From: Aureimonas sp. Leaf427
GTDB lineage: Bacteria > Pseudomonadota > Alphaproteobacteria > Rhizobiales > Rhizobiaceae
Assembly: GCF_001425485.1 (NCBI RefSeq)
Contig: NZ_LMQW01000034.1
Coordinates: 186,001 to 250,000, forward strand
DNA: 64,000 bases
Reading direction: 5' to 3'
Below, piece by piece: positions 1 through 64,000 of this stretch (position 1 is its first letter; the number at the start of each line of letters is the position of its first letter). The notes beneath the pieces are model-generated. The model was not told where the DNA came from. It made no database searches and saw nothing but the letters and a program-made list of their open reading frames with translations. Both the position numbers and the translations under genes were made by a program.

Positions 1-615
1 TCCACGGCCGCCGATCCGGCGCTGCTCGGCGCGGTCGGAACGGCGGATCTCGCGATCGTCGTCGATCCGATCGACGGAACCGCGAACTTCGCGGCGGGCG
101 CGCCGCTCTTCGCCGTCATGGCCGCGGTCGTTTCCAAGGGCGAGACGATCGCCGGCATCATCTACGATCCGCTGGGCGACGATTTCCTGATCGCGGAGCG
201 CGGCGCGGGCACCCGGCTGCGCCGGGTCGACGGGATCGAGATGCCGATGGAGGTGGCGCTGCCGGTGCCGGTCTCCGAAATGGTCGGCTTTGCGTCCACT
301 TCGTCCTTCGAGCCGGCGGAGCGGCGGGCGCTGCTCGGCAATCTTTCCGGCGTTCGCATCGTCGGCAATTTCCGCTGCGCAGGGCACGAGTACCGGCTGG
401 CGGGCACCGGGCAGGTGCACTTCAACCTCTATCTAAAGCTGATGCCCTGGGATCATCTGGCGGGCGCGCTGATCCTCGAAGAGGCCGGCGGCTATGTCGC
501 CAAGTTCGACGGCTCGCCCTACCGCGCATCGGACACGCAAGGGGGACTTCTCTGCGCGATCGATGCCGAGAGCTGGAAGGCGCTGCACGCGACGCTCTTC
601 CCCGGCCGAATGTAG
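1..615 (+). CDS. inositol monophosphatase family protein (5' end outside the window)
   Basis: The frame is open from base 1, so the start lies upstream and about 204 residues are visible. The IMPase metal-binding motif DPIDGTANF is at visible residues 22-30, and the second metal site, MPWDHLAGA, is near residue 148. The family hydrolyses phosphate monoesters (inositol phosphates, PAP or FBP) with Mg2+. The C-terminal ILEEAGG segment is also typical. Substrate cannot be told from these motifs. The gene ends 15 bases before the convergently oriented MFS exporter. Confidence 0.85.
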   Translation, partial: STAADPALLGAVGTADLAIVVDPIDGTANFAAGAPLFAVMAAVVSKGETIAGIIYDPLGDDFLIAERGAGTRLRRVDGIEMPMEVALPVPVSEMVGFASTSSFEPAERRALLGNLSGVRIVGNFRCAGHEYRLAGTGQVHFNLYLKLMPWDHLAGALILEEAGGYVAKFDGSPYRASDTQGGLLCAIDAESWKALHATLFPGRM

Positions 616-630
616 GGTCTTTCCGCAGGC

Positions 631-1911
631 CTATTCGGCCGGCGTCTGAGCCTCCGCCTCGGCAAGCTGGTCGTGGCGCTCGTGCAGCCGCTGGAAGAGG
701 CGGCCCTTCTCGGCGATGAACACCGCGCCGAGCGAGGCGAGGGAGAGAACGACGAAGCCGAGATAGAGCGGGCGCAGCGTGCCGTCGTAGAAGGAGCCGA
801 TGGCGGCTCCCATCAGACCGCCGCCGAGCGTCTGCATGAAGCCGAGAACCGACGACGCCGTGCCCGCAACATGGCCGAGCGGATCGAGCGCCAGGGCGTT
901 GAAGTTCGTGCCGATGAAGCCGAACATGCAGAAGGTCAGAAGCATCAGTCCCAGGAACAGCGGGAAGGGCATGATCCCGCCGAGCGCGGTGGAGATGCCG
1001 AGCTGCAGGGCGCTGAGGCCCGCGAAAATGCAGAGCGCGCCATGCGAGAGGCGGCGCATGCCGATGCGCTCCACCAGCCGCGAGTTCGTGAAGGAGGCCG
1101 CGGCCATGAAGATCGCGACGGCCGAGAAATAGAGGGTGAAGGTCGGCCCGAGGTCGTAGATGCCGGTGTAGATCTGCTCGGCCTGATTGATGAAGCCGAA
1201 AAGCACGCCGAAGATCAGCGCGGTCGCGACCGTGTAGCCGAAGGCGCGCCGGTTCGACAGGACGATGCGGAAGGCTTCCGCCGTCCGCCGGATCGTCAGG
1301 GGGCGCCGGTCTTCCTCGTGCAGCGTCTCGGGCAGGCGCAGATAGGCCCAGATCAGAACCGCCGTTCCGAACAGGCCGATGACGAGGAAGATCTCCTGCC
1401 AGTCGCCGAAGTTCATGATGATCTGGCCGACATTGGGCGCGACGACCGGCACGGCCATGAAGACCATCATGACCAGCGACATGACGCTCGCCATACGCGG
1501 CCCGCCGAAACAGTCGCGCACGATGGAAACCGCGATGACGCGCGTCGCGGCGGCACCTACCCCCTGGAGCGCGCGCAAGGCGAGGAGCACGCCGAAGGTC
1601 GGCGAGACGATGGCGGCGAAGGACGCGGCGATGTAGATGCCGATGCCGACGAAGAGCACGGGCCGGCGCCCGAAATGGTCGGACAGCGTGCCGTAGACGA
1701 TCTGCGCCCCGCCGAAGCCGACGACATAGGCGGTGATGACGAGCTGACGCTGATTCTCGGTGGCGACGCCGAGCTGCGCGCCGATCTCCTGAAGCGAGGG
1801 GATGAAGATGTCGATGGAGGCGGCGTTCAGAGCCATCAAGCATGCGATCATCACGACGAGTTCCCAATAGGGGAGGCTCGCCGCGGCGCTGGGGCGGGAT
1901 GCGTTCGACAT
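631..1911 (-). CDS. MFS multidrug efflux transporter, Bcr/CflA type
   Basis: A 426-residue inner-membrane protein with about twelve hydrophobic segments. The first helix carries the SIDIFIPSL signature of drug:H+ antiporters of the DHA1 Bcr/CflA group, and the loop between helices 2 and 3 has motif A (GTLSDHFGRRP, near residue 75). Length fits the family (about 400). The ATG at 1911 is chosen because a cluster of polar residues precedes the first helix. The gene is convergent with the IMPase gene and is followed upstream by a gap of 190 bases. Exported substrate is unknown. Confidence 0.85.
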   Translation of the reverse strand: MSNASRPSAAASLPYWELVVMIACLMALNAASIDIFIPSLQEIGAQLGVATENQRQLVITAYVVGFGGAQIVYGTLSDHFGRRPVLFVGIGIYIAASFAAIVSPTFGVLLALRALQGVGAAATRVIAVSIVRDCFGGPRMASVMSLVMMVFMAVPVVAPNVGQIIMNFGDWQEIFLVIGLFGTAVLIWAYLRLPETLHEEDRRPLTIRRTAEAFRIVLSNRRAFGYTVATALIFGVLFGFINQAEQIYTGIYDLGPTFTLYFSAVAIFMAAASFTNSRLVERIGMRRLSHGALCIFAGLSALQLGISTALGGIMPFPLFLGLMLLTFCMFGFIGTNFNALALDPLGHVAGTASSVLGFMQTLGGGLMGAAIGSFYDGTLRPLYLGFVVLSLASLGAVFIAEKGRLFQRLHERHDQLAEAEAQTPAE

Positions 1912-2035
1912 GTTCGTCCTTTCCGGAGACGGCCCGGAATGTACCGCCGGCGTGACAATGGCAAGGCGGTCTTAGAAACTTGATCGAACACTTGGGTTCG
2001 ATGGGCTGCCGAGCGAGAGATGGATCGCTTGCGCC

Positions 2036-2074
2036 AAAAGGCGAGGGCCCACCCGTCGCCGGATGAGCCCTCGA
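2036..2074 (-). terminator. intrinsic terminator after grxD
   Basis: Read on the minus strand, a stem of GAGGGC then CATCCG pairs with CGGGTG then GCCCTC around a GCGA loop, with one mismatch between the two halves. It is followed by CTTTT. It lies 30 bases past the grxD stop, so it likely ends the purine/Fe-S transcript. Confidence 0.7.
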
Positions 2075-2103
2075 TATCGTCATTCTGCTTCGCTTTCGGG
2101 CGA

Positions 2104-2460
2104 TCAGCCGTTGGCGACGGCCTGGGCGGAGGTCGAAATGCCCTTCTCCTCGAAGAAGTCCTTCAGCTCGCCCGCCTGGAACATTTCCCGCAGGATGTCG
2201 CAGCCGCCGACGAACTCGCCCTTCACGTAGATCTGCGGAATGGTCGGCCAGCCGCCATATTCCTTGATGCCCTGGCGCAGCTCGTCCGAGGTCAGGACGT
2301 TCACGCCCTTATACTCGACGCCCATATAGTCGAGGATCTGCACGACCTGTCCTGAAAAGCCGCACTGCGGGAAGCCGGGCGTGCCCTTCATGAAGACGAC
2401 GATGTCGTTCGCCTTCACCTCGTTGTCGATCCAGTCGTTGATGCCGGTCATGTCATTCAT
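2104..2460 (-). CDS. grxD: monothiol glutaredoxin, Grx4/GrxD family
   Basis: This 118-residue protein has the CGFS active site (PQCGFS, Cys33) of monothiol glutaredoxins, plus the family's [10 protein letters not shown] and GGCDI segments that bind glutathione. The family holds a bridging [2Fe-2S] cluster and passes it on to acceptors, usually as a heterodimer with BolA. A bolA gene lies 350 bases upstream on the same strand, which supports that partnership. The length is normal for the single-domain form. A hairpin terminator follows directly. Confidence 0.95.
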
Positions 2461-2495
2461 CCTTATGGGCGGTTCGATGCCGGGAGCATCGATCT

Positions 2496-2723
2496 CTACG
2501 CCTTCTCCAAAATCTCGATCCGCTCGTGCTGGTGTATCAGTTCTCCGCGCGTCTCCGCGAGGATGTAGGCAAGTCCGGATATGGCGTTCTCGACAGAGTT
2601 GAGACGCTCGCCCAGGCCATCCAGTTTCGCATCGAAGCTCGACAGCTTCGCGTCAAACCCGGAAAGTTGGCTTCTCATCAGGCGAAGCTGTTCCAGAATG
2701 ATGTTGCCGACCTCATCCTTCAT
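2496..2723 (-). CDS. small coiled-coil protein (hypothetical)
   Basis: A 75-residue protein without a recognised domain, lying between bolA and grxD on the same strand. It is almost entirely heptad-like: leucine, phenylalanine and isoleucine recur every three or four residues ([21 protein letters not shown]), including an exact FDAKL repeat. No signal peptide or membrane segment is visible. It resembles the 88-residue protein at 7049-7315 in layout (N-terminal L-x-x-L-R-x-M segment, C-terminal RIE ending). Function unknown; a trimeric or dimeric coiled coil is inferred. Confidence 0.55.
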
Positions 2724-2814
2724 CGCCTTGTCTCGCCGACCCCCAGCTCATCTTTCGGTATCAGAGGCTGTTCTGCTCACTCGACCTTTGTAAACCTGCG
2801 ATCACTGTTCGCGC

Positions 2815-3048
2815 CTATTTCGGCGCGCTCGTCTGAAGCGCGAGCGCGTGGAGAATGCCGCCCATATTGCCCTGGAGCGCCTGATAGACCATCTGATGCT
2901 GCTGCACGCGGGACTTGCCGCGGAAGCTTTCGGCGACGACCTCGGCGGCGTAGTGGTCGCCGTCTCCCGCGAGATCGCGGATCGTCACTTCGGCATCCGG
3001 AATGCCGTCCTTGATCATCTTTTCGATGTCATGGGCGTTCATCGCCAT
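2815..3048 (-). CDS. bolA: BolA family protein
   Basis: This 77-residue BolA-like protein (MAMNAHDIEKMI start) has the class II-like fold pattern: an early helix, the DGDHYAAEVV strand region, FRGKSRVQQHQMVY with the conserved His, and a terminal helix LHALAL. The start at 3048 is chosen over a longer frame because a GAGGAG ribosome site sits 11 bases upstream. BolA proteins pair with CGFS glutaredoxins in [2Fe-2S] handling; grxD is two genes downstream. It follows purL, with 130 bases between them. Confidence 0.92.
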   Translation of the reverse strand: MAMNAHDIEKMIKDGIPDAEVTIRDLAGDGDHYAAEVVAESFRGKSRVQQHQMVYQALQGNMGGILHALALQTSAPK

Positions 3049-3180
3049 CCCGCGTCGTCTCCTCGAATGTCGTTGTGCAAACCATTCGTCGCCTTCGGGT
3101 AGGAAGGCGGAACGGTCCATTGCCTCCGAAGATAGGCGCTTCCCCGCCGCCGATCAATCGAGCGGCGGGTACGAACGGTT

Positions 3181-5394
3181 CTATTCCGCCGCTTCGGCGA
3201 GCACGCCGGACATGTAGTTCGGGAACCAGCTTTCGTGCGCGACCGTCAGATCCGAAACGGCAAGCGAAGCGCCGCCGAGCGAGAGACGGTCGCCGCCGGC
3301 GGTGCCTAGGCGACGAAGGGGGACGCCGGCCGCCTTCGCTTCGGCCTCGACCCTGTCGGCTTCTCCGGCCGGAAGCGAGACGACGTAGCGGGCCTGATCC
3401 TCGCCGAAGAGGACGGCATGGCTCGGACCGTCGCCGGCCTCGATCGTCGCGCCGAGACCGGAGGCCATGCACATTTCGGCGAGCGTCACGGCAAGACCGC
3501 CATCGGAAATGTCGTGGCAGGCCTTCACCGTGCCGGCGCGGATGAGGCTGCGCACGAAGTCGCCGTTGCGCTTTTCCTCTGCGAGATCGACCGCCGGGGG
3601 GGCGCCGTCCTCGCGGCCCTCGACTTCGCGCAGATAGATCGTCGCGCCGAGATGCGTGCCGTCGCGGCCGACGAGGAGGAGGACGTCGCCGGACTTCATG
3701 CCGCCGATCGTCGCCGTGCGCGTGCGATCGTCGATGAGGCCGACGCCGCCGATGGTCGGAGTCGGCAGGATGCCGCGCCCGTGGGTCTCGTTGTAGAGCG
3801 AGACGTTGCCGGAGACGATCGGGAAGGCGAGGGCGGAGCAGGCCGCGCCGATGCCGCCGATCGCCCGGACGAGCTGGCCCATGATCTCGGGCTTTTCGGG
3901 ATTGCCGAAGTTGAGATTGTCGGTCGCGGCGATCGGTTCGGCGCCGACGGCGGTGAGGTTTCGCCAGCATTCGGCGACGGCCTGCGCGCCGCCAAGATAG
4001 GGATCGGCCTCGCAATAGCGGGGCGTCACGTCCGAGGTGAAGGCGAGCGCCTTCGTCGGATGGCCGTCGACGCGCACGACGCCGGCATCGCCGCCGGGGC
4101 GCTGGAGCGTGTTGCCCTGGATCAGCGTGTCGTATTGCTCGAAGACCCAGCGGCGCGAGGCGATGTCGGGCGAACCCATGAGCTTCAGGAGCGTCGCGGC
4201 GATGTCCTTCGGCTCGGCAAGGGTCGCCGCGTCGATCGGAGCGCCGACCTTCGGCTCGATCCAGGGGCGGTCGTATTCCGGCGCCTCGTCGCCGAGTTCC
4301 TTGATCGGCAGGTTCGCGACCTCTACGCCCTCGCGCAGGATGCGGAAGCGCAGGTCGTCCGTCGTCTTGCCGACGACGGCGAAATCGAGGCCCCATTTGA
4401 CGAAGATCGCCTCGGCGACCTCCCGGCGGGACGGCTCCAGAACCATGAGCATGCGCTCCTGGCTCTCCGAAAGCATCATCTCGTAGGCGCTCATGCCGGC
4501 TTCGCGCACGGGCACCTTGTCGAGGTCGAGCTCGATGCCGAGATCGCCCTTGGCGCCCATCTCGACGGCCGAGCAAGTGAGGCCTGCCGCGCCCATGTCC
4601 TGGATGGCGATGACGGCGCCGGTCTTCATCAGTTCGAGGCAGGCTTCGAGCAGGCACTTCTCGGTGAAGGGGTCGCCGACCTGCACGGTCGGACGCTTTT
4701 CCTCGATCGTGTCGTCGAACTCCGCCGAGGCCATGGTCGCGCCGCCGACGCCGTCGCGGCCGGTCTTGGCGCCGAGATAGACGACGGGCAGGCCGACGCC
4801 CTTGGCCTCCGAGAGGAAGATCGCATCGCTCTTGGCAAGTCCGGCGGCGAAGGCGTTGACGAGGCAATTGCCATTGTAGCGCGAGTGGAAGTTGACCTCG
4901 CCGCCGACGGTCGGCACGCCGAAGCTGTTGCCGTATCCGCCGACGCCCGCGACGACACCGGACACGAGATGGCGCGTCTTCGGGTGGTCGGGTTCGCCGA
5001 AGCGCAGCGCGTTCATCGCCGCGATCGGGCGGGCGCCCATGGTAAAGACGTCGCGCAGGATGCCGCCGACGCCGGTCGCCGCGCCCTGGTAGGGCTCGAT
5101 GAAGGAGGGATGGTTGTGGCTCTCCATCTTGAAGACCACACAGTCGCCGTCGCCGATATCGACCACGCCGGCATTCTCGCCGGGGCCCTGGAGGACGCGA
5201 ACGCCGGTGGTCGGCAGCGTCTTCAGCCATTTCTTGGAGGACTTGTAGGAGCAGTGCTCGTTCCACATGGCGGAGACGATGCCAAGTTCGGTGATCGTCG
5301 GCTCGCGCCCGATCAGGTCGAGAAAGCGCTGGTACTCGTCGGGCTTCAGCCCATGGGCGGCGACGAGGTCGGGCGTGATCGCGACGTCGGTCAT
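3181..5394 (-). CDS. purL: phosphoribosylformylglycinamidine synthase subunit PurL
   Basis: A 737-residue small-type PurL, the ATP-dependent FGAM synthetase subunit of purine biosynthesis; it needs PurQ (glutaminase) and PurS, both encoded just upstream. Visible signatures are MWNEHCSYK at residues 43-51, the [11 protein letters not shown] block, and [10 protein letters not shown]. The start at 5394 is preferred over the longer open frame because the homologous N terminus begins MTDVAITP and a GGAGAG site lies in front. The two halves of the protein carry duplicated PurM-like folds. It is separated from purQ by two lipoprotein genes, which is unusual. Confidence 0.96.
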
Positions 5395-5470
5395 CTCTGG
5401 CTCTCCAAGCGTCTTGTCGGTTCCCGGACGCGCTGATCGAGAGTCAGCTCGTCGGGGCATCGTATCGAAA

Positions 5471-5920
5471 TCAGGCCGCGGTCCAATCGGTGCGGCTGCG
5501 GCAGATGGCGGTGTCGGCGTCCCGGCGCAGAATTGCCGCGTCGTCTGCGACCTGGCTGATGCCGGGCTCGAAGACGCGGCGCTGGAAGACGAGAAGCGCA
5601 TAGGCCTTGCCCGATCTCAGGCACAGCGCATAGCCGTCGGACGGGTCCGCCGAGACGAAGGCGCGCGTGCGCTCCACGTCGCGGCGTCTGAAGACGACGC
5701 GGCCGGTGTCGCGGGCATAGGCGATCTCGACGGCGCTCGGCGACAGGGCGTTCAGCGCGAGCAGGGGCGCGGGCGCCTCATAGGCTGCGGGCACGGGCTC
5801 CACGCGCATGTCGAAGGTCCGGATGCCGCCGGTCGCATAGAGGCAGCCGGACAGGCTTGCGAGCGAGAGGAGCGCGCCGCCGAGGGCCAGCGTCCGCGCG
5901 CTGGACCGATGGTCAGGCAT
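5471..5920 (-). CDS. putative lipoprotein, unknown function
   Basis: A 149-residue protein starting MPDHRSS, followed by a hydrophobic stretch and the lipobox LSGC (Cys near residue 26), so a lipid-anchored envelope protein is predicted. The mature part has no motif I recognise; it contains two cysteines (LCLRSG and AICRS) that could pair. The start at 5920 overlaps the end of the upstream lipoprotein gene by eight bases, so the two are translationally coupled. The pair lies between purQ and purL. It has no visible link to purine synthesis. Confidence 0.7.
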
Positions 5921-6335
5921 CGCAGCCAGCGCTTCCCGCGCTCCAGCGGGCGATGTCGCTGCTGACGCGCCCGGCAAGGCCGGTGTTCATCACCGGGCCG
6001 TAGGTCGCGACCTCCCGCGATCCGTCCCGGCCTTCGACGACTAGAAGGGGCTTGGCTTCCGGGCGCCCTCGCGGCACCAGAAGGAAGCGCGGCTTGCCGG
6101 AAAAGGAAGAAAGCTCGGGCGCCAGACTATAGGCGCGGAAGGCCGGATCGCCCGACTTGAACCAGCAGCGGTTCGCCGCCAGCGTCAGCTTCTCCATCCG
6201 GCCGAGCGCCGAGGCGGCCTTGGCCGGGGCCGGGGGCTGCGTCATGCGCGGGCCCTTGGCCGTGTTCGAGCAGGCTGCGAGGCCGAAGGCGCCGGCAAGA
6301 ACCAGCACCGTCGCGAGACGCGCGGCGCGCATCAT
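5913..6335 (-). CDS. putative lipoprotein, unknown function
   Basis: A 140-residue protein with a short basic start (MMRAARLA), a hydrophobic segment and the lipobox LAAC at about residue 22. The mature part contains one internal Cys (NRCWFKSG) and one near the C terminus (AGCDA). The ATG overlaps the purQ stop by four bases (ATGA), so it is read in the purQ transcript. Together with the next gene it forms a coupled pair of lipoproteins. No domain recognised; co-transcription with purQ may be incidental. Confidence 0.72.
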
Positions 6336-7012
6336 GCCGCGAGCTTCGCGGAGAGGCCGAGCACGCTCTCGAAGATGCCGCGACCGTCCGTGCCGCCATG
6401 TTCGGGCTCGATCAGGTTTTCGGGATGGGGCATGAGGCCGAGCACGTTGCCCGCCTCGTTCACGATCCCGGCGATGTCGCGCACGGCGCCGTTGGGGTTG
6501 GTGCCCTCGGCATAGCGGAACACGACCTGGCCCTCGCCGTGCAGCCGATCCAGCACCGCCTCGTCGGCGAAGTAGTTGCCCTCGTGATGGGCGACGGGGC
6601 AGCGGATGACCTGGCCCTGCCTGTAGGCGGTGGTGAACTTCGTCGTCGCGTTGACGACTTCGAGCTTCACCTCGCGGCAGACGAACTTCAGCCCGGTGTT
6701 CATCATCAGCGCGCCCGGCAGGAGCCCGGCCTCGCAGAGGATCTGGAACCCGTTGCAGACGCCGAGCACGGACACGCCCTTCGCCGCCTTTTCCGCAACC
6801 GCGCGCATGACAGGCGAACGCGCCGCGATGGCGCCGCAGCGTAGATAGTCGCCGAAGGAGAAGCCGCCGGGAACGACGATGAGATCGACGTCCGGGATCT
6901 CGGTGTCGGTCTGCCAGACCGTCACCGGCGCGGTGCCGGAAATCGTCGTCAGAGCGGCGATCATGTCCCGGTCGCGGTTGAGGCCGGGGAGAAGGACGAC
7001 GGCGGTTTTCAT
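6332..7012 (-). CDS. purQ: phosphoribosylformylglycinamidine synthase glutaminase subunit PurQ
   Basis: A 226-residue class I glutamine amidotransferase that supplies ammonia to PurL. The nucleophile elbow is GVCNGFQ with Cys86. The oxyanion region [11 protein letters not shown] is at residues 48-58. The His-x-Glu pair of the triad is in the C-terminal PHPENL segment. Length matches the family. It follows a small coiled-coil gene and precedes the lipoprotein pair on the minus strand. Confidence 0.96.
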
Positions 7013-7048
7013 AAACGCATTGTTCCGTTGCGGTTCGAGCCGCTGTTC

Positions 7049-7315
7049 TTAAGCTGAAGTGCCGGAATCGTAGGGTCGATGCGGTTCGGCCAGTTCCCGC
7101 AACTCCAGTCGTCGCTCGATACGGTCGAGGCGATGGTCGATCCGGCCGAAGGCGCCGTAAATGTTATGGATGTCCGACTGGGAAGCGACCATGTGACCCC
7201 GCATGGCATTCATCTCGGACCTGACCTCGGAGAGGGCGCTGTCGATCTTATCGAAGCGCTCGTGCATCCGCCTCATCAATTCCACCAGCAGTTCGCTCGA
7301 TGCCTCTGCAGCCAT
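7049..7315 (-). CDS. small coiled-coil protein (hypothetical)
   Basis: An 88-residue protein between purS and purQ on the same strand. It is rich in charged heptads (MRRMHERFDKIDSAL, RIDHRLDRIERRL) and has a short polar C-terminal tail. No signal peptide, membrane span or known domain is visible. It is like the protein at 2496-2723, which sits in the same gene block. A structural coiled coil is inferred; the role is unknown. Confidence 0.55.
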   Translation of the reverse strand: MAAEASSELLVELMRRMHERFDKIDSALSEVRSEMNAMRGHMVASQSDIHNIYGAFGRIDHRLDRIERRLELRELAEPHRPYDSGTSA

Positions 7316-7333
7316 CGTCGCCTCCCAGATTGC

Positions 7334-7576
7334 TCAGCCGATCTCCACCTTGTAGTTCTCGATGACCGTATTCGCCAGGAGCTTGGCGCACATGTCCTCC
7401 AGCGTCGCCTTGGCGGCGGCGGAGTCGGCCGCATCGATCTCAACGTCGAAGACCTTGCCCTGGCGGACGGAGCCGACGCCCTCGAAGCCGAGGCTTCCGA
7501 GAGCGCCTTCGATGGCCTTGCCCTGGGGGTCGAGGACGCCGTTCTTCAGCGTTACGAGAATGCGCGCCTTGATCAC
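7334..7576 (-). CDS. purS: phosphoribosylformylglycinamidine synthase subunit PurS
   Basis: An 80-residue protein of the PurS family, the small dimeric bridge that holds PurL and PurQ together. The typical N terminus (KARILVTLKNGVLDPQGKA) with the following GLGFEGVGSVRQGK segment is visible, as is the C-terminal ANTVIENYKVEI. Length is normal. It lies 70 bases after purC and is followed by a coiled-coil gene and then purQ, all on the minus strand. Confidence 0.95.
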   Translation of the reverse strand: MIKARILVTLKNGVLDPQGKAIEGALGSLGFEGVGSVRQGKVFDVEIDAADSAAAKATLEDMCAKLLANTVIENYKVEIG

Positions 7577-7649
7577 TGAACCTGCCTGTCTCTGCTATAG
7601 ACGAGTTTGATACCCGATGCCGGTTGCGGCGCGTTTCCGCGCCGCCGTC

Positions 7650-8414
7650 TTACTTGACCAGCACCGGCCCCGTGGGGCGGGGCGGCTCGTTTTCATTCAT
7701 GATCCCGAGACGGCGGGCGACCTCCTGATAGGCCTCGACGAGGCCGCCCATGTCGCGGCGGAAGCGGTCCTTGTCCATCTTCTCCTGGGTCTGGACGTCC
7801 CAGAGACGGCAGCTATCCGGCGAGATCTCGTCGGCGACGATGATGCGCATCATGTCGCCTTCGTAGAGGCGGCCCGTCTCGATCTTGAAGTCCACGAGCT
7901 GAATGCCGACGCCGAGGAAGAGGCCGGAGAGGAAGTCGTTGACACGGATGGCGAGCGCCATGATGTCGTCGATCTCCTGCGGGCTCGCCCAGCCGAAGGC
8001 CGTGATGTGCTCTTCGGAGACCATCGGGTCGTCCAGCGCGTCGGCCTTGTAGTAGAACTCGATGATCGAGCGGGGCAGCACGGTGCCTTCCTCGATGCCG
8101 AGGCGCTTGGCCAGCGAGCCGGCCGCGATGTTGCGCACCACGATCTCGAGCGGGATGATCTCGACTTCCTTGATCAGCTGCTCGCGCATGTTGAGCCGGC
8201 GGATGAAGTGAGTCGGGATGCCCATCTTGTTCAGATGGGAGAAGAGGTACTCGGAGATCCGGTTGTTGAGGACGCCCTTGCCGTCGACGACCTCGTGCTT
8301 CTTCTTGTTGAAGGCGGTGGCGTCGTCCTTGAAGAATTGCACCAGGGTGCCGGGCTCGGGACCCTCGTAGAGGATCTTTCCCTTGCCTTCGTAGATCCGG
8401 CGACGACGTGTCAT
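7650..8414 (-). CDS. purC: SAICAR synthetase PurC
   Basis: A 254-residue phosphoribosylaminoimidazole-succinocarboxamide synthase; it joins aspartate to CAIR using ATP. It begins [13 protein letters not shown], and this start (8414) is preferred because the glycine-rich [11 protein letters not shown] strand is the conserved N terminus. Other signatures are the [11 protein letters not shown] segment and LVDFKIETG with the substrate-binding Lys. It is the first purine gene of the minus-strand block and diverges from the zeta-subunit gene across 287 bases. Confidence 0.96.
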
Positions 8415-8701
8415 ATACGGTACTCGATCGTGAAAGAGGGAACGCGCTCTCATCGACGCGCTGAGGAGGGCCGATGCGCGAAGGTGGTCGGTTCGTGCCC
8501 GTCCCATAGACCAAACGGCCGGTTTTGCCAATGCTGGCCCCTGTCAAGGCCACCTTCTCCCCGGACAGTTGGTCATTGCCGGGCGCGGTGCAAGCGGGGA
8601 CGCGGAGCCTTTGCCCTTCAAAATGCCTCGCGAAGCGCTTATTCCAACGCGGAAGGGTTCGGCGCGAGGCCGGACCGACAGATGAGAAAGGGTTCAAGCC
8701 C

Positions 8702-9019
8702 ATGACCATGCAGGACCGCGAGAACGATTTCGAGTCGCGCTTCGCTCATGACGAGGCTCTGCGCTTCCGGGTCGAGGCTCGCCGCAACAAGCTTCTCGGC
8801 CTCTGGGCCGCCGGCGAACTCGGCAAGGCCGGCGAGGATGCGACCGCCTATGCGCAGGAGGTCGTGAAGGCCGACTTCATCACGGCGGGCGAGGAAGACG
8901 TCTTCGCCAAGATCCGTACCGATTTCGATGCGGCCGGCGTCGAGAAGTCCGACCACCAGATCCGCCGCACCATGGCCGAGCTGATGATCGAGGCCGAGCG
9001 CCAGGTCATGGCCGACTGA
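8702..9019 (+). CDS. F1-ATPase inhibitory subunit zeta (DUF1476 family)
   Basis: A 105-residue protein with the DUF1476 signature: FESRFAHDEALRFRVEARRNKLLGLWAA at the N terminus, then an acidic four-helix body ending LMIEAERQV. In Paracoccus denitrificans this family is the zeta subunit, which enters the F1-ATPase through its N terminus and blocks ATP hydrolysis. The family is confined to alphaproteobacteria, which supports the taxonomic call. The start at 8702 gives MTMQDREN; 8708 is an alternative two codons on. It stands alone between purC and an aldolase gene. Confidence 0.88.
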   Translation: MTMQDRENDFESRFAHDEALRFRVEARRNKLLGLWAAGELGKAGEDATAYAQEVVKADFITAGEEDVFAKIRTDFDAAGVEKSDHQIRRTMAELMIEAERQVMAD

Positions 9020-9056
9020 GGCCATCGATCGGGACGATCCACGGGGAGGGAACGGC

Positions 9057-9827
9057 ATGGCGCTTTCGAGCCTTCGAGACCTGTTGGCGGAGGACGGCTT
9101 CGTCCTCTCCGCATGGTCGGCGCTGCGCGATCCGATCGTGCACGAGGCGCTGATCCGCTCCCCGTTCGATGCGATCACCTTCGACGTGCAGCACGGGCTG
9201 CACGATCTGGCGAGCCTGGAGGCCGGCATCGGCCGCGCCGCGCTGCTCGGCAAGCCCGCCATCGTTCGACTGGCGCTGGAAGACCGCGCCCATGCCGCGC
9301 GCTGCCTCGACCTCGGCGCCTCCGCCGTCGTCATGCCGATGATCGGTTCGGCCGACGAGGCGCGGGCCTTCGCCGAAGCCGTGAAATATGCGCCTCTCGG
9401 AGCGCGGTCCTACGGGCCGACGCGGGCCGCGGAGCTGCACGGCTTCTCCGGCGGCGCCGACTACATGCGCGTCGCCAATCGCGAGACGCTTGCGCTCGCG
9501 ATGATCGAGACCGGCTCCGCGCTGGAGGCGGTCGAGGCGATCCTCGATGTGGAGGCGATCGACGGCGTCTTCGTCGGACCCTCCGATCTTTCCATCGCGC
9601 TGTCGGCGGACGGCACGCTCGATCCGCGCGGCGAGGCCGGAGAGCGCGCGATCACCCGTATCGCCGACGCCGCCCGAAAGGCGGGGAAGCTCGCCGCGAT
9701 CTACGCGATCACGGCCGAGGACGCCCGGCGCTACCGTGCGCTCGGCTACCGGCTCGTCTGCGTAGCGTCCGACATCGGTTTTCTCAAGACGGCCGCCGCG
9801 TCGCTGGTCGCTGCCGTTCGCGCCTGA
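9057..9827 (+). CDS. HpcH/HpaI-type class II aldolase
   Basis: A 256-residue TIM-barrel protein of the HpcH/HpaI family, which cleaves or forms 2-oxo-4-hydroxy acids with a divalent metal. Visible signatures are DAITFDVQHGLHD (base and metal region, near residue 40), VVMPMIGSADEA, YGPTRAAELHG, and GVFVGPSDLSIAL near residue 163. Length matches HpaI (about 255). Physiological substrate is not evident because no catabolic partner genes are adjacent. It follows the zeta-subunit gene by 37 bases. Confidence 0.88.
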   Translation: MALSSLRDLLAEDGFVLSAWSALRDPIVHEALIRSPFDAITFDVQHGLHDLASLEAGIGRAALLGKPAIVRLALEDRAHAARCLDLGASAVVMPMIGSADEARAFAEAVKYAPLGARSYGPTRAAELHGFSGGADYMRVANRETLALAMIETGSALEAVEAILDVEAIDGVFVGPSDLSIALSADGTLDPRGEAGERAITRIADAARKAGKLAAIYAITAEDARRYRALGYRLVCVASDIGFLKTAAASLVAAVRA

Positions 9828-9837
9828 GGCGTCGCGC

Positions 9838-10401
9838 TCAGCCGGCTTCGAGCGGCAGATTCGCCATGAACTTGCCGAAGGTCAGAAGCCCCTCAGGCCA
9901 GGGGCCGTGGCCGCTCTCCGCGTTGAGATGGCCGGATTCGCCGGCATCGACGAAGAGCGAGCCCCAGGCTGCCGCGATGTCCTCGGCGACTTCGAAGGTC
10001 GAGAACGGGTCGTTGCGGCTGGCGACGACGACCGAGGGGAAGGGCAGCGGATCGCGCGGATAGGGGCCGAAGGTCTGAAGATGCTTCGGGCGCAGAGCGG
10101 GGTTCGCGACATCCGGCGGCGAGACGAAGAAGGCGCCGGCCACCCGATGCGTGAAGAGCGGGATCGCCTGGATGGCCGTCGCGACGCCGAGCGAATGGGC
10201 GACGAGCACGACCGGTTTCGTCGCCTCGTTGACCGCCTCGGCGACGGACTGCACCCAGTCCTCGCGCACGGGCTTGGTCCATTCGCGCTGGTGGACGCGG
10301 CGGGCCGTGGAGAGCCGGTTTTCCCACCGGGTCTGCCAATGGTCGTGCTGGGAGCCCCGATAGCCGGGGACGATGAGGATATCGGCTTCTGAAATGCGCA
10401 T
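9838..10401 (-). CDS. RBBP9/YdeN-type alpha/beta hydrolase
   Basis: A 187-residue serine hydrolase. The start region ILIVPGYRGSQHDHWQTRWE is the family hallmark, and the nucleophile elbow is AHSLG (Ser near residue 79). The Asp and His of the triad fit the ASRNDPF and ESGHLNAESG segments. The start at 10401 is preferred over 10431 because it begins at the conserved MRISEADILI and has a GCGAGG site upstream. Substrate unknown. Convergent with the aldolase gene, 10 bases apart. Confidence 0.85.
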   Translation of the reverse strand: MRISEADILIVPGYRGSQHDHWQTRWENRLSTARRVHQREWTKPVREDWVQSVAEAVNEATKPVVLVAHSLGVATAIQAIPLFTHRVAGAFFVSPPDVANPALRPKHLQTFGPYPRDPLPFPSVVVASRNDPFSTFEVAEDIAAAWGSLFVDAGESGHLNAESGHGPWPEGLLTFGKFMANLPLEAG

Positions 10402-10447
10402 GCCTCGCAGATGCGAAGGACGCATCGTCATGTCAAGCGCTCCGCAA

Positions 10448-11881
10448 TCAGAGAAGCGGGCTGATCAGGCGCATGGCGTTTTCGAAGAGCTGGGTGAAGA
10501 AGCCGCGCTTCTCCCATTCCTCGGCGGTGAGGCGCCGGCTCTTGGCGCGGTAGTCCCTCTCGATCGCCCGCAACTGGCGCACCGTGTCCGCGTCGTAGAC
10601 GACGAGCGTCACCTCCGAGTTCAGCTCGAAGGAGCGGCGGTCCATGTTGGCGGAGCCGACGACCGCGATGTCGTCGTCGATCGAGAGATGTTTGGCGTGG
10701 AGGAAGAGCTCGCCATAGAGCATGACCTCGACGCCGGAATTCAGAAGCTCGTCGTAATAGGACCGCTGGGCGTGGTCGATGAGGACGCTGTTCGTCGTCT
10801 CCGTCACGAAGAGCGTGACGTGCACGCCCTTCTGCACGGCGGTTCGCAGCGCCAGTGAGAGCGGCTCGTTCGGGATGAAGTAGGGCGTCGTCAGCACCAC
10901 GCGGTCGCGTGCGCCGTGGATGAGATCGGTGAAGAGCGTGTCGACGCGGGCGGCCGGATGGTCCGGCCCGCTCGGCAGGACCTGCGCGACCGCGCCGCCC
11001 TCCAACTTGTCGGGCATCGGCATGACGGCGGGGCCGGAAATGTCCTCGTCGGTCTCCAGATACCAGTCGCCGATGAAGATCGCCTGGAGTTCGAGGACGA
11101 CCGGGCCGACGACGCGGGCCATGACCTCGCGATAGAACGTGTTCGGCTCGTATTCCTTCTGGTGCATGTTCTGCGAGCCGACCCAGCCGATCCGCCCGTC
11201 CACGACCACGATCTTGCGGTGGTTGCGCAGGTCCGCCCGCGTCGCGCGGTTCCAGAAGCGCAGCGGCAGGATCAGCCGGATCTCCACGCCGCTTCCGTCG
11301 AGGCGCCGCACGATCGCGTTGCGGCGATAGGAGGAGCCGACGGCGTCGATGAGGAGGCGGCATTTCACGCCGCGCTTGGCGGCCCGTTCGAGCGCCGAGA
11401 GCAGCTTGTTGCCGGCCTCGTCGTCCTGGAGGATGTAGAACATCGCATGGGCATGGTCGGTCGCCGCGTCGATATCGGCCGCGATGCGGTCGACCACGCG
11501 GTCGTAGTCGTGGTCGAGGTCGATCGTGTTGCCGGCCAGCGCGGGCAGCTGGCCGATCGACTGGACGAGGCGCGCGGCGATGCGCGTTGCCGGCTGAAGC
11601 TCGTCCTGGGAGTGCTTGGCCTTTGCCGGAATGTCCGCCACGGCCTTCAGGACGACGGACGGCACGTCCTTGATCCGCTCGCGCCGCCATTTGGGATGCC
11701 GCGCATTGCCGATGACGAGATAGAGAAGGAGCGCGACCAGCGGCTGGAAGAAGAAGAGCAGCAGCCAGCCCTGGGCGGCTTCCGGCGAGCGGCGGAAGGG
11801 GATCACCACGAGGGCGCCGACGATGATCGTCCAGTTCATCGCGCCGAGCGCGATGGACACGTAGTTGACGTCGAAATTCAT
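10448..11881 (-). CDS. cls: cardiolipin synthase (phospholipase D family)
   Basis: A 477-residue membrane enzyme that condenses two phosphatidylglycerols into cardiolipin. Two N-terminal membrane spans (ALGAMNWTIIVGALVVI and the LLLFFFQPLVALLLYL segment) are followed by two HKD half-sites: HRKIVVVDGRIGWVGSQN and HAKHLSIDDDIAVVGSANMD, each with its H, K and D. Length matches bacterial ClsA. Upstream lies the palindromic repeat at 11912-12079. Confidence 0.95.
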   Translation of the reverse strand: MNFDVNYVSIALGAMNWTIIVGALVVIPFRRSPEAAQGWLLLFFFQPLVALLLYLVIGNARHPKWRRERIKDVPSVVLKAVADIPAKAKHSQDELQPATRIAARLVQSIGQLPALAGNTIDLDHDYDRVVDRIAADIDAATDHAHAMFYILQDDEAGNKLLSALERAAKRGVKCRLLIDAVGSSYRRNAIVRRLDGSGVEIRLILPLRFWNRATRADLRNHRKIVVVDGRIGWVGSQNMHQKEYEPNTFYREVMARVVGPVVLELQAIFIGDWYLETDEDISGPAVMPMPDKLEGGAVAQVLPSGPDHPAARVDTLFTDLIHGARDRVVLTTPYFIPNEPLSLALRTAVQKGVHVTLFVTETTNSVLIDHAQRSYYDELLNSGVEVMLYGELFLHAKHLSIDDDIAVVGSANMDRRSFELNSEVTLVVYDADTVRQLRAIERDYRAKSRRLTAEEWEKRGFFTQLFENAMRLISPLL

Positions 11882-11911
11882 ACCGCGCCGTCTGTCTCTC
11901 GTCCCGGATGC

Positions 11912-12079
11912 TTAGAGGCTGTCTGAAAAGTCCCTCGGGTCGGCCCGGCGGTGCTTTTCCGGCCTCACTTCGTTGCCGATCCTCGCCGATGCCCCCGGCA
12001 TCGACTGCGTTCGGCGCCTCGTGAGCGCCGAAAAAGCCCTCGACGGTCCTCCGCCGGGGACTTCTCAGATAGCCTCTTA
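11912..12079. repeat. MITE-like inverted-repeat element (about 162 bp)
   Basis: Terminal arms at 11915-11934 and 12057-12076 match in 18 of 20 positions as inverted repeats (GAGGCTGTCTGAAAAGTCCC on the left). Each arm is bounded by TTA, so a 3-bp target duplication is possible. The interior is partly self-complementary and contains no gene. The ends look like those of IS5-family elements, by memory only. It fills most of the 366-base gap between cls and the EEP nuclease gene. Confidence 0.6.
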
Positions 12080-12247
12080 GAAGCATGCCGTGCAGCGGTT
12101 GACCATGCCCCCGTGGCGCGACGCCGGCGGGGGATGGACCTTGCCGAGCGGGGCCAGAGGGCCGATATGGCTCGCTCGGTGGCATAGGACAGGGCTTCCG
12201 GCTTGGAACCGCCCGCCGTCCCCACGGATCATCAGGCAAGGATCGCG

Positions 12248-13009
12248 ATGCTGCGCATCGTCTACGCGAATCTCGGCTACTCCCGGGAAATCAACGGCTC
12301 GATCGGTCATCATCTGCGCCGCGCCCATCACCATGTCTTCACGCCGAAAGCCGCGCAGATGCGAAGCCTCGGTTTCGTGAAGGAGAAGCTGCGCGCGCTG
12401 AAGCCGGACCTCTCCTGTTTCGTCGAGATCGACCAGGGCTCGCTGACCAACGGCTTTCTCGACCAGCTGCCCGTGCTGCGCGAGGAGCACCACCAGTTTG
12501 CCCGGATCGACAACAAATATTCCGCGACGCCGAAATTCGGTCGGCTGTCGGTCTCGAAGGGCAAGTCCAATGCCTTCCTGGCGAGCCAGCCGGTGGCCTG
12601 CACCGCGCGCTATCTCGACGACGGAACGAAGCGGCTCGTCTACGACATCGAGATCCAGGGACTGCGCGTCATGGTCGTCCACTGCTCGCTGCGGGCCGGC
12701 GTGCGGGCGCGGCAGTTCGAGCAGATGGCGGGCTGGATCGACGAGCGGGACGTGCCGACCATGCTCGTCGGCGACTTCAACCTGTTCAAGGGCGCCTCGG
12801 AACTGGCGCCGCTGCTCCGGCGCGGCAATCTCTACCATGCCAACAGCGCGAGCGGCCCGACCTTCCGGTTCGGGCCCTACCGCGCCAATCTCGACAGCTG
12901 CCTTCTCTCGCCGAGCCTCCAAGAACGGGCGAGCATCGACGTGATCGACCAGCCGTTTTCAGATCATCAGATGCTGAAGATCGACATCAACCTGAACGGG
13001 TCGGCGTAG
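12248..13009 (+). CDS. endonuclease/exonuclease/phosphatase family protein
   Basis: A 253-residue EEP-fold protein. The N-terminal strand (MLRIVYANLGY), the metal-binding Glu (CFVEIDQGSL near residue 57), the GDFNLFKG motif near residue 175 and the C-terminal SDHQMLKIDI motif are all present. The family cleaves phosphodiesters or phosphomonoesters with Mg2+; DNA repair, nucleotide or lipid phosphate substrates are all possible. The start at 12248 is favoured by an AAGGA site six bases upstream. No signal peptide is seen. Confidence 0.85.
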   Translation: MLRIVYANLGYSREINGSIGHHLRRAHHHVFTPKAAQMRSLGFVKEKLRALKPDLSCFVEIDQGSLTNGFLDQLPVLREEHHQFARIDNKYSATPKFGRLSVSKGKSNAFLASQPVACTARYLDDGTKRLVYDIEIQGLRVMVVHCSLRAGVRARQFEQMAGWIDERDVPTMLVGDFNLFKGASELAPLLRRGNLYHANSASGPTFRFGPYRANLDSCLLSPSLQERASIDVIDQPFSDHQMLKIDINLNGSA

Positions 13010-13058
13010 ACCCGGCATCGGGTGGTACGGAGGTTCGGAACCGGAGACCGCTCATCGC

Positions 13059-13152
13059 CGTCATTCTCGGGCCCCGTCCCGAGAATCCAGGGGCCTCCCA
13101 TGAGGCTCGTGCGGCACGTTCTGGATTCTCGGGCCGGGGCCCGAGAATGACG
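13059..13152. repeat. REP-like double palindrome
   Basis: Two 32-base arms, 13059-13090 and 13121-13152, are inverted copies with one mismatch. Each arm begins CGTCATTCTCGGG and is itself a palindrome built on ATTCTCGGG/CCCGAGAAT. This is the look of the dispersed intergenic palindromes seen in many alphaproteobacterial genomes. It lies downstream of both the EEP nuclease and purB genes, so it could also act as a bidirectional terminator. Confidence 0.75.
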
Positions 13153-13231
13153 AAGGTGGTGAGGTCGGGCTTTCCCGCTGCCTTTCGGCAGCGCGGCGCC
13201 CTTTTCACCGCAGGCGCCCACCCGATCCGGC

Positions 13232-14560
13232 TCAGCTGCGGCCGAACACGCGGCGGAAGATCGTGTCGACATGCTTGGTGTGGTAGCCGAGGTCGAACTT
13301 CTCGCGGATTTCGGCTTCCGGCAGGTAGGCCGTGACCTCCTTGTCGGCGAGGAGCTGGTCGAGGAAGTCCACCTCCGACGCGCCGTTCACCTGATAGCTG
13401 TCCCAGACCTTCATCGCGTTGCGCTGGACGAGGCGATAGGCGTCGTCGCGGCTGGCGCCCTTCTGGGTCAGGGCGAGGAGAATGCGCTGGGAGTGCACGA
13501 GGCCGCCCAGGCGATCCATGTTGCCGGACATGCGGGCGGGATAGACGAGAAGCTTGTCCACGACGTTCGTCAGGCGGGCCAGGGCGAAATCGAGCGTGAT
13601 CGTCGCGTCCGGGCCGACATAGCGCTCGACCGAGGAATGCGAGATGTCGCGCTCGTGCCAGAGGGCGACGTTCTCCATGGCGGGCATGGCATAGGAGCGG
13701 ACCATGCGGGCAAGACCGGTGAGGTTCTCCGTCAGCACCGGATTGCGCTTGTGCGGCATGGCCGAGGAGCCCTTCTGCCCCGGCGCGAAATACTCTTCCG
13801 CCTCCAGCACTTCCGTGCGCTGGAGATGGCGGATCTCGATCGCCAGCCGCTCCACGCAGGAGGCGATGACGCCGAGGGTCGCGAAGTACATGGCATGCCG
13901 GTCGCGGGGGATGACCTGCGTCGAGACGGGCTCCGGCGTCAGGCCGAGCGCCTTGGCGACATGCTCCTCCACGTAAGGGTCGATATTGGCGAAGGTGCCG
14001 ACCGCGCCGGAAATGGCGCAGGTCGCGATTTCCGCGCGCGCGGCGACGAGGCGCTCGCGGCAGCGCTGGAACTCGGCATGGGCGAAGGCGAGCTTGATGC
14101 CGAAGGTGACGGGCTCGGCATGGATGCCGTGCGAGCGGCCGATCGTGACCGTGTCCTTGTGCTCGAAGGCGCGCTTCTCCAGCGCCGCGAGCAGCGCGTC
14201 GAGATCGGCGAGGAGGAGGTCGGACGCCTTGGCGAGCTGGACGGAAAAGCAGGTGTCGAGCACGTCGGACGAGGTCATGCCCTGGTGGACGAAGCGCGAG
14301 TCGGGGCCGATGAACTCGGCGAGATGCGTCAGGAAGGCGATGACGTCGTGCTTGGTGACGCGCTCGATCTCGTCGATCTTCTCGACGTCGAAGGTCGCGG
14401 CATTGCCCTTTTCCCAGATCGTCTTCGCCGCTTCCTTCGGGATGACGCCGAGTTCGGCCAGCGCCTCGCAGGCATGGGCCTCGATCTCGAACCAGATGCG
14501 GAACTTCTGCTCCTGCGACCAGACGGCCACCATTTCGGGGCGGGAATAGCGCGGGATCAT
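13232..14560 (-). CDS. purB: adenylosuccinate lyase PurB
   Basis: A 442-residue fumarase/aspartase-superfamily lyase that releases fumarate from SAICAR and from adenylosuccinate. The superfamily signature is GSSAMPHKRNP near residue 265, with the mobile catalytic Ser. The TSSDVLDTC block and GRSHGIHAEP segment contribute the other active-site residues. The start at 14560 (MIPRYSRPEMVAVW) is chosen because the longer frame adds residues unlike the family. It is another purine gene but is 5 kb from the purC block. Confidence 0.96.
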   Translation of the reverse strand: MIPRYSRPEMVAVWSQEQKFRIWFEIEAHACEALAELGVIPKEAAKTIWEKGNAATFDVEKIDEIERVTKHDVIAFLTHLAEFIGPDSRFVHQGMTSSDVLDTCFSVQLAKASDLLLADLDALLAALEKRAFEHKDTVTIGRSHGIHAEPVTFGIKLAFAHAEFQRCRERLVAARAEIATCAISGAVGTFANIDPYVEEHVAKALGLTPEPVSTQVIPRDRHAMYFATLGVIASCVERLAIEIRHLQRTEVLEAEEYFAPGQKGSSAMPHKRNPVLTENLTGLARMVRSYAMPAMENVALWHERDISHSSVERYVGPDATITLDFALARLTNVVDKLLVYPARMSGNMDRLGGLVHSQRILLALTQKGASRDDAYRLVQRNAMKVWDSYQVNGASEVDFLDQLLADKEVTAYLPEAEIREKFDLGYHTKHVDTIFRRVFGRS

Positions 14561-14691
14561 CGGCGGAGCTTTCGGAGGGAAACGACGGATGCCCGCGACA
14601 TAACAGAGCGCATCCACCGCCTCAACGGCAGGCGCGCCGATGAGGCCCGGTTCGATTCCTCGCAAGTCGTGATCCGGCCGGTCGAGCGGCT

Positions 14692-15696
14692 TCAGAGCGC
14701 CGACCAGGCGGGAACGCGGTCGCCCGCCATCGAAGTCGCGGAAAAGACGCCGCGCGCGATAGCCCGGGCCATGACGGCGGCTGCGGCCGCGCCCATTTCG
14801 ATACGGTCGGGGCCAGTGGGAGTCCGTTTGGCGCGGCCGGTGGCGAGGGCGAAGACGAGGTCGCCGTCGTAGTCGGTGTGGGCGGGCCAGAGCGCGCGGG
14901 CGAAGCCGTCATGGGCCGCGACCGCGAGGCGCTTGGCGCCGGCCTTGTCGAGCACGGCGTCGGTGGCGAGGACGGCGATCGTGGTGTTCGCCCGCGCGGC
15001 GGGGCCGGCCTTGGTGCGGGGCAGCACCGCATCGGCCGGCCAGGGATGGGGGAGGCCGAGGCCGCCGAACTCCCCGCCGATCTCGAAGGGGGCGGCCCAG
15101 AAGTGGCGCGTGCCGCCGACGAGCGGGCTGCCCAGCGCGTTAACGGCGACGAGGGCCGCGACGGTGATGCCGCTCGCGAGCACCACCGATGCCGAGCCGA
15201 TGCCGCCCTTGACGCCGACCGTGGAAGCGCCGGTGCCGGCGCCATGGGTGCCGAGGGCGAAGTCGAGCGAGGCGGTGCCGGCCGCCGCATAGCCGAGATC
15301 GCGATAGGGGGGATAGCGTTCCCAGCTTTCGCCGCCGCCTGCGCTGAGATCGAAGAGGATCGCGGCGGGCACGATGGGCACGCGATGCGGGCCGACCTGA
15401 AAGCCGCGGCCTTTCTCGCGCAGGAAGGCCTGGACGCCGGCGGCGGCATCGAGGCCGAAGGCGGAACCGCCGGAGAGGACGAGCGCATCGACCGCCTGAA
15501 CGGTCGCCTCCGGCGCGAGGAGATCGGTCTCCCGCGAGCCGGGCGCGCCGCCGGAAACGTGCACGGCGGCGGTGGCCGGCTCCTCGCAGAGGACGACGGT
15601 CGTGCCGCTCGCGAGCCGCTGATCCTCGGCCTGCCCGACGAGAAGGCCGGCGACGTCGGTCAGGCCATTGCGCGGGCCGGGCGTCCAGGGCGCCAT
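14692..15696 (-). CDS. P1/DmpA family N-terminal-nucleophile peptidase
   Basis: A 334-residue protein of the DmpA/BapA family (MEROPS S58/P1), which self-cleaves to expose a nucleophile and then removes N-terminal amino acids from peptides or amides. The opening GPRNGLTDVAGLLVGQA and the SGGSAFGLDAAAGV block are typical. The autoprocessing site is at RANTTIAVLATDAVL near residue 250, where a Thr would be the nucleophile instead of the Ser of DmpA. It starts two bases after the stop of the binding-protein gene upstream, so the two form an operon. Confidence 0.88.
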   Translation of the reverse strand: MAPWTPGPRNGLTDVAGLLVGQAEDQRLASGTTVVLCEEPATAAVHVSGGAPGSRETDLLAPEATVQAVDALVLSGGSAFGLDAAAGVQAFLREKGRGFQVGPHRVPIVPAAILFDLSAGGGESWERYPPYRDLGYAAAGTASLDFALGTHGAGTGASTVGVKGGIGSASVVLASGITVAALVAVNALGSPLVGGTRHFWAAPFEIGGEFGGLGLPHPWPADAVLPRTKAGPAARANTTIAVLATDAVLDKAGAKRLAVAAHDGFARALWPAHTDYDGDLVFALATGRAKRTPTGPDRIEMGAAAAAVMARAIARGVFSATSMAGDRVPAWSAL

Positions 15697-15698
15697 GC

Positions 15699-16778
15699 TC
15701 AGCCGCCGGCTTCGGGCACGAAGTCCGTGCCGTCGAACCGATGGACGCGGAAGAGGTCCAGGCTGGAGTCGCCCTTGGCGTCGAAGCGGACGGGGCCGAG
15801 CGAGGTGGAGAAGCGCGTGGTGCCCAGCACGTCCGCCAGAGGCTTGCCGCTGCGTTCGGCCTCGGCAAGGGCCTCGACGGCGATCTCGGTCGCAGCGAGC
15901 GAGGGGCCGAAATAGCCCTCGCGTGTCTCGGGCGCCTCCGGATCGGCCTCGCCGGGCGCGGCGGAAAAGCGCCAGAGCGGCGCGACGGCGAGCGTGCCGG
16001 CCGGCAGGGGCACGCCGCCGGCCTCGTCGAGAAGGGTTTCTCCGCCCATGATCTCGAGCGACAGGCCGCTCGCCGCCGCGTCGCGCGCGATGATCGCGAC
16101 GTCCGGTCGGTCGCCGGCGATGAGAAGCCGCGAGACGCCGCTGGCCGCGACCCGCCGGACCGGACCGAACTGCCTGTCGTCGGCCGGGCGGAACGTGTCG
16201 ATCAAAGCGGGCTTGAGGCCGGTCGCTTCCAGCCGGATGCGGATGGCGTCGGCAAGGCCTCTGCCTTCGACCGTGCCGTCGTCGACGAGAGCGAAGGGCA
16301 CGTCCCGCCAGCGCTCGGTGATCGCCCGTGCCATGGCCTCGGCCGGCGCATCGGCGCGGGGGGCGATGCGGAAGAGGAGGGCGCCCGTCCGGGCGCGCCG
16401 GTCGGTGAAGCGCAAGGCCCGCACGCCCGACGTGATCACCGGGATCTGCGCTGCCGTCAGGATCGGGAGCGCGGCCTCCAGCGCCTGCGTGCAGAGAAAG
16501 CCGGTGACAACAGCCGCCTTCTCGGCGACGAAGCGGCTGGCGGCGGCGCGCCCGCCCTCCGCCGTGCAGGCGGTGTCGGCCTCCACCAGCCGCAGGTCCT
16601 GCCGCCCGGAGACGGCCTGCCGGCCGCCGGCCAGCATCTGCTGCCCGAGCCGAGCGGAGGGGCCGGACATCGGCGCCGCGACGGCGATCACGCGCTCCGC
16701 CGCCCGGGCGGCGGGGAGGCCGGGAAGCATGCCGGCGAGGAGAAGCGCGGCGAGCGCGAGACGGGTTCTGGTTGCCAT
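15699..16778 (-). CDS. ABC transporter substrate-binding protein, branched-chain amino acid type (PBP1 fold)
   Basis: A 359-residue exported protein: basic start, hydrophobic core and a likely signal-peptidase site at AARAAE near residue 27. The mature part begins IAVAAPMSGPSARLGQQM, the usual opening of the LivJ-type (PF13458) family; two cysteines (DTACTAEGG and GFLCTQ) may form a disulfide. No ABC permease or ATPase gene is nearby, so the transporter is either unlinked or the protein is a solitary receptor. It is co-transcribed with the P1 peptidase. Ligand unknown. Confidence 0.8.
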   Translation of the reverse strand: MATRTRLALAALLLAGMLPGLPAARAAERVIAVAAPMSGPSARLGQQMLAGGRQAVSGRQDLRLVEADTACTAEGGRAAASRFVAEKAAVVTGFLCTQALEAALPILTAAQIPVITSGVRALRFTDRRARTGALLFRIAPRADAPAEAMARAITERWRDVPFALVDDGTVEGRGLADAIRIRLEATGLKPALIDTFRPADDRQFGPVRRVAASGVSRLLIAGDRPDVAIIARDAAASGLSLEIMGGETLLDEAGGVPLPAGTLAVAPLWRFSAAPGEADPEAPETREGYFGPSLAATEIAVEALAEAERSGKPLADVLGTTRFSTSLGPVRFDAKGDSSLDLFRVHRFDGTDFVPEAGG

Positions 16779-16858
16779 CCGGCGAGGCTAGCGCCAATTC
16801 ATCGCGAATTCGAGACGGGCGGTCGTCGCTTCGGCCTGCGCGCGATGGAAAGGCAGCC

Positions 16859-17596
16859 ATGACCTATCGACTTTACTACTGGCCCGACATCCAAGGGCGC
16901 GGCGAATTCGTGCGGCTGGCGCTGGAGGAGGCGGGCGCCGACTATCTCGATGTAGCGCGCGGCAAGGAGGCGGACGGCCTCGGCTTGCCTGCGATGTTCG
17001 CGCTGCTCGAAGGGGGAGCGGGCGCCGCGCTGCCCTTCGCACCGCCGATCCTGGAGGACGGCGAGCGGCTCGTCTGGCAGGTCGCCAACATCCTTCTCCA
17101 TCTCGGCGAGCGGCACGGGCTCCTACCGAGCGATCCGCGCCTTCGGACCATCGCACACGGGCTGCAACTGACGATCACGGACCTCGTGGCCGAGGTGCAC
17201 GACACGCACCATCCGATCGCGACGAGCCTCTACTACGAGGACCAGATCGAGGCGGCCGAGGCGCGCGCTGCGGATTTTCGCGCCAACCGGATGCCGAAAT
17301 ATCTCGGCTATTTCGAAGCGGTGCTTGCCCGCAACGCGGCTGGTGGCGGCCACGCCGTGGGCGCCGAGCTCTCGACGGTCGATCTCTCGCTCTTCCAGGT
17401 TCTGGAGGGGCTGGCCTACGCTTTCCCACGCGCCAGCGCCGATGTCGCGGACCGTTATCCGCGGCTCGCCGCTCTTCGCGAAACGGTGCGGGAGCGGCCG
17501 AGGATCGCGGCCTATTTCGCCTCCGAGCGGCGGATCGCCTTCAACGAGGACGGCATCTTTCGCCACTATCCGAACCTCGACGGCGACCCCGAATGA
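16859..17596 (+). CDS. glutathione S-transferase family protein
   Basis: A 245-residue GST with an N-terminal thioredoxin-like domain (YRLYYWPDIQGRGEFVRLALEEAG, residues 3-26, where Tyr near the start resembles the sigma-class catalytic Tyr) and an all-helical C-terminal domain. The glutathione-binding segment is PPILEDGERLVWQVANIL. The start at 16859 is preferred because the longer frame adds nothing GST-like and a GGAAAGG site is upstream. Substrate unknown. It reads in the same direction as the flavin reductase gene 52 bases downstream. Confidence 0.85.
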   Translation: MTYRLYYWPDIQGRGEFVRLALEEAGADYLDVARGKEADGLGLPAMFALLEGGAGAALPFAPPILEDGERLVWQVANILLHLGERHGLLPSDPRLRTIAHGLQLTITDLVAEVHDTHHPIATSLYYEDQIEAAEARAADFRANRMPKYLGYFEAVLARNAAGGGHAVGAELSTVDLSLFQVLEGLAYAFPRASADVADRYPRLAALRETVRERPRIAAYFASERRIAFNEDGIFRHYPNLDGDPE

Positions 17597-17648
17597 GGAA
17601 GGCCGTCGCGAATCGCCGGGGCTCGCCCTATGTGACGGGGCGAGACAC

Positions 17649-18170
17649 ATGTCGCGTCGCAAACAGAGGCCGCCCGTGCTGAGCAAACCCACGATCGAGC
17701 CGCTGCTCTTCCGCGACGCCATGAGCCGGTTCGCGAGCGCCGTGCATCTCGTCGCGACCGACGGCCCGGCCGGCCGGCGCGGCGTGACCGCGACCTCGGT
17801 CGTCTCCGTTTCCGACAGTCCCGCCACGCTGCTCGTCTGCCTCAACGCCTCCAACGCGGCGAACACGCGGTTCGACGGCAATCGCTGCTTCGCGGTCAAC
17901 GTTCTCGGCCGTCGGCACGAGATGGTCGCGCGGCGCTTTTCCGGCGAGGGCGACCTGACGCCGGAGCAGCGCTTCGGCGCGGCCGAGTGGACCCGGCTCG
18001 AAACCGGCGCGCCGGCGCTGGTGAACGGGCTCGTCACCTTCGACTGCCGCCTGATCGAAGCCCGCGTCGTCGCGACGCACCATGTCCTCATCGGCGAGGT
18101 CGTCGCCGTCTCGATGGGCATGCCGGACGAGGCGCTGGTCTATCACGCGCGGCAGTATCGCCACGTCTGA
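17649..18170 (+). CDS. flavin reductase family protein (RutF/HpaC type)
   Basis: A 173-residue FMN-binding split-barrel protein that reduces free flavin with NAD(P)H, usually as a partner to a two-component monooxygenase. Typical features are AMSRFASAVHLVATDGPAGRRGVTATSVVSVS at residues 24-55, LLVCLNASNAAN, FAVNVLG and GEVVAVSMG. A start 12 codons on (MLSKP-like) is not available; the ATG at 17649 is the first sensible one. No monooxygenase is in view. It precedes the Cox-like maturation genes by about 100 bases. Confidence 0.85.
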   Translation: MSRRKQRPPVLSKPTIEPLLFRDAMSRFASAVHLVATDGPAGRRGVTATSVVSVSDSPATLLVCLNASNAANTRFDGNRCFAVNVLGRRHEMVARRFSGEGDLTPEQRFGAAEWTRLETGAPALVNGLVTFDCRLIEARVVATHHVLIGEVVAVSMGMPDEALVYHARQYRHV

Positions 18171-18273
18171 TCGCATCGGCTTTCCGAAGGACGGCTTGCG
18201 GATCGGGCGCGGCGGCTCATATTCGGGAGGCCGAGCCGGCACAGACCGGCCGCGACGCGAGGGAGCCGACGCC

Positions 18274-19209
18274 TTGGCCGACAGACATGCCCTTCCCGAT
18301 TCGATCGACGCCACGCAGGCTCTGCTCGATTCGGAAAACTACGTCGCCGACCGATCGCTCGCGACCGTGCTCTTTCTCGCCCTGCGCATGGGCCGGCCCC
18401 TGTTCCTCGAAGGCGAGGCCGGGGTGGGCAAGACGGAGATCGCCAAGGTTCTGGCCGCCGCGCTCGACCGGCCGCTGATCCGCCTCCAGTGTTACGAGGG
18501 GCTCGACGTCTCCTCCGCGCTCTACGAGTGGAACTATGCCGCGCAGATGATCGAGATCCGCATGCGCGAGGCCTCCGGCGATACGGCCAAGGACGCGATG
18601 CGCTCCGAGATCTTCTCGGAACGCTTCCTGATCCGCCGTCCCATCCTCCAGGCGCTGGAGGGCGCGCCGGGCCGGGCGCCCGTGCTCCTGATCGACGAAC
18701 TCGACCGGACCGACGAGGCGTTCGAGGCGTTCCTTCTGGAGGTCCTCTCGGACAATCAGGTGACCATTCCCGAGCTGGGCACGATCCGCGCGGCCGAGCC
18801 GCCGATCGTCATCATCACGACCAACCGCACGCGCGAGATTCACGACGCGCTGAAGCGCCGCTGCCTCTACCACTGGGTCGACTACCCCGCCTCCGACCGC
18901 GAGCTTCAGATCGTGCGCCGCAAGGCGCCACGCGCCAATGCGGAGCTTGCGGCCGAACTCGTCGCCTTCGTGCAGCGTCTGCGGCGGATCGATCTTTTCA
19001 AGGCGCCGGGCGTTGCCGAGACGATCGACTGGGCGAATGCGTTGACGGAGCTGAACGCCGTCGCGCTCGATCCCGCCCACGTCTCGGACACGCTGGGCGT
19101 GCTCCTGAAATATCAGGACGACATCGCCCGCATGGAGAAGGGCGAGGGGCGCGCGATCCTGGCGGAGGTTCAGGCCGAGGTCCGGCGGGGCCTGCAGGCG
19201 GCGGGCTGA
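18274..19209 (+). CDS. coxD: AAA+ ATPase, MoxR/CoxD type
   Basis: A 311-residue MoxR-family ATPase. Walker A is GEAGVGKTEIAK near residue 47, Walker B LLIDELDRTDEAFEAF near 145, and sensor 1 is IVIITTNRTREIHDALKRRC. In CO dehydrogenase and related molybdenum hydroxylases, CoxD helps insert the copper/sulfido ligand into the active site, working with CoxE. No ATG fits; a TTG at 18274 has a GAGGGAG site nine bases upstream and gives MADRHALPDS. It is followed by coxE eight bases on. Confidence 0.85.
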   Translation: MADRHALPDSIDATQALLDSENYVADRSLATVLFLALRMGRPLFLEGEAGVGKTEIAKVLAAALDRPLIRLQCYEGLDVSSALYEWNYAAQMIEIRMREASGDTAKDAMRSEIFSERFLIRRPILQALEGAPGRAPVLLIDELDRTDEAFEAFLLEVLSDNQVTIPELGTIRAAEPPIVIITTNRTREIHDALKRRCLYHWVDYPASDRELQIVRRKAPRANAELAAELVAFVQRLRRIDLFKAPGVAETIDWANALTELNAVALDPAHVSDTLGVLLKYQDDIARMEKGEGRAILAEVQAEVRRGLQAAG

Positions 19210-19217
19210 GGCGGCTC

Positions 19218-20468
19218 GTGGACGGGGACCTTCCAGCGCGGGCCGAGCCGGACGGGCGGCTGGCCGACAACATCGCTTATTTCGCGCGCACGCTGCGCAA
19301 GGCCGGGCTGAAGCTCGGCCCGGCCGCGACGCTCGACGCGATCGCCGCGGTGAAGGCGGCCGGGATCGGGTCGCGCGACGATTTCTACTGGACGCTCCAC
19401 TGCGTGCTCGTCACGCGGCGGGAGGACGATGCGGTCTTCGACGAGGCCTTCCGGCTCTTCTGGCGTTCGCGCGAGCTGATCGAGAAGATGATCGCCATGT
19501 TCTCGCCGACCGCGCCCGGCCGAGACGTGATGCCGGAGAAGAAGAAGGCCGGCGAGAGCCGCGTCGCCGACGCTCTTTTCGAAGGCGCCAAGCGGCGGGA
19601 GACCGAGCAGAAGCGGCCCGAAATCGAGATCGACGCGAGCCTTACCGTGTCCGAGGCGGAGGTGCTGCGGGCCAAGGATTTCGCGCAGATGTCGGCCTCC
19701 GAGATCGAGCTGGCCAAGCGAGCCATCGCTTCGCTGCGCCTGCCCGCCGACTTCGTGCGCACGAGACGCTACCGCTCCGATCCGCGCGGCGAGCGCATCG
19801 ATCCCCGGCGAATGATGCAGGCCTCCATGAAGACCGGCGGCGCGTTGATCCTGCCGAAATACCGCTCGCGCCGGCAGGTGCATCCGCCGCTCGTCGTCAT
19901 CGCCGACATTTCCGGCTCGATGAGCCAGTACACGCGCATCTTCCTGCACTTCCTCCACGCTCTGACCGAGAAGCGCCGGCATGTGCACACGTTTCTCTTC
20001 GGCACGCGCCTCACCAACGTCACGCGCCAGATGCGCCATCGCGACCCCGACGATGCGCTGGCCGACTGCGCGGGGGCGGTGAAGGACTGGTCGGGCGGCA
20101 CGCGCATCGGCGAGGCGCTGCACGGCTTCAACAAGGCTTGGTCGCGCCGGGTGCTGACGCAAGGAGCGGTCGTGCTGCTCATCACGGACGGGCTGGAGCG
20201 CGACTCGATCGCCGAGCTGGAGGTGGAGATGGAGCGGCTGAAGAAGAGCTGTCGGCGCCTGATCTGGCTGAACCCGCTGCTGCGCTTCGACGGCTTTTCC
20301 GCACGGGCGCGCGGCGTGCGCGCCATGCTGCCCCATGTCGACGAGTTCCGCTCCGTCCACTCGCTGGAGGCGATGGCGGATCTCTGCGCCGCCTTGTCCG
20401 AGACGGGCGGGCCGGAAACGGACCCGCGCCGCTGGATCGCGGCCGCCGACTCGGCGCTCGCCGCCTGA
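19218..20468 (+). CDS. coxE: VWA-domain protein, CoxE type
   Basis: A 416-residue protein with an N-terminal helical region (LADNIAYFARTLRKAGLKLGP) and a C-terminal von Willebrand A domain carrying a MIDAS motif, DISGSMS, near residue 235. It starts with a GTG at 19218 (no nearby ATG fits). CoxE proteins act with the CoxD ATPase in maturing molybdenum hydroxylases. The pairing here with XdhC and a MocA-like cytidylyltransferase gene supports this role. No dehydrogenase subunits are visible in the window. Confidence 0.85.
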   Translation: MDGDLPARAEPDGRLADNIAYFARTLRKAGLKLGPAATLDAIAAVKAAGIGSRDDFYWTLHCVLVTRREDDAVFDEAFRLFWRSRELIEKMIAMFSPTAPGRDVMPEKKKAGESRVADALFEGAKRRETEQKRPEIEIDASLTVSEAEVLRAKDFAQMSASEIELAKRAIASLRLPADFVRTRRYRSDPRGERIDPRRMMQASMKTGGALILPKYRSRRQVHPPLVVIADISGSMSQYTRIFLHFLHALTEKRRHVHTFLFGTRLTNVTRQMRHRDPDDALADCAGAVKDWSGGTRIGEALHGFNKAWSRRVLTQGAVVLLITDGLERDSIAELEVEMERLKKSCRRLIWLNPLLRFDGFSARARGVRAMLPHVDEFRSVHSLEAMADLCAALSETGGPETDPRRWIAAADSALAA

Positions 20469-20484
20469 TACCGGGAGACAACCC

Positions 20485-20826
20485 ATGTCCGAACCATCCT
20501 CCATCGATCTCGACGTTCTCGCCACTGCCGAAGCCTGGGCCGGCGAAGGGCGGCGGCTGGCGCTGGCCACCGTCGTGGAGACCTGGGGCTCGGCGCCCCG
20601 GCCGGCCGGCAGCCGGCTCGTCATCGACGAGGAGGGCCGTTTCGAAGGCTCGGTGTCGGGGGGATGCGTCGAGGGTGCGGTCGTGACGGAGGCGATCGAG
20701 GCGATCGAGGCGGGTGCGCCTCGGATGCTGGAATTCGGCGTCGCCGACGAGACGGCCTGGCGCGTCGGGCTCTCCTGCGGCGGTCGCATTCGAGTCTATG
20801 TCGAGCCGATCGAGGCAAGCATCTGA
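20485..20826 (+). CDS. XdhC/CoxI N-terminal domain protein
   Basis: A 113-residue protein made only of the XdhC N-terminal domain: LATVVETWGSAPRPAGSRLVID, GSVSGGCVEGAV and the LSCGGRIRVYVEPI ending. XdhC proteins bind molybdenum cofactor, keep it sulfurated and hand it to the apo-dehydrogenase. Here the two XdhC domains are separate proteins: the Rossmann-type second domain is the next gene, overlapping by one base (TGATG). The ATG at 20485 is 16 bases after coxE. Confidence 0.88.
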   Translation: MSEPSSIDLDVLATAEAWAGEGRRLALATVVETWGSAPRPAGSRLVIDEEGRFEGSVSGGCVEGAVVTEAIEAIEAGAPRMLEFGVADETAWRVGLSCGGRIRVYVEPIEASI

Positions 20827-21521
20827 TGCGGATCGATCTTCTAAAAGCCCTGAATGCCGAGCGCGCGGCGCGGCGCGCGGTGGTGCAGGTGACGGATATT
20901 CGCGCCGGGACGAGCCGGATCGTGCGCGAGGCGGAGGCCCCTGGCGATCCGCTGGCCGAGGAGATCGGGCGGGCGCTCCGGGCGGGAAAGTCGGGTCTGC
21001 TGACGGTCCGCGAGACGGAGCTGTTCCTCAATGTCGAGGTGCCGCCGGCGCGCGTCGTCGTCATCGGCGCCGTCCATATCGGCCAGGCTCTCGCGCCGAT
21101 GGCGCGTCTGGCGGGGCTCGACGTCGAGATCGTCGATCCGCGCACGGCCTTCGCGACGCCCGAGCGCTTTCCGGGCGTCCCGCTCCACGCCGACTGGCCG
21201 GAGGATGCGCTGAAGGCCCGTCCGCTCGATGCCTATACGGCTCTGGTCGCGGTGACGCACGACCCGAAGATCGACGACATGCCGCTGAAGGCCGCGCTCG
21301 ACGCCGGCTGCTTCTATGTCGGGGCTCTCGGTAGCCGGAAGACCCATTCCAAGCGGCTGGAGCGACTCGCCGAAGCCGGGGCTTCGCAGGACCAGCTTTC
21401 CCGCATCGAGGCGCCGATCGGGCTCGATATCGGCGCGGTCTCGCCGGCGGAGATCGCCGTTGCCGTTCTCGGCTCGATCATTCGCGCGCTTCGGCGCCGG
21501 CCCTTCGGCGCGGCATCGTGA
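20826..21521 (+). CDS. XdhC C-terminal (Rossmann) domain protein
   Basis: A 231-residue protein with the XdhC C-terminal Rossmann-like domain: VVVIGAVHIGQALAPMARL near residue 78, the IVDPRTAFATPERF segment, VAVTHDPKIDDMPL and GALGSRKTHSKR. It starts with ATG overlapping the stop of the N-terminal half by one base, and its stop overlaps the GTG of the next gene (GTGA). It probably forms one functional unit with the product of 20485-20826. Confidence 0.88.
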   Translation: MRIDLLKALNAERAARRAVVQVTDIRAGTSRIVREAEAPGDPLAEEIGRALRAGKSGLLTVRETELFLNVEVPPARVVVIGAVHIGQALAPMARLAGLDVEIVDPRTAFATPERFPGVPLHADWPEDALKARPLDAYTALVAVTHDPKIDDMPLKAALDAGCFYVGALGSRKTHSKRLERLAEAGASQDQLSRIEAPIGLDIGAVSPAEIAVAVLGSIIRALRRRPFGAAS

Positions 21522-23125
21522 GGTTCGGGCCCGTCCCGCTCGACTTGGCGGAAGGGGCCATTCTCGCGCATGCCGCCAAGCTGCCGGACGGGCGCCTGCC
21601 GAAGGGGATGAGGCTTTCGGCGGGCGACGTGGCGCGCCTGAAAGCGGCGGGGCTAAGCGAGGTCGTGGCGGCCGTGCTCGAACCCGGCGATTTCACAGAG
21701 GACGAGGCGGCCGAACGGCTGGCGGCGGCGGGAGGGTCTCATGTCGAGGCCGGGCCGGCCGGGACGGGACGTGTGAACTTCTTCGCCGATGCGGCCGGGC
21801 TCTTCGTGCCGGACCGGCGGCTCGTCGATGCGCTGAACGCCCTCGATCCCGGCATCACGCTGGCGACGCTGGCCGCCTTCGCGCCGGTCGAGAGCGGCCG
21901 GATGGTCGCCACGGTAAAGATCATACCGCTTGCCGTGCCCGGCGCCTCGGTGGAGGCCGCGCTCGGGCTTCTCGCGAAGGGACCGGCCTTCCGCGTCGCG
22001 CCCTATCGAGCGCAGCGCGTGGCGCTGGTGCAGACGGAACTGCCGGGCGTCAAGAAGACCGTTCTGGACAAGACGCGGGGGGTGCTGGAGGCGCGGCTGG
22101 CGACGTCCGGCTCTACGATCGTCGGCGAGAGCCGCTGCCCGCATCGAAGCGCCGATCTGGCGGAGGCGCTGGAAGCGCTGCCGGACTGCGACCTGACGGT
22201 TGTCTTCGGCGCCTCCGCCGTGATCGACGCGGAGGACGTGATCCCCGCTGCCGTCGAGGCGGCTGGCGGGCGGGTTCTCCATCTCGGCATGCCGGTCGAT
22301 CCCGGAAATCTCCTGTTGCTGGCGGAACGGAAGGGGCGCCCCCTGATCGGCGCGCCGGGCTGCGCGCGGAGCATCAAGGAGAACGGTTTCGATTGGGTTC
22401 TCAGCCGGTTGCTCTGCGATCTGGATGTGGCGGGCGAGGATATCAGGGGCATGGGGGTCGGCGGGCTTCTGATGGAGATCGCGACCCGTCCGGCGCCCCG
22501 CGTGGCGGCCGCTACGCCTGGAGTGATCGACGCGGTGATCCTGGCGGCCGGGCGGTCCAGCCGCATGGAGGGGGCGCACAAGCTGCTGGCCCGCTTCGAC
22601 GGAACGGCGCTGATCCGCCGATCCGCGGAGACGGCGCTGGCGAGCGGGGCCCGCCGCGTCCACGTCGTCCTCGGCCATCGCGGCGCGGAGGTCGCGACGG
22701 AGCTGGCGGGGCTCGACGTGACGCTGGTCGAGAACGCGGACTTCGCCGAGGGGCTCTCGACCTCGCTGCGTGCCGGCTTTCGCGCCGCGCTGGCGGGGCC
22801 GAGGCCGCCGGACGGGGTCCTTGTCATGCTCGCCGACCAGCCGCTGCTGCGGCCGTCGGATCTCGATCGACTGGTCAAGGCCTTCAAGCCGGAGGGACAG
22901 GGTTCGATCGTCATCGCGACGGATGGGGGACGGCGGGCCAATCCGGTCGTCCTGTCGGCCGCCTATGCCGCAGAGATCGATGCCCTGAGAGGCGACGTTG
23001 GAGCGAAGCTGCTGATCACCCGCCATGGCGAAGCCGTCCGCGAGGTCGAACTCGGCAAGGCCGCGGGTGTCGATGTCGATACGCGGGAGGCGGTGGAGCA
23101 GGCGGGTGGCGTGCTGACCTCGTAA
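21518..23125 (+). CDS. MoeA/MogA-like domain fused to MocA-type molybdopterin cytidylyltransferase
   Basis: A 535-residue fusion. The N-terminal 330 residues form the molybdopterin-binding (MogA/MoeA-like) domain, with RGVLEARL and the VVFGASAVIDAEDVIPAAVEAAGG and GAPGCARSIKENGFDWVLSR segments. The C-terminal 190 residues are a MobA-like nucleotidyltransferase: VILAAGRSSRMEGAHKLL near residue 343 and the metal-binding LADQPLLRPSDL. Such fusions convert Mo-molybdopterin to the cytosine dinucleotide form used by xanthine/CO dehydrogenases. Translation starts at GTG 21518, coupled to the gene before. Confidence 0.85.
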   Translation: MRFGPVPLDLAEGAILAHAAKLPDGRLPKGMRLSAGDVARLKAAGLSEVVAAVLEPGDFTEDEAAERLAAAGGSHVEAGPAGTGRVNFFADAAGLFVPDRRLVDALNALDPGITLATLAAFAPVESGRMVATVKIIPLAVPGASVEAALGLLAKGPAFRVAPYRAQRVALVQTELPGVKKTVLDKTRGVLEARLATSGSTIVGESRCPHRSADLAEALEALPDCDLTVVFGASAVIDAEDVIPAAVEAAGGRVLHLGMPVDPGNLLLLAERKGRPLIGAPGCARSIKENGFDWVLSRLLCDLDVAGEDIRGMGVGGLLMEIATRPAPRVAAATPGVIDAVILAAGRSSRMEGAHKLLARFDGTALIRRSAETALASGARRVHVVLGHRGAEVATELAGLDVTLVENADFAEGLSTSLRAGFRAALAGPRPPDGVLVMLADQPLLRPSDLDRLVKAFKPEGQGSIVIATDGGRRANPVVLSAAYAAEIDALRGDVGAKLLITRHGEAVREVELGKAAGVDVDTREAVEQAGGVLTS

Positions 23126-23149
23126 ATCGGATCAGAAGACTTCGCCATG

Positions 23150-23320
23150 TCACTGGTCGGAAACGGTTTTGGTTACTGGCTTCCGCGTCTTCGACTCGTT
23201 CCGGCAGCGGTCCGAGCAGAATTTGACCTCTTCCCAGGTCTTCTCCCATTTCTTGCGCCAGACCATGGGCCGGCCGCACTGGACGCAGGTCTTGACCGGC
23301 AGGTCGCCCTTTCGGCGCAT
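23150..23320 (-). CDS. DUF2256 zinc-ribbon-like small protein
   Basis: A 56-residue protein with two Cys pairs, CVQCGRPMVWRKKWEKTWEEVKFCSDRC, the DUF2256 signature. A strong AGGAG site in front of 23320 fixes the start; the longer frame adds unrelated residues. The family is often found beside photolyase or cryptochrome genes, as here. Zn binding by the four cysteines is inferred. It is divergent from the SDR gene 125 bases away. Confidence 0.88.
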   Translation of the reverse strand: MRRKGDLPVKTCVQCGRPMVWRKKWEKTWEEVKFCSDRCRNESKTRKPVTKTVSDQ

Positions 23321-23445
23321 GGGATTCTCCTTTTCCGATCCATGTCGGCTTTTCCCTCGGAAAGGCGAGGCACCGCGCCGTCCCGTCGCACTTGATGTTC
23401 GGCCCCAGGCACGCATCTGGCGCGGGAACGGACGCGGGAGGTGGC

Positions 23446-24167
23446 ATGGGACGGTATCTGGTACTCGGGGCGGTCGGCGGCATCGGCGAGGCGACGGCGC
23501 GACGGCTGGCGAAGGCGGGGCACGACCTCGTTCTCACGGGGCGGGATGCGGGCGCCGTCGAGGTGCTGGCCGAGGAGATCGGGGCCGAGGCGGTCGTCGC
23601 GGATGTCCTCTCGGGCGGGTTCACAGAGGCCGTCGCCGAGGCGTCGGGCGATCGGCTGGACGGCTTGCTCTATGCGGTCGGCACGATCACGCTGAAGCCG
23701 TTCGAGCGTTTGAAGGACGATGACTTCCTGCACGATTTCAGGATCAACGCGCTCGGAGCTGCCAAAACGGTTCAGGCAGCCTTGCCGGCGCTGAAGGCAG
23801 CCGAGGCGGGGGCGAGCGTCGTGCTCTTCTCGACCGTCGCGGTGGACCAGGGCTTTGCGGCCCACGCGTCGATCGCGATGGCGAAGGGCGCCGTGGTCGG
23901 GCTGGTTCGCTCGCTGGCGGCGGAGTTCGCGCCGGCGATCCGCGTCAACGCCATCGCCCCGTCGCTGACCGAGACGCCGCTTGGCCAGAAGGTCGCCGGC
24001 AACGAACGGATGGCCGAGGCCGTCGCCAAGATGCACCCGATCCCGCGCCTCGGCGAGGCCGACGACATGGCCGCCATGGCCGAGCTGCTTCTGGCCGGCG
24101 GCACCTGGATCACCGGTCAGGTCATCGCAATCGACGGCGGGCGCTCGACGCTTCGCGTGGTGCGAAG

Positions 24168-24171
<4 letters not shown>
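23446..24171 (+). CDS. SDR-family protein lacking the catalytic Tyr
   Basis: A 241-residue short-chain dehydrogenase fold. The N-terminal GAVGGIG turn binds the cofactor (G-x-x-G-x-G). The catalytic Ser is plausible in VVLFSTVAV, and Lys in AMAKGAV, but the residue four before Lys is Ile, not Tyr, so the YxxxK motif is broken. The second half of the fold (VNAIAPSLTETPL, TGQVIAIDGG) is normal. It may not be a dehydrogenase. It starts after a GGGAGG site at 23446 and overlaps the photolyase gene by four bases. Confidence 0.82.
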
Positions 24172-25707
<1,536 letters not shown>

Positions 25708-25709
<2 letters not shown>

Positions 25710-25870
25710 AGCATCGAGCGCGATCGGGGACGCATGTTGCCGGGTTCTTTCGCCCCAATGTCGTCGGCCTTCGCCTGCGGCCGTAGCGCCGCTACGACCT
25801 TGTCGAACGCCTTGACCTTGAACCGAAATCCCGCCGGCATCACAGCGTCCCCTATCGCCCCCGATGCTCT
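25708..25870. repeat. MITE-like inverted-repeat element (163 bp)
   Basis: Arms of 26 bases at 25708-25733 and 25845-25870 match in 23 positions as inverted repeats, starting AGAGCATCG. The phrB stop codon lies in the left arm. The interior is non-coding and partly palindromic. No target-site duplication is evident. Its ends differ from those of the repeat at 11912, so it is a separate family. Confidence 0.6.
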
Positions 25871-25992
25871 CGACGGGCAGCGATCCGACTTGCCCGAAAC
25901 CGCTCCACACCGTTAGGATTTCGTTAACCAACCAAGCGCAGCATTCGATCAGCCGGCAAGGCAATCCACCGGCGACGAGATGGAGCGTGTCG

Positions 25993-26274
25993 ATGCAAAA
26001 GCGAGTTGCAGACCCGGACTTCCAGAAGATGCTCGGCGGATACGGGCTGACCACGGCCGAGATCCTCTACCGGATGCCGGACCATCCGAGCTTCCTCCAG
26101 ACCTTCCACTGGCAGTTCGCGGATCTGGCGCCCGACTATCCCCGGCTGAAGCGCTTTCTCGACCATTGGGAGCGCGAGGTCGAAGCGGCGATCCACTCCG
26201 TGCGCGTGATGCATGCCGGGCTCATCGGCCCGCGCGAGGTGCGCATGGTGCGGGACCTCGGGCACCTGCACTGA
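25993..26274 (+). CDS. usg: Usg family protein
   Basis: A 93-residue protein with the Usg signature: GYGLTTAEILYRMPDHPSFLQTFHWQ, then an FLDHWEREVEAAIHSVRV helix and the GPREVRMV end. The family is small, alphaproteobacterial and of unknown function; it was first seen near tryptophan genes. A GTG two codons earlier (25987) is an alternative start. No trp gene is adjacent here. Confidence 0.88.
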   Translation: MQKRVADPDFQKMLGGYGLTTAEILYRMPDHPSFLQTFHWQFADLAPDYPRLKRFLDHWEREVEAAIHSVRVMHAGLIGPREVRMVRDLGHLH

Positions 26275-26296
26275 CGAACGAGCGGACACGTCATAC

Positions 26297-26379
26297 CAAC
26301 GGCCGAGGATGCTTGCGCATCCGGCCGTTGAAGAAATTTCGAATGTCTTAATTGTATCGGAGGCTTAAGACATTCGAAA
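26297..26379. terminator. two hairpins after usg
   Basis: The first hairpin, CAACGGCCG...GATGC closing onto GCATC...CGGCCGTTG, is at 26297-26329 with a short TTGC loop and a two-base bulge. The second has perfect 15-base arms at 26337-26351 and 26365-26379 (TTTCGAATGTCTTAA and its complement). They sit between the convergent usg and radC genes, so they likely stop transcription from one or both sides. Confidence 0.6.
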
Positions 26380-26384
26380 ACGGA

Positions 26385-26417
26385 ATATCGAGAGTCATTT
26401 TCAATGACTCTCGATAT
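26385..26417 (-). terminator. terminator at the radC 3' end
   Basis: Perfect 15-base arms at 26385-26399 and 26403-26417 enclose a three-base loop. On the minus strand the hairpin starts at the radC stop codon and is followed by TCCGTTTT, a usable intrinsic terminator. Confidence 0.6.
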
Positions 26418-26563
26418 CACATCAGCCGCAGGCCCTTCAGGCTGGCATGGCCGGAGCGGCCGACGATGATGTGGTCGTGGACGGCGATGCCGAGGGGCTT
26501 GGCCGTCTCCACGATCGTCTTCGTCATCTCGATATCGGCGCGCGAGGGCGTCGGATCGCCCGA

Positions 26564-27503
26564 CGGATGATTGTGGAGGTCAATCACCCAATCTAAATCA
26601 TTGAACAGACTCAATAATTTAGCTTCGTCACTGGGGGCGGTATGGTGCCGTGGATTGGGATCTGTACCGAATTTGGCATCCGATTCAGTGGGTTAAAGCC
26701 AATTTTCAAGGAAAAGTTGTCCACAGAAAACTAGCAGTAGCAGCGGCTTGGCATGTTCCAGCGCAAGCCGCTGGAAGGGTGGTCAATCGGATGACGACGC
26801 GCCAACCAATTCTCTGGGAACGAGTACGGTATCCCCGAACTTGGTAGCGACGATAGCTTGGCAGGCGGCTACCAGCGGTGTTTCGCAATGCTCCGTCGTG
26901 TACTCCTCACCTCCAGCGTAATAGACATTCGCATACCAGCGCTCGGACATCTCGGTCCCTTCCATCCCGTCATGCGCTTCGGGAATTAGCGCTACTTGGT
27001 AGTGCGCGATAAGGGGGCCGCCCTCTTTCCAGTCGGCGTCAGGGCAGTAGTCGTAGCAGCTCGTCACACCTTTCCTTCCTGGCTTGATATATCCAACAAG
27101 CCCCCGGCTCTTCGCAGTCACACAGCGCGGGTTTATGGCCTCCCACCAGTGCGCTTCACCATTCTTCCAGTCGCCTTCCTCAATACGCTGGACCTCACAG
27201 CCAACCGTCACTGCAACAGCGTAGCGAAGCGCCGCGCCGATGAGGTCGGCCGTCTTCACTTCAATCATTTCCATAGGACTTCCTCGCAGCGGTATACCGC
27301 TGTCAATTCGTTGGTTTTTGGGTGGGGACAGTTTCCCCTCTTGGTGCCGTTAATTGGGGTCGGTAAGGCTCAAAAGTGCCTAAGTCCCGCCACCGTCTGG
27401 GCTATTCGATTTTACAAGCTAAACCACTGAAATACCATTGTGATTTACAATTATCTTCAGTGAACGAGCGTGACCGAAAAAGGGGGTGTCGGATGTTTGT
27501 GGA
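26564..27503. mobile_element. small insertion in radC, no recombinase gene
   Basis: Imperfect direct repeats, CGGATGATTGTGGA at 26564-26577 and CGGATGTTTGTGGA at 27490-27503 (13 of 14), flank a 926-base unit that is much less GC-rich than the host. Just inside are a 24-base direct repeat, 26643-26666 and 27342-27365 (20 matches, TGGTGCCGT core), and an inverted TTCAGTGG-TTA pair at 26684 and 27420. The only gene is a DUF2591-like one. Tn554-family transposons and similar tyrosine-recombinase islands are known to target radC, so this may be a non-autonomous relative. That link is inference. Confidence 0.7.
26783..27274 (-). CDS. phage-type DUF2591 (NinX-like) protein
   Basis: A 163-residue protein on the radC insertion. 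The N terminus has the pattern of DUF2591: VKTADLIGAALRYAVAVTVGCE, then a YCPDADWKEGGPLI segment and a C-terminal PLVAACQAIVATKFGDTVLVP block. That family is found in phages and is of unknown function. A GAGGAAG site precedes the ATG at 27274, and a perfect 14-base palindrome (AGCGGTATACCGCT, 27287-27300) sits 12 bases further up, possibly an operator. It is clearly foreign by base composition. Confidence 0.7.
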   Translation of the reverse strand: MEMIEVKTADLIGAALRYAVAVTVGCEVQRIEEGDWKNGEAHWWEAINPRCVTAKSRGLVGYIKPGRKGVTSCYDYCPDADWKEGGPLIAHYQVALIPEAHDGMEGTEMSERWYANVYYAGGEEYTTEHCETPLVAACQAIVATKFGDTVLVPRELVGASSSD

Positions 27504-28112
27504 CGAGGATCACGGCGGTGGCGGAAAGCTCCAGCGCGCGGCGCACGATCTCGCGCGGATAGACCGGCGTGTGGTCGACGGTGCCGGTCTGCTGGACCTC
27601 GTCGGCGATCAGCGTGTTCTTCTTGTCGAGAAAGAGGATGCGGAACTGCTCTCGCTCCTCGTAGGCCATGGCCGCCTTGCAATAGGCGAGGACGGCCGAC
27701 CATGAGGACAGGATCTCACGGTCCACGACGCTGGAGCGGAGCGCCCGCTCGTTCAGCGCGGCGAGGATCGACAGGTCGAGCGCGGAGGCCGCTCCCATGC
27801 CCGGCACTTCGACGAGACGTGCCGGTGGCGCGTTCAGGACCTCCGACAGGGAGCCGAAGCGCTTCATCAGGCCCTTGGCGATCGGCTTCACGTCGCGGCG
27901 GGGGATCGTGCGGAAAAGGACGAGCTCCAGAAGCTCGTAATCGGCGAGCGCCGTCGGGCCGGCTTCCGAGAAACGCTCGCGCAGCCGGTCGCGATGGCCG
28001 TCGTGGTGCCGCTCGGGCTTGGCCTCGGCTTTCGCGCCGCGCGGCGCAGGCGCGGCGGACTCGAAGAGGCCGGCGGGGCGCTCGAGGTCCTCGTCGGCCG
28101 AATCCATGGCGC

Positions 28113-28964
28113 TCAGAGCGTCGGCAGCGTGGCGGGGTCGATGGAAAGGCCGGGCGTTTCCAGGCCGGCCGGGGAGAGGGTGAAGATTTCGCAGCCCGTC
28201 TCGGTGATGCCGACCGTGTGCTCGTACTGGGCCGAGAGCGTGCGGTCCCGCGTGACGGCGGTCCAGCCGTCCGGCAGGACCTTCACATGGGGCCGCCCGA
28301 GATTGATCATCGGCTCGATGGTGAAGATCATGCCGGGGCGGATTTCCGCTCCGTCGCCGCGGCGGCCGTAGTGCAGGACGTTCGGCGCGTCGTGGAAGAG
28401 CCGCCCGACGCCGTGGCCGCAGAAGTCGCGCACGACCGAGCAGCGTTCGCCTTCGGCATAGTCCTGGATGGCGGCGCCGATGTCGCCCATGTGCCCGCCG
28501 GGCTTGGTCGCCGCGATGCCGAGCATCAGGGAGCGGTAGGTGACTTCGCAGAGCCGCTCGCCCGCACGCTTCACCTTGCCCACGGGATACATGCGCGAGG
28601 CGTCGCCATGATAGCCGTCGACGATCAGCGTCACGTCGATGTTGACGATGTCGCCGTCGCGCAGCGGCTTGTCGTTCGGGATGCCGTGGCAGACGACATG
28701 GTTGATCGAGGTGCAGACGCTCTTCATGTAGCCGCGATAGTTCAGCGTCGCGGGAAGGGCGCCGTTGGACAGGCCGAAGTGCAGGACATGGGCGTCGATC
28801 GCCTCGGTCGTGATGCCGGGCTTCACGATCTCGGCGAGACTGTCGAGGCAGCGCGCGGTGAGTTGGCAGGCGCGCCGCATGCCTTCGAAGGCCTCGGCAT
28901 CGTAGAGGCGGATGGCGCCCGTGTTGCGCGAGGGCAGCACTTCGGCTTCGAGATAGGTCGTCAT
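28113..28964 (-). CDS. map: type I methionine aminopeptidase
   Basis: A 283-residue dinuclear-metal enzyme that removes the initiator Met. The metal ligands are visible: [18 protein letters not shown] (two Asp), [12 protein letters not shown] (His), IFTIEPMI (Glu) and a late Glu in [12 protein letters not shown] 25-residue N-terminal extension before EGMRRA is common in alphaproteobacteria. It is co-directional with radC, whose start is five bases past this stop. Confidence 0.96.
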
Positions 28965-29088
28965 GAGCGGTCCAGGCAGCGAGTGTGCGGCATCGGATGA
29001 GCCTTGGATGTCGCACCGAATGCGGCCGGCTTCAACCCCGCCGCCTCGTTCACGCGCCGCGAACGTCCTCGCGGCGCCGGCGCTTTTC

Positions 29089-30921
29089 TCAGCAGCGGAC
29101 CGTGACGTAGGAGCCCGGCGCGTCCTCGATCGGCGTCAGCTTGCCGCCGCCGGGCTCGCGGGCCGGCACGCGCTCGCCCGAAAGCGGCTCGATCCAGGCC
29201 TGCCAGTGCGGCCACCAGGAGCCGGGCGTTTCCTCCGCGCCCTGCAGCCAGTCCTTGTAGCTGCGATCGGGCGAGGGCTTTTGACCCGTCCAGTACTGAT
29301 ACTTGCCCTTGTCCGGCGGGTTCACGACGCCGGAAATATGGCCGGACCCGGTGAGCACGAAGGTGACGTTCGGGCCGAGGAGCAGGCTCCCCGTGTAGAC
29401 GCTGAGGGCCGGGGCGATGTGGTCCTCCTTCGTCGCCAGATTGTAGATCGGGATATCCACCTTGGAGAGGTCGAGCGCGACGCCGTCGATCTCCATGCGG
29501 CCGGTCGCGAGCCGGTTCTCCAGATAGCAGTTGCGCAGATAGAAGAGGTGGTTCGCCCGCGGCATGCGCGTCGAGTCGGAGTTCCAGTAGAGAAGGTCGA
29601 AGGGCATCGGCTCCTTGCCCTTCAGGTAGTTGTTGACGAAGTAGGGCCAGATCATGTCGCCGGCCCGTAGCATGTTGAAGGCGGTCGCCATGCGCGAGCC
29701 GTCGAGATAGCCCTTGGTCTTCATGCTGTCCGCCAGAGAGGCCAACTGCTCCTCGTCGACGAAGACCTTGAGGTCTCCGGCATGGGTGAAATCGACCTGC
29801 GTCGTCAGGAGCGTTGCGGAGGCGATGCGGTCGTCGCCGATCGTGGCGAGATAGGCCATGGCCGCCGACAGAAGCGTGCCGCCGACGCAGTAGCCGGCCA
29901 CGTTGACCTGCCGCTCGCCCGTCGACTCCTCGATCGTGTCGAGCGCGAAGAAGACGCCTTCGTGAATGTAGTCGCGCCAGTCCTTGGCCGCGTGGCTCTC
30001 GTCGGGATTGACCCAGGAGATCACGAAGACCGTATGCCCTTCGGCAACCGCCCAGCGGATGAAGGATTTCTGCGGGTTCAGATCGAGAATGTAGAACTTG
30101 TTGATCCAGGGCGGGCAGATCAGTAGCGGGCGCTTCAGCACCGTCTCGGTCGAGGGCGCGTATTGGAGGATCTGGCAGACCTCGTTCTGGGCGACGACCT
30201 TGCCGGGCGACAGGGCCATGTCGCGGCCGACGACGAAGCGCGTGGGGTCCGACTGTCGCATGCGAAGCTGCCCGCGGCCGGCAGCCATGTCCTCGGCGAA
30301 CATCTTCATGCCGCGCACGAGATTGGCGCCGTTCGATTCGACTGTCTCCCGGTAGAGCTCGGGATTGGTCAGGATGAAGTTCGACGGCGACAGCGCATGG
30401 GTGATCTGGCGGACGTAGAAGGAGGCCTTGTGCTTGGTGTGCGGGTCGAGGTCCTCGGCCTTCTCGACGAGTTCGTCCGCCCATTTCGACGTCGTCAGAT
30501 AGGCCTGCCGGAGCGTGTCGTAGAGAATGTTCTCATGCCATTCGGGATCGGCGAAGCGCTTGTCCGACGTGGCACTGTCGGGCTTGGTGGCCTCGATCTC
30601 GCCGCTGAGACGGCGAACGGCATGCGACCAGACGTCGAGATAGCCCGTCATGAGGCTCGTCTGCGCCTCGAGCATGCGGGAGGGCTCGGACATCCAGTAG
30701 TCCGCGAGCTTGCCGAGGGTGGAAACGAGCTGGTTCACGCCGACCGGACCCTCGTCGACCACTTCGCCCTTCTCCAGCGGCTCGACCCAGGCGGCCGCGG
30801 CCTTGCCCAGATGCTCGATCACATGCGCCATGTTGCGCGTGAAGGCCTCCGGGTCCTTCGGCACGAAGGGCTTGGACGTGTTGATCTCGGGTTGCTGCCA
30901 ACTCGATCGATTGCCGTCCAT
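29089..30921 (-). CDS. phaC: class I poly(3-hydroxyalkanoate) synthase PhaC
   Basis: A 610-residue polymerase of PHA granules, joining hydroxyacyl-CoA monomers. The lipase-like box is GYCVGGT with the nucleophile Cys near residue 330, and the catalytic Asp and His lie in ATKEDHIAP and GSGHISGVVNPP. The N-terminal domain with the FILTNPELYRETVES segment is typical of class I. The start at 30921 (MDGNRSSWQ) is set by a GGGAGGAG site. No phasin or phaAB gene is in the window. Confidence 0.95.
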   Translation of the reverse strand: MDGNRSSWQQPEINTSKPFVPKDPEAFTRNMAHVIEHLGKAAAAWVEPLEKGEVVDEGPVGVNQLVSTLGKLADYWMSEPSRMLEAQTSLMTGYLDVWSHAVRRLSGEIEATKPDSATSDKRFADPEWHENILYDTLRQAYLTTSKWADELVEKAEDLDPHTKHKASFYVRQITHALSPSNFILTNPELYRETVESNGANLVRGMKMFAEDMAAGRGQLRMRQSDPTRFVVGRDMALSPGKVVAQNEVCQILQYAPSTETVLKRPLLICPPWINKFYILDLNPQKSFIRWAVAEGHTVFVISWVNPDESHAAKDWRDYIHEGVFFALDTIEESTGERQVNVAGYCVGGTLLSAAMAYLATIGDDRIASATLLTTQVDFTHAGDLKVFVDEEQLASLADSMKTKGYLDGSRMATAFNMLRAGDMIWPYFVNNYLKGKEPMPFDLLYWNSDSTRMPRANHLFYLRNCYLENRLATGRMEIDGVALDLSKVDIPIYNLATKEDHIAPALSVYTGSLLLGPNVTFVLTGSGHISGVVNPPDKGKYQYWTGQKPSPDRSYKDWLQGAEETPGSWWPHWQAWIEPLSGERVPAREPGGGKLTPIEDAPGSYVTVRC

Positions 30922-31198
30922 GATCGTCTCCTCCCGGCCGTCCCATGCCCTGCCATCGCCGCCAGAGCCCGCACGACGAGAGCCCGGCGCCTGCGATCGT
31001 CTCGGCGCCATCGGATGGTGCCGGGATCGGCGGGGCGCCACGTCCTCGAGCGCTCTCGTTATGACTGTAAAAGCACAGATCGGGCCGCTTGTTCAGCCAT
31101 TGGCTGTGCTGCACCGCCGTTGCCGAAGGGTTTTCTTCCAAAGCCGTCGTCCCTGCGCTATGAGCGAGGCGAACCATGATGAAGGCGGGGCGACCGCG

Positions 31199-31645
31199 AT
31201 GATGACGAATTCGCGCGGCGGCTCGCTTTGCGCCCTGGCCGGTCTCGCCTTCGGGCTTGCCGGATGCCAGTCGATCCTGCCCGGCGACGGGCCGTCGCGC
31301 CTTGCCCTGCGCCAGGCGCCGGTCGTCGCATCCTCCGGGCAGAAGCTCGGGCCGGACGGCTATCCGCTGCTCGGCGCCTTTCCCAATTCCGCGGCTCCGC
31401 AGATCGACGACGCCTCGGTCCAGGCCGCGCGCGGCGGTCTGGAGACGGCGGCGACCTCCCAGAATGCGACGGCCGCATCGGCCAACGCCTCCTATCAGGC
31501 CAAGCTTGCCGAGATGCAGGCGATCAAGACGCAGCAGAGCAAGGACGTCGCGGCGGCGCTCGCGCCTCCGCCGGCCGGCACCTCGGCAAAGCCGGCGGCG
31601 GACGATCCGGCGGCGGTGCTTCGCGAGATCGAAGGCCGGCGCTAG
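31199..31645 (+). CDS. putative lipoprotein
   Basis: A 148-residue protein: MMTNSRGGS, a hydrophobic stretch and the lipobox LAGC (Cys near residue 22). The mature part is Ala-, Pro- and Gln-rich and low in complexity, with a coiled stretch AKLAEMQAIKTQQSKDV. An upstream ATG at 31160 would add 13 residues before the signal. No function is evident. It is divergent from phaC and 141 bases before the aminotransferase gene. Confidence 0.65.
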   Translation: MMTNSRGGSLCALAGLAFGLAGCQSILPGDGPSRLALRQAPVVASSGQKLGPDGYPLLGAFPNSAAPQIDDASVQAARGGLETAATSQNATAASANASYQAKLAEMQAIKTQQSKDVAAALAPPPAGTSAKPAADDPAAVLREIEGRR

Positions 31646-31786
31646 GGACCGCTTTCGGCAGAGGCAGATCGGCGGTTCCGCCGCGCTTCGCCGAAGCGGA
31701 CCGAGCCCACGGGGCCGTTCCGAATTCATATCGACGCGTTCGGCGAGCCGGGAGGGCCGCCGCATTTCATCAGATGGGGATGATCC

Positions 31787-33007
31787 ATGACCGAGGAGTT
31801 CCACAAGGTCCGCCGCCTTCCGCCTTACGTCTTCGAGGAGGTGAACCGGCTGAAGGCGAGCGCGCGCGCCAAGGGCGCCGACATCGTCGATCTCGGCATG
31901 GGCAATCCGGACCTGCCGACGCCGACCTTCGTCGTGGACAAGCTCTGCGAGGCGATCCGCGATCCGCGCACGCACCGCTACTCCGCCTCCAAGGGGATCG
32001 CCGGTCTTCGCCGCGCGCAGGCCGCCTATTACGAGCGGCGCTTCAACGTGAAGCTCGACCCCAACACCGAGATCGTGGCGACGCTCGGCTCGAAGGAGGG
32101 CTTCGCCAACATGGCGCAGGCGATCACCGCGCCCGGCGACGTCGTGCTCTGCCCCAACCCGACCTATCCGATCCACGCCTTCGGCTTCCTCATGGCCGGC
32201 GGCACGATCCGCGCGATTCCCGCCAAGCCCGACGACGACTTCCTCGTCGCCATCGAGCGCGCCGTGCGCCATTCGATTCCGAAACCGCTCGCCATCATCC
32301 TGAACTTCCCGGCGAACCCGACGGCCTATGTCGCCGACCTCAAGTTCTACGAGGCGGTCGTCGCCTTCGCCAAGAAGCACGAGATCATCATCCTCTCCGA
32401 TCTCGCCTATGCCGAGATCTATTTCGACGGCCCGCCGCCGCCTTCGATCCTCGAAGTGCCCGGCGCGATCGACGTCGCCGTGGAGTTCACCTCCATGTCG
32501 AAGACCTTCTCCATGCCGGGCTGGCGCATCGGCTTCGCGGTGGGCAACCGGCGGCTGATCGCCGCGCTCGCCCGCGTGAAGTCCTATCTCGACTATGGCG
32601 CGTTCACGCCGATCCAGGTCGCCGCGACCGCCGCGCTCAATGCCGGCGACGATGCGATCGCGGAGGTCCGGTCGATCTACAAGCACCGCCGAGACGTGCT
32701 CGTCGACAGTTTCGGCCGATCGGGCTGGAAGGTGCCGTCGCCCTCCTCGACGATGTTCGCCTGGGTGCCGATTCCGGAGGCCTATCGCCATCTCGGCTCG
32801 CTGGAATTCTCCAAGCTCCTGATCGAGAAGGCCGATGTCGCGGTCGCGCCGGGCGTCGGCTTCGGCGAGCACGGAGACGACTACGTGCGCATCGCGCTCG
32901 TGGAGAACGAGCACCGCATCCGGCAGGCTGCGCGAAACATCAAGCGCTTCCTTGCGCCCCCGACGGAAGCCGGGCAGAACGTCGTGCCGTTCAGCGCCCG
33001 CGCCTGA
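31787..33007 (+). CDS. class I/II PLP-dependent aminotransferase (LL-DAP/alanine type)
   Basis: A 406-residue fold-type I transaminase. The PLP Lys is in FTSMSKTFSMPGWRIGFA near residue 240. NFPANPTAYVADL and DLAYAEIYFDG give the Asn and Asp/Tyr that hold the cofactor. The opening YVFEEVNRLKASARAKGADIVDLGMGNPDLPTP is the pattern of the group annotated as LL-diaminopimelate or alanine transaminase. It precedes hom by 81 bases in the same direction, which hints at a role in amino-acid synthesis. Confidence 0.9.
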   Translation: MTEEFHKVRRLPPYVFEEVNRLKASARAKGADIVDLGMGNPDLPTPTFVVDKLCEAIRDPRTHRYSASKGIAGLRRAQAAYYERRFNVKLDPNTEIVATLGSKEGFANMAQAITAPGDVVLCPNPTYPIHAFGFLMAGGTIRAIPAKPDDDFLVAIERAVRHSIPKPLAIILNFPANPTAYVADLKFYEAVVAFAKKHEIIILSDLAYAEIYFDGPPPPSILEVPGAIDVAVEFTSMSKTFSMPGWRIGFAVGNRRLIAALARVKSYLDYGAFTPIQVAATAALNAGDDAIAEVRSIYKHRRDVLVDSFGRSGWKVPSPSSTMFAWVPIPEAYRHLGSLEFSKLLIEKADVAVAPGVGFGEHGDDYVRIALVENEHRIRQAARNIKRFLAPPTEAGQNVVPFSARA

Positions 33008-33088
33008 GGGCACGAGCGTTCCACACCGATGGGCGCGGCCGGACACGGCCCGCCCCGATCTCCAGAGCATGATGAAGGCAGGGGTCCC

Positions 33089-34393
33089 ATGGGCAGCCCG
33101 TTGAGGCTCGGCATTGCCGGGCTCGGAACCGTCGGCGCATCGGTCGCCAAGCGTCTGATCGAGATGGCGCCCCAGTTCGCCGCGCGGGCCGGCCGGCCGA
33201 TCGCGGTCTCGGCCGTCTCGGCGCGCGACGCCTCGCGCGACCGCGGCGTCGATCTCTCCGGCGCGACCTTCTTCGACGATCCGGTGAAGCTCGCGACCAA
33301 GGGCGAGATCGACGTCTTCGTCGAGCTGATGGGTGGCTCGGAAGGGCCGGCGCTGGAATCGGTGAAGGCCGCGCTGAACCGGGGGCTGCCGGTCGTCACC
33401 GCCAACAAGGCGCTGCTCGCCCATCACGGCATGGCGCTCGCCAGGCTCGCCCAGCGCAAGAACACAACGATCTTCTTCGAGGCGGCCGTCGCCGGCGGCA
33501 TCCCGATCATCAAGACGCTGCGCGAGTCGCTGGCGGGCAACACGATCAGCCGCGTCTACGGAATCCTGAACGGCACCTGCAACTACATGCTGACGCGCAT
33601 GGAGAAGGAGGGCATCGCCTTCGAGGACTGCCTGAAGGACGCGCAGCGCCTCGGCTATGCCGAAGCGGACCCGACCTTCGACATCGGCGGCTTCGACGCC
33701 GCCCACAAGCTGGCGCTCCTGACCTCGCTCGCCTTCGGCTGCGAGACCGATCTCGACTCGGTCTTCATCGAGGGCATTTCCGCGATCTCGAACGACGACA
33801 TCAAGGCGGCCGCCGAACTCGGCTACCGCATCAAGCTTCTGGCCGTCGCCCAGCGCACCGAGACCGGCATCGAGCAGCGCGTGCACCCGACGATGATCCC
33901 GGCGAGTTCCGCGCTCGCGCAGGTCGACGGCGTGACGAATGCGGTGGCGGTCGACACCGATCTTCTCGGCTCGATCCTCCTCGTCGGACCCGGCGCCGGC
34001 GGCAACGCGACCGCGTCGGCGGTTCTGGCCGACATCGTCGATATCGCGGTCGGCTCGGCGACGCCGACCTTCTCCGTCCAGCCGTCCGATCTCGTGCCCT
34101 ACAAGAAGGCCCGGATGCGGGCGCACGAGGGGGGCTACTACATCCGCCTCAGCGTGCTCGACCGCGTCGGCGCCTTCGCCTCTATCGCGCGGCGCATGGC
34201 CGAAAACGGCATCTCGCTGGATTCCATCGTGCAGCGAAAGCCGCAGGGAAGCCGCGAGGAGGAGACGGCGCCGGTCGTTCTCATCACGCACGAGACGACC
34301 GAAGCCGCCGTGCGCAAGGCGCTGGAAGGCCTGTCGCGCGACGGGCATCTGGCCGGCGAGCCGCGTATGATTCGAATCGAGCCTCTGGACTGA
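33089..34393 (+). CDS. hom: homoserine dehydrogenase
   Basis: A 434-residue NAD(P)-dependent enzyme that reduces aspartate semialdehyde to homoserine. It has the Rossmann turn GIAGLGTVGASV (residues 8-19), the catalytic region NGTCNYMLTRM and DPTFDIGGFDAAHKL, and a C-terminal ACT domain starting at YYIRLSVLDRVGAFASI. The start at 33089 is used since MGSPLRLGIAG begins the conserved fold and an AGGGG site is ahead. Allosteric control by threonine is expected from the ACT domain. Confidence 0.96.
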   Translation: MGSPLRLGIAGLGTVGASVAKRLIEMAPQFAARAGRPIAVSAVSARDASRDRGVDLSGATFFDDPVKLATKGEIDVFVELMGGSEGPALESVKAALNRGLPVVTANKALLAHHGMALARLAQRKNTTIFFEAAVAGGIPIIKTLRESLAGNTISRVYGILNGTCNYMLTRMEKEGIAFEDCLKDAQRLGYAEADPTFDIGGFDAAHKLALLTSLAFGCETDLDSVFIEGISAISNDDIKAAAELGYRIKLLAVAQRTETGIEQRVHPTMIPASSALAQVDGVTNAVAVDTDLLGSILLVGPGAGGNATASAVLADIVDIAVGSATPTFSVQPSDLVPYKKARMRAHEGGYYIRLSVLDRVGAFASIARRMAENGISLDSIVQRKPQGSREEETAPVVLITHETTEAAVRKALEGLSRDGHLAGEPRMIRIEPLD

Positions 34394-34486
34394 GGCCGCG
34401 GACCGTCATGGATCGGGCTCTTGGCGCGACCTGACGTTTCCGGGCTCGGCGTTCAAAGACCAGTCCACTCCTGGGAAGACAGATCG

Positions 34487-35476
34487 ATGAGCGACAGCAA
34501 GGCAGAGAGCGGACCGTTGGACCGGGCGCTGACGATGGAGATCCTGCGCGTGACGGAGCGCGCGGCCGTCGCGGCCGCCATGCTGCGCGGGCGCGGCGAC
34601 GAGAAGGCGGCCGATCAGGCGGCCGTGGACGCGATGCGCTCGGAGCTGAACCTTCTCACCATCAACGGCACGGTCGTGATCGGCGAGGGCGAGCGTGACG
34701 AGGCGCCGATGCTCTACATCGGCGAGCGCGTCGGCCGGGGCGAGGGGCCGGAGGTCGACATCGCGCTTGATCCGCTCGAGGGCACCACGATCTGCGCCAA
34801 GAACCTGCCGAACTCGCTGGCCGTCATCGCCATCGCCGAGCGCGGCAGCCTTCTCAACGCGCCCGACGTCTACATGGAGAAGATCGCGATCGGACCGGGC
34901 TATCCCGAGGACACGATCGGTCTCGACCGCTCCACCGAGGCGAACATTCTGGCGCTGGCCAAGGCCAAGGGCGTGCCGGTCGGCGAGATCACGGCCTGCA
35001 TTCTCGATCGGCCCCGCCATGCCAAGCTCGTGGAGGAGGTGCGCGCGACGGGCGCCGCGATCCGGCTTCTCGGCGACGGCGACGTGGCGGGCGTCATCCA
35101 CACGACGGACCCCGACGAGACCGGCATCGACATCTACATGGGCATCGGCGGCGCGCCGGAGGGTGTTCTGGCGGCGGCGGCGCTTCAGTGCACGGGCGGG
35201 CAGATGGTCGGGCGCCTGCAGCTCAACACCAACGAGAAGCGCATGCGCGCGGAGACGATGGGCATCGCCGACCCCTACAAGATCTACCGGCTGGAGGACA
35301 TGGCGCGCGGCGACGTGATCTTCGCGGCGACGGGCGTGACCGACGGCAATCTCCTCGACGGCGTGCGCTTCTACCGCGACCGCATCGAGACGCAGACGCT
35401 GGTGATGCGATCCTCGTCGAAGACGATCCGGAAGGTTCATGCCAAGCATTTCGACCGCAAGAAGTTCGGGCTTTAG
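34487..35476 (+). CDS. glpX: class II fructose-1,6-bisphosphatase
   Basis: A 329-residue GlpX phosphatase of gluconeogenesis. The metal-binding motifs GEGERDEAPML (near residue 66) and DPLEGTTICAKN (near 92) are present, as is the ADPYKIYRLEDM region. The start at 34487 (MSDSKAESG) has no ideal ribosome site but matches family N termini. It lies 93 bases after hom and 59 before recJ; the three read together in many rhizobia. Confidence 0.95.
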   Translation: MSDSKAESGPLDRALTMEILRVTERAAVAAAMLRGRGDEKAADQAAVDAMRSELNLLTINGTVVIGEGERDEAPMLYIGERVGRGEGPEVDIALDPLEGTTICAKNLPNSLAVIAIAERGSLLNAPDVYMEKIAIGPGYPEDTIGLDRSTEANILALAKAKGVPVGEITACILDRPRHAKLVEEVRATGAAIRLLGDGDVAGVIHTTDPDETGIDIYMGIGGAPEGVLAAAALQCTGGQMVGRLQLNTNEKRMRAETMGIADPYKIYRLEDMARGDVIFAATGVTDGNLLDGVRFYRDRIETQTLVMRSSSKTIRKVHAKHFDRKKFGL

Positions 35477-35535
35477 GGCGATCCGGCCCTTGCCGGCTCG
35501 CGCCGCCCCCGGCTCCGTTGGCCGCTGAACCCGTC

Positions 35536-37323
35536 ATGAGCGAACGACTGTTCCTCGGTGTCGAGGCGTCCGCGGGCGGGCGCCGCTGGGTGCATTCGCT
35601 GAGCGAGCGCGGCGAACAGCTTGCCTCGCAGATCGTCCAGACGCATGGCCTGCCCGATATCCTCGCGCGGGTGCTCTCCGCGCGCGGAATCGCCCCGCCC
35701 GACGCGCTGCGATTCCTCGCGCCGACGATCCGCGACCTCATGCCGGACCCGTCCAGCCTGACGGACATGGACGCGGCCGCCGCGCGCCTCGCCGACGCGG
35801 TGGAGCGGCGGGAGCCGGTCGCGATCTTCGGCGACTACGACGTGGACGGCGCCGCCTCGGCCGCGCTTCTCTGGCGCTATCTCGCGCATTTCGGGCTCGA
35901 TCCCGTCATCCGCATCCCCGACCGCATCACCGAAGGCTACGGGCCGAACCCGGAGGCGATCGGCGAACTCGCCGCCGCCGGCGCCCGGCTGATCGTGACC
36001 GTCGACTGCGGCACGACGAGCTTCGAGGCGCTGGAGGCCGGACGGACGGCGGGCGTCGACGTCGTCGTGCTCGACCATCACCAGACCGGCGCCTCGCTGC
36101 CGCCGGCCGTGGCGATCGTCAATCCGAACCGGCAGGACGATCTCTCCGGCCAGGGTCATCTGGCCGCCGTCGGCGTCGTGTTCCTGACCTGCGCGGCCAT
36201 CTCGCGGGAGCTTCGCCGCCGGGGGCGGCGGGCGGCCGATCTGCCGGACATCCTGTCCATGCTGGATCTGGCGGCGCTCGCCACCATCTGCGACGTCGTG
36301 CCGCTGACCGGGTTCAACCGGGCGCTGGTCGTCAAGGGCCTTTCGGTCATGCGTGCGCAGGGCAATGCCGGGCTGCGGGCGCTGGCCGAGGTCGCGCGCG
36401 TCTCGGGGCCGCTCGATCCCTATCATCTCGGCTTCATCCTCGGGCCCCGGATCAATGCGGGCGGCCGGATCGGCGAGGCCCATCTCGGAAGCCGACTTCT
36501 GACGGTCTCCGACGCGAACGAGGCCACGGCGCTCGCGCTCCAGCTCCACAGCCTGAACGAGGAGCGCCAGGCTATGGAGCGGCACATGGTGGCCGAGGCG
36601 GAAGCCGAGGTCGCCGCCGAGATCGGCGCGGGCGAGGGGCCGCCGGTTCTGGTCGCGGTCGGCGCGGAATGGCATCCGGGCATCGTCGGGCTGATCGCGG
36701 CGCGGCTGAAGGAGCGCCATCGCCGGCCGGCCTTCGCCATCGCCTTCGATCCGTCCGGCAAGGGCAGCGGCTCCGGCCGCTCGGTGCCGGGCTTCGACAT
36801 CGGCACGCTCGTGCGCGGAGCGGTCGAGGCGGGCATTCTGGAGAAAGGGGGCGGACACCGCATGGCCGCCGGTCTGACCATTCGCCGCGAATCGCTCGGC
36901 GCCTTCCGGGCCTATGTCGAGACCCATGCGGGCACGCTGGCGGCCGATCTTCGCAAGGGCGAGGCTCTCGCGATCGACGGCGCGGTCAGCGCCATGGGGC
37001 TGACGCGCGGGCTGCTCGACCATATCGAAAGCGCCGGCCCCTACGGCTCCGGCCATGCCGCGCCCGTGCTGGCTCTGCCGCGCCACCGGGTGGAATCGTC
37101 GGGAACGGTCGGCACCGGCCATGTGCGCGCGACGCTGAAGGCGCAGGACGGCGCGACGATCTCGGCCATCGCCTTCAGGGCCGAGGAGACGGATGTCGGA
37201 CGCGCGCTGCTCGACCACCGCAACAGGCTCGTGCACGTCGCGGGAACACCCGTTCTGGAGCGCTATCGCGGGCGGGAATCGGTCGGCTTCCGCATCATCG
37301 ACGTCGCGCCCGCCGGCCTCTGA
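35536..37323 (+). CDS. recJ: single-stranded-DNA exonuclease RecJ
   Basis: A 595-residue 5'-3' ssDNA nuclease of the DHH superfamily. The motifs IFGDYDVDGAASAALL (residues 96-111), VTVDCGTTS, the eponymous VLDHHQTGA and, in the DHHA1 domain, GSGRSVPGFDIG and EKGGGHRMAAG are all present. The C-terminal OB-like domain (GTGHVRATLKAQDG) completes the protein. A strong hairpin follows. Confidence 0.95.
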   Translation: MSERLFLGVEASAGGRRWVHSLSERGEQLASQIVQTHGLPDILARVLSARGIAPPDALRFLAPTIRDLMPDPSSLTDMDAAAARLADAVERREPVAIFGDYDVDGAASAALLWRYLAHFGLDPVIRIPDRITEGYGPNPEAIGELAAAGARLIVTVDCGTTSFEALEAGRTAGVDVVVLDHHQTGASLPPAVAIVNPNRQDDLSGQGHLAAVGVVFLTCAAISRELRRRGRRAADLPDILSMLDLAALATICDVVPLTGFNRALVVKGLSVMRAQGNAGLRALAEVARVSGPLDPYHLGFILGPRINAGGRIGEAHLGSRLLTVSDANEATALALQLHSLNEERQAMERHMVAEAEAEVAAEIGAGEGPPVLVAVGAEWHPGIVGLIAARLKERHRRPAFAIAFDPSGKGSGSGRSVPGFDIGTLVRGAVEAGILEKGGGHRMAAGLTIRRESLGAFRAYVETHAGTLAADLRKGEALAIDGAVSAMGLTRGLLDHIESAGPYGSGHAAPVLALPRHRVESSGTVGTGHVRATLKAQDGATISAIAFRAEETDVGRALLDHRNRLVHVAGTPVLERYRGRESVGFRIIDVAPAGL

Positions 37324-37330
37324 CGAGAAA

Positions 37331-37362
37331 GACCCGGCGGCCTTTCGGGCGCCGGGTCTCTC
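37331..37362 (+). terminator. intrinsic terminator after recJ
   Basis: The stem GACCCGGCG pairs with CGCCGGGTC around a ten-base loop, then TCTCTCTT follows. It begins eight bases past the recJ stop and also lies just past the end of the convergent gene at 37380. Confidence 0.75.
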
Positions 37363-37379
37363 TTCGAATGTGCAATGTT

Positions 37380-37709
37380 TCAGGCGACGTAGTCGTGATC
37401 GTCGCCGGTCGGGCGGTCCTCCGCCTGCTGGCGCACGGCCTCGTCCAGATCGTCCAGACCGTCCGCCGTCTCGTGCGAACCGGATGCGTCGTTTCCGGCG
37501 GTCAGTTCGCTCATCGGCTGCGTTGCGACGTCCATGTAGAGCGCGTCGTCGTCGGCAAGGCTTTCCGGCACCCTGTCCTCGGGATCGCGCGCGGACTCGC
37601 CGCCCGCACTTTCCAGAACGGGCTGATCGGCGTCGATCAACTCGCCTTCGGCGGCATAGCCCGTGCTCGGAACATTCGGCCGGCGCTGTTCGGGAAAATC
37701 CTTGGTCAT
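37380..37709 (-). CDS. small acidic, disordered protein (hypothetical)
   Basis: A 109-residue protein very rich in Asp, Glu, Ala and Gly with almost no hydrophobic core, so it is probably intrinsically disordered. It begins MTKDFPEQRRPNVPSTGYAAEGEL. An AGGAGA site 6-7 bases upstream fixes the start at 37709. No motif known to me. It is convergent with recJ and divergent from nothing close; the next feature is tRNA-Glu. Confidence 0.6.
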   Translation of the reverse strand: MTKDFPEQRRPNVPSTGYAAEGELIDADQPVLESAGGESARDPEDRVPESLADDDALYMDVATQPMSELTAGNDASGSHETADGLDDLDEAVRQQAEDRPTGDDHDYVA

Positions 37710-37949
37710 CTCGATCTCCTGTCGTTCGACATTCGAGACACCAATGATATGGCGGCAGAACGGTTGCCATCGAGGCCGGACGGAGGTCGGCCATCTGAGA
37801 TCGCGAGTTGGGAAATGGCTCTGGGGGGCGTGGCTTGACCGCTTGGCGGGTGATGCAGGCTCGGAGCCGGCAAGACGAGGCGTTTCGGAAAACCCGCTCA
37901 AACGAAAACGTCCGCCTCTTTCGAGACGGACGTTTCAACGCTGCGATCT

Positions 37950-38024
37950 TGGTACGCCCAAGGGGAGTCGAACCCCTCTCTCCACCGTGAAAGGGTGGCG
38001 TCCTAACCGATAGACGATGGGCGC
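37950..38024 (-). tRNA. tRNA-Glu (anticodon TTC)
   Basis: On the minus strand the acceptor GCGCCCA pairs with TGGGCGT, with a G-T at the first pair. The anticodon loop holds TTC, the T arm is GGGGTTCGACTCCCC, and the 3' CCA is encoded. Confidence 0.95.
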
Positions 38025-38153
38025 AGCGAGGGCGTGTATAAGTGCCTTCTTTGGAGGGCGCAAGGCCAGAAAGCAGGGAAGGATGCGGGTTTTTGCCGCT
38101 TATCCACAGAGCGCGCCGAAGCCCCGGGGATCGGACCGCAGGTCGCTGCCCGA

Positions 38154-39194
38154 TCAGGTCTGCCGGCGGCGGCAGGCCCAGTTCCAGTCCCGCTGAGGAC
38201 CGATGTCGATGTGGATCGAGGTCGTGTGGCAATAGGTGCCGACCCCGCCGCGACCCGGCAGATTGCGCACGTAGTTCGCAACCGCCAGCTTGTCGGCGCC
38301 GGGGATCTGGATGTCGGCGGCTTTGCAGGCCATGTGCATGGACCGCTTGGCGCCGTTGACCGCGCGGTTGTGGGAGGGGCTGCGATAGCCCGACGTGACG
38401 ACGACCTTCGCGCCGAACCGCGCCTCGACGGCGCGGATCATGGACACGAGCTTCGGCTCGAAGCAGCTCGTCTCGACATCGGGACGCTGGACCCGAAGGC
38501 CGTTGGGCGCCAGACGCGCCATGCCGCCGAGCGAGGCGACTTCGTAGCTGCCTTCCTCGCCATTGGCCTCTTCCAGGATTTCCGCGTCGTAGTCGGCGGA
38601 GGCCTTCTGTCCGATCTCGAAGAGGGACATGTTGGTCTTCACGCCGGGAAGCGCGGGACCGCCGGGATCGGCCGGCGTCGGCGCGCCCTCGTGCTGCAGG
38701 ATGACGCGCCGGCTCTTGCCGGTCTCGGCATTGCGGATCGGCGTCTTGGCCTGAGACTGGGTGAAGAGCGAGGCGAAGAGCGTCGAATCGGCTTCGCGCA
38801 CGGCCTTGCGATCGGGATCGGGGGCGGAGGCGTTGATCGTGCCGCCGGCATAGGCCGCGATCGTGGTGCGGCCGGCGGCGAGGGGCTTGTCGTCGCCATC
38901 GGCGGCCGAATCGTCCGCGGGCGCAGCCTCTGCGGTCTTCTCGTCCGGGGCCGCGTCGCCCTCGGCCGGCGTCGCGGCTGCCATGGCCGCCGCGTCGGTC
39001 GGTTTCGCCGCGTCCGCTGGATTGTCCGCCGCATCCTCGGCCGCCGCCTGCTTGGCGCCGTTGAAGCCGAAAGCCGAGGTCTCGTCCACCGCCGAGACGC
39101 AACCGCCGAAGAGGGGAACCAGCATCACGAGCGTTACGGCCGCGGAGGTCCGTCGGAGCCCGCGCAGGCGCGAGCCGAAGGTCGATGTCGTCAA
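38154..39194 (-). CDS. M15-type (D-Ala-D-Ala) peptidase-like lipoprotein
   Basis: A protein of about 346 residues: lipoprotein signal (LVMLVPLFGGC), a low-complexity Ala/Asp/Lys-rich linker and a C-terminal peptidase M15-like domain from about residue 240. The zinc ligands fit VVTSGYRSPSHNR, SMHMACKAADIQIPG (His and Asp) and TTSIHIDIG (His). The family trims or anchors peptidoglycan. Start is uncertain: TTG 39194 follows an AAGGGTGG site; upstream ATG 39317 adds a non-signal stretch. In the periplasm or on the outer membrane, by the lipobox. Confidence 0.75.
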   Translation of the reverse strand: MTTSTFGSRLRGLRRTSAAVTLVMLVPLFGGCVSAVDETSAFGFNGAKQAAAEDAADNPADAAKPTDAAAMAAATPAEGDAAPDEKTAEAAPADDSAADGDDKPLAAGRTTIAAYAGGTINASAPDPDRKAVREADSTLFASLFTQSQAKTPIRNAETGKSRRVILQHEGAPTPADPGGPALPGVKTNMSLFEIGQKASADYDAEILEEANGEEGSYEVASLGGMARLAPNGLRVQRPDVETSCFEPKLVSMIRAVEARFGAKVVVTSGYRSPSHNRAVNGAKRSMHMACKAADIQIPGADKLAVANYVRNLPGRGGVGTYCHTTSIHIDIGPQRDWNWACRRRQT

Positions 39195-39402
39195 GCCTTG
39201 TCCACCCTTAACGATGGGCACGGCCCGTCGAGCCGCTTGCACCCTTGGCCATGCCGCGACGAGGCGGCAGGCCCATGCTGATCCGAACGGGACGATCCCC
39301 GAATTATCGATCGCCACATGGGAAGGCGACCGATCCCGTTACGGTCTGTAAATCATTTTAGGCTGTATGGCGAGAATGAGGCGTCACGAAGGCTTGCCTT
39401 GC

Positions 39403-39843
39403 TTACCACGTGCCGGTGTTCGGCATGGAACTCCATGGTTCCACAGGAGGCTTGGCTGGGCCTTTCTGGAGGAGTTCGAAGGAGATATTGTCCGGCGACT
39501 TGACGAAGGCCATGTTGCCGTCGCGCGGCGGGCGATTGATCGTGACGCCCTTGTCCATGAGGTTTTGGCAGGTCGCGTAGATGTCGTCGACCTCGTAGGC
39601 GAGGTGGCCGAAATTGCGTCCGCCCGTATAGGTCTCGGGGTCCCAGTTGTAGGTCAGCTCGATCAGCGGAGCCTTCGTCTCCGTGGCGGTCGCGGCGTCG
39701 TCGGACGCGGCGAGGAAGACGAGCGTGAAGCGGCCCTTCTCGTTCTCGGTCCGCCGGACCTCGACCAGCCCCATCTTCCCGACGTAGAAGTCGAGCGATT
39801 CGTCGAGGTCGCGCACGCGAACCATGGTGTGCAGATAGCGCAT
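39403..39843 (-). CDS. gloA: lactoylglutathione lyase (glyoxalase I)
   Basis: A 146-residue glyoxalase I, which turns the methylglyoxal-glutathione hemithioacetal into lactoylglutathione. The two betaalphabetabetabeta modules are seen ([20 protein letters not shown] and [18 protein letters not shown]). Metal ligands are His5, Glu in [10 protein letters not shown], His in GHLAYEV and Glu in SFELLQ. The start at 39843 follows a GGAG site; a longer frame to 39969 is not family-like. Confidence 0.92.
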
Positions 39844-40046
39844 GAAGGTCTCCGGTTGGGATGATGCTCCAATGGTAGGGCCGCTTTCGCCGTCGCCAAC
39901 ACCCGGCGGCGGGATCGGCCCGGCTGTCGCCCCGTGGGAGCGAGCCCGATGCGGCCTTCTCGACATCAAGACATACTGACAAATCCCGCGATGCTGATAT
40001 CCTCGATTTTAATGATTCGTTGGGGTGTGAGAGGCCGAAGTCCGGG

Positions 40047-40625
40047 ATGTCCGAGAGTACCTCCGCCATATTCCACCCATCGTCCGATCCGGGCGAATGC
40101 GATGGGTTCGATCTCGACGTGGTGTCGGGCCATATCAAATGGTTCGACGTTTCCAAGGGCTTTGGTTTCGTCGTGCCGGATGGCGGCGGCGAGGATGTGC
40201 TCCTGCATGTGACCTGCCTGCGCCGCGACGGCTTCTCGACCGTTCTCGAAGGCACGCGCATCGTCTGCGAGGTGCAGCGCGGGGAGCGCGGGCTGCAGGC
40301 GTTCCGCGTTCTGTCCATGGATGCGTCGACGGCGATTCATCCCTCGCAGCTGCCGCCCTCGCGGCTGCAGACGCAGGTCGTCGCCGAAAGCGGGCTGGAG
40401 CCGGCGGTGGTGAAGTGGTTCAACCGCACGAAGGGCTACGGTTTCCTGTCGCGGGGCGAGGGGACGGAGGACATCTTCGTCCACATGGAGACGCTTCGGC
40501 GCTTCGGCATGACCGAGCTTCGGCCGGGGCAGGAGGTGCTCGTGCGGTTCGGGGCGGGCTCGAAGGGGCTAATGGCGGCCGAGGTTCACCCGGCCTCCGG
40601 GTCCGAGCAGCCGGCCTCGCACTGA
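40047..40625 (+). CDS. two-domain cold-shock protein
   Basis: A 192-residue protein with two cold-shock domains. The first is at residues about 29-90 ([28 protein letters not shown]) and the second about 122-182 ([28 protein letters not shown]). Each keeps the RNP1 and RNP2 aromatics (KGFGFV/DVLLHV and KGYGFL/DIFVHM). Two-domain versions are common in alphaproteobacteria and bind single-stranded RNA. ATG 40047 is chosen; a TTG at 40020 would add nine residues. It is coupled to the next gene by a TGATG overlap. Confidence 0.92.
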
Positions 40626-41125
40626 TGAAGGCCGCTCGCATGGACACGAAAGCAGGGCGCGGGCTGAAGAGCGTCGCGCTCGGGCTGGTCGTCGCCCTCG
40701 GCCTCGGGGCCGCGACGCTTTTCTCGGCGGGCGCCGATGCGGCCGGGACGCTTGTCACGCGCAGCGGCGAACACAGGGTCGATATCGAAGTCGCGGACAC
40801 GCCGGACGAGCGCGAACACGGCTTGATGAACCGCCAATCCATGCCCGCCGATGCCGGCATGCTCTTCGATTTCGGGATCGACCGGCCCGTGACCATGTGG
40901 ATGAAGAACACCTATCTTCCGCTCGACATGGTGTTCATGGACGCGTCCGGAACGGTGACGCATATCGCGGTCAACGCTCAGCCGCTCTCGCTCGATCTCA
41001 TCGAGTCCGACGGGCCGGTCCGCTACGTTCTGGAACTGAACGGCGGCGCCGCCGCGCGCTACGGCCTAAAGGTCGGAGACCGCCTGAAGCACCCTCTGGT
41101 CGGCAAGTCGTCGGCGACGCCCTGA
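40625..41125 (+). CDS. DUF192 family exported protein
   Basis: A 166-residue protein with a probable signal peptide (hydrophobic LVVALGLGAATLFSAG ending in ADAA) and a DUF192 domain: ADTPDEREHGLMNRQSMP, FDFGIDRPVTMWMKNTYLPLDMVF and a C-terminal GDRL. Function of DUF192 is not established. The ATG overlaps the stop of the cold-shock gene by one base, so they are translated together. It is followed by 160 bases without a gene. Confidence 0.85.
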   Translation: MKAARMDTKAGRGLKSVALGLVVALGLGAATLFSAGADAAGTLVTRSGEHRVDIEVADTPDEREHGLMNRQSMPADAGMLFDFGIDRPVTMWMKNTYLPLDMVFMDASGTVTHIAVNAQPLSLDLIESDGPVRYVLELNGGAAARYGLKVGDRLKHPLVGKSSATP

Positions 41126-41285
41126 CGCTTGCCGTCGCTCAATGCTGCGGAAGGCATCGAAGGTCAGCGGATCGGGCTTTTCCCGTCAAAGCGGCTGTTT
41201 TACCCACCGTCTCCCGATCGCCGCTGCCGGTCGAGAGGGGCGTCCGCCGACGGGAAGAGCGGTCCCCTCCCGTTCTCGCGACGGC

Positions 41286-41549
41286 TCAGATCTCGATCTT
41301 TCTCGGCACATAGCCGCCGCGCCGGATGATGGCTGCGATGGCGATCTGCTCGTTCAGCGGTTTGGAGAGGATGGGCAGAACGCGGGTTTCCCAGATCTCG
41401 CGCTGGGCCGCATTCAGGCTCGCCTGCCCGTTCTCCGCCACGGCGCTCGCGACCGCCATTTCCGGCGAACCGGCAGCGATCAGCTCGGCGGCGATCACAT
41501 CCCGAATGAGATCTCTCAGTTCGCGATCCACCGACGTCATTCGACTCAT
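41286..41549 (-). CDS. small hypothetical protein
   Basis: An 87-residue protein, mostly helical by pattern (MTSVDRELRDLIRDVIAAELI, NAAQREIWETRVLPIL) with a basic C terminus GGYVPRKIEI. No signal peptide, metal motif or known domain. An AAGGA site nine bases before ATG 41549 supports translation. It is a candidate host gene near the left end of the integrated element; role unknown. Confidence 0.55.
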   Translation of the reverse strand: MSRMTSVDRELRDLIRDVIAAELIAAGSPEMAVASAVAENGQASLNAAQREIWETRVLPILSKPLNEQIAIAAIIRRGGYVPRKIEI

Positions 41550-41704
41550 GCATTACGTCCTTCACACTCACGTCGGCAGGACCTAATCGGTCCGCGATGG
41601 CCGTCCAATGTCCAGCCGACGAAAATCTCGCGAGATGGAAAACGGCAAGGCGTCTCGCCCATCCCGGAAAGGCCTGAATCTAAGGGCCATACCGAACCCA
41701 TCCG

Positions 41705-41893
41705 TCAGCTGGATGCGGAATCCCCGACATCGTCCTGATCCGGGTCGGGCAAGGTCCCGGCTCCCGGCGTCCGCTCCTTGTCGGTCAGGGCCGGGTTCGC
41801 ATGCGGCCCTGCGGCCGGCATGTCCGCGTCCCGCTTGTCGGACGGTTTGGACGGGGCCTCGTTCGGGCTGGTCGGAATGGGTCTCTCGGTCAT
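41705..41893 (-). CDS. small Pro/Asp-rich hypothetical protein
   Basis: A 62-residue protein beginning MTERPIPTSPNEAPSKPS, likely unstructured. A GGAGGA site eight bases before ATG 41893 is the main support. Nothing else identifies it. Plasmid- or phage-type partners are not adjacent. Confidence 0.5.
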   Translation of the reverse strand: MTERPIPTSPNEAPSKPSDKRDADMPAAGPHANPALTDKERTPGAGTLPDPDQDDVGDSASS

Positions 41894-42294
41894 CTCGTTC
41901 CTCCACGCGCAACGATCGGGCCGAGGGTGCTAGGCTTGATGCCTCTGTTCAGCCCAGACCCGATCTGGACGCCGCACCCGAAACGCCGCCGGGGGAGGGA
42001 GGTTGCTCCTTGGTCGGCTCGCAAGCCGAGCCGGATTCGCCGCACCGATTTCCTGCGGCGACAGGCTATCGATTGGCAGAGAGGATACCGCTTATCCGAT
42101 CCGGGGAACCTGTCGGACGTGGAGGGATGAACGAGCGATCCGGCTCCGGCGCACCGCCGTTTCGCTCATCGGCCATGACAGAATCTCACGGGACGATTAT
42201 CAACGCGGCCGGGGCTTCGATCACAAGCCGACCCTTCGACGAAACGCATGACGATGGTTGCGAGAGCATCGTCTCGGCTGACGAGGACGACAGG
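41894..42294. other. gap without a convincing gene
   Basis: Open frames here are short, lack ribosome sites and have unlikely composition. I see no RNA gene or strong repeat in this stretch. It ends at the small gene at 42295. Confidence 0.5.
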
Positions 42295-42465
42295 ATGAAC
42301 GACGGCGACAAGCCCGGTGGCGTCAGGCCAGAAACCACGAAGGAGAAGTCCGAACGTCTGAAAGCGGCGCGGCTTCAAGCCGAGCGCGACAAGGACACCC
42401 GCATCGAGCGCGCCACCCGCAAAGCCATCGCGCGGAGGAAGGTCCTGGGCGATGGGAAGGGCTGA
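42295..42465 (+). CDS. small basic hypothetical protein
   Basis: A 56-residue protein rich in Lys, Arg and Glu that forms one charged helix (EKSERLKAARLQAERDKDTRIERATRKAIARRK). It starts MNDGDKPGG at 42295 with GAGGA ahead. Nucleic-acid binding is conceivable from its charge, but unproven. It lies 100 bases left of the attachment site. Confidence 0.45.
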   Translation: MNDGDKPGGVRPETTKEKSERLKAARLQAERDKDTRIERATRKAIARRKVLGDGKG

Positions 42466-42566
42466 CAGGCGCTTGGCTGCGAGGAAACGTGGCTTAGCAG
42501 TCGCGCGAGCTAGCGCAAATACTGTGGAGGGAAGGGAAGAACTGAGGCTAAGCCGCTGTAAAAGGC

Positions 42567-42611
42567 TGGTGATCCCGACTGGATTTGAACCAGTGACCCT
42601 CAGATTAGGAA
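42567..42611 (-). other. attL: displaced 3' half of a tRNA-Arg gene
   Basis: On the minus strand this reads from the anticodon TTCCT through a variable region, a T arm (ACTGGTTCAAATCCAGT), the acceptor CGGGATC and CCA. The 17-base core 42595-42611 is identical to 59614-59630 in the intact tRNA-Arg(CCT). There is no 5' half, so it is the original end of the host gene pushed away by integration. Confidence 0.9.
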
Positions 42612-42792
42612 ATTGATACAAGGGTTCTGCGAGGAAGTGCGCCTAGCTGCGATAAACATCCACAAGCCATTGTCTTTCAGGCCTTTCAGCGTTTCGCGAT
42701 GCTCCGTAAGATGCGCTGAGAAGCGCAGAAGCGCGGGGGCGCTGTGCCCCTGACGTGCCCCCGCTTGATCGGGGGCACAGATTGGACACGCG

Positions 42793-44031
42793 ATGAAGCT
42801 GACGAACGATCTCCTTAAACGGGCTCTCCCGGAGCCAGGCAAGCGTCTTGAACTTCGGGACGACGACGAGCCCGGCTTGATCTTTCGTGTCACAGAGAAC
42901 GGCGCCCGCTCTTGGTCTGTCCGCTATCGCAGCGCCGCGGGTGAACAACGGCGGAAGGCGCTCGGTCCTTATCCTGCCGTGACGCTCTCTCGAGCCAGGG
43001 ATGAGGCCAGAAAGGTGAAAGGCGCCGTCGCTGGAGGTGCGGACGTCGTCGGCATCGATCGCGCCCACAAGGCTGCTGAAGCTGGCAAGCGCCTTCATCG
43101 GATTGGCGACCTTGCCGACGCTTATTTCGAGGACGCGGGGAGGGGGCTGCATAAGGCGAATGCCAAAGGCCCTAAGCGAGCCTCTACGTTGAAGGAAGAG
43201 CGTAGGATCTTCGATCGCTTCGTGGCGCCGGCTCTGGATGCAAAGGCAGTCCCGGAAATCAAACGCTCCGACATTCAAGCGCTCGTCTCGAAGGAGTCGC
43301 GCAAGTCTGCGGCGAACGGGCGACAGTGCCTCGCTGTTGTCCGGCAACTTCTCGGCTATGCCGTCCGTCGAGAGATCATTGAGACCAACCCGGCGCATGA
43401 TATCGCAGTCACGGCGTCGCAGCCGCGCGAGCGCGTCCTGTCGGACCAAGAGCTTCGCGCGTTCTGGCAGGCGTGCCTTGAGCCTCAGGAGGTGAAGGGG
43501 CTCGGGATATCGCAGGAGATGGGGCGAGCCCTTCAGATGGCCGCGGTGACGTTGCAGCGGCGTGGCGAGATCGTCGGCATGCGGTGGGCCGAGATCGATC
43601 GTGCGAAACGTGTCTGGACCATTCCCGGAACGCGGATGAAAGGAAAGCGCACGCACCTCGTCCCGCTCTCTGATCTCGCAATGTCCATCCTGGAGAGGTG
43701 CGAGGGGCAAAGCGAGTTCGTCTTCACGTCCGGGCGGACAGACTCACACATTGAGGCAGGCGCTTTTTCGCGTGCAATGAACCGGATGACCACAGCCCTC
43801 GAGATCAATGGGGCGACTCCTCACGACCTGCGCAGGACCGGGGCAACGAACATGACAAGCGAGCGGATCGGCCTTCCGCGCTTCATCGTTTCCCATGTCA
43901 TCGCGCATGCTGGTGACACGGGCGGGGCGGCGGCCGTGACGGGTCGGCACTACGATTTAAACGACTACCTACCGGAGAAGCGGAAGGCGCTGGAGGCTTG
44001 GGCGGTGCTTCTAAGTTCGATCGTGATTTGA
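42793..44031 (+). CDS. tyrosine-recombinase integrase (P4-like)
   Basis: A 412-residue integrase. The N-terminal DUF4102-like arm-binding domain (LTNDLLKRALPEPGKRLELRDDDEPGLIFRV, GPYPAVTLSRARDEA) is followed by a SAM-like core-binding domain and the catalytic domain. The catalytic set is Arg in QRRGEIVGMRW, Lys in RMKGKRTH, HDLRR, a late His in VIAHAG and Tyr in RHYDLNDY. It lies 180 bases from attL, as expected for an integrase directing insertion into tRNA-Arg. Confidence 0.93.
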   Translation: MKLTNDLLKRALPEPGKRLELRDDDEPGLIFRVTENGARSWSVRYRSAAGEQRRKALGPYPAVTLSRARDEARKVKGAVAGGADVVGIDRAHKAAEAGKRLHRIGDLADAYFEDAGRGLHKANAKGPKRASTLKEERRIFDRFVAPALDAKAVPEIKRSDIQALVSKESRKSAANGRQCLAVVRQLLGYAVRREIIETNPAHDIAVTASQPRERVLSDQELRAFWQACLEPQEVKGLGISQEMGRALQMAAVTLQRRGEIVGMRWAEIDRAKRVWTIPGTRMKGKRTHLVPLSDLAMSILERCEGQSEFVFTSGRTDSHIEAGAFSRAMNRMTTALEINGATPHDLRRTGATNMTSERIGLPRFIVSHVIAHAGDTGGAAAVTGRHYDLNDYLPEKRKALEAWAVLLSSIVI

Positions 44032-44082
44032 CCTAATATGGCTTGTTACGATTTATACAGGCAGTGAAAAAGGCGAGGTAAA

Positions 44083-44325
44083 ATGTCCGAAAACGATACG
44101 TTGAAGCGTGATGAGGCCATCGAGCACCTAAGAGCCGTTCGCGCGTACTTGGTTGAAGAAAGACGTGGCGCGGCTCGCAGTCTTGCAACAGATACCATGC
44201 TGCCGAACGTGATGGCGGACCGGGTGGTTAACTTCCAACGCATGATTGAGGCGGTAGACGCTGCAATCGAAGATGAAAAGACAGTCACAAGCGAGGCGAA
44301 AGTCTCACGGGTTCGTCCTACCTGA
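44083..44325 (+). CDS. small hypothetical cargo protein
   Basis: An 80-residue soluble protein, mainly helical (RDEAIEHLRAVRAYLVEERRGAARSL, RMIEAVDAAIEDEK). A GGCGAGG site ahead of ATG 44083 supports it. Composition is lower in GC than the host genes, like the next two genes. No domain recognised. Confidence 0.55.
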   Translation: MSENDTLKRDEAIEHLRAVRAYLVEERRGAARSLATDTMLPNVMADRVVNFQRMIEAVDAAIEDEKTVTSEAKVSRVRPT

Positions 44326-44361
44326 TTGAATCGTAAAAACCGCGATTGAAGGGCTCGGACA

Positions 44362-44592
44362 GTGGGAAACGACGTTACTTACTTCCCACGCTTCATGACG
44401 GATCATCAGCTTCGGACCTATTTCGGGCTGACAGAACGCGCGCTGGTCCGCCTGAACGCGATGCGCGATTTTCCAAAGCGCGACACGATCACGAACCGGC
44501 GCGATAGCCGCGCGGTCGATCTCTTCTTTGACAGGATGAGCGGCTTGGAGCCTCCCGCGCGAAATAGCGCTCCGAGCGTCGATCACTTTTAA
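44362..44592 (+). CDS. small HTH-like protein, possible excisionase
   Basis: A 76-residue protein starting at GTG 44362 with an AAGGG site. The middle (FMTDHQLRTYFGLTERALVRLNAMRDFPKRD, residues 11-41) looks like a helix-turn-helix, followed by RDSRAVDLFFDRM. Its place near the integrase would suit a recombination directionality factor, but AlpA at the other end is an alternative. Function is not established. Confidence 0.5.
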   Translation: MGNDVTYFPRFMTDHQLRTYFGLTERALVRLNAMRDFPKRDTITNRRDSRAVDLFFDRMSGLEPPARNSAPSVDHF

Positions 44593-44723
44593 GGCCTGCG
44601 CATCAGAAGCCGGCAGGCTGCAACGCCTATGTTGGCGGAGGGAAACGGGCGGTGGCTGACTGATCCTCCAATTGCACTCCCACACGCTTAACGATAGCTT
44701 GAGAAAGGAAAGGGAGACTGCCT

Positions 44724-45056
44724 ATGTCCGTGACTTTTATGACGAGCAATCCGAAAGCGCTGCTCGCGAAATTCAAAAAAGCTATTGATGAAAAAGACGT
44801 CGCAACGTGGTCGTACGACGGCGATGGCGACTTCACGCATGACACAGATCAGTGGCGGAGCAAGGCTTGGATGCGGCCCGAACTTTTATCGGATCGTCTC
44901 AATTTTTCTATTTTGGCACCCAAAGATGGCGGCATGACGAAGACAGTTTACGGCATCTATCACGGCAGACTGATAGAATGCTTCCTTTCTCACTTCGATG
45001 ATGCTTTCGTGAGTGGCGCTGCCACGGCTAAAGTCTCTGGGAAAGACTCTATTTAA
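44724..45056 (+). CDS. hypothetical cargo protein
   Basis: A 110-residue protein with a good ribosome site (GGAAAGGGAGA before ATG 44724). It is a compact globular protein by composition, with DGDGDFTHDTDQWRSKAWMRPEL and a strand-like LNFSILAPK plus GIYHGRLIECFLSHF. I know no family. It lies between the integrase side and the late operon end, a usual place for lysogenic-conversion or defence cargo. Confidence 0.6.
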   Translation: MSVTFMTSNPKALLAKFKKAIDEKDVATWSYDGDGDFTHDTDQWRSKAWMRPELLSDRLNFSILAPKDGGMTKTVYGIYHGRLIECFLSHFDDAFVSGAATAKVSGKDSI

Positions 45057-45134
45057 GCTCACTTCTTGGGTAATCTGCCGCCGGATGATGCCAAAGCGAA
45101 GCATCAAGCCGGCGGCGGTCGCAAGACAGGATGA

Positions 45135-45908
45135 TCAGGCGTCGAAACGCTCCGCTCGTCGTCTGGCGGCACGGTTCAAGACGGCAACCTGTCCGCCTTG
45201 AGTGTTCGCCGAAATGAGTCGCCCCAGAGCGGATGACGACGCCGGCCGCGTGGCGGTCAGATCTTCCGCCCATGTGCTGACGACCGTTTGCGAAACCCCT
45301 TCCGCCGTGATCAGCGTCTCGAGGATCGCGCCGCCAGGGATCAACGGCCCCTCGAACGTCTGAGGGACTTCAGCGAGGGAGGCGCGCTGCGCTTGCATCA
45401 ACGGAACGCCGATCGTCCGCTTGTCGAAGCCGGGCCGGCTGGCCTGTCCGACGGCGCCGTAGATCATCAGCAGAGCGGCTTCGCCCAACGGCGGGGCGAA
45501 ATCGCTTTCCACGGGCCGCCAAACGCATACGCCGTCCTCGAGGCTGAAGCCAAGACACTTTGGGCACCCGTCCGTCTCAGACCATCCGGTGATCCAGAAG
45601 CGGCGGGGGAGGGTGCCGAGCGTCGGCGCGAACGGGGCAACGACGGTGAAGACCTCGTCGACCAAGGCGCCGTCGCTGGTGATGATGTCGTCGAAGGTCG
45701 TGCCGATCTCCGCGGCCAGATGCGCGATCTCCTTCGCCAAGAACTCAGCGATGAACGGGAAACCGCAAACCGAGACAACCGCTTTCATGCCCTCGATCGG
45801 GATCGTCTTGCGATGGTGCTCGATGATCTCGCCGGCCATGTTGAACACGGCCGAGTCCGTCCAGATGAGCGCGCGATTCGGCCCGAGGATGAGGTTGCAG
45901 GCGCTCAA
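45135..45908 (-). CDS. Ntn-hydrolase-like protein 2 (proteasome-beta/HslV pattern)
   Basis: A 257-residue protein. After loss of the initiator Met, Ser would be residue 1, Asp (WTDSAV) residue 17 and Lys (HHRKTIPI) residue 33, exactly the spacing of the catalytic Thr1, Asp17 and Lys33 of proteasome beta subunits. The following strand and turn (AVVSVCGFPFIAEFLAKEI) and the ITGWSETDGCPKCLGFSLEDG region also fit that fold. A TTG at 45908 starts it, overlapping the upstream stop (TTGA). It is a diverged paralogue of the gene before it. Catalytic activity is inferred, not shown. Confidence 0.6.
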   Translation of the reverse strand: MSACNLILGPNRALIWTDSAVFNMAGEIIEHHRKTIPIEGMKAVVSVCGFPFIAEFLAKEIAHLAAEIGTTFDDIITSDGALVDEVFTVVAPFAPTLGTLPRRFWITGWSETDGCPKCLGFSLEDGVCVWRPVESDFAPPLGEAALLMIYGAVGQASRPGFDKRTIGVPLMQAQRASLAEVPQTFEGPLIPGGAILETLITAEGVSQTVVSTWAEDLTATRPASSSALGRLISANTQGGQVAVLNRAARRRAERFDA

Positions 45909-46672
45909 GCGACCGCTCCACGACGAAGCGCGTCCTGCCGGCGCCGCTCTCTCCGGTTCACCGCTGGCATCGCAACGACAATGCCGGCCGAAGTCGCGGG
46001 CAGCGGACCGGGCTCGATCGTCTCTCCGACGCGGTCATCCCAGCGCTTGAGGATGCGATCGGTGATGCCGTGCCGATCGACCGTGATCAGCATGACGTGA
46101 CCGCCGATGAGGAGCCGGCCGGACTTGCCCTCGTCCATGCCGTCAGACGGCTGCCGACGCTGTACCTCCATCAGGGCAATGCCGTGTTGTACCGGGTCGA
46201 ACTCTTCCCGCGTCGGTTCACCGATCTGCCGCAAGAGTGACGCCTTCGCCCCGGATCGAAGCTTGGGGTGATGCAGCCAGGCGAGGTCCACGATGAAGGA
46301 CGGCTCGCCCTCGCGGTTCGTGAAGTGGACACTCTTCGGGCGCCGATCGCGCTTCGACCATCCGACGACCATTGCACAGAGCCGACCGGAACCGAGCTCA
46401 TCGATGGTACGCTGAAGGTCGCTCCAGTGCTCCGCGAAGAACGCCTCGCCCCGATCCGCGAAGTCGTCGATGTCGCGGAATCCGCGGCGGATGATCGTCG
46501 CCATGATCTGGGGCGCGTTCGCCATGCCGGTACAGGTGACGACGACGTTCGCTTCAGAGACGACGACGTGCTTGGGCCCGAGGGAGAGCAGAACGCCATC
46601 CTCGTCGTAGCATGCGGCATCCTGAAGGATGATCGCACGGTGGCCCTGATGGTAGAAGTTGAGAGCGCTCAT
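45905..46672 (-). CDS. Ntn-hydrolase-like protein 1 (proteasome-beta/HslV pattern)
   Basis: A 255-residue protein beginning MSALNFYHQ. With Ser2 as residue 1, Asp (ILQDAACY) is 17 and Lys (LGPKHVVV) is 33, matching the proteasome-beta catalytic spacing. Later segments VVVTCTGMANAPQIMATIIRRG and MVVGWSKRDRRPKSVHFTNREG align with the same places in its neighbour. A charged C-terminal tail (NRRERRRQDALRRG) is extra and is echoed by RAARRRAERF in the neighbour. ATGA overlap with the tape-measure gene couples them. Confidence 0.6.
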   Translation of the reverse strand: MSALNFYHQGHRAIILQDAACYDEDGVLLSLGPKHVVVSEANVVVTCTGMANAPQIMATIIRRGFRDIDDFADRGEAFFAEHWSDLQRTIDELGSGRLCAMVVGWSKRDRRPKSVHFTNREGEPSFIVDLAWLHHPKLRSGAKASLLRQIGEPTREEFDPVQHGIALMEVQRRQPSDGMDEGKSGRLLIGGHVMLITVDRHGITDRILKRWDDRVGETIEPGPLPATSAGIVVAMPAVNRRERRRQDALRRGAVA

Positions 46673-48603
46673 CGGTCCGTTTCCTGAAGCTCGAGGATTT
46701 CGTAATCGGTATCGAGACGGGCAATATCGCCCTGGCTCTTTCCCATGGTCTGCATGTCCAGCATCAGCGACGAGGTGGCGTCCTGCTGCGCCTCCATTCG
46801 CTGACGAAGGGATTCGCCTTCTTGGAAGCGAGACTGAGCGAGGGAGAGACTGCGAACCTCCTCGATCCGCCGCCGCTTCTCCTCCTCCGTCATGATCGCG
46901 CCGGAGAGGTCCAAGCGGGTGCGCATGGCGTCGATCTCAGCACGCCCCGCAGCAGACCGGACGCCGATGCCGCGGAGGTCGAGTTCATGCCCGGCACGCA
47001 CGACCTCTTCGACGCGAGCAAACTCCTGCAGGCCGGCTTGCCGCTGGCGTTCGATCTCCATCAATTCGCCGTAGGACCGGGCGAGACCAGACGCCTGCTC
47101 GGCTTCCGCGTTGATCCGGTCGGCATCGGTGCGGCGATCGGGAACGAACTCGCGTAGGCGGCCCATGGACTCGCTAAGCTGCTTTCGCGCCATCCGCTCG
47201 GTGCTGGTCGAAAGGGAGTCAATCTGCCGTTGAGCGTCAGCGCTCGCGCGTGCGAGTTCGATCAGTTCGGCCCCCATCTTTTGCAAGGCCGCGTTCGCCG
47301 GGCTGAGATTGGCGATGCCGGCGACCTCCTCGACGAAGGAAGCCGCGTCGGCCGTTCCATCCCTCAGACCCTTGCGGAGTTTCAGGAGCGGTTCGGAAAA
47401 GGCCTCATAGCCAGCGGCAACGCGGAAGGCGTCGCGCCCCTCGCCAGTGCTGGCAGCGCCGCGGGCGGAGCCGCCCAGCACGACGCCGCTGCCGGAGCCG
47501 AAGGCGTCGAAGAGGGACGCGCGAGCGGACGTCTGGAGTTCCGCTTCACTGCGACGAAGGGCGAACGAACGCGCGGCCGCGGAGCTATATTCCTCGCTGG
47601 CTCTGAGCGCGACGCCGTACTCGTCCGCAATCTCGCCAATGATCCGGCGATGGTTCTCCATCGCCTCGTTGAGCGGCTTCACGGCGCTATCGGTGCGCGT
47701 CGCGAAGTAGATGGCCGCGCTGCCTGCCGCCAGGAGCCCGGCCGCGACGGCCGTCACCGGCGTCACCATTCCGGCGATGCCGGTCCCGATCGCGGCAAGA
47801 CTTCCCTTCACGCCGCCGGGCCCGTCCCCAAGCGCCTGGACGACCTGTCCGCCCTGCGAGGCCAGGATCTGGAACGGGCTCGCACCCATCGCCAGCATCG
47901 TTGCGACGTCGTTCACCTGATAGCCGAGGTTCGCCATCTGGTTCGAGGTGAGCTTCGTCGTCGCACCGACGTCGGCCATGGTTTTCTCGGCCAGCGCCAT
48001 GCGCGCACCGACCATCGCCTCCGCATCGGCAAGCTCACGGGTCGTGATCACCCCTCCCGCCGCGAGATCCCGGTATGTCGCGAGCTCGGCATTCAACTGC
48101 CGCTGAGCAGCGCTCAAGGGGTCGAGCTGCGATCGTAACCGCTCGGCCGCGCGCTCAGCCTCTTCAAAGACGGATGCAGACGCGCGGGCCGGGTTTGCAG
48201 CCTCTGCGCCGATGTTGAAGCGCTTCGAGATGTCCAGCGCGGCCCCGCTGTCCGAACCCGTCGCGCGGCCGGCATTCTGAAGGTTCGACTGAATCTTCGC
48301 GAGCTGTCGCGCGTACTCTTCGCCCTTGACGATGCCGGCGGACATGGCGCTGTCCAGCGCCTTCAGGTCTGTGTGAAACTGCTTCGTTGCTCGCCCCATG
48401 CCTTCGAGACGCGCCTGCAGAGCACGATAGCCGCGCTCCGCGCCGCCCAGGCGAACCGTCCCTTCAGCGACGACCTTGTAGGCGCCCTGGCTGGCTTCTG
48501 CGACGAGCTGCTGAGATCGTGCGATGGATTTGGCGACGCGCTCGAGCTCGCTGCCGCCCTCCTGGCGATAGCGGACAGTCAGGGTTTTGACGGTATTGCT
48601 CAT
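46669..48603 (-). CDS. phage tail length tape measure protein
   Basis: A 644-residue protein (start at 48603, MSNTVKTLTV, overlapping the upstream stop by four bases; 48609 is an alternative). Long coiled-coil stretches surround the tape-measure signature QMANLGYQVNDVATMLAMGASPFQILASQGGQVVQA near residue 220. A hydrophobic segment (VTPVTAVAAGLLAAGSAAIYF) follows, as in siphovirus tape measures. It is the only tail gene seen, and no tail tube, chaperone or baseplate genes accompany it. Short for a typical tape measure. Confidence 0.85.
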   Translation of the reverse strand: MSNTVKTLTVRYRQEGGSELERVAKSIARSQQLVAEASQGAYKVVAEGTVRLGGAERGYRALQARLEGMGRATKQFHTDLKALDSAMSAGIVKGEEYARQLAKIQSNLQNAGRATGSDSGAALDISKRFNIGAEAANPARASASVFEEAERAAERLRSQLDPLSAAQRQLNAELATYRDLAAGGVITTRELADAEAMVGARMALAEKTMADVGATTKLTSNQMANLGYQVNDVATMLAMGASPFQILASQGGQVVQALGDGPGGVKGSLAAIGTGIAGMVTPVTAVAAGLLAAGSAAIYFATRTDSAVKPLNEAMENHRRIIGEIADEYGVALRASEEYSSAAARSFALRRSEAELQTSARASLFDAFGSGSGVVLGGSARGAASTGEGRDAFRVAAGYEAFSEPLLKLRKGLRDGTADAASFVEEVAGIANLSPANAALQKMGAELIELARASADAQRQIDSLSTSTERMARKQLSESMGRLREFVPDRRTDADRINAEAEQASGLARSYGELMEIERQRQAGLQEFARVEEVVRAGHELDLRGIGVRSAAGRAEIDAMRTRLDLSGAIMTEEEKRRRIEEVRSLSLAQSRFQEGESLRQRMEAQQDATSSLMLDMQTMGKSQGDIARLDTDYEILELQETDR

Positions 48604-49649
48604 GAGCATGCCTCGCAGTTGAACGCGGAGGCGGCCTTCGCCTTGTCGGCCTTGCTCGCGTACGGGTTACAAGCAACGGAACAGAAGCTCCGCTTCTGTG
48701 AGGGGAAGTCGGGCTGGAAGGTTTGTCCGCAGGTCTTGCAGGACAGCACCGGCCGCGCCTCGCGCAAACCGGCGCGGGCTGACGCGCTGCAAGCGGTCGA
48801 GCAAAACTTGGAGAGACCTCGCTTCTCGGAAAAGCGCGGCCGGAAGATCGCGCGGCAAACGCCACAGGACACCTCGCGATCGGAGCGAGCTGTCGCGGTG
48901 TAGCAATCGAGCGAGCAGTATTTCGGGTTCTTCGTGCCTGGTCGGGCGGTGAAGGTCTTGCCGCAGCCGACGCACGATACCTCCCAGGATCGCCGCTGGC
49001 TCTCGCTAACGCAGCTGGTCGAGCAGAACCGAGCGTCGAGCCGGGAGGACAGGAACCGCTTGTTGCATTGTTCGCAGTTCCGGGCCCTTTCCTCGAGCGT
49101 CTTGGCCGAGCGCTCAGCGCATCGGGTCAGATACTCCGCGAGCGACACCTGCTCACCAAACTCGGATGCCTTCTTCCGGTAGGCGTACTGTCCGCATTCG
49201 AAGCTGCAATACTTCACCGGGTTGCCGGCATGGGTCTTCCGATCCGGCGGAATGCGCCCGTTGCAGTGGGCGCAGAAAGTCCGCAGCGTTCCCACGCTCG
49301 AGACGAAGTCGGGTTGCCCATCAGCCCAGGAGGGCCGGGTCGCGCCAAGCTCCTTCAGGGCCGCCGCTACGATCTCAGCCGCGCAAGAATCCGCGTCCTT
49401 CCACGCCCAACCTCTCTCGATCAGGCCGATGCGAAGGCCATGACGAGATGCGCCTTCGAACGCGAAGACGGTCGGATCGCCGGCGGCCAGGATTACCTTC
49501 GCCTGCCCCACGAGGTGAATGAAGCGCTTGGTGTTCAGCTTGCGATACTTGACCTTGGCCGAGACCGCCGCGCGACGGGCTTTCCGCGCGCGATCCTTGC
49601 CAAGCTCCTGCCGCAGGTAGGTCGCGAATTCCGGCGTGATGTGGAGCAT
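48600..49649 (-). CDS. multi-zinc-finger protein between connector and tape measure
   Basis: A 349-residue protein. The first 120 residues form a unique domain (VFAFEGASRHGLRIGLIERGWAWKDADS, RPSWADGQPDF). Then come five C-x2-C...C-x3-C fingers: CAHC/CSFEC, CEQC/CSTSC, CVGC/CSLDC, CGVC/CSTAC and CKTC/CSVAC, and a last half finger CEACS before the stop. Such repeats usually bind Zn and often DNA, as in phage HNH homing enzymes; no HNH motif is seen. It starts one base inside the connector stop. A truncated homing-type DNA-binding region fused to a phage protein is one explanation. Confidence 0.6.
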   Translation of the reverse strand: MLHITPEFATYLRQELGKDRARKARRAAVSAKVKYRKLNTKRFIHLVGQAKVILAAGDPTVFAFEGASRHGLRIGLIERGWAWKDADSCAAEIVAAALKELGATRPSWADGQPDFVSSVGTLRTFCAHCNGRIPPDRKTHAGNPVKYCSFECGQYAYRKKASEFGEQVSLAEYLTRCAERSAKTLEERARNCEQCNKRFLSSRLDARFCSTSCVSESQRRSWEVSCVGCGKTFTARPGTKNPKYCSLDCYTATARSDREVSCGVCRAIFRPRFSEKRGLSKFCSTACSASARAGLREARPVLSCKTCGQTFQPDFPSQKRSFCSVACNPYASKADKAKAASAFNCEACS

Positions 49650-50266
49650 CAGAAGATCCTCCGATAATCGGCAAGCAGGCCTGCCGCTTCAGGATCCGCG
49701 AGGCCGGCGCCGGCGGACGGAACCCAGAACGATGTCGCGCCAACCCCCTCCGTCGTTTCGCTCTTGATGAGCGCGTCACGACCGCGGATGGAGAGGTAGG
49801 CAGCGACGAGCTTGATGGCGGCGCGTTCAACGGCTGGCGGCAGCGTGGATGGAGGAGCGTCGGCATTGTCCGTGGGCAGGACATAGCCTGCGGCATAGGT
49901 GACAGAGACCCGGTCTCCCCACCCTACGCGCCAACCGTCGTCATCGATGCGAAAGAGTAAGCCGGTTGCGGGATCGTACTGGACGAAGCGAGGCTCGATT
50001 ATCTCGGACCCTCGACGAACTTCGTCGAAGGACGTGACCGCCGATCGACCGAGGAGAACGGCACCGCTCGCGGACGGTCCCTCGAAAGTCTCACGGACGG
50101 TCTCGGTCGCGAACGGCCGGCGGCAGTGATCGACGATCGCGCTGGAGGCGTGCTCGATCAGGATGCGCACCGTCGCATCATCGCCCACGCCGAACCCCAG
50201 GAGAGCCCGAGCGCGTTCGATCGTGGTCAGCTTGGTGTCCGTTGCGGGCGTGATGACGGTGATCAT
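49649..50266 (-). CDS. phage head-tail connector protein (gp6-like)
   Basis: A 205-residue protein with the usual helical start (TTIERARALLGFGVGDDATVRILIEHASSAIVDHCRRPF), a strand-rich middle and WVPSAGAGLADPEAAGLLADYRRIF at the end. This pattern is that of HK97 gp6/phi-like connectors. ATG 50266 has an AAGGAG site eight bases ahead; a GTG at 50275 is also open. Function: ring below the portal. Confidence 0.75.
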   Translation of the reverse strand: MITVITPATDTKLTTIERARALLGFGVGDDATVRILIEHASSAIVDHCRRPFATETVRETFEGPSASGAVLLGRSAVTSFDEVRRGSEIIEPRFVQYDPATGLLFRIDDDGWRVGWGDRVSVTYAAGYVLPTDNADAPPSTLPPAVERAAIKLVAAYLSIRGRDALIKSETTEGVGATSFWVPSAGAGLADPEAAGLLADYRRIF

Positions 50267-50271
50267 GGTGA

Positions 50272-50520
50272 TCACTCCTTCGGCGTGTCGGGAAGCGGCT
50301 TGCGTACGGAGCTCTTCGCCGCCTTGTTCGAAGGTTCGACAGCCATTTTGTTTTCGGGCGTGGGAGCGCTCTTCACGCGGCGCGCAAGTCCGGAAGCCAC
50401 GAGCTGCTCAGCTCGCGTCGCGGTAACTGGAAACACGTCGCCGATGTCGCAGACGACGGTCTGCGGGGTATGGTGGACGTTGAATGGCTTCAGCGCCTCA
50501 ATCTCGACTTCGCTGGTCAT
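50272..50520 (-). CDS. small phage protein of the head operon
   Basis: An 82-residue protein with a short beta-type N-terminal domain (EALKPFNVHHTPQTVVCDIGDVFPVTATRAEQLVASGLA), as found in small head proteins that follow the capsid gene in rhizobial phages, and a basic disordered tail. Its stop overlaps the GTG alternative of the connector gene. Exact role not known. Confidence 0.6.
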   Translation of the reverse strand: MTSEVEIEALKPFNVHHTPQTVVCDIGDVFPVTATRAEQLVASGLARRVKSAPTPENKMAVEPSNKAAKSSVRKPLPDTPKE

Positions 50521-50580
50521 GGTTCTGATCTCCGGTTCGGGAAAGGTGAGCCGGGCTGTCGGGCGCCCGGCTCCTTGTCG

Positions 50581-51846
50581 TCAGCCAGCGTTGCCGGCGA
50601 CGAGGTTGCCGTAGACGAAGGACTCGGGCCGAGTGACAGCGAGCGCGACGCGCTCCTCGGCCCGGATCGTCACCGCGTTCTTGATGAAGTTGTCGCGGTC
50701 CTCGGTGGAGACCTGAACGTTCGCATCCTCGCGATCGAAGAGCTGGGCGCCCATGTTGAAGGCGCCCGTCAGGAACTTGCCTGGCGCGATGGCATCGCTG
50801 TCGACGACCGGAAGGCCCCAGATGCGCTTCTCGACGACGCCACGCGGATCGCCGATCACGTAGCGACCATCGCCATCCTTCAGCGTCTCGATCTCCGCCC
50901 AATCGATCGGGTTCATCACCACAGCCGTCGCGCGGTAAAGCGCGATACGCACCTGAAGGATGGCACGGCGGATACGGTCGATCTTCGTATCGCTCGGAAG
51001 CGAGTAGGTTCCGAAGGCGAACGCCGTTGACTGAGGCACGATGCCGAGGAGGTTCTGCCCGGTGCCGTCGCCCCCGAGGATCTGAGCTTCCTCGACCATC
51101 GCGAGCCCGTATCGCAGCCGGCCGTCGATGTAGGACTGCAGAAGCGGGATATCGTCGAGGACCTGCTTCGAGGCATGGATCCAGTGCGCGAGCGTGCGGA
51201 CGGGCGTCGAGAGGAGATCGAACGAGAGATCAGACTGTGGCTTCAACGCGAGTTCGGCGACCGGCGCGGCCATGTTCTGGAAACCGGTCTCCTTCACGTA
51301 CTCGATGGCATTTGAGTCGGTCCGGCCGGGCATCATCAAGTCACGGATGGTGAAGGTGCGTTCGCCGGGCGTGACGATGTATGGCAGGCGCTGCGGGCGG
51401 ATCGCGTCACCCACGCCACCGGTCCCGGTCGTCGCACTGGTGACGCTGGTCACGGCCTTGACCGCGATGCGCGCCGTGCCGCCGCCGCGCGTCTTCATGC
51501 CCTTCCACTCGTCGCTCTCAGTGAAGGTGTTGCCGAGCGTCTTGACCGCCGGGCCGTCGCCGCCGCCGCGACGCGCAAGCTTCTGCTCCACCGCCAGAAG
51601 CTGGGTCTGGAGATCGGTGCCGGCCTTGGCGAGGCTGGTCAGCGCCGCCTTCGTGTCCGCGAGCATCTGCCCGTGGTCCTTGATCTCCGCGGCCGCCTTG
51701 TCGGCGAAGGCCTTGATCTCGGCATCCCGGGTCGCGAGAGCGTCGCGAAGGGCACGGATTTCGAGCTGGTCGTCGGCGGCGTCGCCGGCGGCCTTCGTGT
51801 GGAACGCGCGATGGGCCGCGGTCAGCTTGGTATCGTGGATCGACAT
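50581..51846 (-). CDS. HK97-family major capsid protein
   Basis: A 421-residue major capsid protein. The first 110 residues are a charged coiled-coil delta domain (ALRDALATRDAEIKAFADKAAAEIKDHGQMLADTK) that the protease would remove. The HK97 core follows with RTLAHWIHASKQVLDDIPLLQSYIDGRL, NPIDWAEIETLKDGDGRYV and WGLPVVDSDAIAPGKFLTGAF. The start at 51846 has an AAGGA site. It follows the prohead protease by 12 bases. Confidence 0.93.
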   Translation of the reverse strand: MSIHDTKLTAAHRAFHTKAAGDAADDQLEIRALRDALATRDAEIKAFADKAAAEIKDHGQMLADTKAALTSLAKAGTDLQTQLLAVEQKLARRGGGDGPAVKTLGNTFTESDEWKGMKTRGGGTARIAVKAVTSVTSATTGTGGVGDAIRPQRLPYIVTPGERTFTIRDLMMPGRTDSNAIEYVKETGFQNMAAPVAELALKPQSDLSFDLLSTPVRTLAHWIHASKQVLDDIPLLQSYIDGRLRYGLAMVEEAQILGGDGTGQNLLGIVPQSTAFAFGTYSLPSDTKIDRIRRAILQVRIALYRATAVVMNPIDWAEIETLKDGDGRYVIGDPRGVVEKRIWGLPVVDSDAIAPGKFLTGAFNMGAQLFDREDANVQVSTEDRDNFIKNAVTIRAEERVALAVTRPESFVYGNLVAGNAG

Positions 51847-51858
51847 GGTCAGGGTCCT

Positions 51859-52557
51859 TCAGAAAGTCGGGAGGGTGAGAGGGGTGCTCAGTGCCTTCAG
51901 GAGGTCGCTGACCTCGCCGGCGCTGCTGCTGCCGGGGCCGCGCGCGGCCCAGGCGTTGAAACCGACATCAGCGATCGTGTCGGCATCGGAGCGCGCAAAG
52001 CCTCGATCGCTGAGGAGCGCCTTGAACTCGCGGTCGCTGATCCGTTCGCCTGCCGCGAGCTTTGCCTTGATCGTGTCGACCCGGGCCTCATCGTTCGCGG
52101 GATTGGTGACGACGGAGACCTCGACGAGATCGACCCGCTTCAGGGTCCGAATGCGCGTCTTCTCGTCGAAGCTGTCCTCGCGCGTGTAGAAGCCGATGGA
52201 GAGTCCCGTAATGGCGCCGGCCTTCATGCCGCGATGAGCGACACGGGCGTTCGGCGCCTCGTCGGTCCACAGTTCCCCTTCGAGAAAGAGGCCGTGATCG
52301 TCTTCGCGCATCACGTCCCATTGCCCGATCGGCTCATCGGAGCGGTGCTGCCAAAGGATCGGAAGCGTCCGGCCTTTGCCCTTCGTGTCGGCAATGCTCG
52401 CCGCGAAGGCGCCAGGCGCAACGATCTCGCGATAGCTGTCGACCACGCCCCAGACGCTGCCATAGCCAGAGAAGTGGCCGGACGCGTCCGGCTTGGCCTT
52501 GATGCAGAGGTCGAAGCTCCGATGCTGCGTGATCGAGTCCTTGCGCTCCATGGTCAT
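51859..52557 (-). CDS. HK97-family prohead protease
   Basis: A 232-residue U35-type serine protease: GYGSVWGVVDSYREIVAPGAFAASI near residue 32, the catalytic His in PILWQHRSDEPIG and Ser in KAGAITGLSIGFYTRE, then VDLVEVSVVTNPAN. It matures the capsid. ATG 52557 overlaps the portal stop (ATGA). Length is normal for the family. Confidence 0.92.
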   Translation of the reverse strand: MTMERKDSITQHRSFDLCIKAKPDASGHFSGYGSVWGVVDSYREIVAPGAFAASIADTKGKGRTLPILWQHRSDEPIGQWDVMREDDHGLFLEGELWTDEAPNARVAHRGMKAGAITGLSIGFYTREDSFDEKTRIRTLKRVDLVEVSVVTNPANDEARVDTIKAKLAAGERISDREFKALLSDRGFARSDADTIADVGFNAWAARGPGSSSAGEVSDLLKALSTPLTLPTF

Positions 52558-53807
52558 TCTCCTGGGATCGGTTCGCCGGGCGCCGGCTGGACGCGCGCTG
52601 GCTTGCGGCCGGCCTGATCGAGCGGCACGAGGGTCGAGTTGACGAGGTGGACGTCTCCGCCAGGGAAGCGCGGCAGGTTCTCGCGATCGGCGATCTGGTT
52701 CGGCGTAATGGCCGCGACCTGCATCAGCTTCGAATACATCTCGGCGCGTCCGGCGCTGTCGGCGCGAAGGAGGCCTTCGACGGTGAATTCAGCGTAGAGC
52801 GAGGCGCGTTCCGCTGGCGCGATCAAGGAGCGTTTGAGCGCCTGCTCGATCCGCGTCAGGTACGGACGAAGACCGAGCGTGAGCCAACCGAGCATGATCT
52901 GTTCGACGCCGGCTCCAAACATGGTCTGTCCGGCCGAGCTGTGCCCGACGAGCACAGGCGGCACGCCGAACCATCGGCAAATCTCCTCGATGTGGAAGGC
53001 ACGGGTCGCCAGCATCTCGGCATCCCGAGGCGGCATGTTCACGTCCTGCCATTTGAACCCGGCCGCTCCCTCCATCAGCAGCGTCTTGCCGGCGTTCTCT
53101 GATCCGGTGATCGGCTCGATGAGAGCCGTCTTCGCCTGCTGCCGCTGTTCCGGCGTCAGGAGCTTGTCGCCCTCGTAGGTGATGATTCCACCCGGCCGCA
53201 TGCCATTGGCGAAGGTCCGAGCGGAGGCCTCGTCCGTCGCGATCGCCGCGCCCAAAGTCTGCCGAGCATGCCCAACGGGAGAAAGGCCGAGATCACCGCC
53301 AAGACCGAAGCCACGGACGTGCATCAGTTCGCCATCACCGAACTCGATCACACCGCGCGGGTCCGAGTACCGGTAACGCAGCGCATCGGACTGGTCGCGG
53401 TAGACCATCATCAAGTCCGGCCGCAGCAAGGTCATCGAGACGACGCCGCCGGAAACGCCACGGCCGAGCTCCACATATGCGTTGCCCCAGATCAGCAGGT
53501 GAGCGACCAGACCCTCCCAGAACTCCACCGACGTTTGATCGGCGTTCGGCATGTCATGGATGAGCGGATAGAGCGGGTGACCGCTCGCCACGTCGCGGCC
53601 ACCGTCGGCACGCCGCACGTAGAGCGAGAACGGAAGGGTCGCGATCGTCTGGGAGATCAGACGGACGCACGCCCAGAACGTCGCGATCTGCATCGCCGTG
53701 TCCGGCGTGACGTTCTTTCCCGCCCAGGACTCCGTCCCGAAGTAGGTCCGCCAGATGCGGCTTTCCTTCAGGCCGAAGCGGCGCGCGAGGGTCGTGAGCG
53801 CGTTCAT
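52554..53807 (-). CDS. phage portal protein
   Basis: A 417-residue portal of the HK97 family. Key parts are TFWACVRLISQTIATLPFSLYVR near residue 45, the GNAYVELGR segment, SPVGHARQTLGAAIATD, then RAFHIEEICRWFGVPPVLVGHSSAGQ in the stem-clip region. The start at 53807 overlaps the terminase stop by four bases. The portal is the DNA entry ring and packaging-motor base. Confidence 0.93.
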   Translation of the reverse strand: MNALTTLARRFGLKESRIWRTYFGTESWAGKNVTPDTAMQIATFWACVRLISQTIATLPFSLYVRRADGGRDVASGHPLYPLIHDMPNADQTSVEFWEGLVAHLLIWGNAYVELGRGVSGGVVSMTLLRPDLMMVYRDQSDALRYRYSDPRGVIEFGDGELMHVRGFGLGGDLGLSPVGHARQTLGAAIATDEASARTFANGMRPGGIITYEGDKLLTPEQRQQAKTALIEPITGSENAGKTLLMEGAAGFKWQDVNMPPRDAEMLATRAFHIEEICRWFGVPPVLVGHSSAGQTMFGAGVEQIMLGWLTLGLRPYLTRIEQALKRSLIAPAERASLYAEFTVEGLLRADSAGRAEMYSKLMQVAAITPNQIADRENLPRFPGGDVHLVNSTLVPLDQAGRKPARVQPAPGEPIPGE

Positions 53808-55465
53808 GCCGTCACCGCATTGTTGAGGAAGTCGTCGAGATCGATCGGAGCGGCCGGCTGGAAGCGCTTCGCGAGGCCAAGCGCCATCACGAGCGTCACG
53901 GCCGGATCGACGCGGACGGGTCCGCGTCCATTCGAGCGATCCTTCGCGATCTTCAGATTGCCGGCAGGATCGCTGTCCATGATGGCGCCGGCGACCGCTG
54001 CGGTGAGCACAGGATGGCCGCCGTGACGGACACGACCGGTCAGAGCCAGTTCGGCGAACCAATCCACCGCCGGGCCCATCTCCTTGAAGCCCTGGCCGAA
54101 CGGCTCGAGCGGGACCGGGAAATTGCCGTCGATCTCCTCGAGATCCTGTTTAAAGTCGTCGACCCGCCACCGGTCGAAGCCGAGCACCACAATGTTGAAC
54201 TCGGCCGCAAGCGCGACGAGCTGCGCAGCGACGAAGCCATAGCGAATCGTCGGCCCCGGCACCGCGATCATGTGGCCGGCCTTGATCCAAGCGCGAAAAC
54301 GATCCTGTTCGGACGGCCGGCGGACACCCAGCTGGCCTTCCGGCGTCCAGCACCATTGCAGAACGTCAAAGCCGGGCTCTTCAGCGTCATCCGGAAAGAC
54401 GAGCGTCAGGCTGGTGAGGTCGTGCTTGCCGGAAAGATCCAGCGCGGCGAAACACGTGCGGCCGGCCAGCTCGCTCCGATCCACAGTGACGTTTCCGCGA
54501 CGCCAGACGGCTGCCGTCACGATGCGATTTTCCTCGCGCGCGTCGACGCGCTGATTCAGACGAAGGTTTCGAAACGATGCCTCGAAGGCCGGGATGCGCC
54601 GGGCGCGCGCCGCGGCCTCGCGCATCTCCTGCAGCGAGACGTATTTTCCAAGGGCCGGATTGCAGGCGAGCCAAGTGGCTTCGGCGAAGGGATCGGCCTC
54701 CGGCGGTGCGCAGATGAGCTGGACGAAGATGCTCGGATCGGCGCCGCTGAGACCATCATCGATGAGCTGCGAGAGCGGGTGATCGTCGTCGGGCGCCTGC
54801 GTCGAAATGATGAGGGCAAGCGCTTCGCGGCGCTTTCCAAGACCATTCATCAGGTTGTCGAGAAGCTCCCGATCGCGAGCCTGAGCAAGCTCGTCGTACA
54901 CAAAAAGCGACGGCGCGAGACCGTGGGCTCGACGCGCGTCGGCTGAAAGGGCTTCGTAGACCGATCCCTTACCGATACCGTCCAGCACCTCGATCTTCTT
55001 CAGGAAGCGCTGCACGTTCACGCGCGCGGCAAACTCCGGAATGCCGAGCAGCATCGCCTCGCACTCGTTGAAGATGATGGCGGCCTGCTGACGATCGATC
55101 GCGCCAGAGTAGACCTCGCCACGGGCTTCGCTCTCCGGTCCAAGCAGGTGACAGAGGACAAGACCAGCCGCGAGGCCTGTCTTGCCATTGCCCTTTGGTG
55201 CGCTCGACACGCCGATCCGGCGCCGACGCATGCCCTTGGCGTCCAGATCGCCGTAGATCTGCAGGATGAAATCCCGCTGCCCGGGAAGGAGCTTCATCCG
55301 CTTCCCCGCCAGCGGACCCTTCGTGATCGGCAGGAACTGCAGAAAGGCGATCACGCGTTCAGCGCGGCCGAGGCCCTTCTTCTGCCAAGGCAGCGTCCGC
55401 CGGCGGGCGGGAAGAGCCTCCCGAGCCAGCTTGAGGCGAGATGCGCCAGGTCCGCGGAGGCCCAT
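53804..55465 (-). CDS. terL: terminase large subunit
   Basis: A 553-residue packaging motor and nuclease. Walker A is SSAPKGNGKTGLAAG (near residue 88), Walker B FVYDELAQARDREL (near 190), and STQAPDDDHP follows as the coupling motif. The nuclease begins FAALDLSGKHD with the first metal Asp. The N-terminal LPGQRDFILQIYGD segment is common to this type. Overlaps the preceding small gene by one base. Confidence 0.94.
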   Translation of the reverse strand: MGLRGPGASRLKLAREALPARRRTLPWQKKGLGRAERVIAFLQFLPITKGPLAGKRMKLLPGQRDFILQIYGDLDAKGMRRRRIGVSSAPKGNGKTGLAAGLVLCHLLGPESEARGEVYSGAIDRQQAAIIFNECEAMLLGIPEFAARVNVQRFLKKIEVLDGIGKGSVYEALSADARRAHGLAPSLFVYDELAQARDRELLDNLMNGLGKRREALALIISTQAPDDDHPLSQLIDDGLSGADPSIFVQLICAPPEADPFAEATWLACNPALGKYVSLQEMREAAARARRIPAFEASFRNLRLNQRVDAREENRIVTAAVWRRGNVTVDRSELAGRTCFAALDLSGKHDLTSLTLVFPDDAEEPGFDVLQWCWTPEGQLGVRRPSEQDRFRAWIKAGHMIAVPGPTIRYGFVAAQLVALAAEFNIVVLGFDRWRVDDFKQDLEEIDGNFPVPLEPFGQGFKEMGPAVDWFAELALTGRVRHGGHPVLTAAVAGAIMDSDPAGNLKIAKDRSNGRGPVRVDPAVTLVMALGLAKRFQPAAPIDLDDFLNNAVTA

Positions 55466-55707
55466 CAGAAAGCCCTCCGCGAGCGACCGAGATCGAAATC
55501 AGCGGCAACTAACTCTGAAGAGAGGTACCCCAACCGGTCTTGATCCCCTTGGGGTCCAGCTTTCGACCCCCCCGCCTTGCCCGACGCGATGGAGACAGCC
55601 AAGGAGGCTCCATGGCGGGCCTCTTCGATCCGAGGACGCGAGGCTGCATTCGTCGAGCGAACGGCGTCCAAGGTTTTCCAGCGGTCAGAGCGGAGGGTGC
55701 GAGACAT
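55465..55707 (-). CDS. small protein before terL, possible terminase small subunit
   Basis: An 80-residue basic protein (MSRTLRSDRWKTLDAVRSTN) in the place where a small terminase subunit is usually encoded. Its stop overlaps the terL ATG (TGATG), which supports translation, but I see no ribosome site and no clear small-terminase HTH. Low-confidence function. Confidence 0.45.
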   Translation of the reverse strand: MSRTLRSDRWKTLDAVRSTNAASRPRIEEARHGASLAVSIASGKAGGSKAGPQGDQDRLGYLSSELVAADFDLGRSRRAF

Positions 55708-55712
55708 GACGA

Positions 55713-56108
55713 TCAGAGCGCCCAGCCCGTGTCGAGGATCGCGAACTTCTGCCCAGGCCGAACGGCGATATCGGCATGGCTGGGAATGTTGTTCACGAGC
55801 GGCGGGTCAATGACCGCGCGAGGAACCGCTTCGACCGCGACATTCGAGGTGCCGAAGGCCGGTGTCTCGGTGCCTTCCCAGATGGCGACGTAGCTCCAGC
55901 CAGCGCCGCTCTTGGCGACGTCGTCCACATAGCGGCCGCGAAGAGAGACGATGAGATCACAGCCCTTGGGCGCGGCCGGAACGGTGATGACCTCGCTCAT
56001 GGCCGAGCTCGTGGCGGTCAGCTTGCCGCTGGCGACGATCTTCGTGAACGCGGCGTTGTCGGTGTATCCTCGCAGGTGAGCGAAGATCGTGTAGCGGGCA
56101 GCACTCAT
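55713..56108 (-). CDS. phage structural-type hypothetical protein
   Basis: A 131-residue beta-rich protein (SGKLTATSSAMSEVITVP, GCDLIVSLRGRYVDDV, GWSYVAIWEGTETPAFG) without a known domain. It may be a head decoration or minor structural protein by position between HNH and the packaging genes. The ATG at 56108 overlaps the HNH stop (ATGA). Confidence 0.65.
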   Translation of the reverse strand: MSAARYTIFAHLRGYTDNAAFTKIVASGKLTATSSAMSEVITVPAAPKGCDLIVSLRGRYVDDVAKSGAGWSYVAIWEGTETPAFGTSNVAVEAVPRAVIDPPLVNNIPSHADIAVRPGQKFAILDTGWAL

Positions 56109-56428
56109 CGTGCGTCTCCTCGATTGAAAGGATGGTTGGGATCGGTCGGGAGGCCGTCGGCACCAACGCGGGCGGCATAGCCACGCGCCTCGTCGCCCTG
56201 CTTCTCTCCGCTGTGATGCGGGGTGCAGAGGGACTGCCAGTTGGTGCGATCCCAGAAGAGGCGCTGATCGCCCCTGTGGGGGATGATGTGGTCGACGATG
56301 GTAGCGGGAGCGATGCGGCCTTCGCGGGAGCAGGCGACGCAATGAGGGTGCGAGCGCAGATGGCCGGCGCGGGCTTTGCGCCACGCGGTGCCGTAACCCC
56401 GTTCGGAGGCGGACGCGCGCGCGCTCAA
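56105..56428 (-). CDS. phage HNH endonuclease
   Basis: A 107-residue HNH nuclease of the packaging-associated type. The fold is clear: a CVAC pair, the catalytic segment IVDHIIPHRGDQRLFWDRTNWQSLC and PHHSGEK. A TTG at 56428 starts it, overlapping the preceding stop (TTGA). HNH proteins of this class work with TerL in DNA cutting during HK97-like packaging. A basic N terminus precedes the fold. Confidence 0.85.
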   Translation of the reverse strand: MSARASASERGYGTAWRKARAGHLRSHPHCVACSREGRIAPATIVDHIIPHRGDQRLFWDRTNWQSLCTPHHSGEKQGDEARGYAARVGADGLPTDPNHPFNRGDAR

Positions 56429-56760
56429 CCGAGCACCCGAAGATCGTAGCGGACGACCGTTTCGCCGATGACGACGGGCGTTGCCGTGGTGATGGTGCGG
56501 GTCTGGCCCTGACGAATGATCTCGTCGCCAGCGACCGGAGGTGCGGGCCAAGCGGCAGCCAGGATCTCTGTCGGGGAAAGGACGACGACGGTTGCGTTCT
56601 GGTCTACGCCGGCAACCAGCTCTTCAGGCGTGGCGCCGCGGCAGAAGGCAAGCACGTTGACGCTAAGGGCGGGAGCACCGCGAAGCACCCGGCGCAACGT
56701 GACCCGTTCGCCTTTTTTGGCGAGCTGTCGGTCCAGTGCGGCTGTCGTGGGGTGGGTCAA
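56425..56760 (-). CDS. phage head closure/head-tail joining-like protein
   Basis: A 111-residue beta-barrel-type protein, LDRQLAKKGERVTLRRV at the start and VVVLSPTEILAAAWPAPPVAGDEII and VVRYDLRVLG later, a pattern seen in head closure (gp16/Hc1-like) proteins of rhizobial phages. It is the first gene of the structural operon and lies upstream of terL, not after the connector. An 8-bp perfect hairpin (GATGCCTC loop GAGGCATC, 56765-56786) sits just ahead of the start. Confidence 0.6.
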   Translation of the reverse strand: MTHPTTAALDRQLAKKGERVTLRRVLRGAPALSVNVLAFCRGATPEELVAGVDQNATVVVLSPTEILAAAWPAPPVAGDEIIRQGQTRTITTATPVVIGETVVRYDLRVLG

Positions 56761-56826
56761 GTCCGATGCCTCTCGAATGAGGCATCAGAGGTAGCGTGAA
56801 GGCGAACCGCCCGTCTTTACGGAGGC

Positions 56827-57036
56827 TTAGGCTGCCTTGGGGTTCGTTGGGCTGCGCCGGTTTTCAGGGCGCTGCATCCATGCGGTGAGCTCGCCTTCGA
56901 AGGCATAGAGCCGGCCGCCGGACTTGTAGATCGGAGCATCGGTCTCGCGCGCGAGAGCGTAAACTCCATCGTTCCCGAGGCGGAGAAAGCGCCCGATGGT
57001 GCCGGCCGTCCAGAGGATGTCGAGAGGCGCCGTCAT
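56827..57036 (-). CDS. small helix-turn-helix (excisionase-like) protein
   Basis: A 69-residue protein with an MerR/Xis-like winged fold: ILWTAGTIGRFLRLGNDGVYALARETDAPIYKSGGRLYAFEGELTAWMQ (residues 7-55). It starts at 57036, overlapping the preceding stop (ATGA). Such proteins serve as excisionases or small repressors; which is not clear. It is the last gene before the structural operon. Confidence 0.7.
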   Translation of the reverse strand: MTAPLDILWTAGTIGRFLRLGNDGVYALARETDAPIYKSGGRLYAFEGELTAWMQRPENRRSPTNPKAA

Positions 57037-57395
57037 CGGGATCCTCCCGCGCACCCCGTCTTGAACTCCTCCACACGATGGCCCTGCTCTCGCAGGTCGG
57101 CAACGAGTTCCGCAAGCGCCTCGTCCGACGTGCCCTCCGCAAAGCGCGATCGACGGTCGTTCGCGATCTGCGTGACGATCCAACTCGTGAACGGATGCGT
57201 GTTGTAAGGCGGATCGAGGTAGCTCGTCACGAAGTGGAACTCATATCGAAATTTCACCCCGTTGGAAAAGCGAGGCGCGCAGCTGGCGCGCTTTCTGGTC
57301 TTTGTCGGAATGAAGGTCGTCCGCCCGCGCTTCTTGATCGTGGTGCCCGCCCAGGCTGCTTTCACGCGGCGCGCCGTCTCGTTCTCGTCGCTCAT
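57033..57395 (-). CDS. phage hypothetical protein
   Basis: A 120-residue basic protein: MSDENETARRVKAAWAGTTIKKRGRTTFIPTKTRKRASC, then an aromatic middle (KFRYEFHFVTSYLDPPYNTHPFTSW). No family known to me. It is coupled at both ends by ATGA overlaps with its neighbours, which supports its reality. Confidence 0.65.
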   Translation of the reverse strand: MSDENETARRVKAAWAGTTIKKRGRTTFIPTKTRKRASCAPRFSNGVKFRYEFHFVTSYLDPPYNTHPFTSWIVTQIANDRRSRFAEGTSDEALAELVADLREQGHRVEEFKTGCAGGSR

Positions 57396-57694
57396 GACGC
57401 ACCCCCGTCCGGCTGAGCGCGGACGCCTTCATAGTCAATCCGGTTCATCTCATCCGCGACGGCCTGCTCGAACGCTAGGCGTTGCGCCGTGGCGCGCTCC
57501 TGACTGACGCCAACCTTGAGGAACTGGTTCTCGATGCCGCCGAAAATCTTGGAGCGATAATGCGCATCCAGCTTCGGCTTAGATGTCGCGTCGAGGAGCA
57601 GTAAGGCGGTCTGCCGTACCTTCTCCAGACGGCGCGCGGACGGGAATGGCACGATCTCGCACCGCGGTGTCCGGCGGTCTTCACGCGTCGACAT
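57392..57694 (-). CDS. DUF6074-like small phage protein
   Basis: A 100-residue protein with the pattern CEIVPFPSARRLEKVRQTALLLLDA at residues 12-36, similar to DUF6074 proteins of alphaproteobacterial phages. Function unknown. ATG 57694 is used; its stop overlaps the next gene. Confidence 0.65.
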   Translation of the reverse strand: MSTREDRRTPRCEIVPFPSARRLEKVRQTALLLLDATSKPKLDAHYRSKIFGGIENQFLKVGVSQERATAQRLAFEQAVADEMNRIDYEGVRAQPDGGAS

Positions 57695-57890
57695 TGCGAA
57701 GCTCCTTCATCCCGAAATGATGGAAAAAACATGCAACTGCGCTCGCTCGCGCCTTTTCGCTTTTGGCGGCAGCTTCGCTCATCGCTGTCAGAGTTAAGCG
57801 ACTCTTTGGATGTTCAGGGAGATCATTCCGCCTCGTTTTCCGTGCGCGCACGTAAACGCCAACCTGAAATGGTGAGAACGGATTCATTGA
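57681..57890 (-). CDS. doubtful small ORF
   Basis: A possible 69-residue protein starting MNPFSPFQVGVYV with a basic middle (RARKTRRNDLPEHPKSR) and KSEKARASAVACFFHHFG. It overlaps the next gene by 14 bases and lacks a clear ribosome site. Listed as uncertain; the rest of 57695-58044 holds short hairpins (GAGGG loop CCCTC and GGGGC loop GCCCC near 57960-57995) and no convincing gene. Confidence 0.25.
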   Translation of the reverse strand, partial: SMNPFSPFQVGVYVRARKTRRNDLPEHPKSRLTLTAMSEAAAKSEKARASAVACFFHHFGMKELRNVDA

Positions 57891-58044
57891 TCGTTCGATG
57901 GGTAGCGAGCGAAGCGAGGTGCCCAGCGGACGAGCGATGAAGACGATCGAACGGGTCGAGGGCAAAACCCTCGCGGGGTTTGGGGCAGCGCCCCGATCTT
58001 TTGCCGGCGCCGCGCGATCGAGCCGCTTAGATCCTGTCAGAGGC

Positions 58045-58590
58045 TCACGCGACATCGACGCGCTCCTCTTCTTCAAGGGTAGCTTCAAGGGTAGTGGGAC
58101 CACGCGTGGGGCATGGTTCTGGACACGCGTGGTCCCATCGGCGCCTCGGTTCGGTAGGACAACCGTGGTCCCACTGAACGACGTCGGGAACCGCCAGCCG
58201 AAGGAACCGACGAGACTGCAATTTGCCGTTCGTTACCCTCCAGTCGTGACGCACGATGAACAGTCCGAGGTTCACCATGTTGCCGATATCGCGCTCGATC
58301 GTCTTTCTGGAGCATCTCCCAGCTATCCTCGAGAGCGTTACCGAGGTAGGGTAGAGTTCGCCCGTATCCCAATCGACGAAACGCTTGCAGACGGCGATCA
58401 CTCGGAAACTGGCCTTGGCATCACTGATGACGGCCATCGCCATTTCATGCCAGTTATCGAAAACGTCGAAGCCTTCTTTTCGGGTCTCCGGCCATTTCAG
58501 CGGCCAGCTGGCCGCAGGTGCAATCCGCTTACGTGTGCCACTCCGAGGCGGTAGCCTTACCTCAGCCCTCTGTTCGGAATGAGCATTCAT
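58045..58590 (-). CDS. winged-helix/HTH protein, possible replication initiator
   Basis: A 181-residue protein with a winged-helix region FDNWHEMAMAVISDAKASFRVIAVCKRFVDWDTGELYPTSVTLSRIAGRCSRKTIERDIGNM (about residues 40-105), as in phage HTH_36-type regulators and replication initiators. The C-terminal tail repeats a WDH-x-CP motif and is coded by DNA with iteron-like repeats. ATG 58590 overlaps the preceding stop (ATGA). The DNA-binding role is inferred. Confidence 0.72.
   Translation of the reverse strand: MNAHSEQRAEVRLPPRSGTRKRIAPAASWPLKWPETRKEGFDVFDNWHEMAMAVISDAKASFRVIAVCKRFVDWDTGELYPTSVTLSRIAGRCSRKTIERDIGNMVNLGLFIVRHDWRVTNGKLQSRRFLRLAVPDVVQWDHGCPTEPRRRWDHACPEPCPTRGPTTLEATLEEEERVDVA
58071..58173. 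repeat. iteron-like repeats inside the winged-helix gene
   Basis: CTTCAAGGGTAG is repeated in tandem at 58071-58082 and 58083-58094. Next, TGGGACCACGCGTG (58095-58108) and its perfect inverted copy (58124-58137) enclose 15 bases. A third partial copy, CGTGGTCCCA, is at 58164-58173. Clustered repeats in the 3' end of a DNA-binding protein gene can be an origin or autoregulatory site. Confidence 0.55.
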
Positions 58591-58796
58591 AGCGCTCTCC
58601 CCTGGATCAGCGCCGCCTCGCGAAGAGCCGTGCACGCTTCCGCTGCCGAGAGACCGAAGCGCCCCCGCAGCGCCGGGACGATCGGCGTTGGGATTTCGCC
58701 CATCGCTCGCGTCGCGATCCAAAGCGTGGCTTCGTCAATCGCCGCGGAGGACAGGTGATTAAGCCCCCTCATCCTGCCGATCGGAAGCGCGCTCAT
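58587..58796 (-). CDS. small hypothetical phage protein
   Basis: A 69-residue helical protein (LNHLSSAAIDEATLWIATRAMGE, LRGRFGLSAAEACTALREAALI) of unknown role; the last part has an HTH-like look. It is coupled on both sides by ATGA overlaps to the AlpA and winged-helix genes. It opens the minus-strand transcript's second position. Confidence 0.65.
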   Translation of the reverse strand: MSALPIGRMRGLNHLSSAAIDEATLWIATRAMGEIPTPIVPALRGRFGLSAAEACTALREAALIQGRAL

Positions 58797-58993
58797 GCGG
58801 CCCTCCCGCTGTCGCGAGCGGCGATGCGGGAATCTATCCAGGCCGAAACCTCTTCATCGGTCCAGCCAACCGCACGAGAGGAAAGCTGAATAGCACGCGG
58901 AAATTCCCCCTTGCTCATCAGCTCGTAAATCGTTCTGCGAGAAATCCCAGTTTGTGCCTTCACTTCCGGGAGGCGGAGAATACGACTTGCCAT
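58793..58993 (-). CDS. AlpA-family transcriptional regulator
   Basis: A 66-residue AlpA protein: ILRLPEVKAQTGISRRTIYELMSKGEFPRAIQLSSRAVGWTDEEVSAWIDSRI covers the MerR-like HTH and wing (residues 5-57). AlpA proteins activate integrase or excision, or regulate phage satellites. The start at 58993 is chosen over 59023. It is the first gene of the minus-strand operon and divergent from the Arc-like gene. Confidence 0.88.
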   Translation of the reverse strand: MASRILRLPEVKAQTGISRRTIYELMSKGEFPRAIQLSSRAVGWTDEEVSAWIDSRIAARDSGRAA

Positions 58994-59012
58994 GAAAGGC
59001 TCCTGAGTGCGA

Positions 59013-59090
59013 GTTGCACCCATTAATTACCTATTCATGCTATTGGGTGCAACTAGCACCCATAGATAATTTTAGATGCAAGTGGCACTC
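59013..59090. promoter_or_regulatory. operator-like repeats in the Arc/AlpA switch region
   Basis: GTTGCACCC at 59013-59021 has a perfect inverted copy at 59045-59053 (GGGTGCAAC). Two related half sites, TAGCACCC (59054-59061) and GTGGCACTC (59082-59090), follow towards the Arc gene. The region between is AT-rich (TTAATTACCTATTCATGC). It is a plausible switch between lysogenic and lytic/excision transcription. Confidence 0.55.
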
Positions 59091-59097
59091 AGACGAT

Positions 59098-59562
59098 ATG
59101 ACCGACGACAAGAAGTATCCCAGCCAAGCCGCAGAGCGTTTTCAAGTCCGCATGCCGGACGGCTTGCGAGACCGCTTGCGAGACGCCGCAGAGATCAATG
59201 GCCGAGCGATGAACACCGAGATCGTTAAACGCCTCGAAGAATCGTTCGAGGAGCATCCGGCCGTCCAGAAGCTCGAGGACGAGGGCTGGAAATCGCTTGA
59301 GCGACTTTTGTCGCTGGACGACAGCTTCAGCGAGGTGAAGGAGCAGAACCGTACGTTGGCCCAACTCGTCAAGAATTCGACGGCTATGCTGGAAATGCTG
59401 GCTCGCCATCTCGTCAAGAATGATGCAGGAGCGAATGACCTCCTGGCCGAAATCAAACAGTTCGCCGACAGGGCCGACTCGATCGCTGCGCCTGAACTGG
59501 TTGCCCCTGACGTGCCCCCGTTGCCGCCTGGACATAACGAACGAACAGAGAAGAAGCTATAA
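59098..59562 (+). CDS. Arc-family ribbon-helix-helix repressor with coiled-coil tail
   Basis: A 154-residue protein. Residues about 12-50 are an Arc/MetJ-type ribbon-helix-helix: FQVRMPDGLRDRLRDAAEINGRAMNTEIVKRLEES. The rest is a heptad-rich region (LLSLDDSFSEVKEQNRTLAQLVKNSTAMLEML) that may mediate tetramers. ATG 59098 is chosen. It is divergent from alpA and ends 24 bases from the tRNA-Arg gene, so it is next to attR. Likely repressor of the AlpA-led operon. Confidence 0.8.
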   Translation: MTDDKKYPSQAAERFQVRMPDGLRDRLRDAAEINGRAMNTEIVKRLEESFEEHPAVQKLEDEGWKSLERLLSLDDSFSEVKEQNRTLAQLVKNSTAMLEMLARHLVKNDAGANDLLAEIKQFADRADSIAAPELVAPDVPPLPPGHNERTEKKL

Positions 59563-59585
59563 CACACTGAAAAGTATCAGCTTTT

Positions 59586-59662
59586 TGGTGATCCCGGCGT
59601 GATTTGAACACGCGACCCTCAGATTAGGAATCTGATGCTCTATCCTGCTGAGCTACGGGACC
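59586..59662 (-). tRNA. tRNA-Arg (anticodon CCT), hybrid at the attachment site
   Basis: On the minus strand, GGTCCCG pairs with CGGGATC (one G-T), the anticodon loop holds CCT in CAGATTCCTAATCTG, and the T stem GCGTG/CACGC is perfect; CCA is encoded. The 5' half up to the core is host; the 3' part (59586-59613) comes from the element, replacing the displaced host 3' half at 42567-42594. Confidence 0.93.
59614..59630. other. attR core in tRNA-Arg
   Basis: The 17-base sequence GACCCTCAGATTAGGAA, identical to 42595-42611. It covers the anticodon stem-loop and is the likely strand-exchange region. It marks the right end of the element. Confidence 0.85.
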
Positions 59663-59747
59663 GTGCGCGGCACGATAGGGGAAATGGTGGCGGGGGGCCA
59701 GCCCCTTCGGGTGGCTTCGGCGTGAAGGGGCGGTGGATTCGAACGGT

Positions 59748-59823
59748 GGTGACCCCGGCTGGATTCGAACCAGCGACCATCGGCTTAGAAGGCCGGTGCT
59801 CTATCCTCTGAGCTACGGGGCCG
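59748..59823 (-). tRNA. tRNA-Arg (anticodon TCT)
   Basis: On the minus strand, GGCCCCG pairs with CGGGGTC. The anticodon loop CTTCTAA gives TCT, and the T arm is GCTGGTTCGAATCCAGC. CCA is encoded. It is 85 bases past the tRNA-Arg(CCT) gene and not part of the element. Confidence 0.95.
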
Positions 59824-59958
59824 AACCTTGGGCGGCGGTGAGATCGGCGCTCCGTTCGGATGCGGCCGAGGTCTAGCATGGATGGCGGGCGCTCTATAGC
59901 CCCGAGCGCTGCGCGACGTGACAGCGATCGAGCGGCGTTCCGTTCGATCGTAAGCGAG

Positions 59959-60264
59959 TCAGTGCGTCCAGGGCTGGCGGCGGTCGTAGCGGAAGTTGTC
60001 GGTGTAGGAGACCTTGCGCCGCGAAGGGTCCTTGGGCTCTTCGACGCGGTAGGGAATGTCGTTGCGCTCGGCATAGTCGATGGCGGCCTCGCGGCTCTCG
60101 AAGGAGAGGCGGATCTGCGCCTTCATGTCGCCGGACGAGGTGTAGCCCATCAGCGGCTCGACGCGCTTGGCCTCTTCGGGCTCGTACATCAGCAGCCATT
60201 CGCGCGTGCCGGCCTTGCCGGACTGCATCGCGGTGCGGGCGGGACGATAGATGCGTGCGACCAT
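59959..60264 (-). CDS. NADH dehydrogenase accessory subunit, NDUFS4 type
   Basis: A 101-residue protein of the ETC complex I subunit family (PF04800): MVARIYRPARTAMQSGKAGTREWLLMYEP, then GYTSSGDMKAQIRLSFESREAAIDYAERNDIPYRV and NFRYDRRQPWTH. This subunit is found in alphaproteobacterial and mitochondrial complex I. The start at 60264 is fixed by homology; the longer frame to 60354 lacks family residues. It lies between two tRNA genes. Confidence 0.93.
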   Translation of the reverse strand: MVARIYRPARTAMQSGKAGTREWLLMYEPEEAKRVEPLMGYTSSGDMKAQIRLSFESREAAIDYAERNDIPYRVEEPKDPSRRKVSYTDNFRYDRRQPWTH

Positions 60265-60390
60265 GCCTGTCTGAACCCCATCGCGTCGCCGAAACGGCGT
60301 CGGCGAAGACCCTTTCTGGAGAACCCGAACGGCGCTCGTCCGCCCGCGTTCCACTGCCCGTCCGGTCGCCGAACGGGGCCGATCAGGCCT

Positions 60391-60467
<77 letters not shown>

Positions 60468-60756
60468 AAAAGGCCTGAGAGGTGGCTTTGCGGGCTTTCG
60501 CCGAGATAGTCAAGACGGTGCAAGGACGGAAGCGGGCAGGGATGGCCGGGACCGGGTGATTTGGTGCGAAAACCGTCGCAGTGGTGAAGCAATGGCGAAG
60601 GCTTGACGATCAGCCGCACCCGCCGCCTAGCTGGCGACGCCGTGGAAGCGGGATGGTCACACGACAAAGCGGCGTGTTCGCGGAGGCTGATGATCGAGGA
60701 TCGATCGGCGTGGCGGTTCGCCGTTCTCCGCTCCAGGGGCGCGGCCGGGCGTTCTC

Positions 60757-61782
60757 TCAGCCGCGCGGCGGTGCGGTCGAGCCGCCTTCGATCAGCGGGA
60801 CGTCCCAGACCTCGACGAGGTCGGACGCGGGCGTTCCGCGTGCGCGCTCGATCGCCATGTCCGCGATTCGGCGGCCCGCCGCGCGCACGGGCGAGCGCAG
60901 GACCGTGAGGTCGGCGAAGGCCATGTCGGCGGGGAGGGCGGAGACCGCGTCGTCATGCGCGACGAGAGAGATGTCGCCGGGGATCGAGAGACCGGCCTCG
61001 GCGATGGCTCTGGACGCGCCGGTCGCGAGCAGGATGGAGGAGCAGAGAAAGGCCGTCGGCCGGTCCGGGAGGGCGAGCATGGCACGCGCGGCCTCGTGGC
61101 CCCGGCGATAGGTCTGCTGGCCGCTCGCGATCAGTCTCTCGTCCGGTTGGAGGCCTGCCTCGCCGAGCGCCGCGAGAAAGCCCTCCCGCCGGTCGCGGCC
61201 GTAGGCATAGGCCTCCTCGCCGTTGAGGAGCGCGATGCGCCGATGGCCGAGGGCGGCGAGATAGGCGGCGCCTTTGTGAAAGGCGCCGACATTGTCGACG
61301 CTCAAGGAGGCGACGTCCTGGCCGAAGATCGGGCGGCCATGGGCCACGACGGGAAAGTCGATCTCGGCAAGGCTCTGAGTCTCCGGCTCGTCGAAGATCG
61401 GCGAGAGGAGAACCAGCGCATCGACCGCGCCCGATCCGACGATGCGCTTGCAGGCGGCACTCTCCTCGCCCGCGCGGATGGGAAAGAGGTGGATGGCGAG
61501 GCCCCGCTCGGCCGCCGTCTCGCTGATGCCGGCCAGAAGGTCGGTGACGATCGGGCTCTCCAGCATGTTGTTGCGGGTGGAGAAAAGAAGGCCGATCGCA
61601 TTGGCCCGCCCCGTCGCGAGGCGCTGGGCGGCCGGGTTCGCGCGGTAGTTCAGCCGCTCGGCGGCCTCCAGAACGCGGGCTCGCGTCTTGGCGCCGACCT
61701 CGGGATAGCCGTTGAGCGCGCGGCTGACGGTCGTCGGCGACAGCTGCAGATGGTCGGCCAGCGCCTTCAAGCTCGTGATCAT
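60757..61782 (-). CDS. LacI-family transcriptional repressor
   Basis: A 341-residue LacI/GalR regulator. The HTH is SLKALADHLQLSPTTVSRALNGYPEVGAKTRARVLEAA (residues 4-41) with the hinge helix NPAAQRLATGR. The rest is a sugar-binding PBP1 domain (NAIGLLFSTRNNM, VVAHGRPIF, HRRIALLNGEE, AHDDAV). ATG 61782 has a GGGGAGG site. It is divergent from the ThuA operon and probably represses it. Effector is unknown, likely a sugar or its derivative. Confidence 0.92.
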   Translation of the reverse strand: MITSLKALADHLQLSPTTVSRALNGYPEVGAKTRARVLEAAERLNYRANPAAQRLATGRANAIGLLFSTRNNMLESPIVTDLLAGISETAAERGLAIHLFPIRAGEESAACKRIVGSGAVDALVLLSPIFDEPETQSLAEIDFPVVAHGRPIFGQDVASLSVDNVGAFHKGAAYLAALGHRRIALLNGEEAYAYGRDRREGFLAALGEAGLQPDERLIASGQQTYRRGHEAARAMLALPDRPTAFLCSSILLATGASRAIAEAGLSIPGDISLVAHDDAVSALPADMAFADLTVLRSPVRAAGRRIADMAIERARGTPASDLVEVWDVPLIEGGSTAPPRG

Positions 61783-61873
61783 TCGCCTCCCCGATTCCCC
61801 CGACGGCATCTGAACGGCGTCTCGAGCTGGAGCGCCCCGGTCGACTGCCCGCCCGTGATTTCCGGGGTGCATG

Positions 61874-61922
61874 TTGACACGTCCCTCAAAGCGCTTCAAT
61901 CTCCATCCAAAGCGCTTTGATT
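61874..61922 (+). promoter_or_regulatory. promoter and two LacI-type operators for the thuA operon
   Basis: A TTGACA -35 box is at 61874-61879. The palindromes TCAAAGCGCTTCA (61886-61898) and CCAAAGCGCTTTGATT (61908-61922) share the AAAGCGCTT core of LacI/GalR operators and would cover the -10 region. They also lie upstream of the divergent repressor gene, so autoregulation is likely. Confidence 0.7.
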
Positions 61923-62084
61923 GTCGTCAAAGTGCTGCATTGCACTCCTGGGAGGGGGTGAGCCGGAGGAGCGGCTGGTGTGGGAGGAGATGGCGGACGC
62001 CTGGCTTTCGGCCGGCTCGTTCCCTGTCGAGCCCGTCCGGCTCCGCTTCTTCCGGTCTTCGCATTAGGAGAAGGAAGGACAGAG

Positions 62085-62870
62085 ATGAGCATCCGCACCG
62101 TCGTCTGGAACGAGTTCGTCCACGAGCAGGAAAATGCCGTGGTGCAGGGGATCTATCCCGACGGCATCCACAACACGATCGCCGCCGCCATCGCCAAGGA
62201 TGGCGACATCTCCGTCTCGACCGCGACGCTTGGCGAGGCTGAGCATGGGCTCGCGCAGGAGCGGCTCGACGAGACGGACGTGCTCGTGTGGTGGGGGCAC
62301 AAGGCGCATGGCGAGGTCTCCGACGAGATCGTCGATCGCGTACAGCAGCGCGTGAACGAGGGCATGGGCCTCATCGTCCTCCACTCCGGCCATTTCTCCA
62401 AGATCTTCAAGCGGATGATGGGCACGCCCTGCTCGCTGCGCTGGCGCGAGGCCGGCGAGCGCGAGCGGCTCTGGGTCATCAATCCGTCGCATCCGATCAC
62501 GCAAGGGATCGACAAGGCAATCGAGCTGCCGAACTCGGAAATGTACGGCGAGCCCTTCCTCGTGCCGGAGCCGCTGGAGACGGTCTTCGTCTCCTGGTTC
62601 GAGGGCGGTGAGGTGTTCCGCTCGGGGCTGACCTATCAGCGCGGCGCGGGCAAAATCTTCTACTTCGAGCCCGGCCACGAGACCTACCCGATCTATCACG
62701 ATCCGAACATCCAGATGGTCCTGCGCAACGCCGTTCGCTGGGCGTACAATCCGGCGCCCGCCTGGAAGGACGTCTCCAAGGCGCCGAACGTGCCGATCGA
62801 TCAGGCGCGCGAGACGATCGAGAAGAAGGGCGCCTCGCTGCACAAGGCGGGGGAGGCCGGCTACCGATGA
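62085..62870 (+). CDS. ThuA-domain (trehalose utilization) protein
   Basis: A 261-residue protein of the ThuA family, a class I glutamine-amidotransferase-like fold: [28 protein letters not shown] at the start, [37 protein letters not shown] and [19 protein letters not shown] at the end. It is implicated in sugar (trehalose) catabolism in rhizobia. The start at 62085 follows an AAGGAAG site. It overlaps the next gene by four bases. Confidence 0.88.
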
Positions 62871-63922
62871 GCGCCGAGAAGCGAATCCTCATTCTCGGCA
62901 CGGGCGGCATCGCCCATCGCCATGCCGAGCATTTCCTCGCCATTCCGCAGATCGCGGTCGTCGCGGCGGTGGACACCCAAGTCCAGCGGGCCCGGGATTT
63001 CGCCGCCGAGCATGGCATCGCCCATGCCTTCGGCAGTCTCGAGGAGGCGCTGGCCTGGGGCGAGTTCGACGCGGCGGTCAACGCGACGCCCGACCCGGTC
63101 CACAAGCCGACGACGCTGCAGATGATCGCGGCAGGCAAGCCGGTCTTCTGCGAAAAGCCGCTGGCGGTGAACTTCGAGGACGCGATGGCGATGACGGAGG
63201 CCATCGAGGCGGCCGGCCTCGTCAACATGGTGAACCTCACCTACCGCAATGCCCATGCCATTCAGATGGCGCGCCGCATGATCGACGAGGGCCGCATCGG
63301 CACGGTCCGGCATTTCGAGGCGAGCTACCTTCAGAGCTGGCTGACCAGCAAGCATTGGGGCGACTGGCGCACGGACGAGCGCTGGCTCTGGCGGCTGTCC
63401 TCGGATCACGGCTCGAAGGGCGTTCTCGGCGATATCGGCATTCACATCCTCGACTTCGTCCTGTTCGGCACCGGCCTCGAGATCGCGGCGCTGCAGGCCC
63501 GGATGAAAACCTACGACAAGGCCGAAGGCGGGGCGATCGGCGCCTACAAGATGGACGTCAACGACAGCGTCGCCATGACGGTGGAGATGTCGAACGGGGC
63601 ACTCGGCGTTATCCACATGAGCCGCTACGCCACCGGCAATCTGAACGACCTCAACTTGGCCGTCTACGGCGAGACGGGCGCGCTGCGCATCTGGGCGAAC
63701 CAGCTGGAGTCGCGGCTGGAGGTTTGCCGGGGCAAGGACATGGAGACCGCCATTTGGCGGCCGGTCGAATGCCCGGTGACGCCGCGCAACGAGCATCGCT
63801 TCGCGATGGCGCTCCTGTCGGGCGAGAACGGCCAGCCGGACTTCCGTCACGCCGCCGAGGTTCAAAAGCTTCTCGATCTCTGCTTCGTCTCCGACCGCGA
63901 GGGCCGGATGCTCGCTGCCTGA
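62867..63922 (+). CDS. Gfo/Idh/MocA-family oxidoreductase
   Basis: A 351-residue NAD(P)-dependent sugar or inositol dehydrogenase. The Rossmann start is [17 protein letters not shown] (residues 7-23), then [15 protein letters not shown] with the catalytic Lys near residue 100, and [15 protein letters not shown] with the His/Asp-type region. It is coupled (ATGA) to thuA, the pair usual in rhizobial trehalose-type operons. Substrate unproven. No transporter genes are seen before the window ends. Confidence 0.9.
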
Positions 63923-64000
63923 TGGCACGATACTGTTCGCTTTACTTATAGAATGCGAAAAAGCTGGTCCGGGGTTGCTTACGTCCGACGGAGCGCAACC

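Follow-up and report, generated by a model that had tools for sequence, protein, structure and literature searches.

Two overlapping genes in the window (the whole stretch of 64,000 nucleotides of Aureimonas sp. Leaf427 DNA that was analysed) encode proteins A and B, whose membership of the proteasome-like Ntn superfamily is supported by their predicted fold and by a Ser/Thr1-Asp17-Lys33 set. We put at roughly 55 % the probability that A and B are propeptide-less Ser/Thr Ntn peptidases dedicated to tail morphogenesis, which would process the tape-measure protein or a tail-tip neighbour. Phage proteasome homologues are already known, and the new part is the recurrent tail context in which the members of this family are found.

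Two coupled genes in a 17.0-kb integrated element

Gene A (46672..45905, minus strand) starts with ATG and codes for a putative proteasome-like Ntn-hydrolase homologue of 255 aa, and gene B (45908..45135, minus strand, 257 aa), a diverged tandem copy of A, starts with TTG, the earliest start codon possible in its frame. Aligned along their whole length, the two proteins share 22 % identity (E=1e-12), and by this alignment the genes are homologous, that is, paralogues. The sequence-only reading had placed both ORFs on the minus strand, coupled by ATGA and TTGA overlaps; both are present, with the 4-nt ATGA shared by the tape-measure gene and A at 46669-46672 and the TTGA shared by A and B at 45905-45908. 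The exact proteasome-beta spacing that it had described for the pair was also found in each protein, in which Ser2, Asp18 and Lys34 become Ser1, Asp17 and Lys33 once Met is removed. Gly49 of A is a candidate for the oxyanion Gly.

The pair lies in an element of ~17.0 kb (42595..59630) integrated in tRNA-Arg(CCT). The element is bounded by a 17-bp direct repeat located at the anticodon part of this tRNA, with the left attachment-site core at 42595..42611, preceded by a sequence like a tRNA 3' half, and the right copy at 59614..59630, inside the tRNA-Arg(CCT) gene (59586-59662, minus strand). An integrase is encoded on the plus strand (42793..44031, 412 aa; phrog_1, 1.8e-54), and the minus strand carries genes for the terminase large subunit (53804..55465, 553 aa; phrog_9, 3.8e-114), portal protein (52554..54062 for the ORF as listed; phrog_12, 2.7e-113), head maturation protease (51859..52557, 232 aa; phrog_80, 1.8e-59), major capsid protein (50581..51846, 421 aa; phrog_10, 9.9e-81), head-tail adaptor (49649..50275, 208 aa; phrog_442, 2.9e-22), a Cys-rich HNH-like protein with repeated CxxC (48600..49649, 349 aa; phrog_1271, HNH endonuclease, 1.6e-16) and the tail tape-measure protein (46669..48609, 646 aa; Pfam TMP_2, 1.5e-20; phrog_16823, 4e-46). 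The portal match begins at residue 106, so the real start of this gene is probably further downstream. An Arc-like regulator and small genes are also present. The many CxxC repeats of the HNH-like protein are zinc-finger-like, and its gene, between those of the adaptor and the tape measure, occupies a slot inside the late operon where neck or tail genes would be expected. Among 18 further window ORFs scanned against PHROGs, none matched a tube, tip or lysis family. No HslU-like ATPase was seen in the element, in which all called ORFs longer than 225 aa are otherwise assigned and none of the 18 further ORFs matched an ATPase family of this type in PHROGs.

Elements similar to that of the window were found at L062-L065 and L076. 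In L062 and L063, IMG/VR records of 16.7 and 18.8 kb that are possibly fragments, genes for replication, the head and the tape measure are combined in different orders. L062 further carries genes for a tail terminator and for tail completion and gives a short match to a 'tail fiber' family, and L064 has a TAC/tail-tube-type gene (PF11836). The content of the window element resembles that given for cf-PICIs in the part of PMC10690885 cited here, with its own integrase, HNH, terminase, portal, protease, capsid and connector genes within ~17 kb and no lysis or tail-tip family matched; unlike cf-PICIs, it has a tape-measure gene, and its relatives also have tail terminator or TAC-type genes. Judged from this gene content, it is possibly a cf-PICI-like satellite and not a complete phage, which limits the description of the pair as phage-encoded.

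A divergent family: relatives, conserved residues and predicted fold

When used as a query, A recovered remote relatives only. Among 297 genomes of the same order, six, counting the host, gave a match at E<=0.001; one of these (L008 in G282, E 4.4e-4) was treated as a chance match because the family profile did not recover it. A seven-sequence profile searched in 385 genomes of the class matched five, the host again being one, and within the genus the host has a member, as does one of the five further genomes. When viral and genome contigs were scanned, IMG/VR contigs and Methylobacterium bullatum, Tardiphaga robiniae, Mesorhizobium helmanticense and Devosia elaeis were added. The seven-sequence profile also matched a third member in the host genome itself (contig C23, L025:14295-15053), coupled to the 1126-aa tape measure of another prophage-like region. 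N-terminally truncated remnants of the family lie at L045:6965-7390, directly behind a tape measure, and at L049:6998-7381. The plasmid search returned a single 50-residue piece with 46 % identity to the L042 member (E 0.005), near 550783-550932 of the Rhizobium sp. BG4 plasmid NZ_CP044127.1 (hit H9) in a stretch with no listed gene, possibly a further remnant.

Annotated resources gave little for these sequences. Pfam, NCBIfam and phmmer against the PDB yielded nothing related to A and no proteasome match, Pfam gave no proteasome match for the 11 members scanned, and B matched neither a PHROG nor a Pfam family. Among 50,697 phage records, tblastn with six members found nothing significant (best E 0.8; cut-off 0.01 for A, B and the L006 and L004 members, 5 for the L035 and L042 members, and also 10 for A), and a viral scan with the L006 member gave zero relatives. 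The members have diverged too far to be detected from single sequences, by phmmer of A against the PDB or by Pfam, and this counts against the tail-peptidase reading. A matched phrog_13702 over residues 1-213 (E=6.4e-7), and weaker matches, with E up to 1, were seen in 7 of 9 relatives scanned. We take phrog_13702 to be the family of these proteasome-like proteins; its label 'terminase large subunit' is probably a mis-annotation, because the match is to an Ntn-like protein from residue 1 and not to a terminase, and we suggest that the label misleads annotation. Of 299 genomes searched in the phylum, the phrog_13702 profile matched five at 0.01, one of which (G813) was dropped as a probable chance match because it lies in an ORF that, read by eye, is flagellin-like. 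The same profile also matched one of 14 control genomes, that of Bacillus subtilis, and a distant member from the proteobacterial genome G747 (L031:1264-1878) has no recognised phage neighbours; both observations count against the tail-peptidase reading.

Conservation was assessed in an alignment of 24 distinct intact members of 204-266 aa, with 14-26 % identity to A. Loci merged as copies were L001-L003, L009, L011, L012, L019, L022 and L029 (window locus), L004, L013 and L033 (L038), L005 and L017 together with L010 (the two L014 copies), L023 (L026), L007 and L016 (L040), L024 (L025), L020 (L027), L021 (L028) and L036 (L043). Left out were a near-copy, 97 % like L037 (L006, L015, L018 and L030), the truncated L045 and L049, and L076, which was found afterwards; the last keeps Ser2 and Asp18, has its Lys three residues later, and its match crosses a TAG near the C-terminal end. 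Position 2 was Ser in 15 and Thr in 9 of the 24 members and no other residue, and D18, K34, G49, R172, G190 and G191 were invariant. With Met1, these make 7 invariant columns among 174 well-filled ones, and the naive probability that D18, K34 and G49 would all fall among the six others is 2.4e-5 when the relatedness of the rows is ignored. The start was set by alignment within a longer ORF in five members (L035, L037, L041, the first L043 copy and the second L044 copy), so the invariance of Met1 is partly chosen, with D18, K34 and G49 unaffected. Rather than varying freely among homologues, Ser/Thr2, Asp18 and Lys34 were thus fixed in 24/24, a pattern that in this alignment exceeds chance, and the interchange of Ser and Thr at position 2 is the behaviour expected of a nucleophile. 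Gly49, position 48 in mature numbering, corresponds by alignment to the oxyanion-hole Gly47. In the close pair formed by L037 of Methylobacterium bullatum and genome G117, dN was 0.017 and dS 0.47, which indicates strong purifying selection.

Asp166 and Ser169 are assisting residues of 20S proteasome beta subunits. The family columns aligned with them, in a register taken from the GG match of the family profile to beta subunits, were not conserved, column 186 never being D and column 189 being I, V, A or P and never S in the 24 members. This, together with the lack of an ATPase partner gene among the window ORFs scanned, counts against the tail-peptidase reading and would suit a structural derivative, in which a ring would serve as a part of the tail tip or adaptor and the catalytic residues would be kept only for folding or self-processing. 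HslV is a hexamer, and tail tube rings are likewise hexamers; the fold and the position in a tail operon would also agree with such a derivative. A position 2 restricted to Ser or Thr and the fixation of D18, K34 and G49 in all 24 members at 14-26 % identity are nevertheless more than a structural role would be expected to require. Proteasome alpha subunits lack this catalytic set, which also counts against a structural derivative. These subunits are catalytically inactive, as noted in the part of PMC8665760 cited here. We consider a structural derivative unlikely.

The tree of the 24 members was poorly resolved, with 2 of 21 inner branches strongly supported and long branches meeting. B, the second copy, is apparently diverging faster than A. 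In two other tandem pairs, the second copies (L043:7869-8543 and L044:7887-8555) sit on branches far longer than those of the first copies, themselves close sisters in the tree, paralleling B versus A. The second slot of tandem pairs may evolve faster or be exchanged.

AlphaFold2 models predicted an alpha-beta-beta-alpha Ntn sandwich for both A (10 sequences; pLDDT 79.3, pTM 0.75) and B (17 sequences; pLDDT 75.1, pTM 0.74), in keeping with the fold that the sequence-only reading had expected. Compared with the PDB by Foldseek, as that reading had proposed, both models matched proteasome subunits best (E 5.5e-8 for A and 5.2e-8 for B), and the best 50 PDB rows of Foldseek and of VIA for each model were proteasome entries, some of the Foldseek rows for B possibly being alpha chains. 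The best VIA alignments covered 182 residues for A (Z 15.3, rmsd 3.4) and 181 residues for B (Z 16.2, rmsd 3.2), and many rows, such as 1iru_L, begin with residue 2 of the model aligned to residue 1 of the chain. A profile of the 24 members searched against PDB chains gave proteasome beta as the best match (E 1.7e-4) and HslV at 0.018, with Ser2 placed on Thr1 and the GG region of the family on that of the beta subunits; some designed helical proteins were interspersed among the profile matches, from E 0.055 upwards. Comparison of the family with HslV of relatives by hhalign gave E 9.2e-4 in the right register, with a probability of only 22.6 %, and a capsid alignment used as a control gave 0.47. 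The modest PDB profile matches and the low HslV probability weigh against the tail-peptidase reading. Among viral predicted structures, seven matches were obtained at E<=0.001, two of them named proteasome beta or HslV; the mere occurrence of proteasome-like proteins in phages is therefore no novelty.

The models also bear on whether A and B could be ligases or transpeptidases that join or anchor tail proteins instead of degrading them. PMC8665760 describes connectase, a proteasome-like homologue without a propeptide, as a monomeric ligase, and this precedent, the single-gene format with variable loops and the lack of a visible ATPase partner would agree with a connectase-like activity. In the secondary structure of the models of A and B, strands 3 and 4 are not separated by a two-helix insertion of the connectase type, and nothing else points to ligation, making this alternative very improbable.

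Tail-gene context and proposed function

The place after the tape-measure gene claimed for the pair is true in the window and recurs in relatives. A same-strand tape-measure gene lies directly upstream of the member gene in 14/24 (window A, L025, L027, L028, one L014 copy, L039, L040, L041, L042, L046, L047, L048 and the first copies of L043 and L044); all 14 neighbours match at least one PHROG tape-measure family, the best match of that in L047 being a family of unknown function, and 10 of the 14 overlap the member gene by 4 nt. Second tandem copies in three elements (window B, L043 and L044) are among the ten members not directly behind a tape measure. The L035, L037 and L038 genes adjoin a gene for a protein of the J-N-terminal type (central tail fibre J in PHROGs), the L026 gene precedes one whose product is similar to the C-terminal portion of a tape measure, the second L014 copy lies ~4 kb away from the first, and the L034 gene is at a contig edge ahead of genes that by eye resemble terminase genes. 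Pfam Lambda_tail_I was matched above the cut-off by the neighbour in L037 and in its near-copy L006; the L035 and L038 neighbours, for which the scanned ORFs run out of frame into the Ntn gene, gave no Lambda_tail_I match. L076, from the same genus, again has a J-type neighbour. These J/Lambda_tail_I-like neighbours lie at L035:6475-7260, L037:8632-9108, L038:7526-8293 and L076:9473-9946, and the published family description assigns such proteins a ubiquitin-like fold. The open-licence PMC literature searched yielded no description of a proteasome-like protein in a tail operon, nor of a tandem pair of such proteins. The earlier remark that no such pair was known needs qualifying, because phage proteasome homologues are described in PMC8665760.

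In the tail-peptidase reading, A and B would be divergent proteasome-beta/HslV-like Ntn hydrolases made without a propeptide, so that removal of Met1 by the host methionine aminopeptidase would free the Ser/Thr nucleophile at once. This nucleophile would be activated by Lys33 and Asp17, with assistance from the main chain at Gly49, which is invariant. Translated just after the tape-measure gene and coupled to it, or beside a small tail-tip J/Lambda_tail_I-like gene, the peptidase would process the protein encoded by its neighbour while the tail is assembled, thereby replacing lambda gpK, to which it is unrelated, and B would probably pair with A or take a second substrate. We infer Met removal, enzymatic activity, substrate and oligomeric state alike, the tail-protein substrate because of the coupling to the tape measure or the adjacency of a J/TAPI-like gene. 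This argument for the substrate is one of gene order, and it is weakened by the 10/24 members whose gene does not immediately follow that of a tape measure.

The gene order would also suit a cargo hydrolase that degrades host or helper-phage proteins, in takeover or competition, and that sits behind the tape measure merely as the end of the operon. The gene closes the late module in the window, L043 and L044, and the Pseudomonas prophage AH14a has a 156-aa 'Proteasome subunit beta' before its terminase, according to the part of PMC4936722 cited here. Same-strand late genes nevertheless follow the member gene in L046, L048, L034 and L037 (tested for the terminase of L048, as L062, and for Lambda_tail_I of L037, and by eye for the others), and L046 and L048 keep the tape-measure neighbour though the surrounding head genes are rearranged. 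We therefore regard a cargo role as rather improbable.

A further reading, which we consider doubtful, concerns small capsid-encoding integrative elements of alphaproteobacteria. Such satellites would carry a two-part tail cassette, composed of a short tape measure or a J/TAPI-like protein of ubiquitin fold plus one or two proteasome-like peptidases, with which they would remake or commandeer the tails of helper phages by proteolysis. If true, this would be, as far as our searches show, the first case in which an enzyme of the proteasome type has a definite task in building virions, and a prokaryotic instance of a proteasome-like peptidase paired with a ubiquitin-like protein for a purpose other than protein turnover. 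One divergent group of proteasome homologues now has a recurrent and testable context, its translational coupling to the tape measure, and a proteasome-like candidate protease beside the ruler gene offers a concrete system for asking who cuts tape-measure proteins and why.

Comparison with known systems

The HslU ATPase gene adjoins that of HslV. Like HslV (ClpQ), the members combine the predicted fold with the S/T1-D17-K33 register and show weak profile similarity; unlike it, they have no HslU-like ATPase visible in the element, and their N-terminus begins directly with Met-Ser/Thr. An ordinary HslV-like gene is found elsewhere in the host genome (G000:C50). As for 20S beta subunits, the best VIA matches of the A model are 20S chains, in many of which chain residue 1 is covered by Ser2; unlike these subunits, A shows 8-13 % identity in its VIA rows, has no propeptide and lacks equivalents of Asp166 and Ser169.

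In lambda, the gpK peptidase is encoded between the tape measure and TAPI. As with gpK (TAPK, JAB + NlpC/P60) beside gpI (TAPI), a peptidase gene adjoins tape-measure or tail-tip genes, and some member loci adjoin a Lambda_tail_I or J-N-terminal type protein; unlike gpK, the members have an unrelated fold and gave no JAB or NlpC match. In the parts of the sources cited here, the tape-measure proteins of lambda and T5 are cleaved in tail morphogenesis (PMC10038345; PMC1796659), and the JAB/NlpC peptidase TAPK of lambdoid phages flanks the Ub-like TAPI, which it is proposed to process (PMC1779556). The genes of the members occupy a slot comparable to that of TAPK and encode predicted peptidases of unrelated fold.

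Fuchs, Alva and Lupas (2021; PMC8665760) catalogued proteasome-like homologues, including PPH, RPC, DPH, AAH and others, and in the part cited here they report 22 new groups of proteasome homologues, with PPH and AAH occurring in phages and PPH, RPC and DPH called proteobacterial. The members share with the homologues described there the proteasome fold, Thr/Ser1-Asp17-Lys33, the oxyanion Gly and the absence of a propeptide. PPH has ~140 aa, and PPH and RPC have no helix H2 (PMC8665760, in the part cited), whereas the members have 204-266 aa and the H1/H2 region of the models is helical (A: 53-64 and 68-92; B: 51-68, 72-77 and 81-93). By length and by helix H2 in the models, the members do not fit PPH as described in print, and they may belong to the DPH or RPC clusters, of which WP_074989469.1 (DPH) and WP_140207863 (RPC) are representatives. 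An HslV query matched thirteen phage records at 48-63 % identity, which we read as true HslV and not as PPH sequences. For the groups of Fuchs et al., no genomic context suggestive of function is reported in the part of PMC8665760 cited here, whereas a tail context recurs for the members of the present family.
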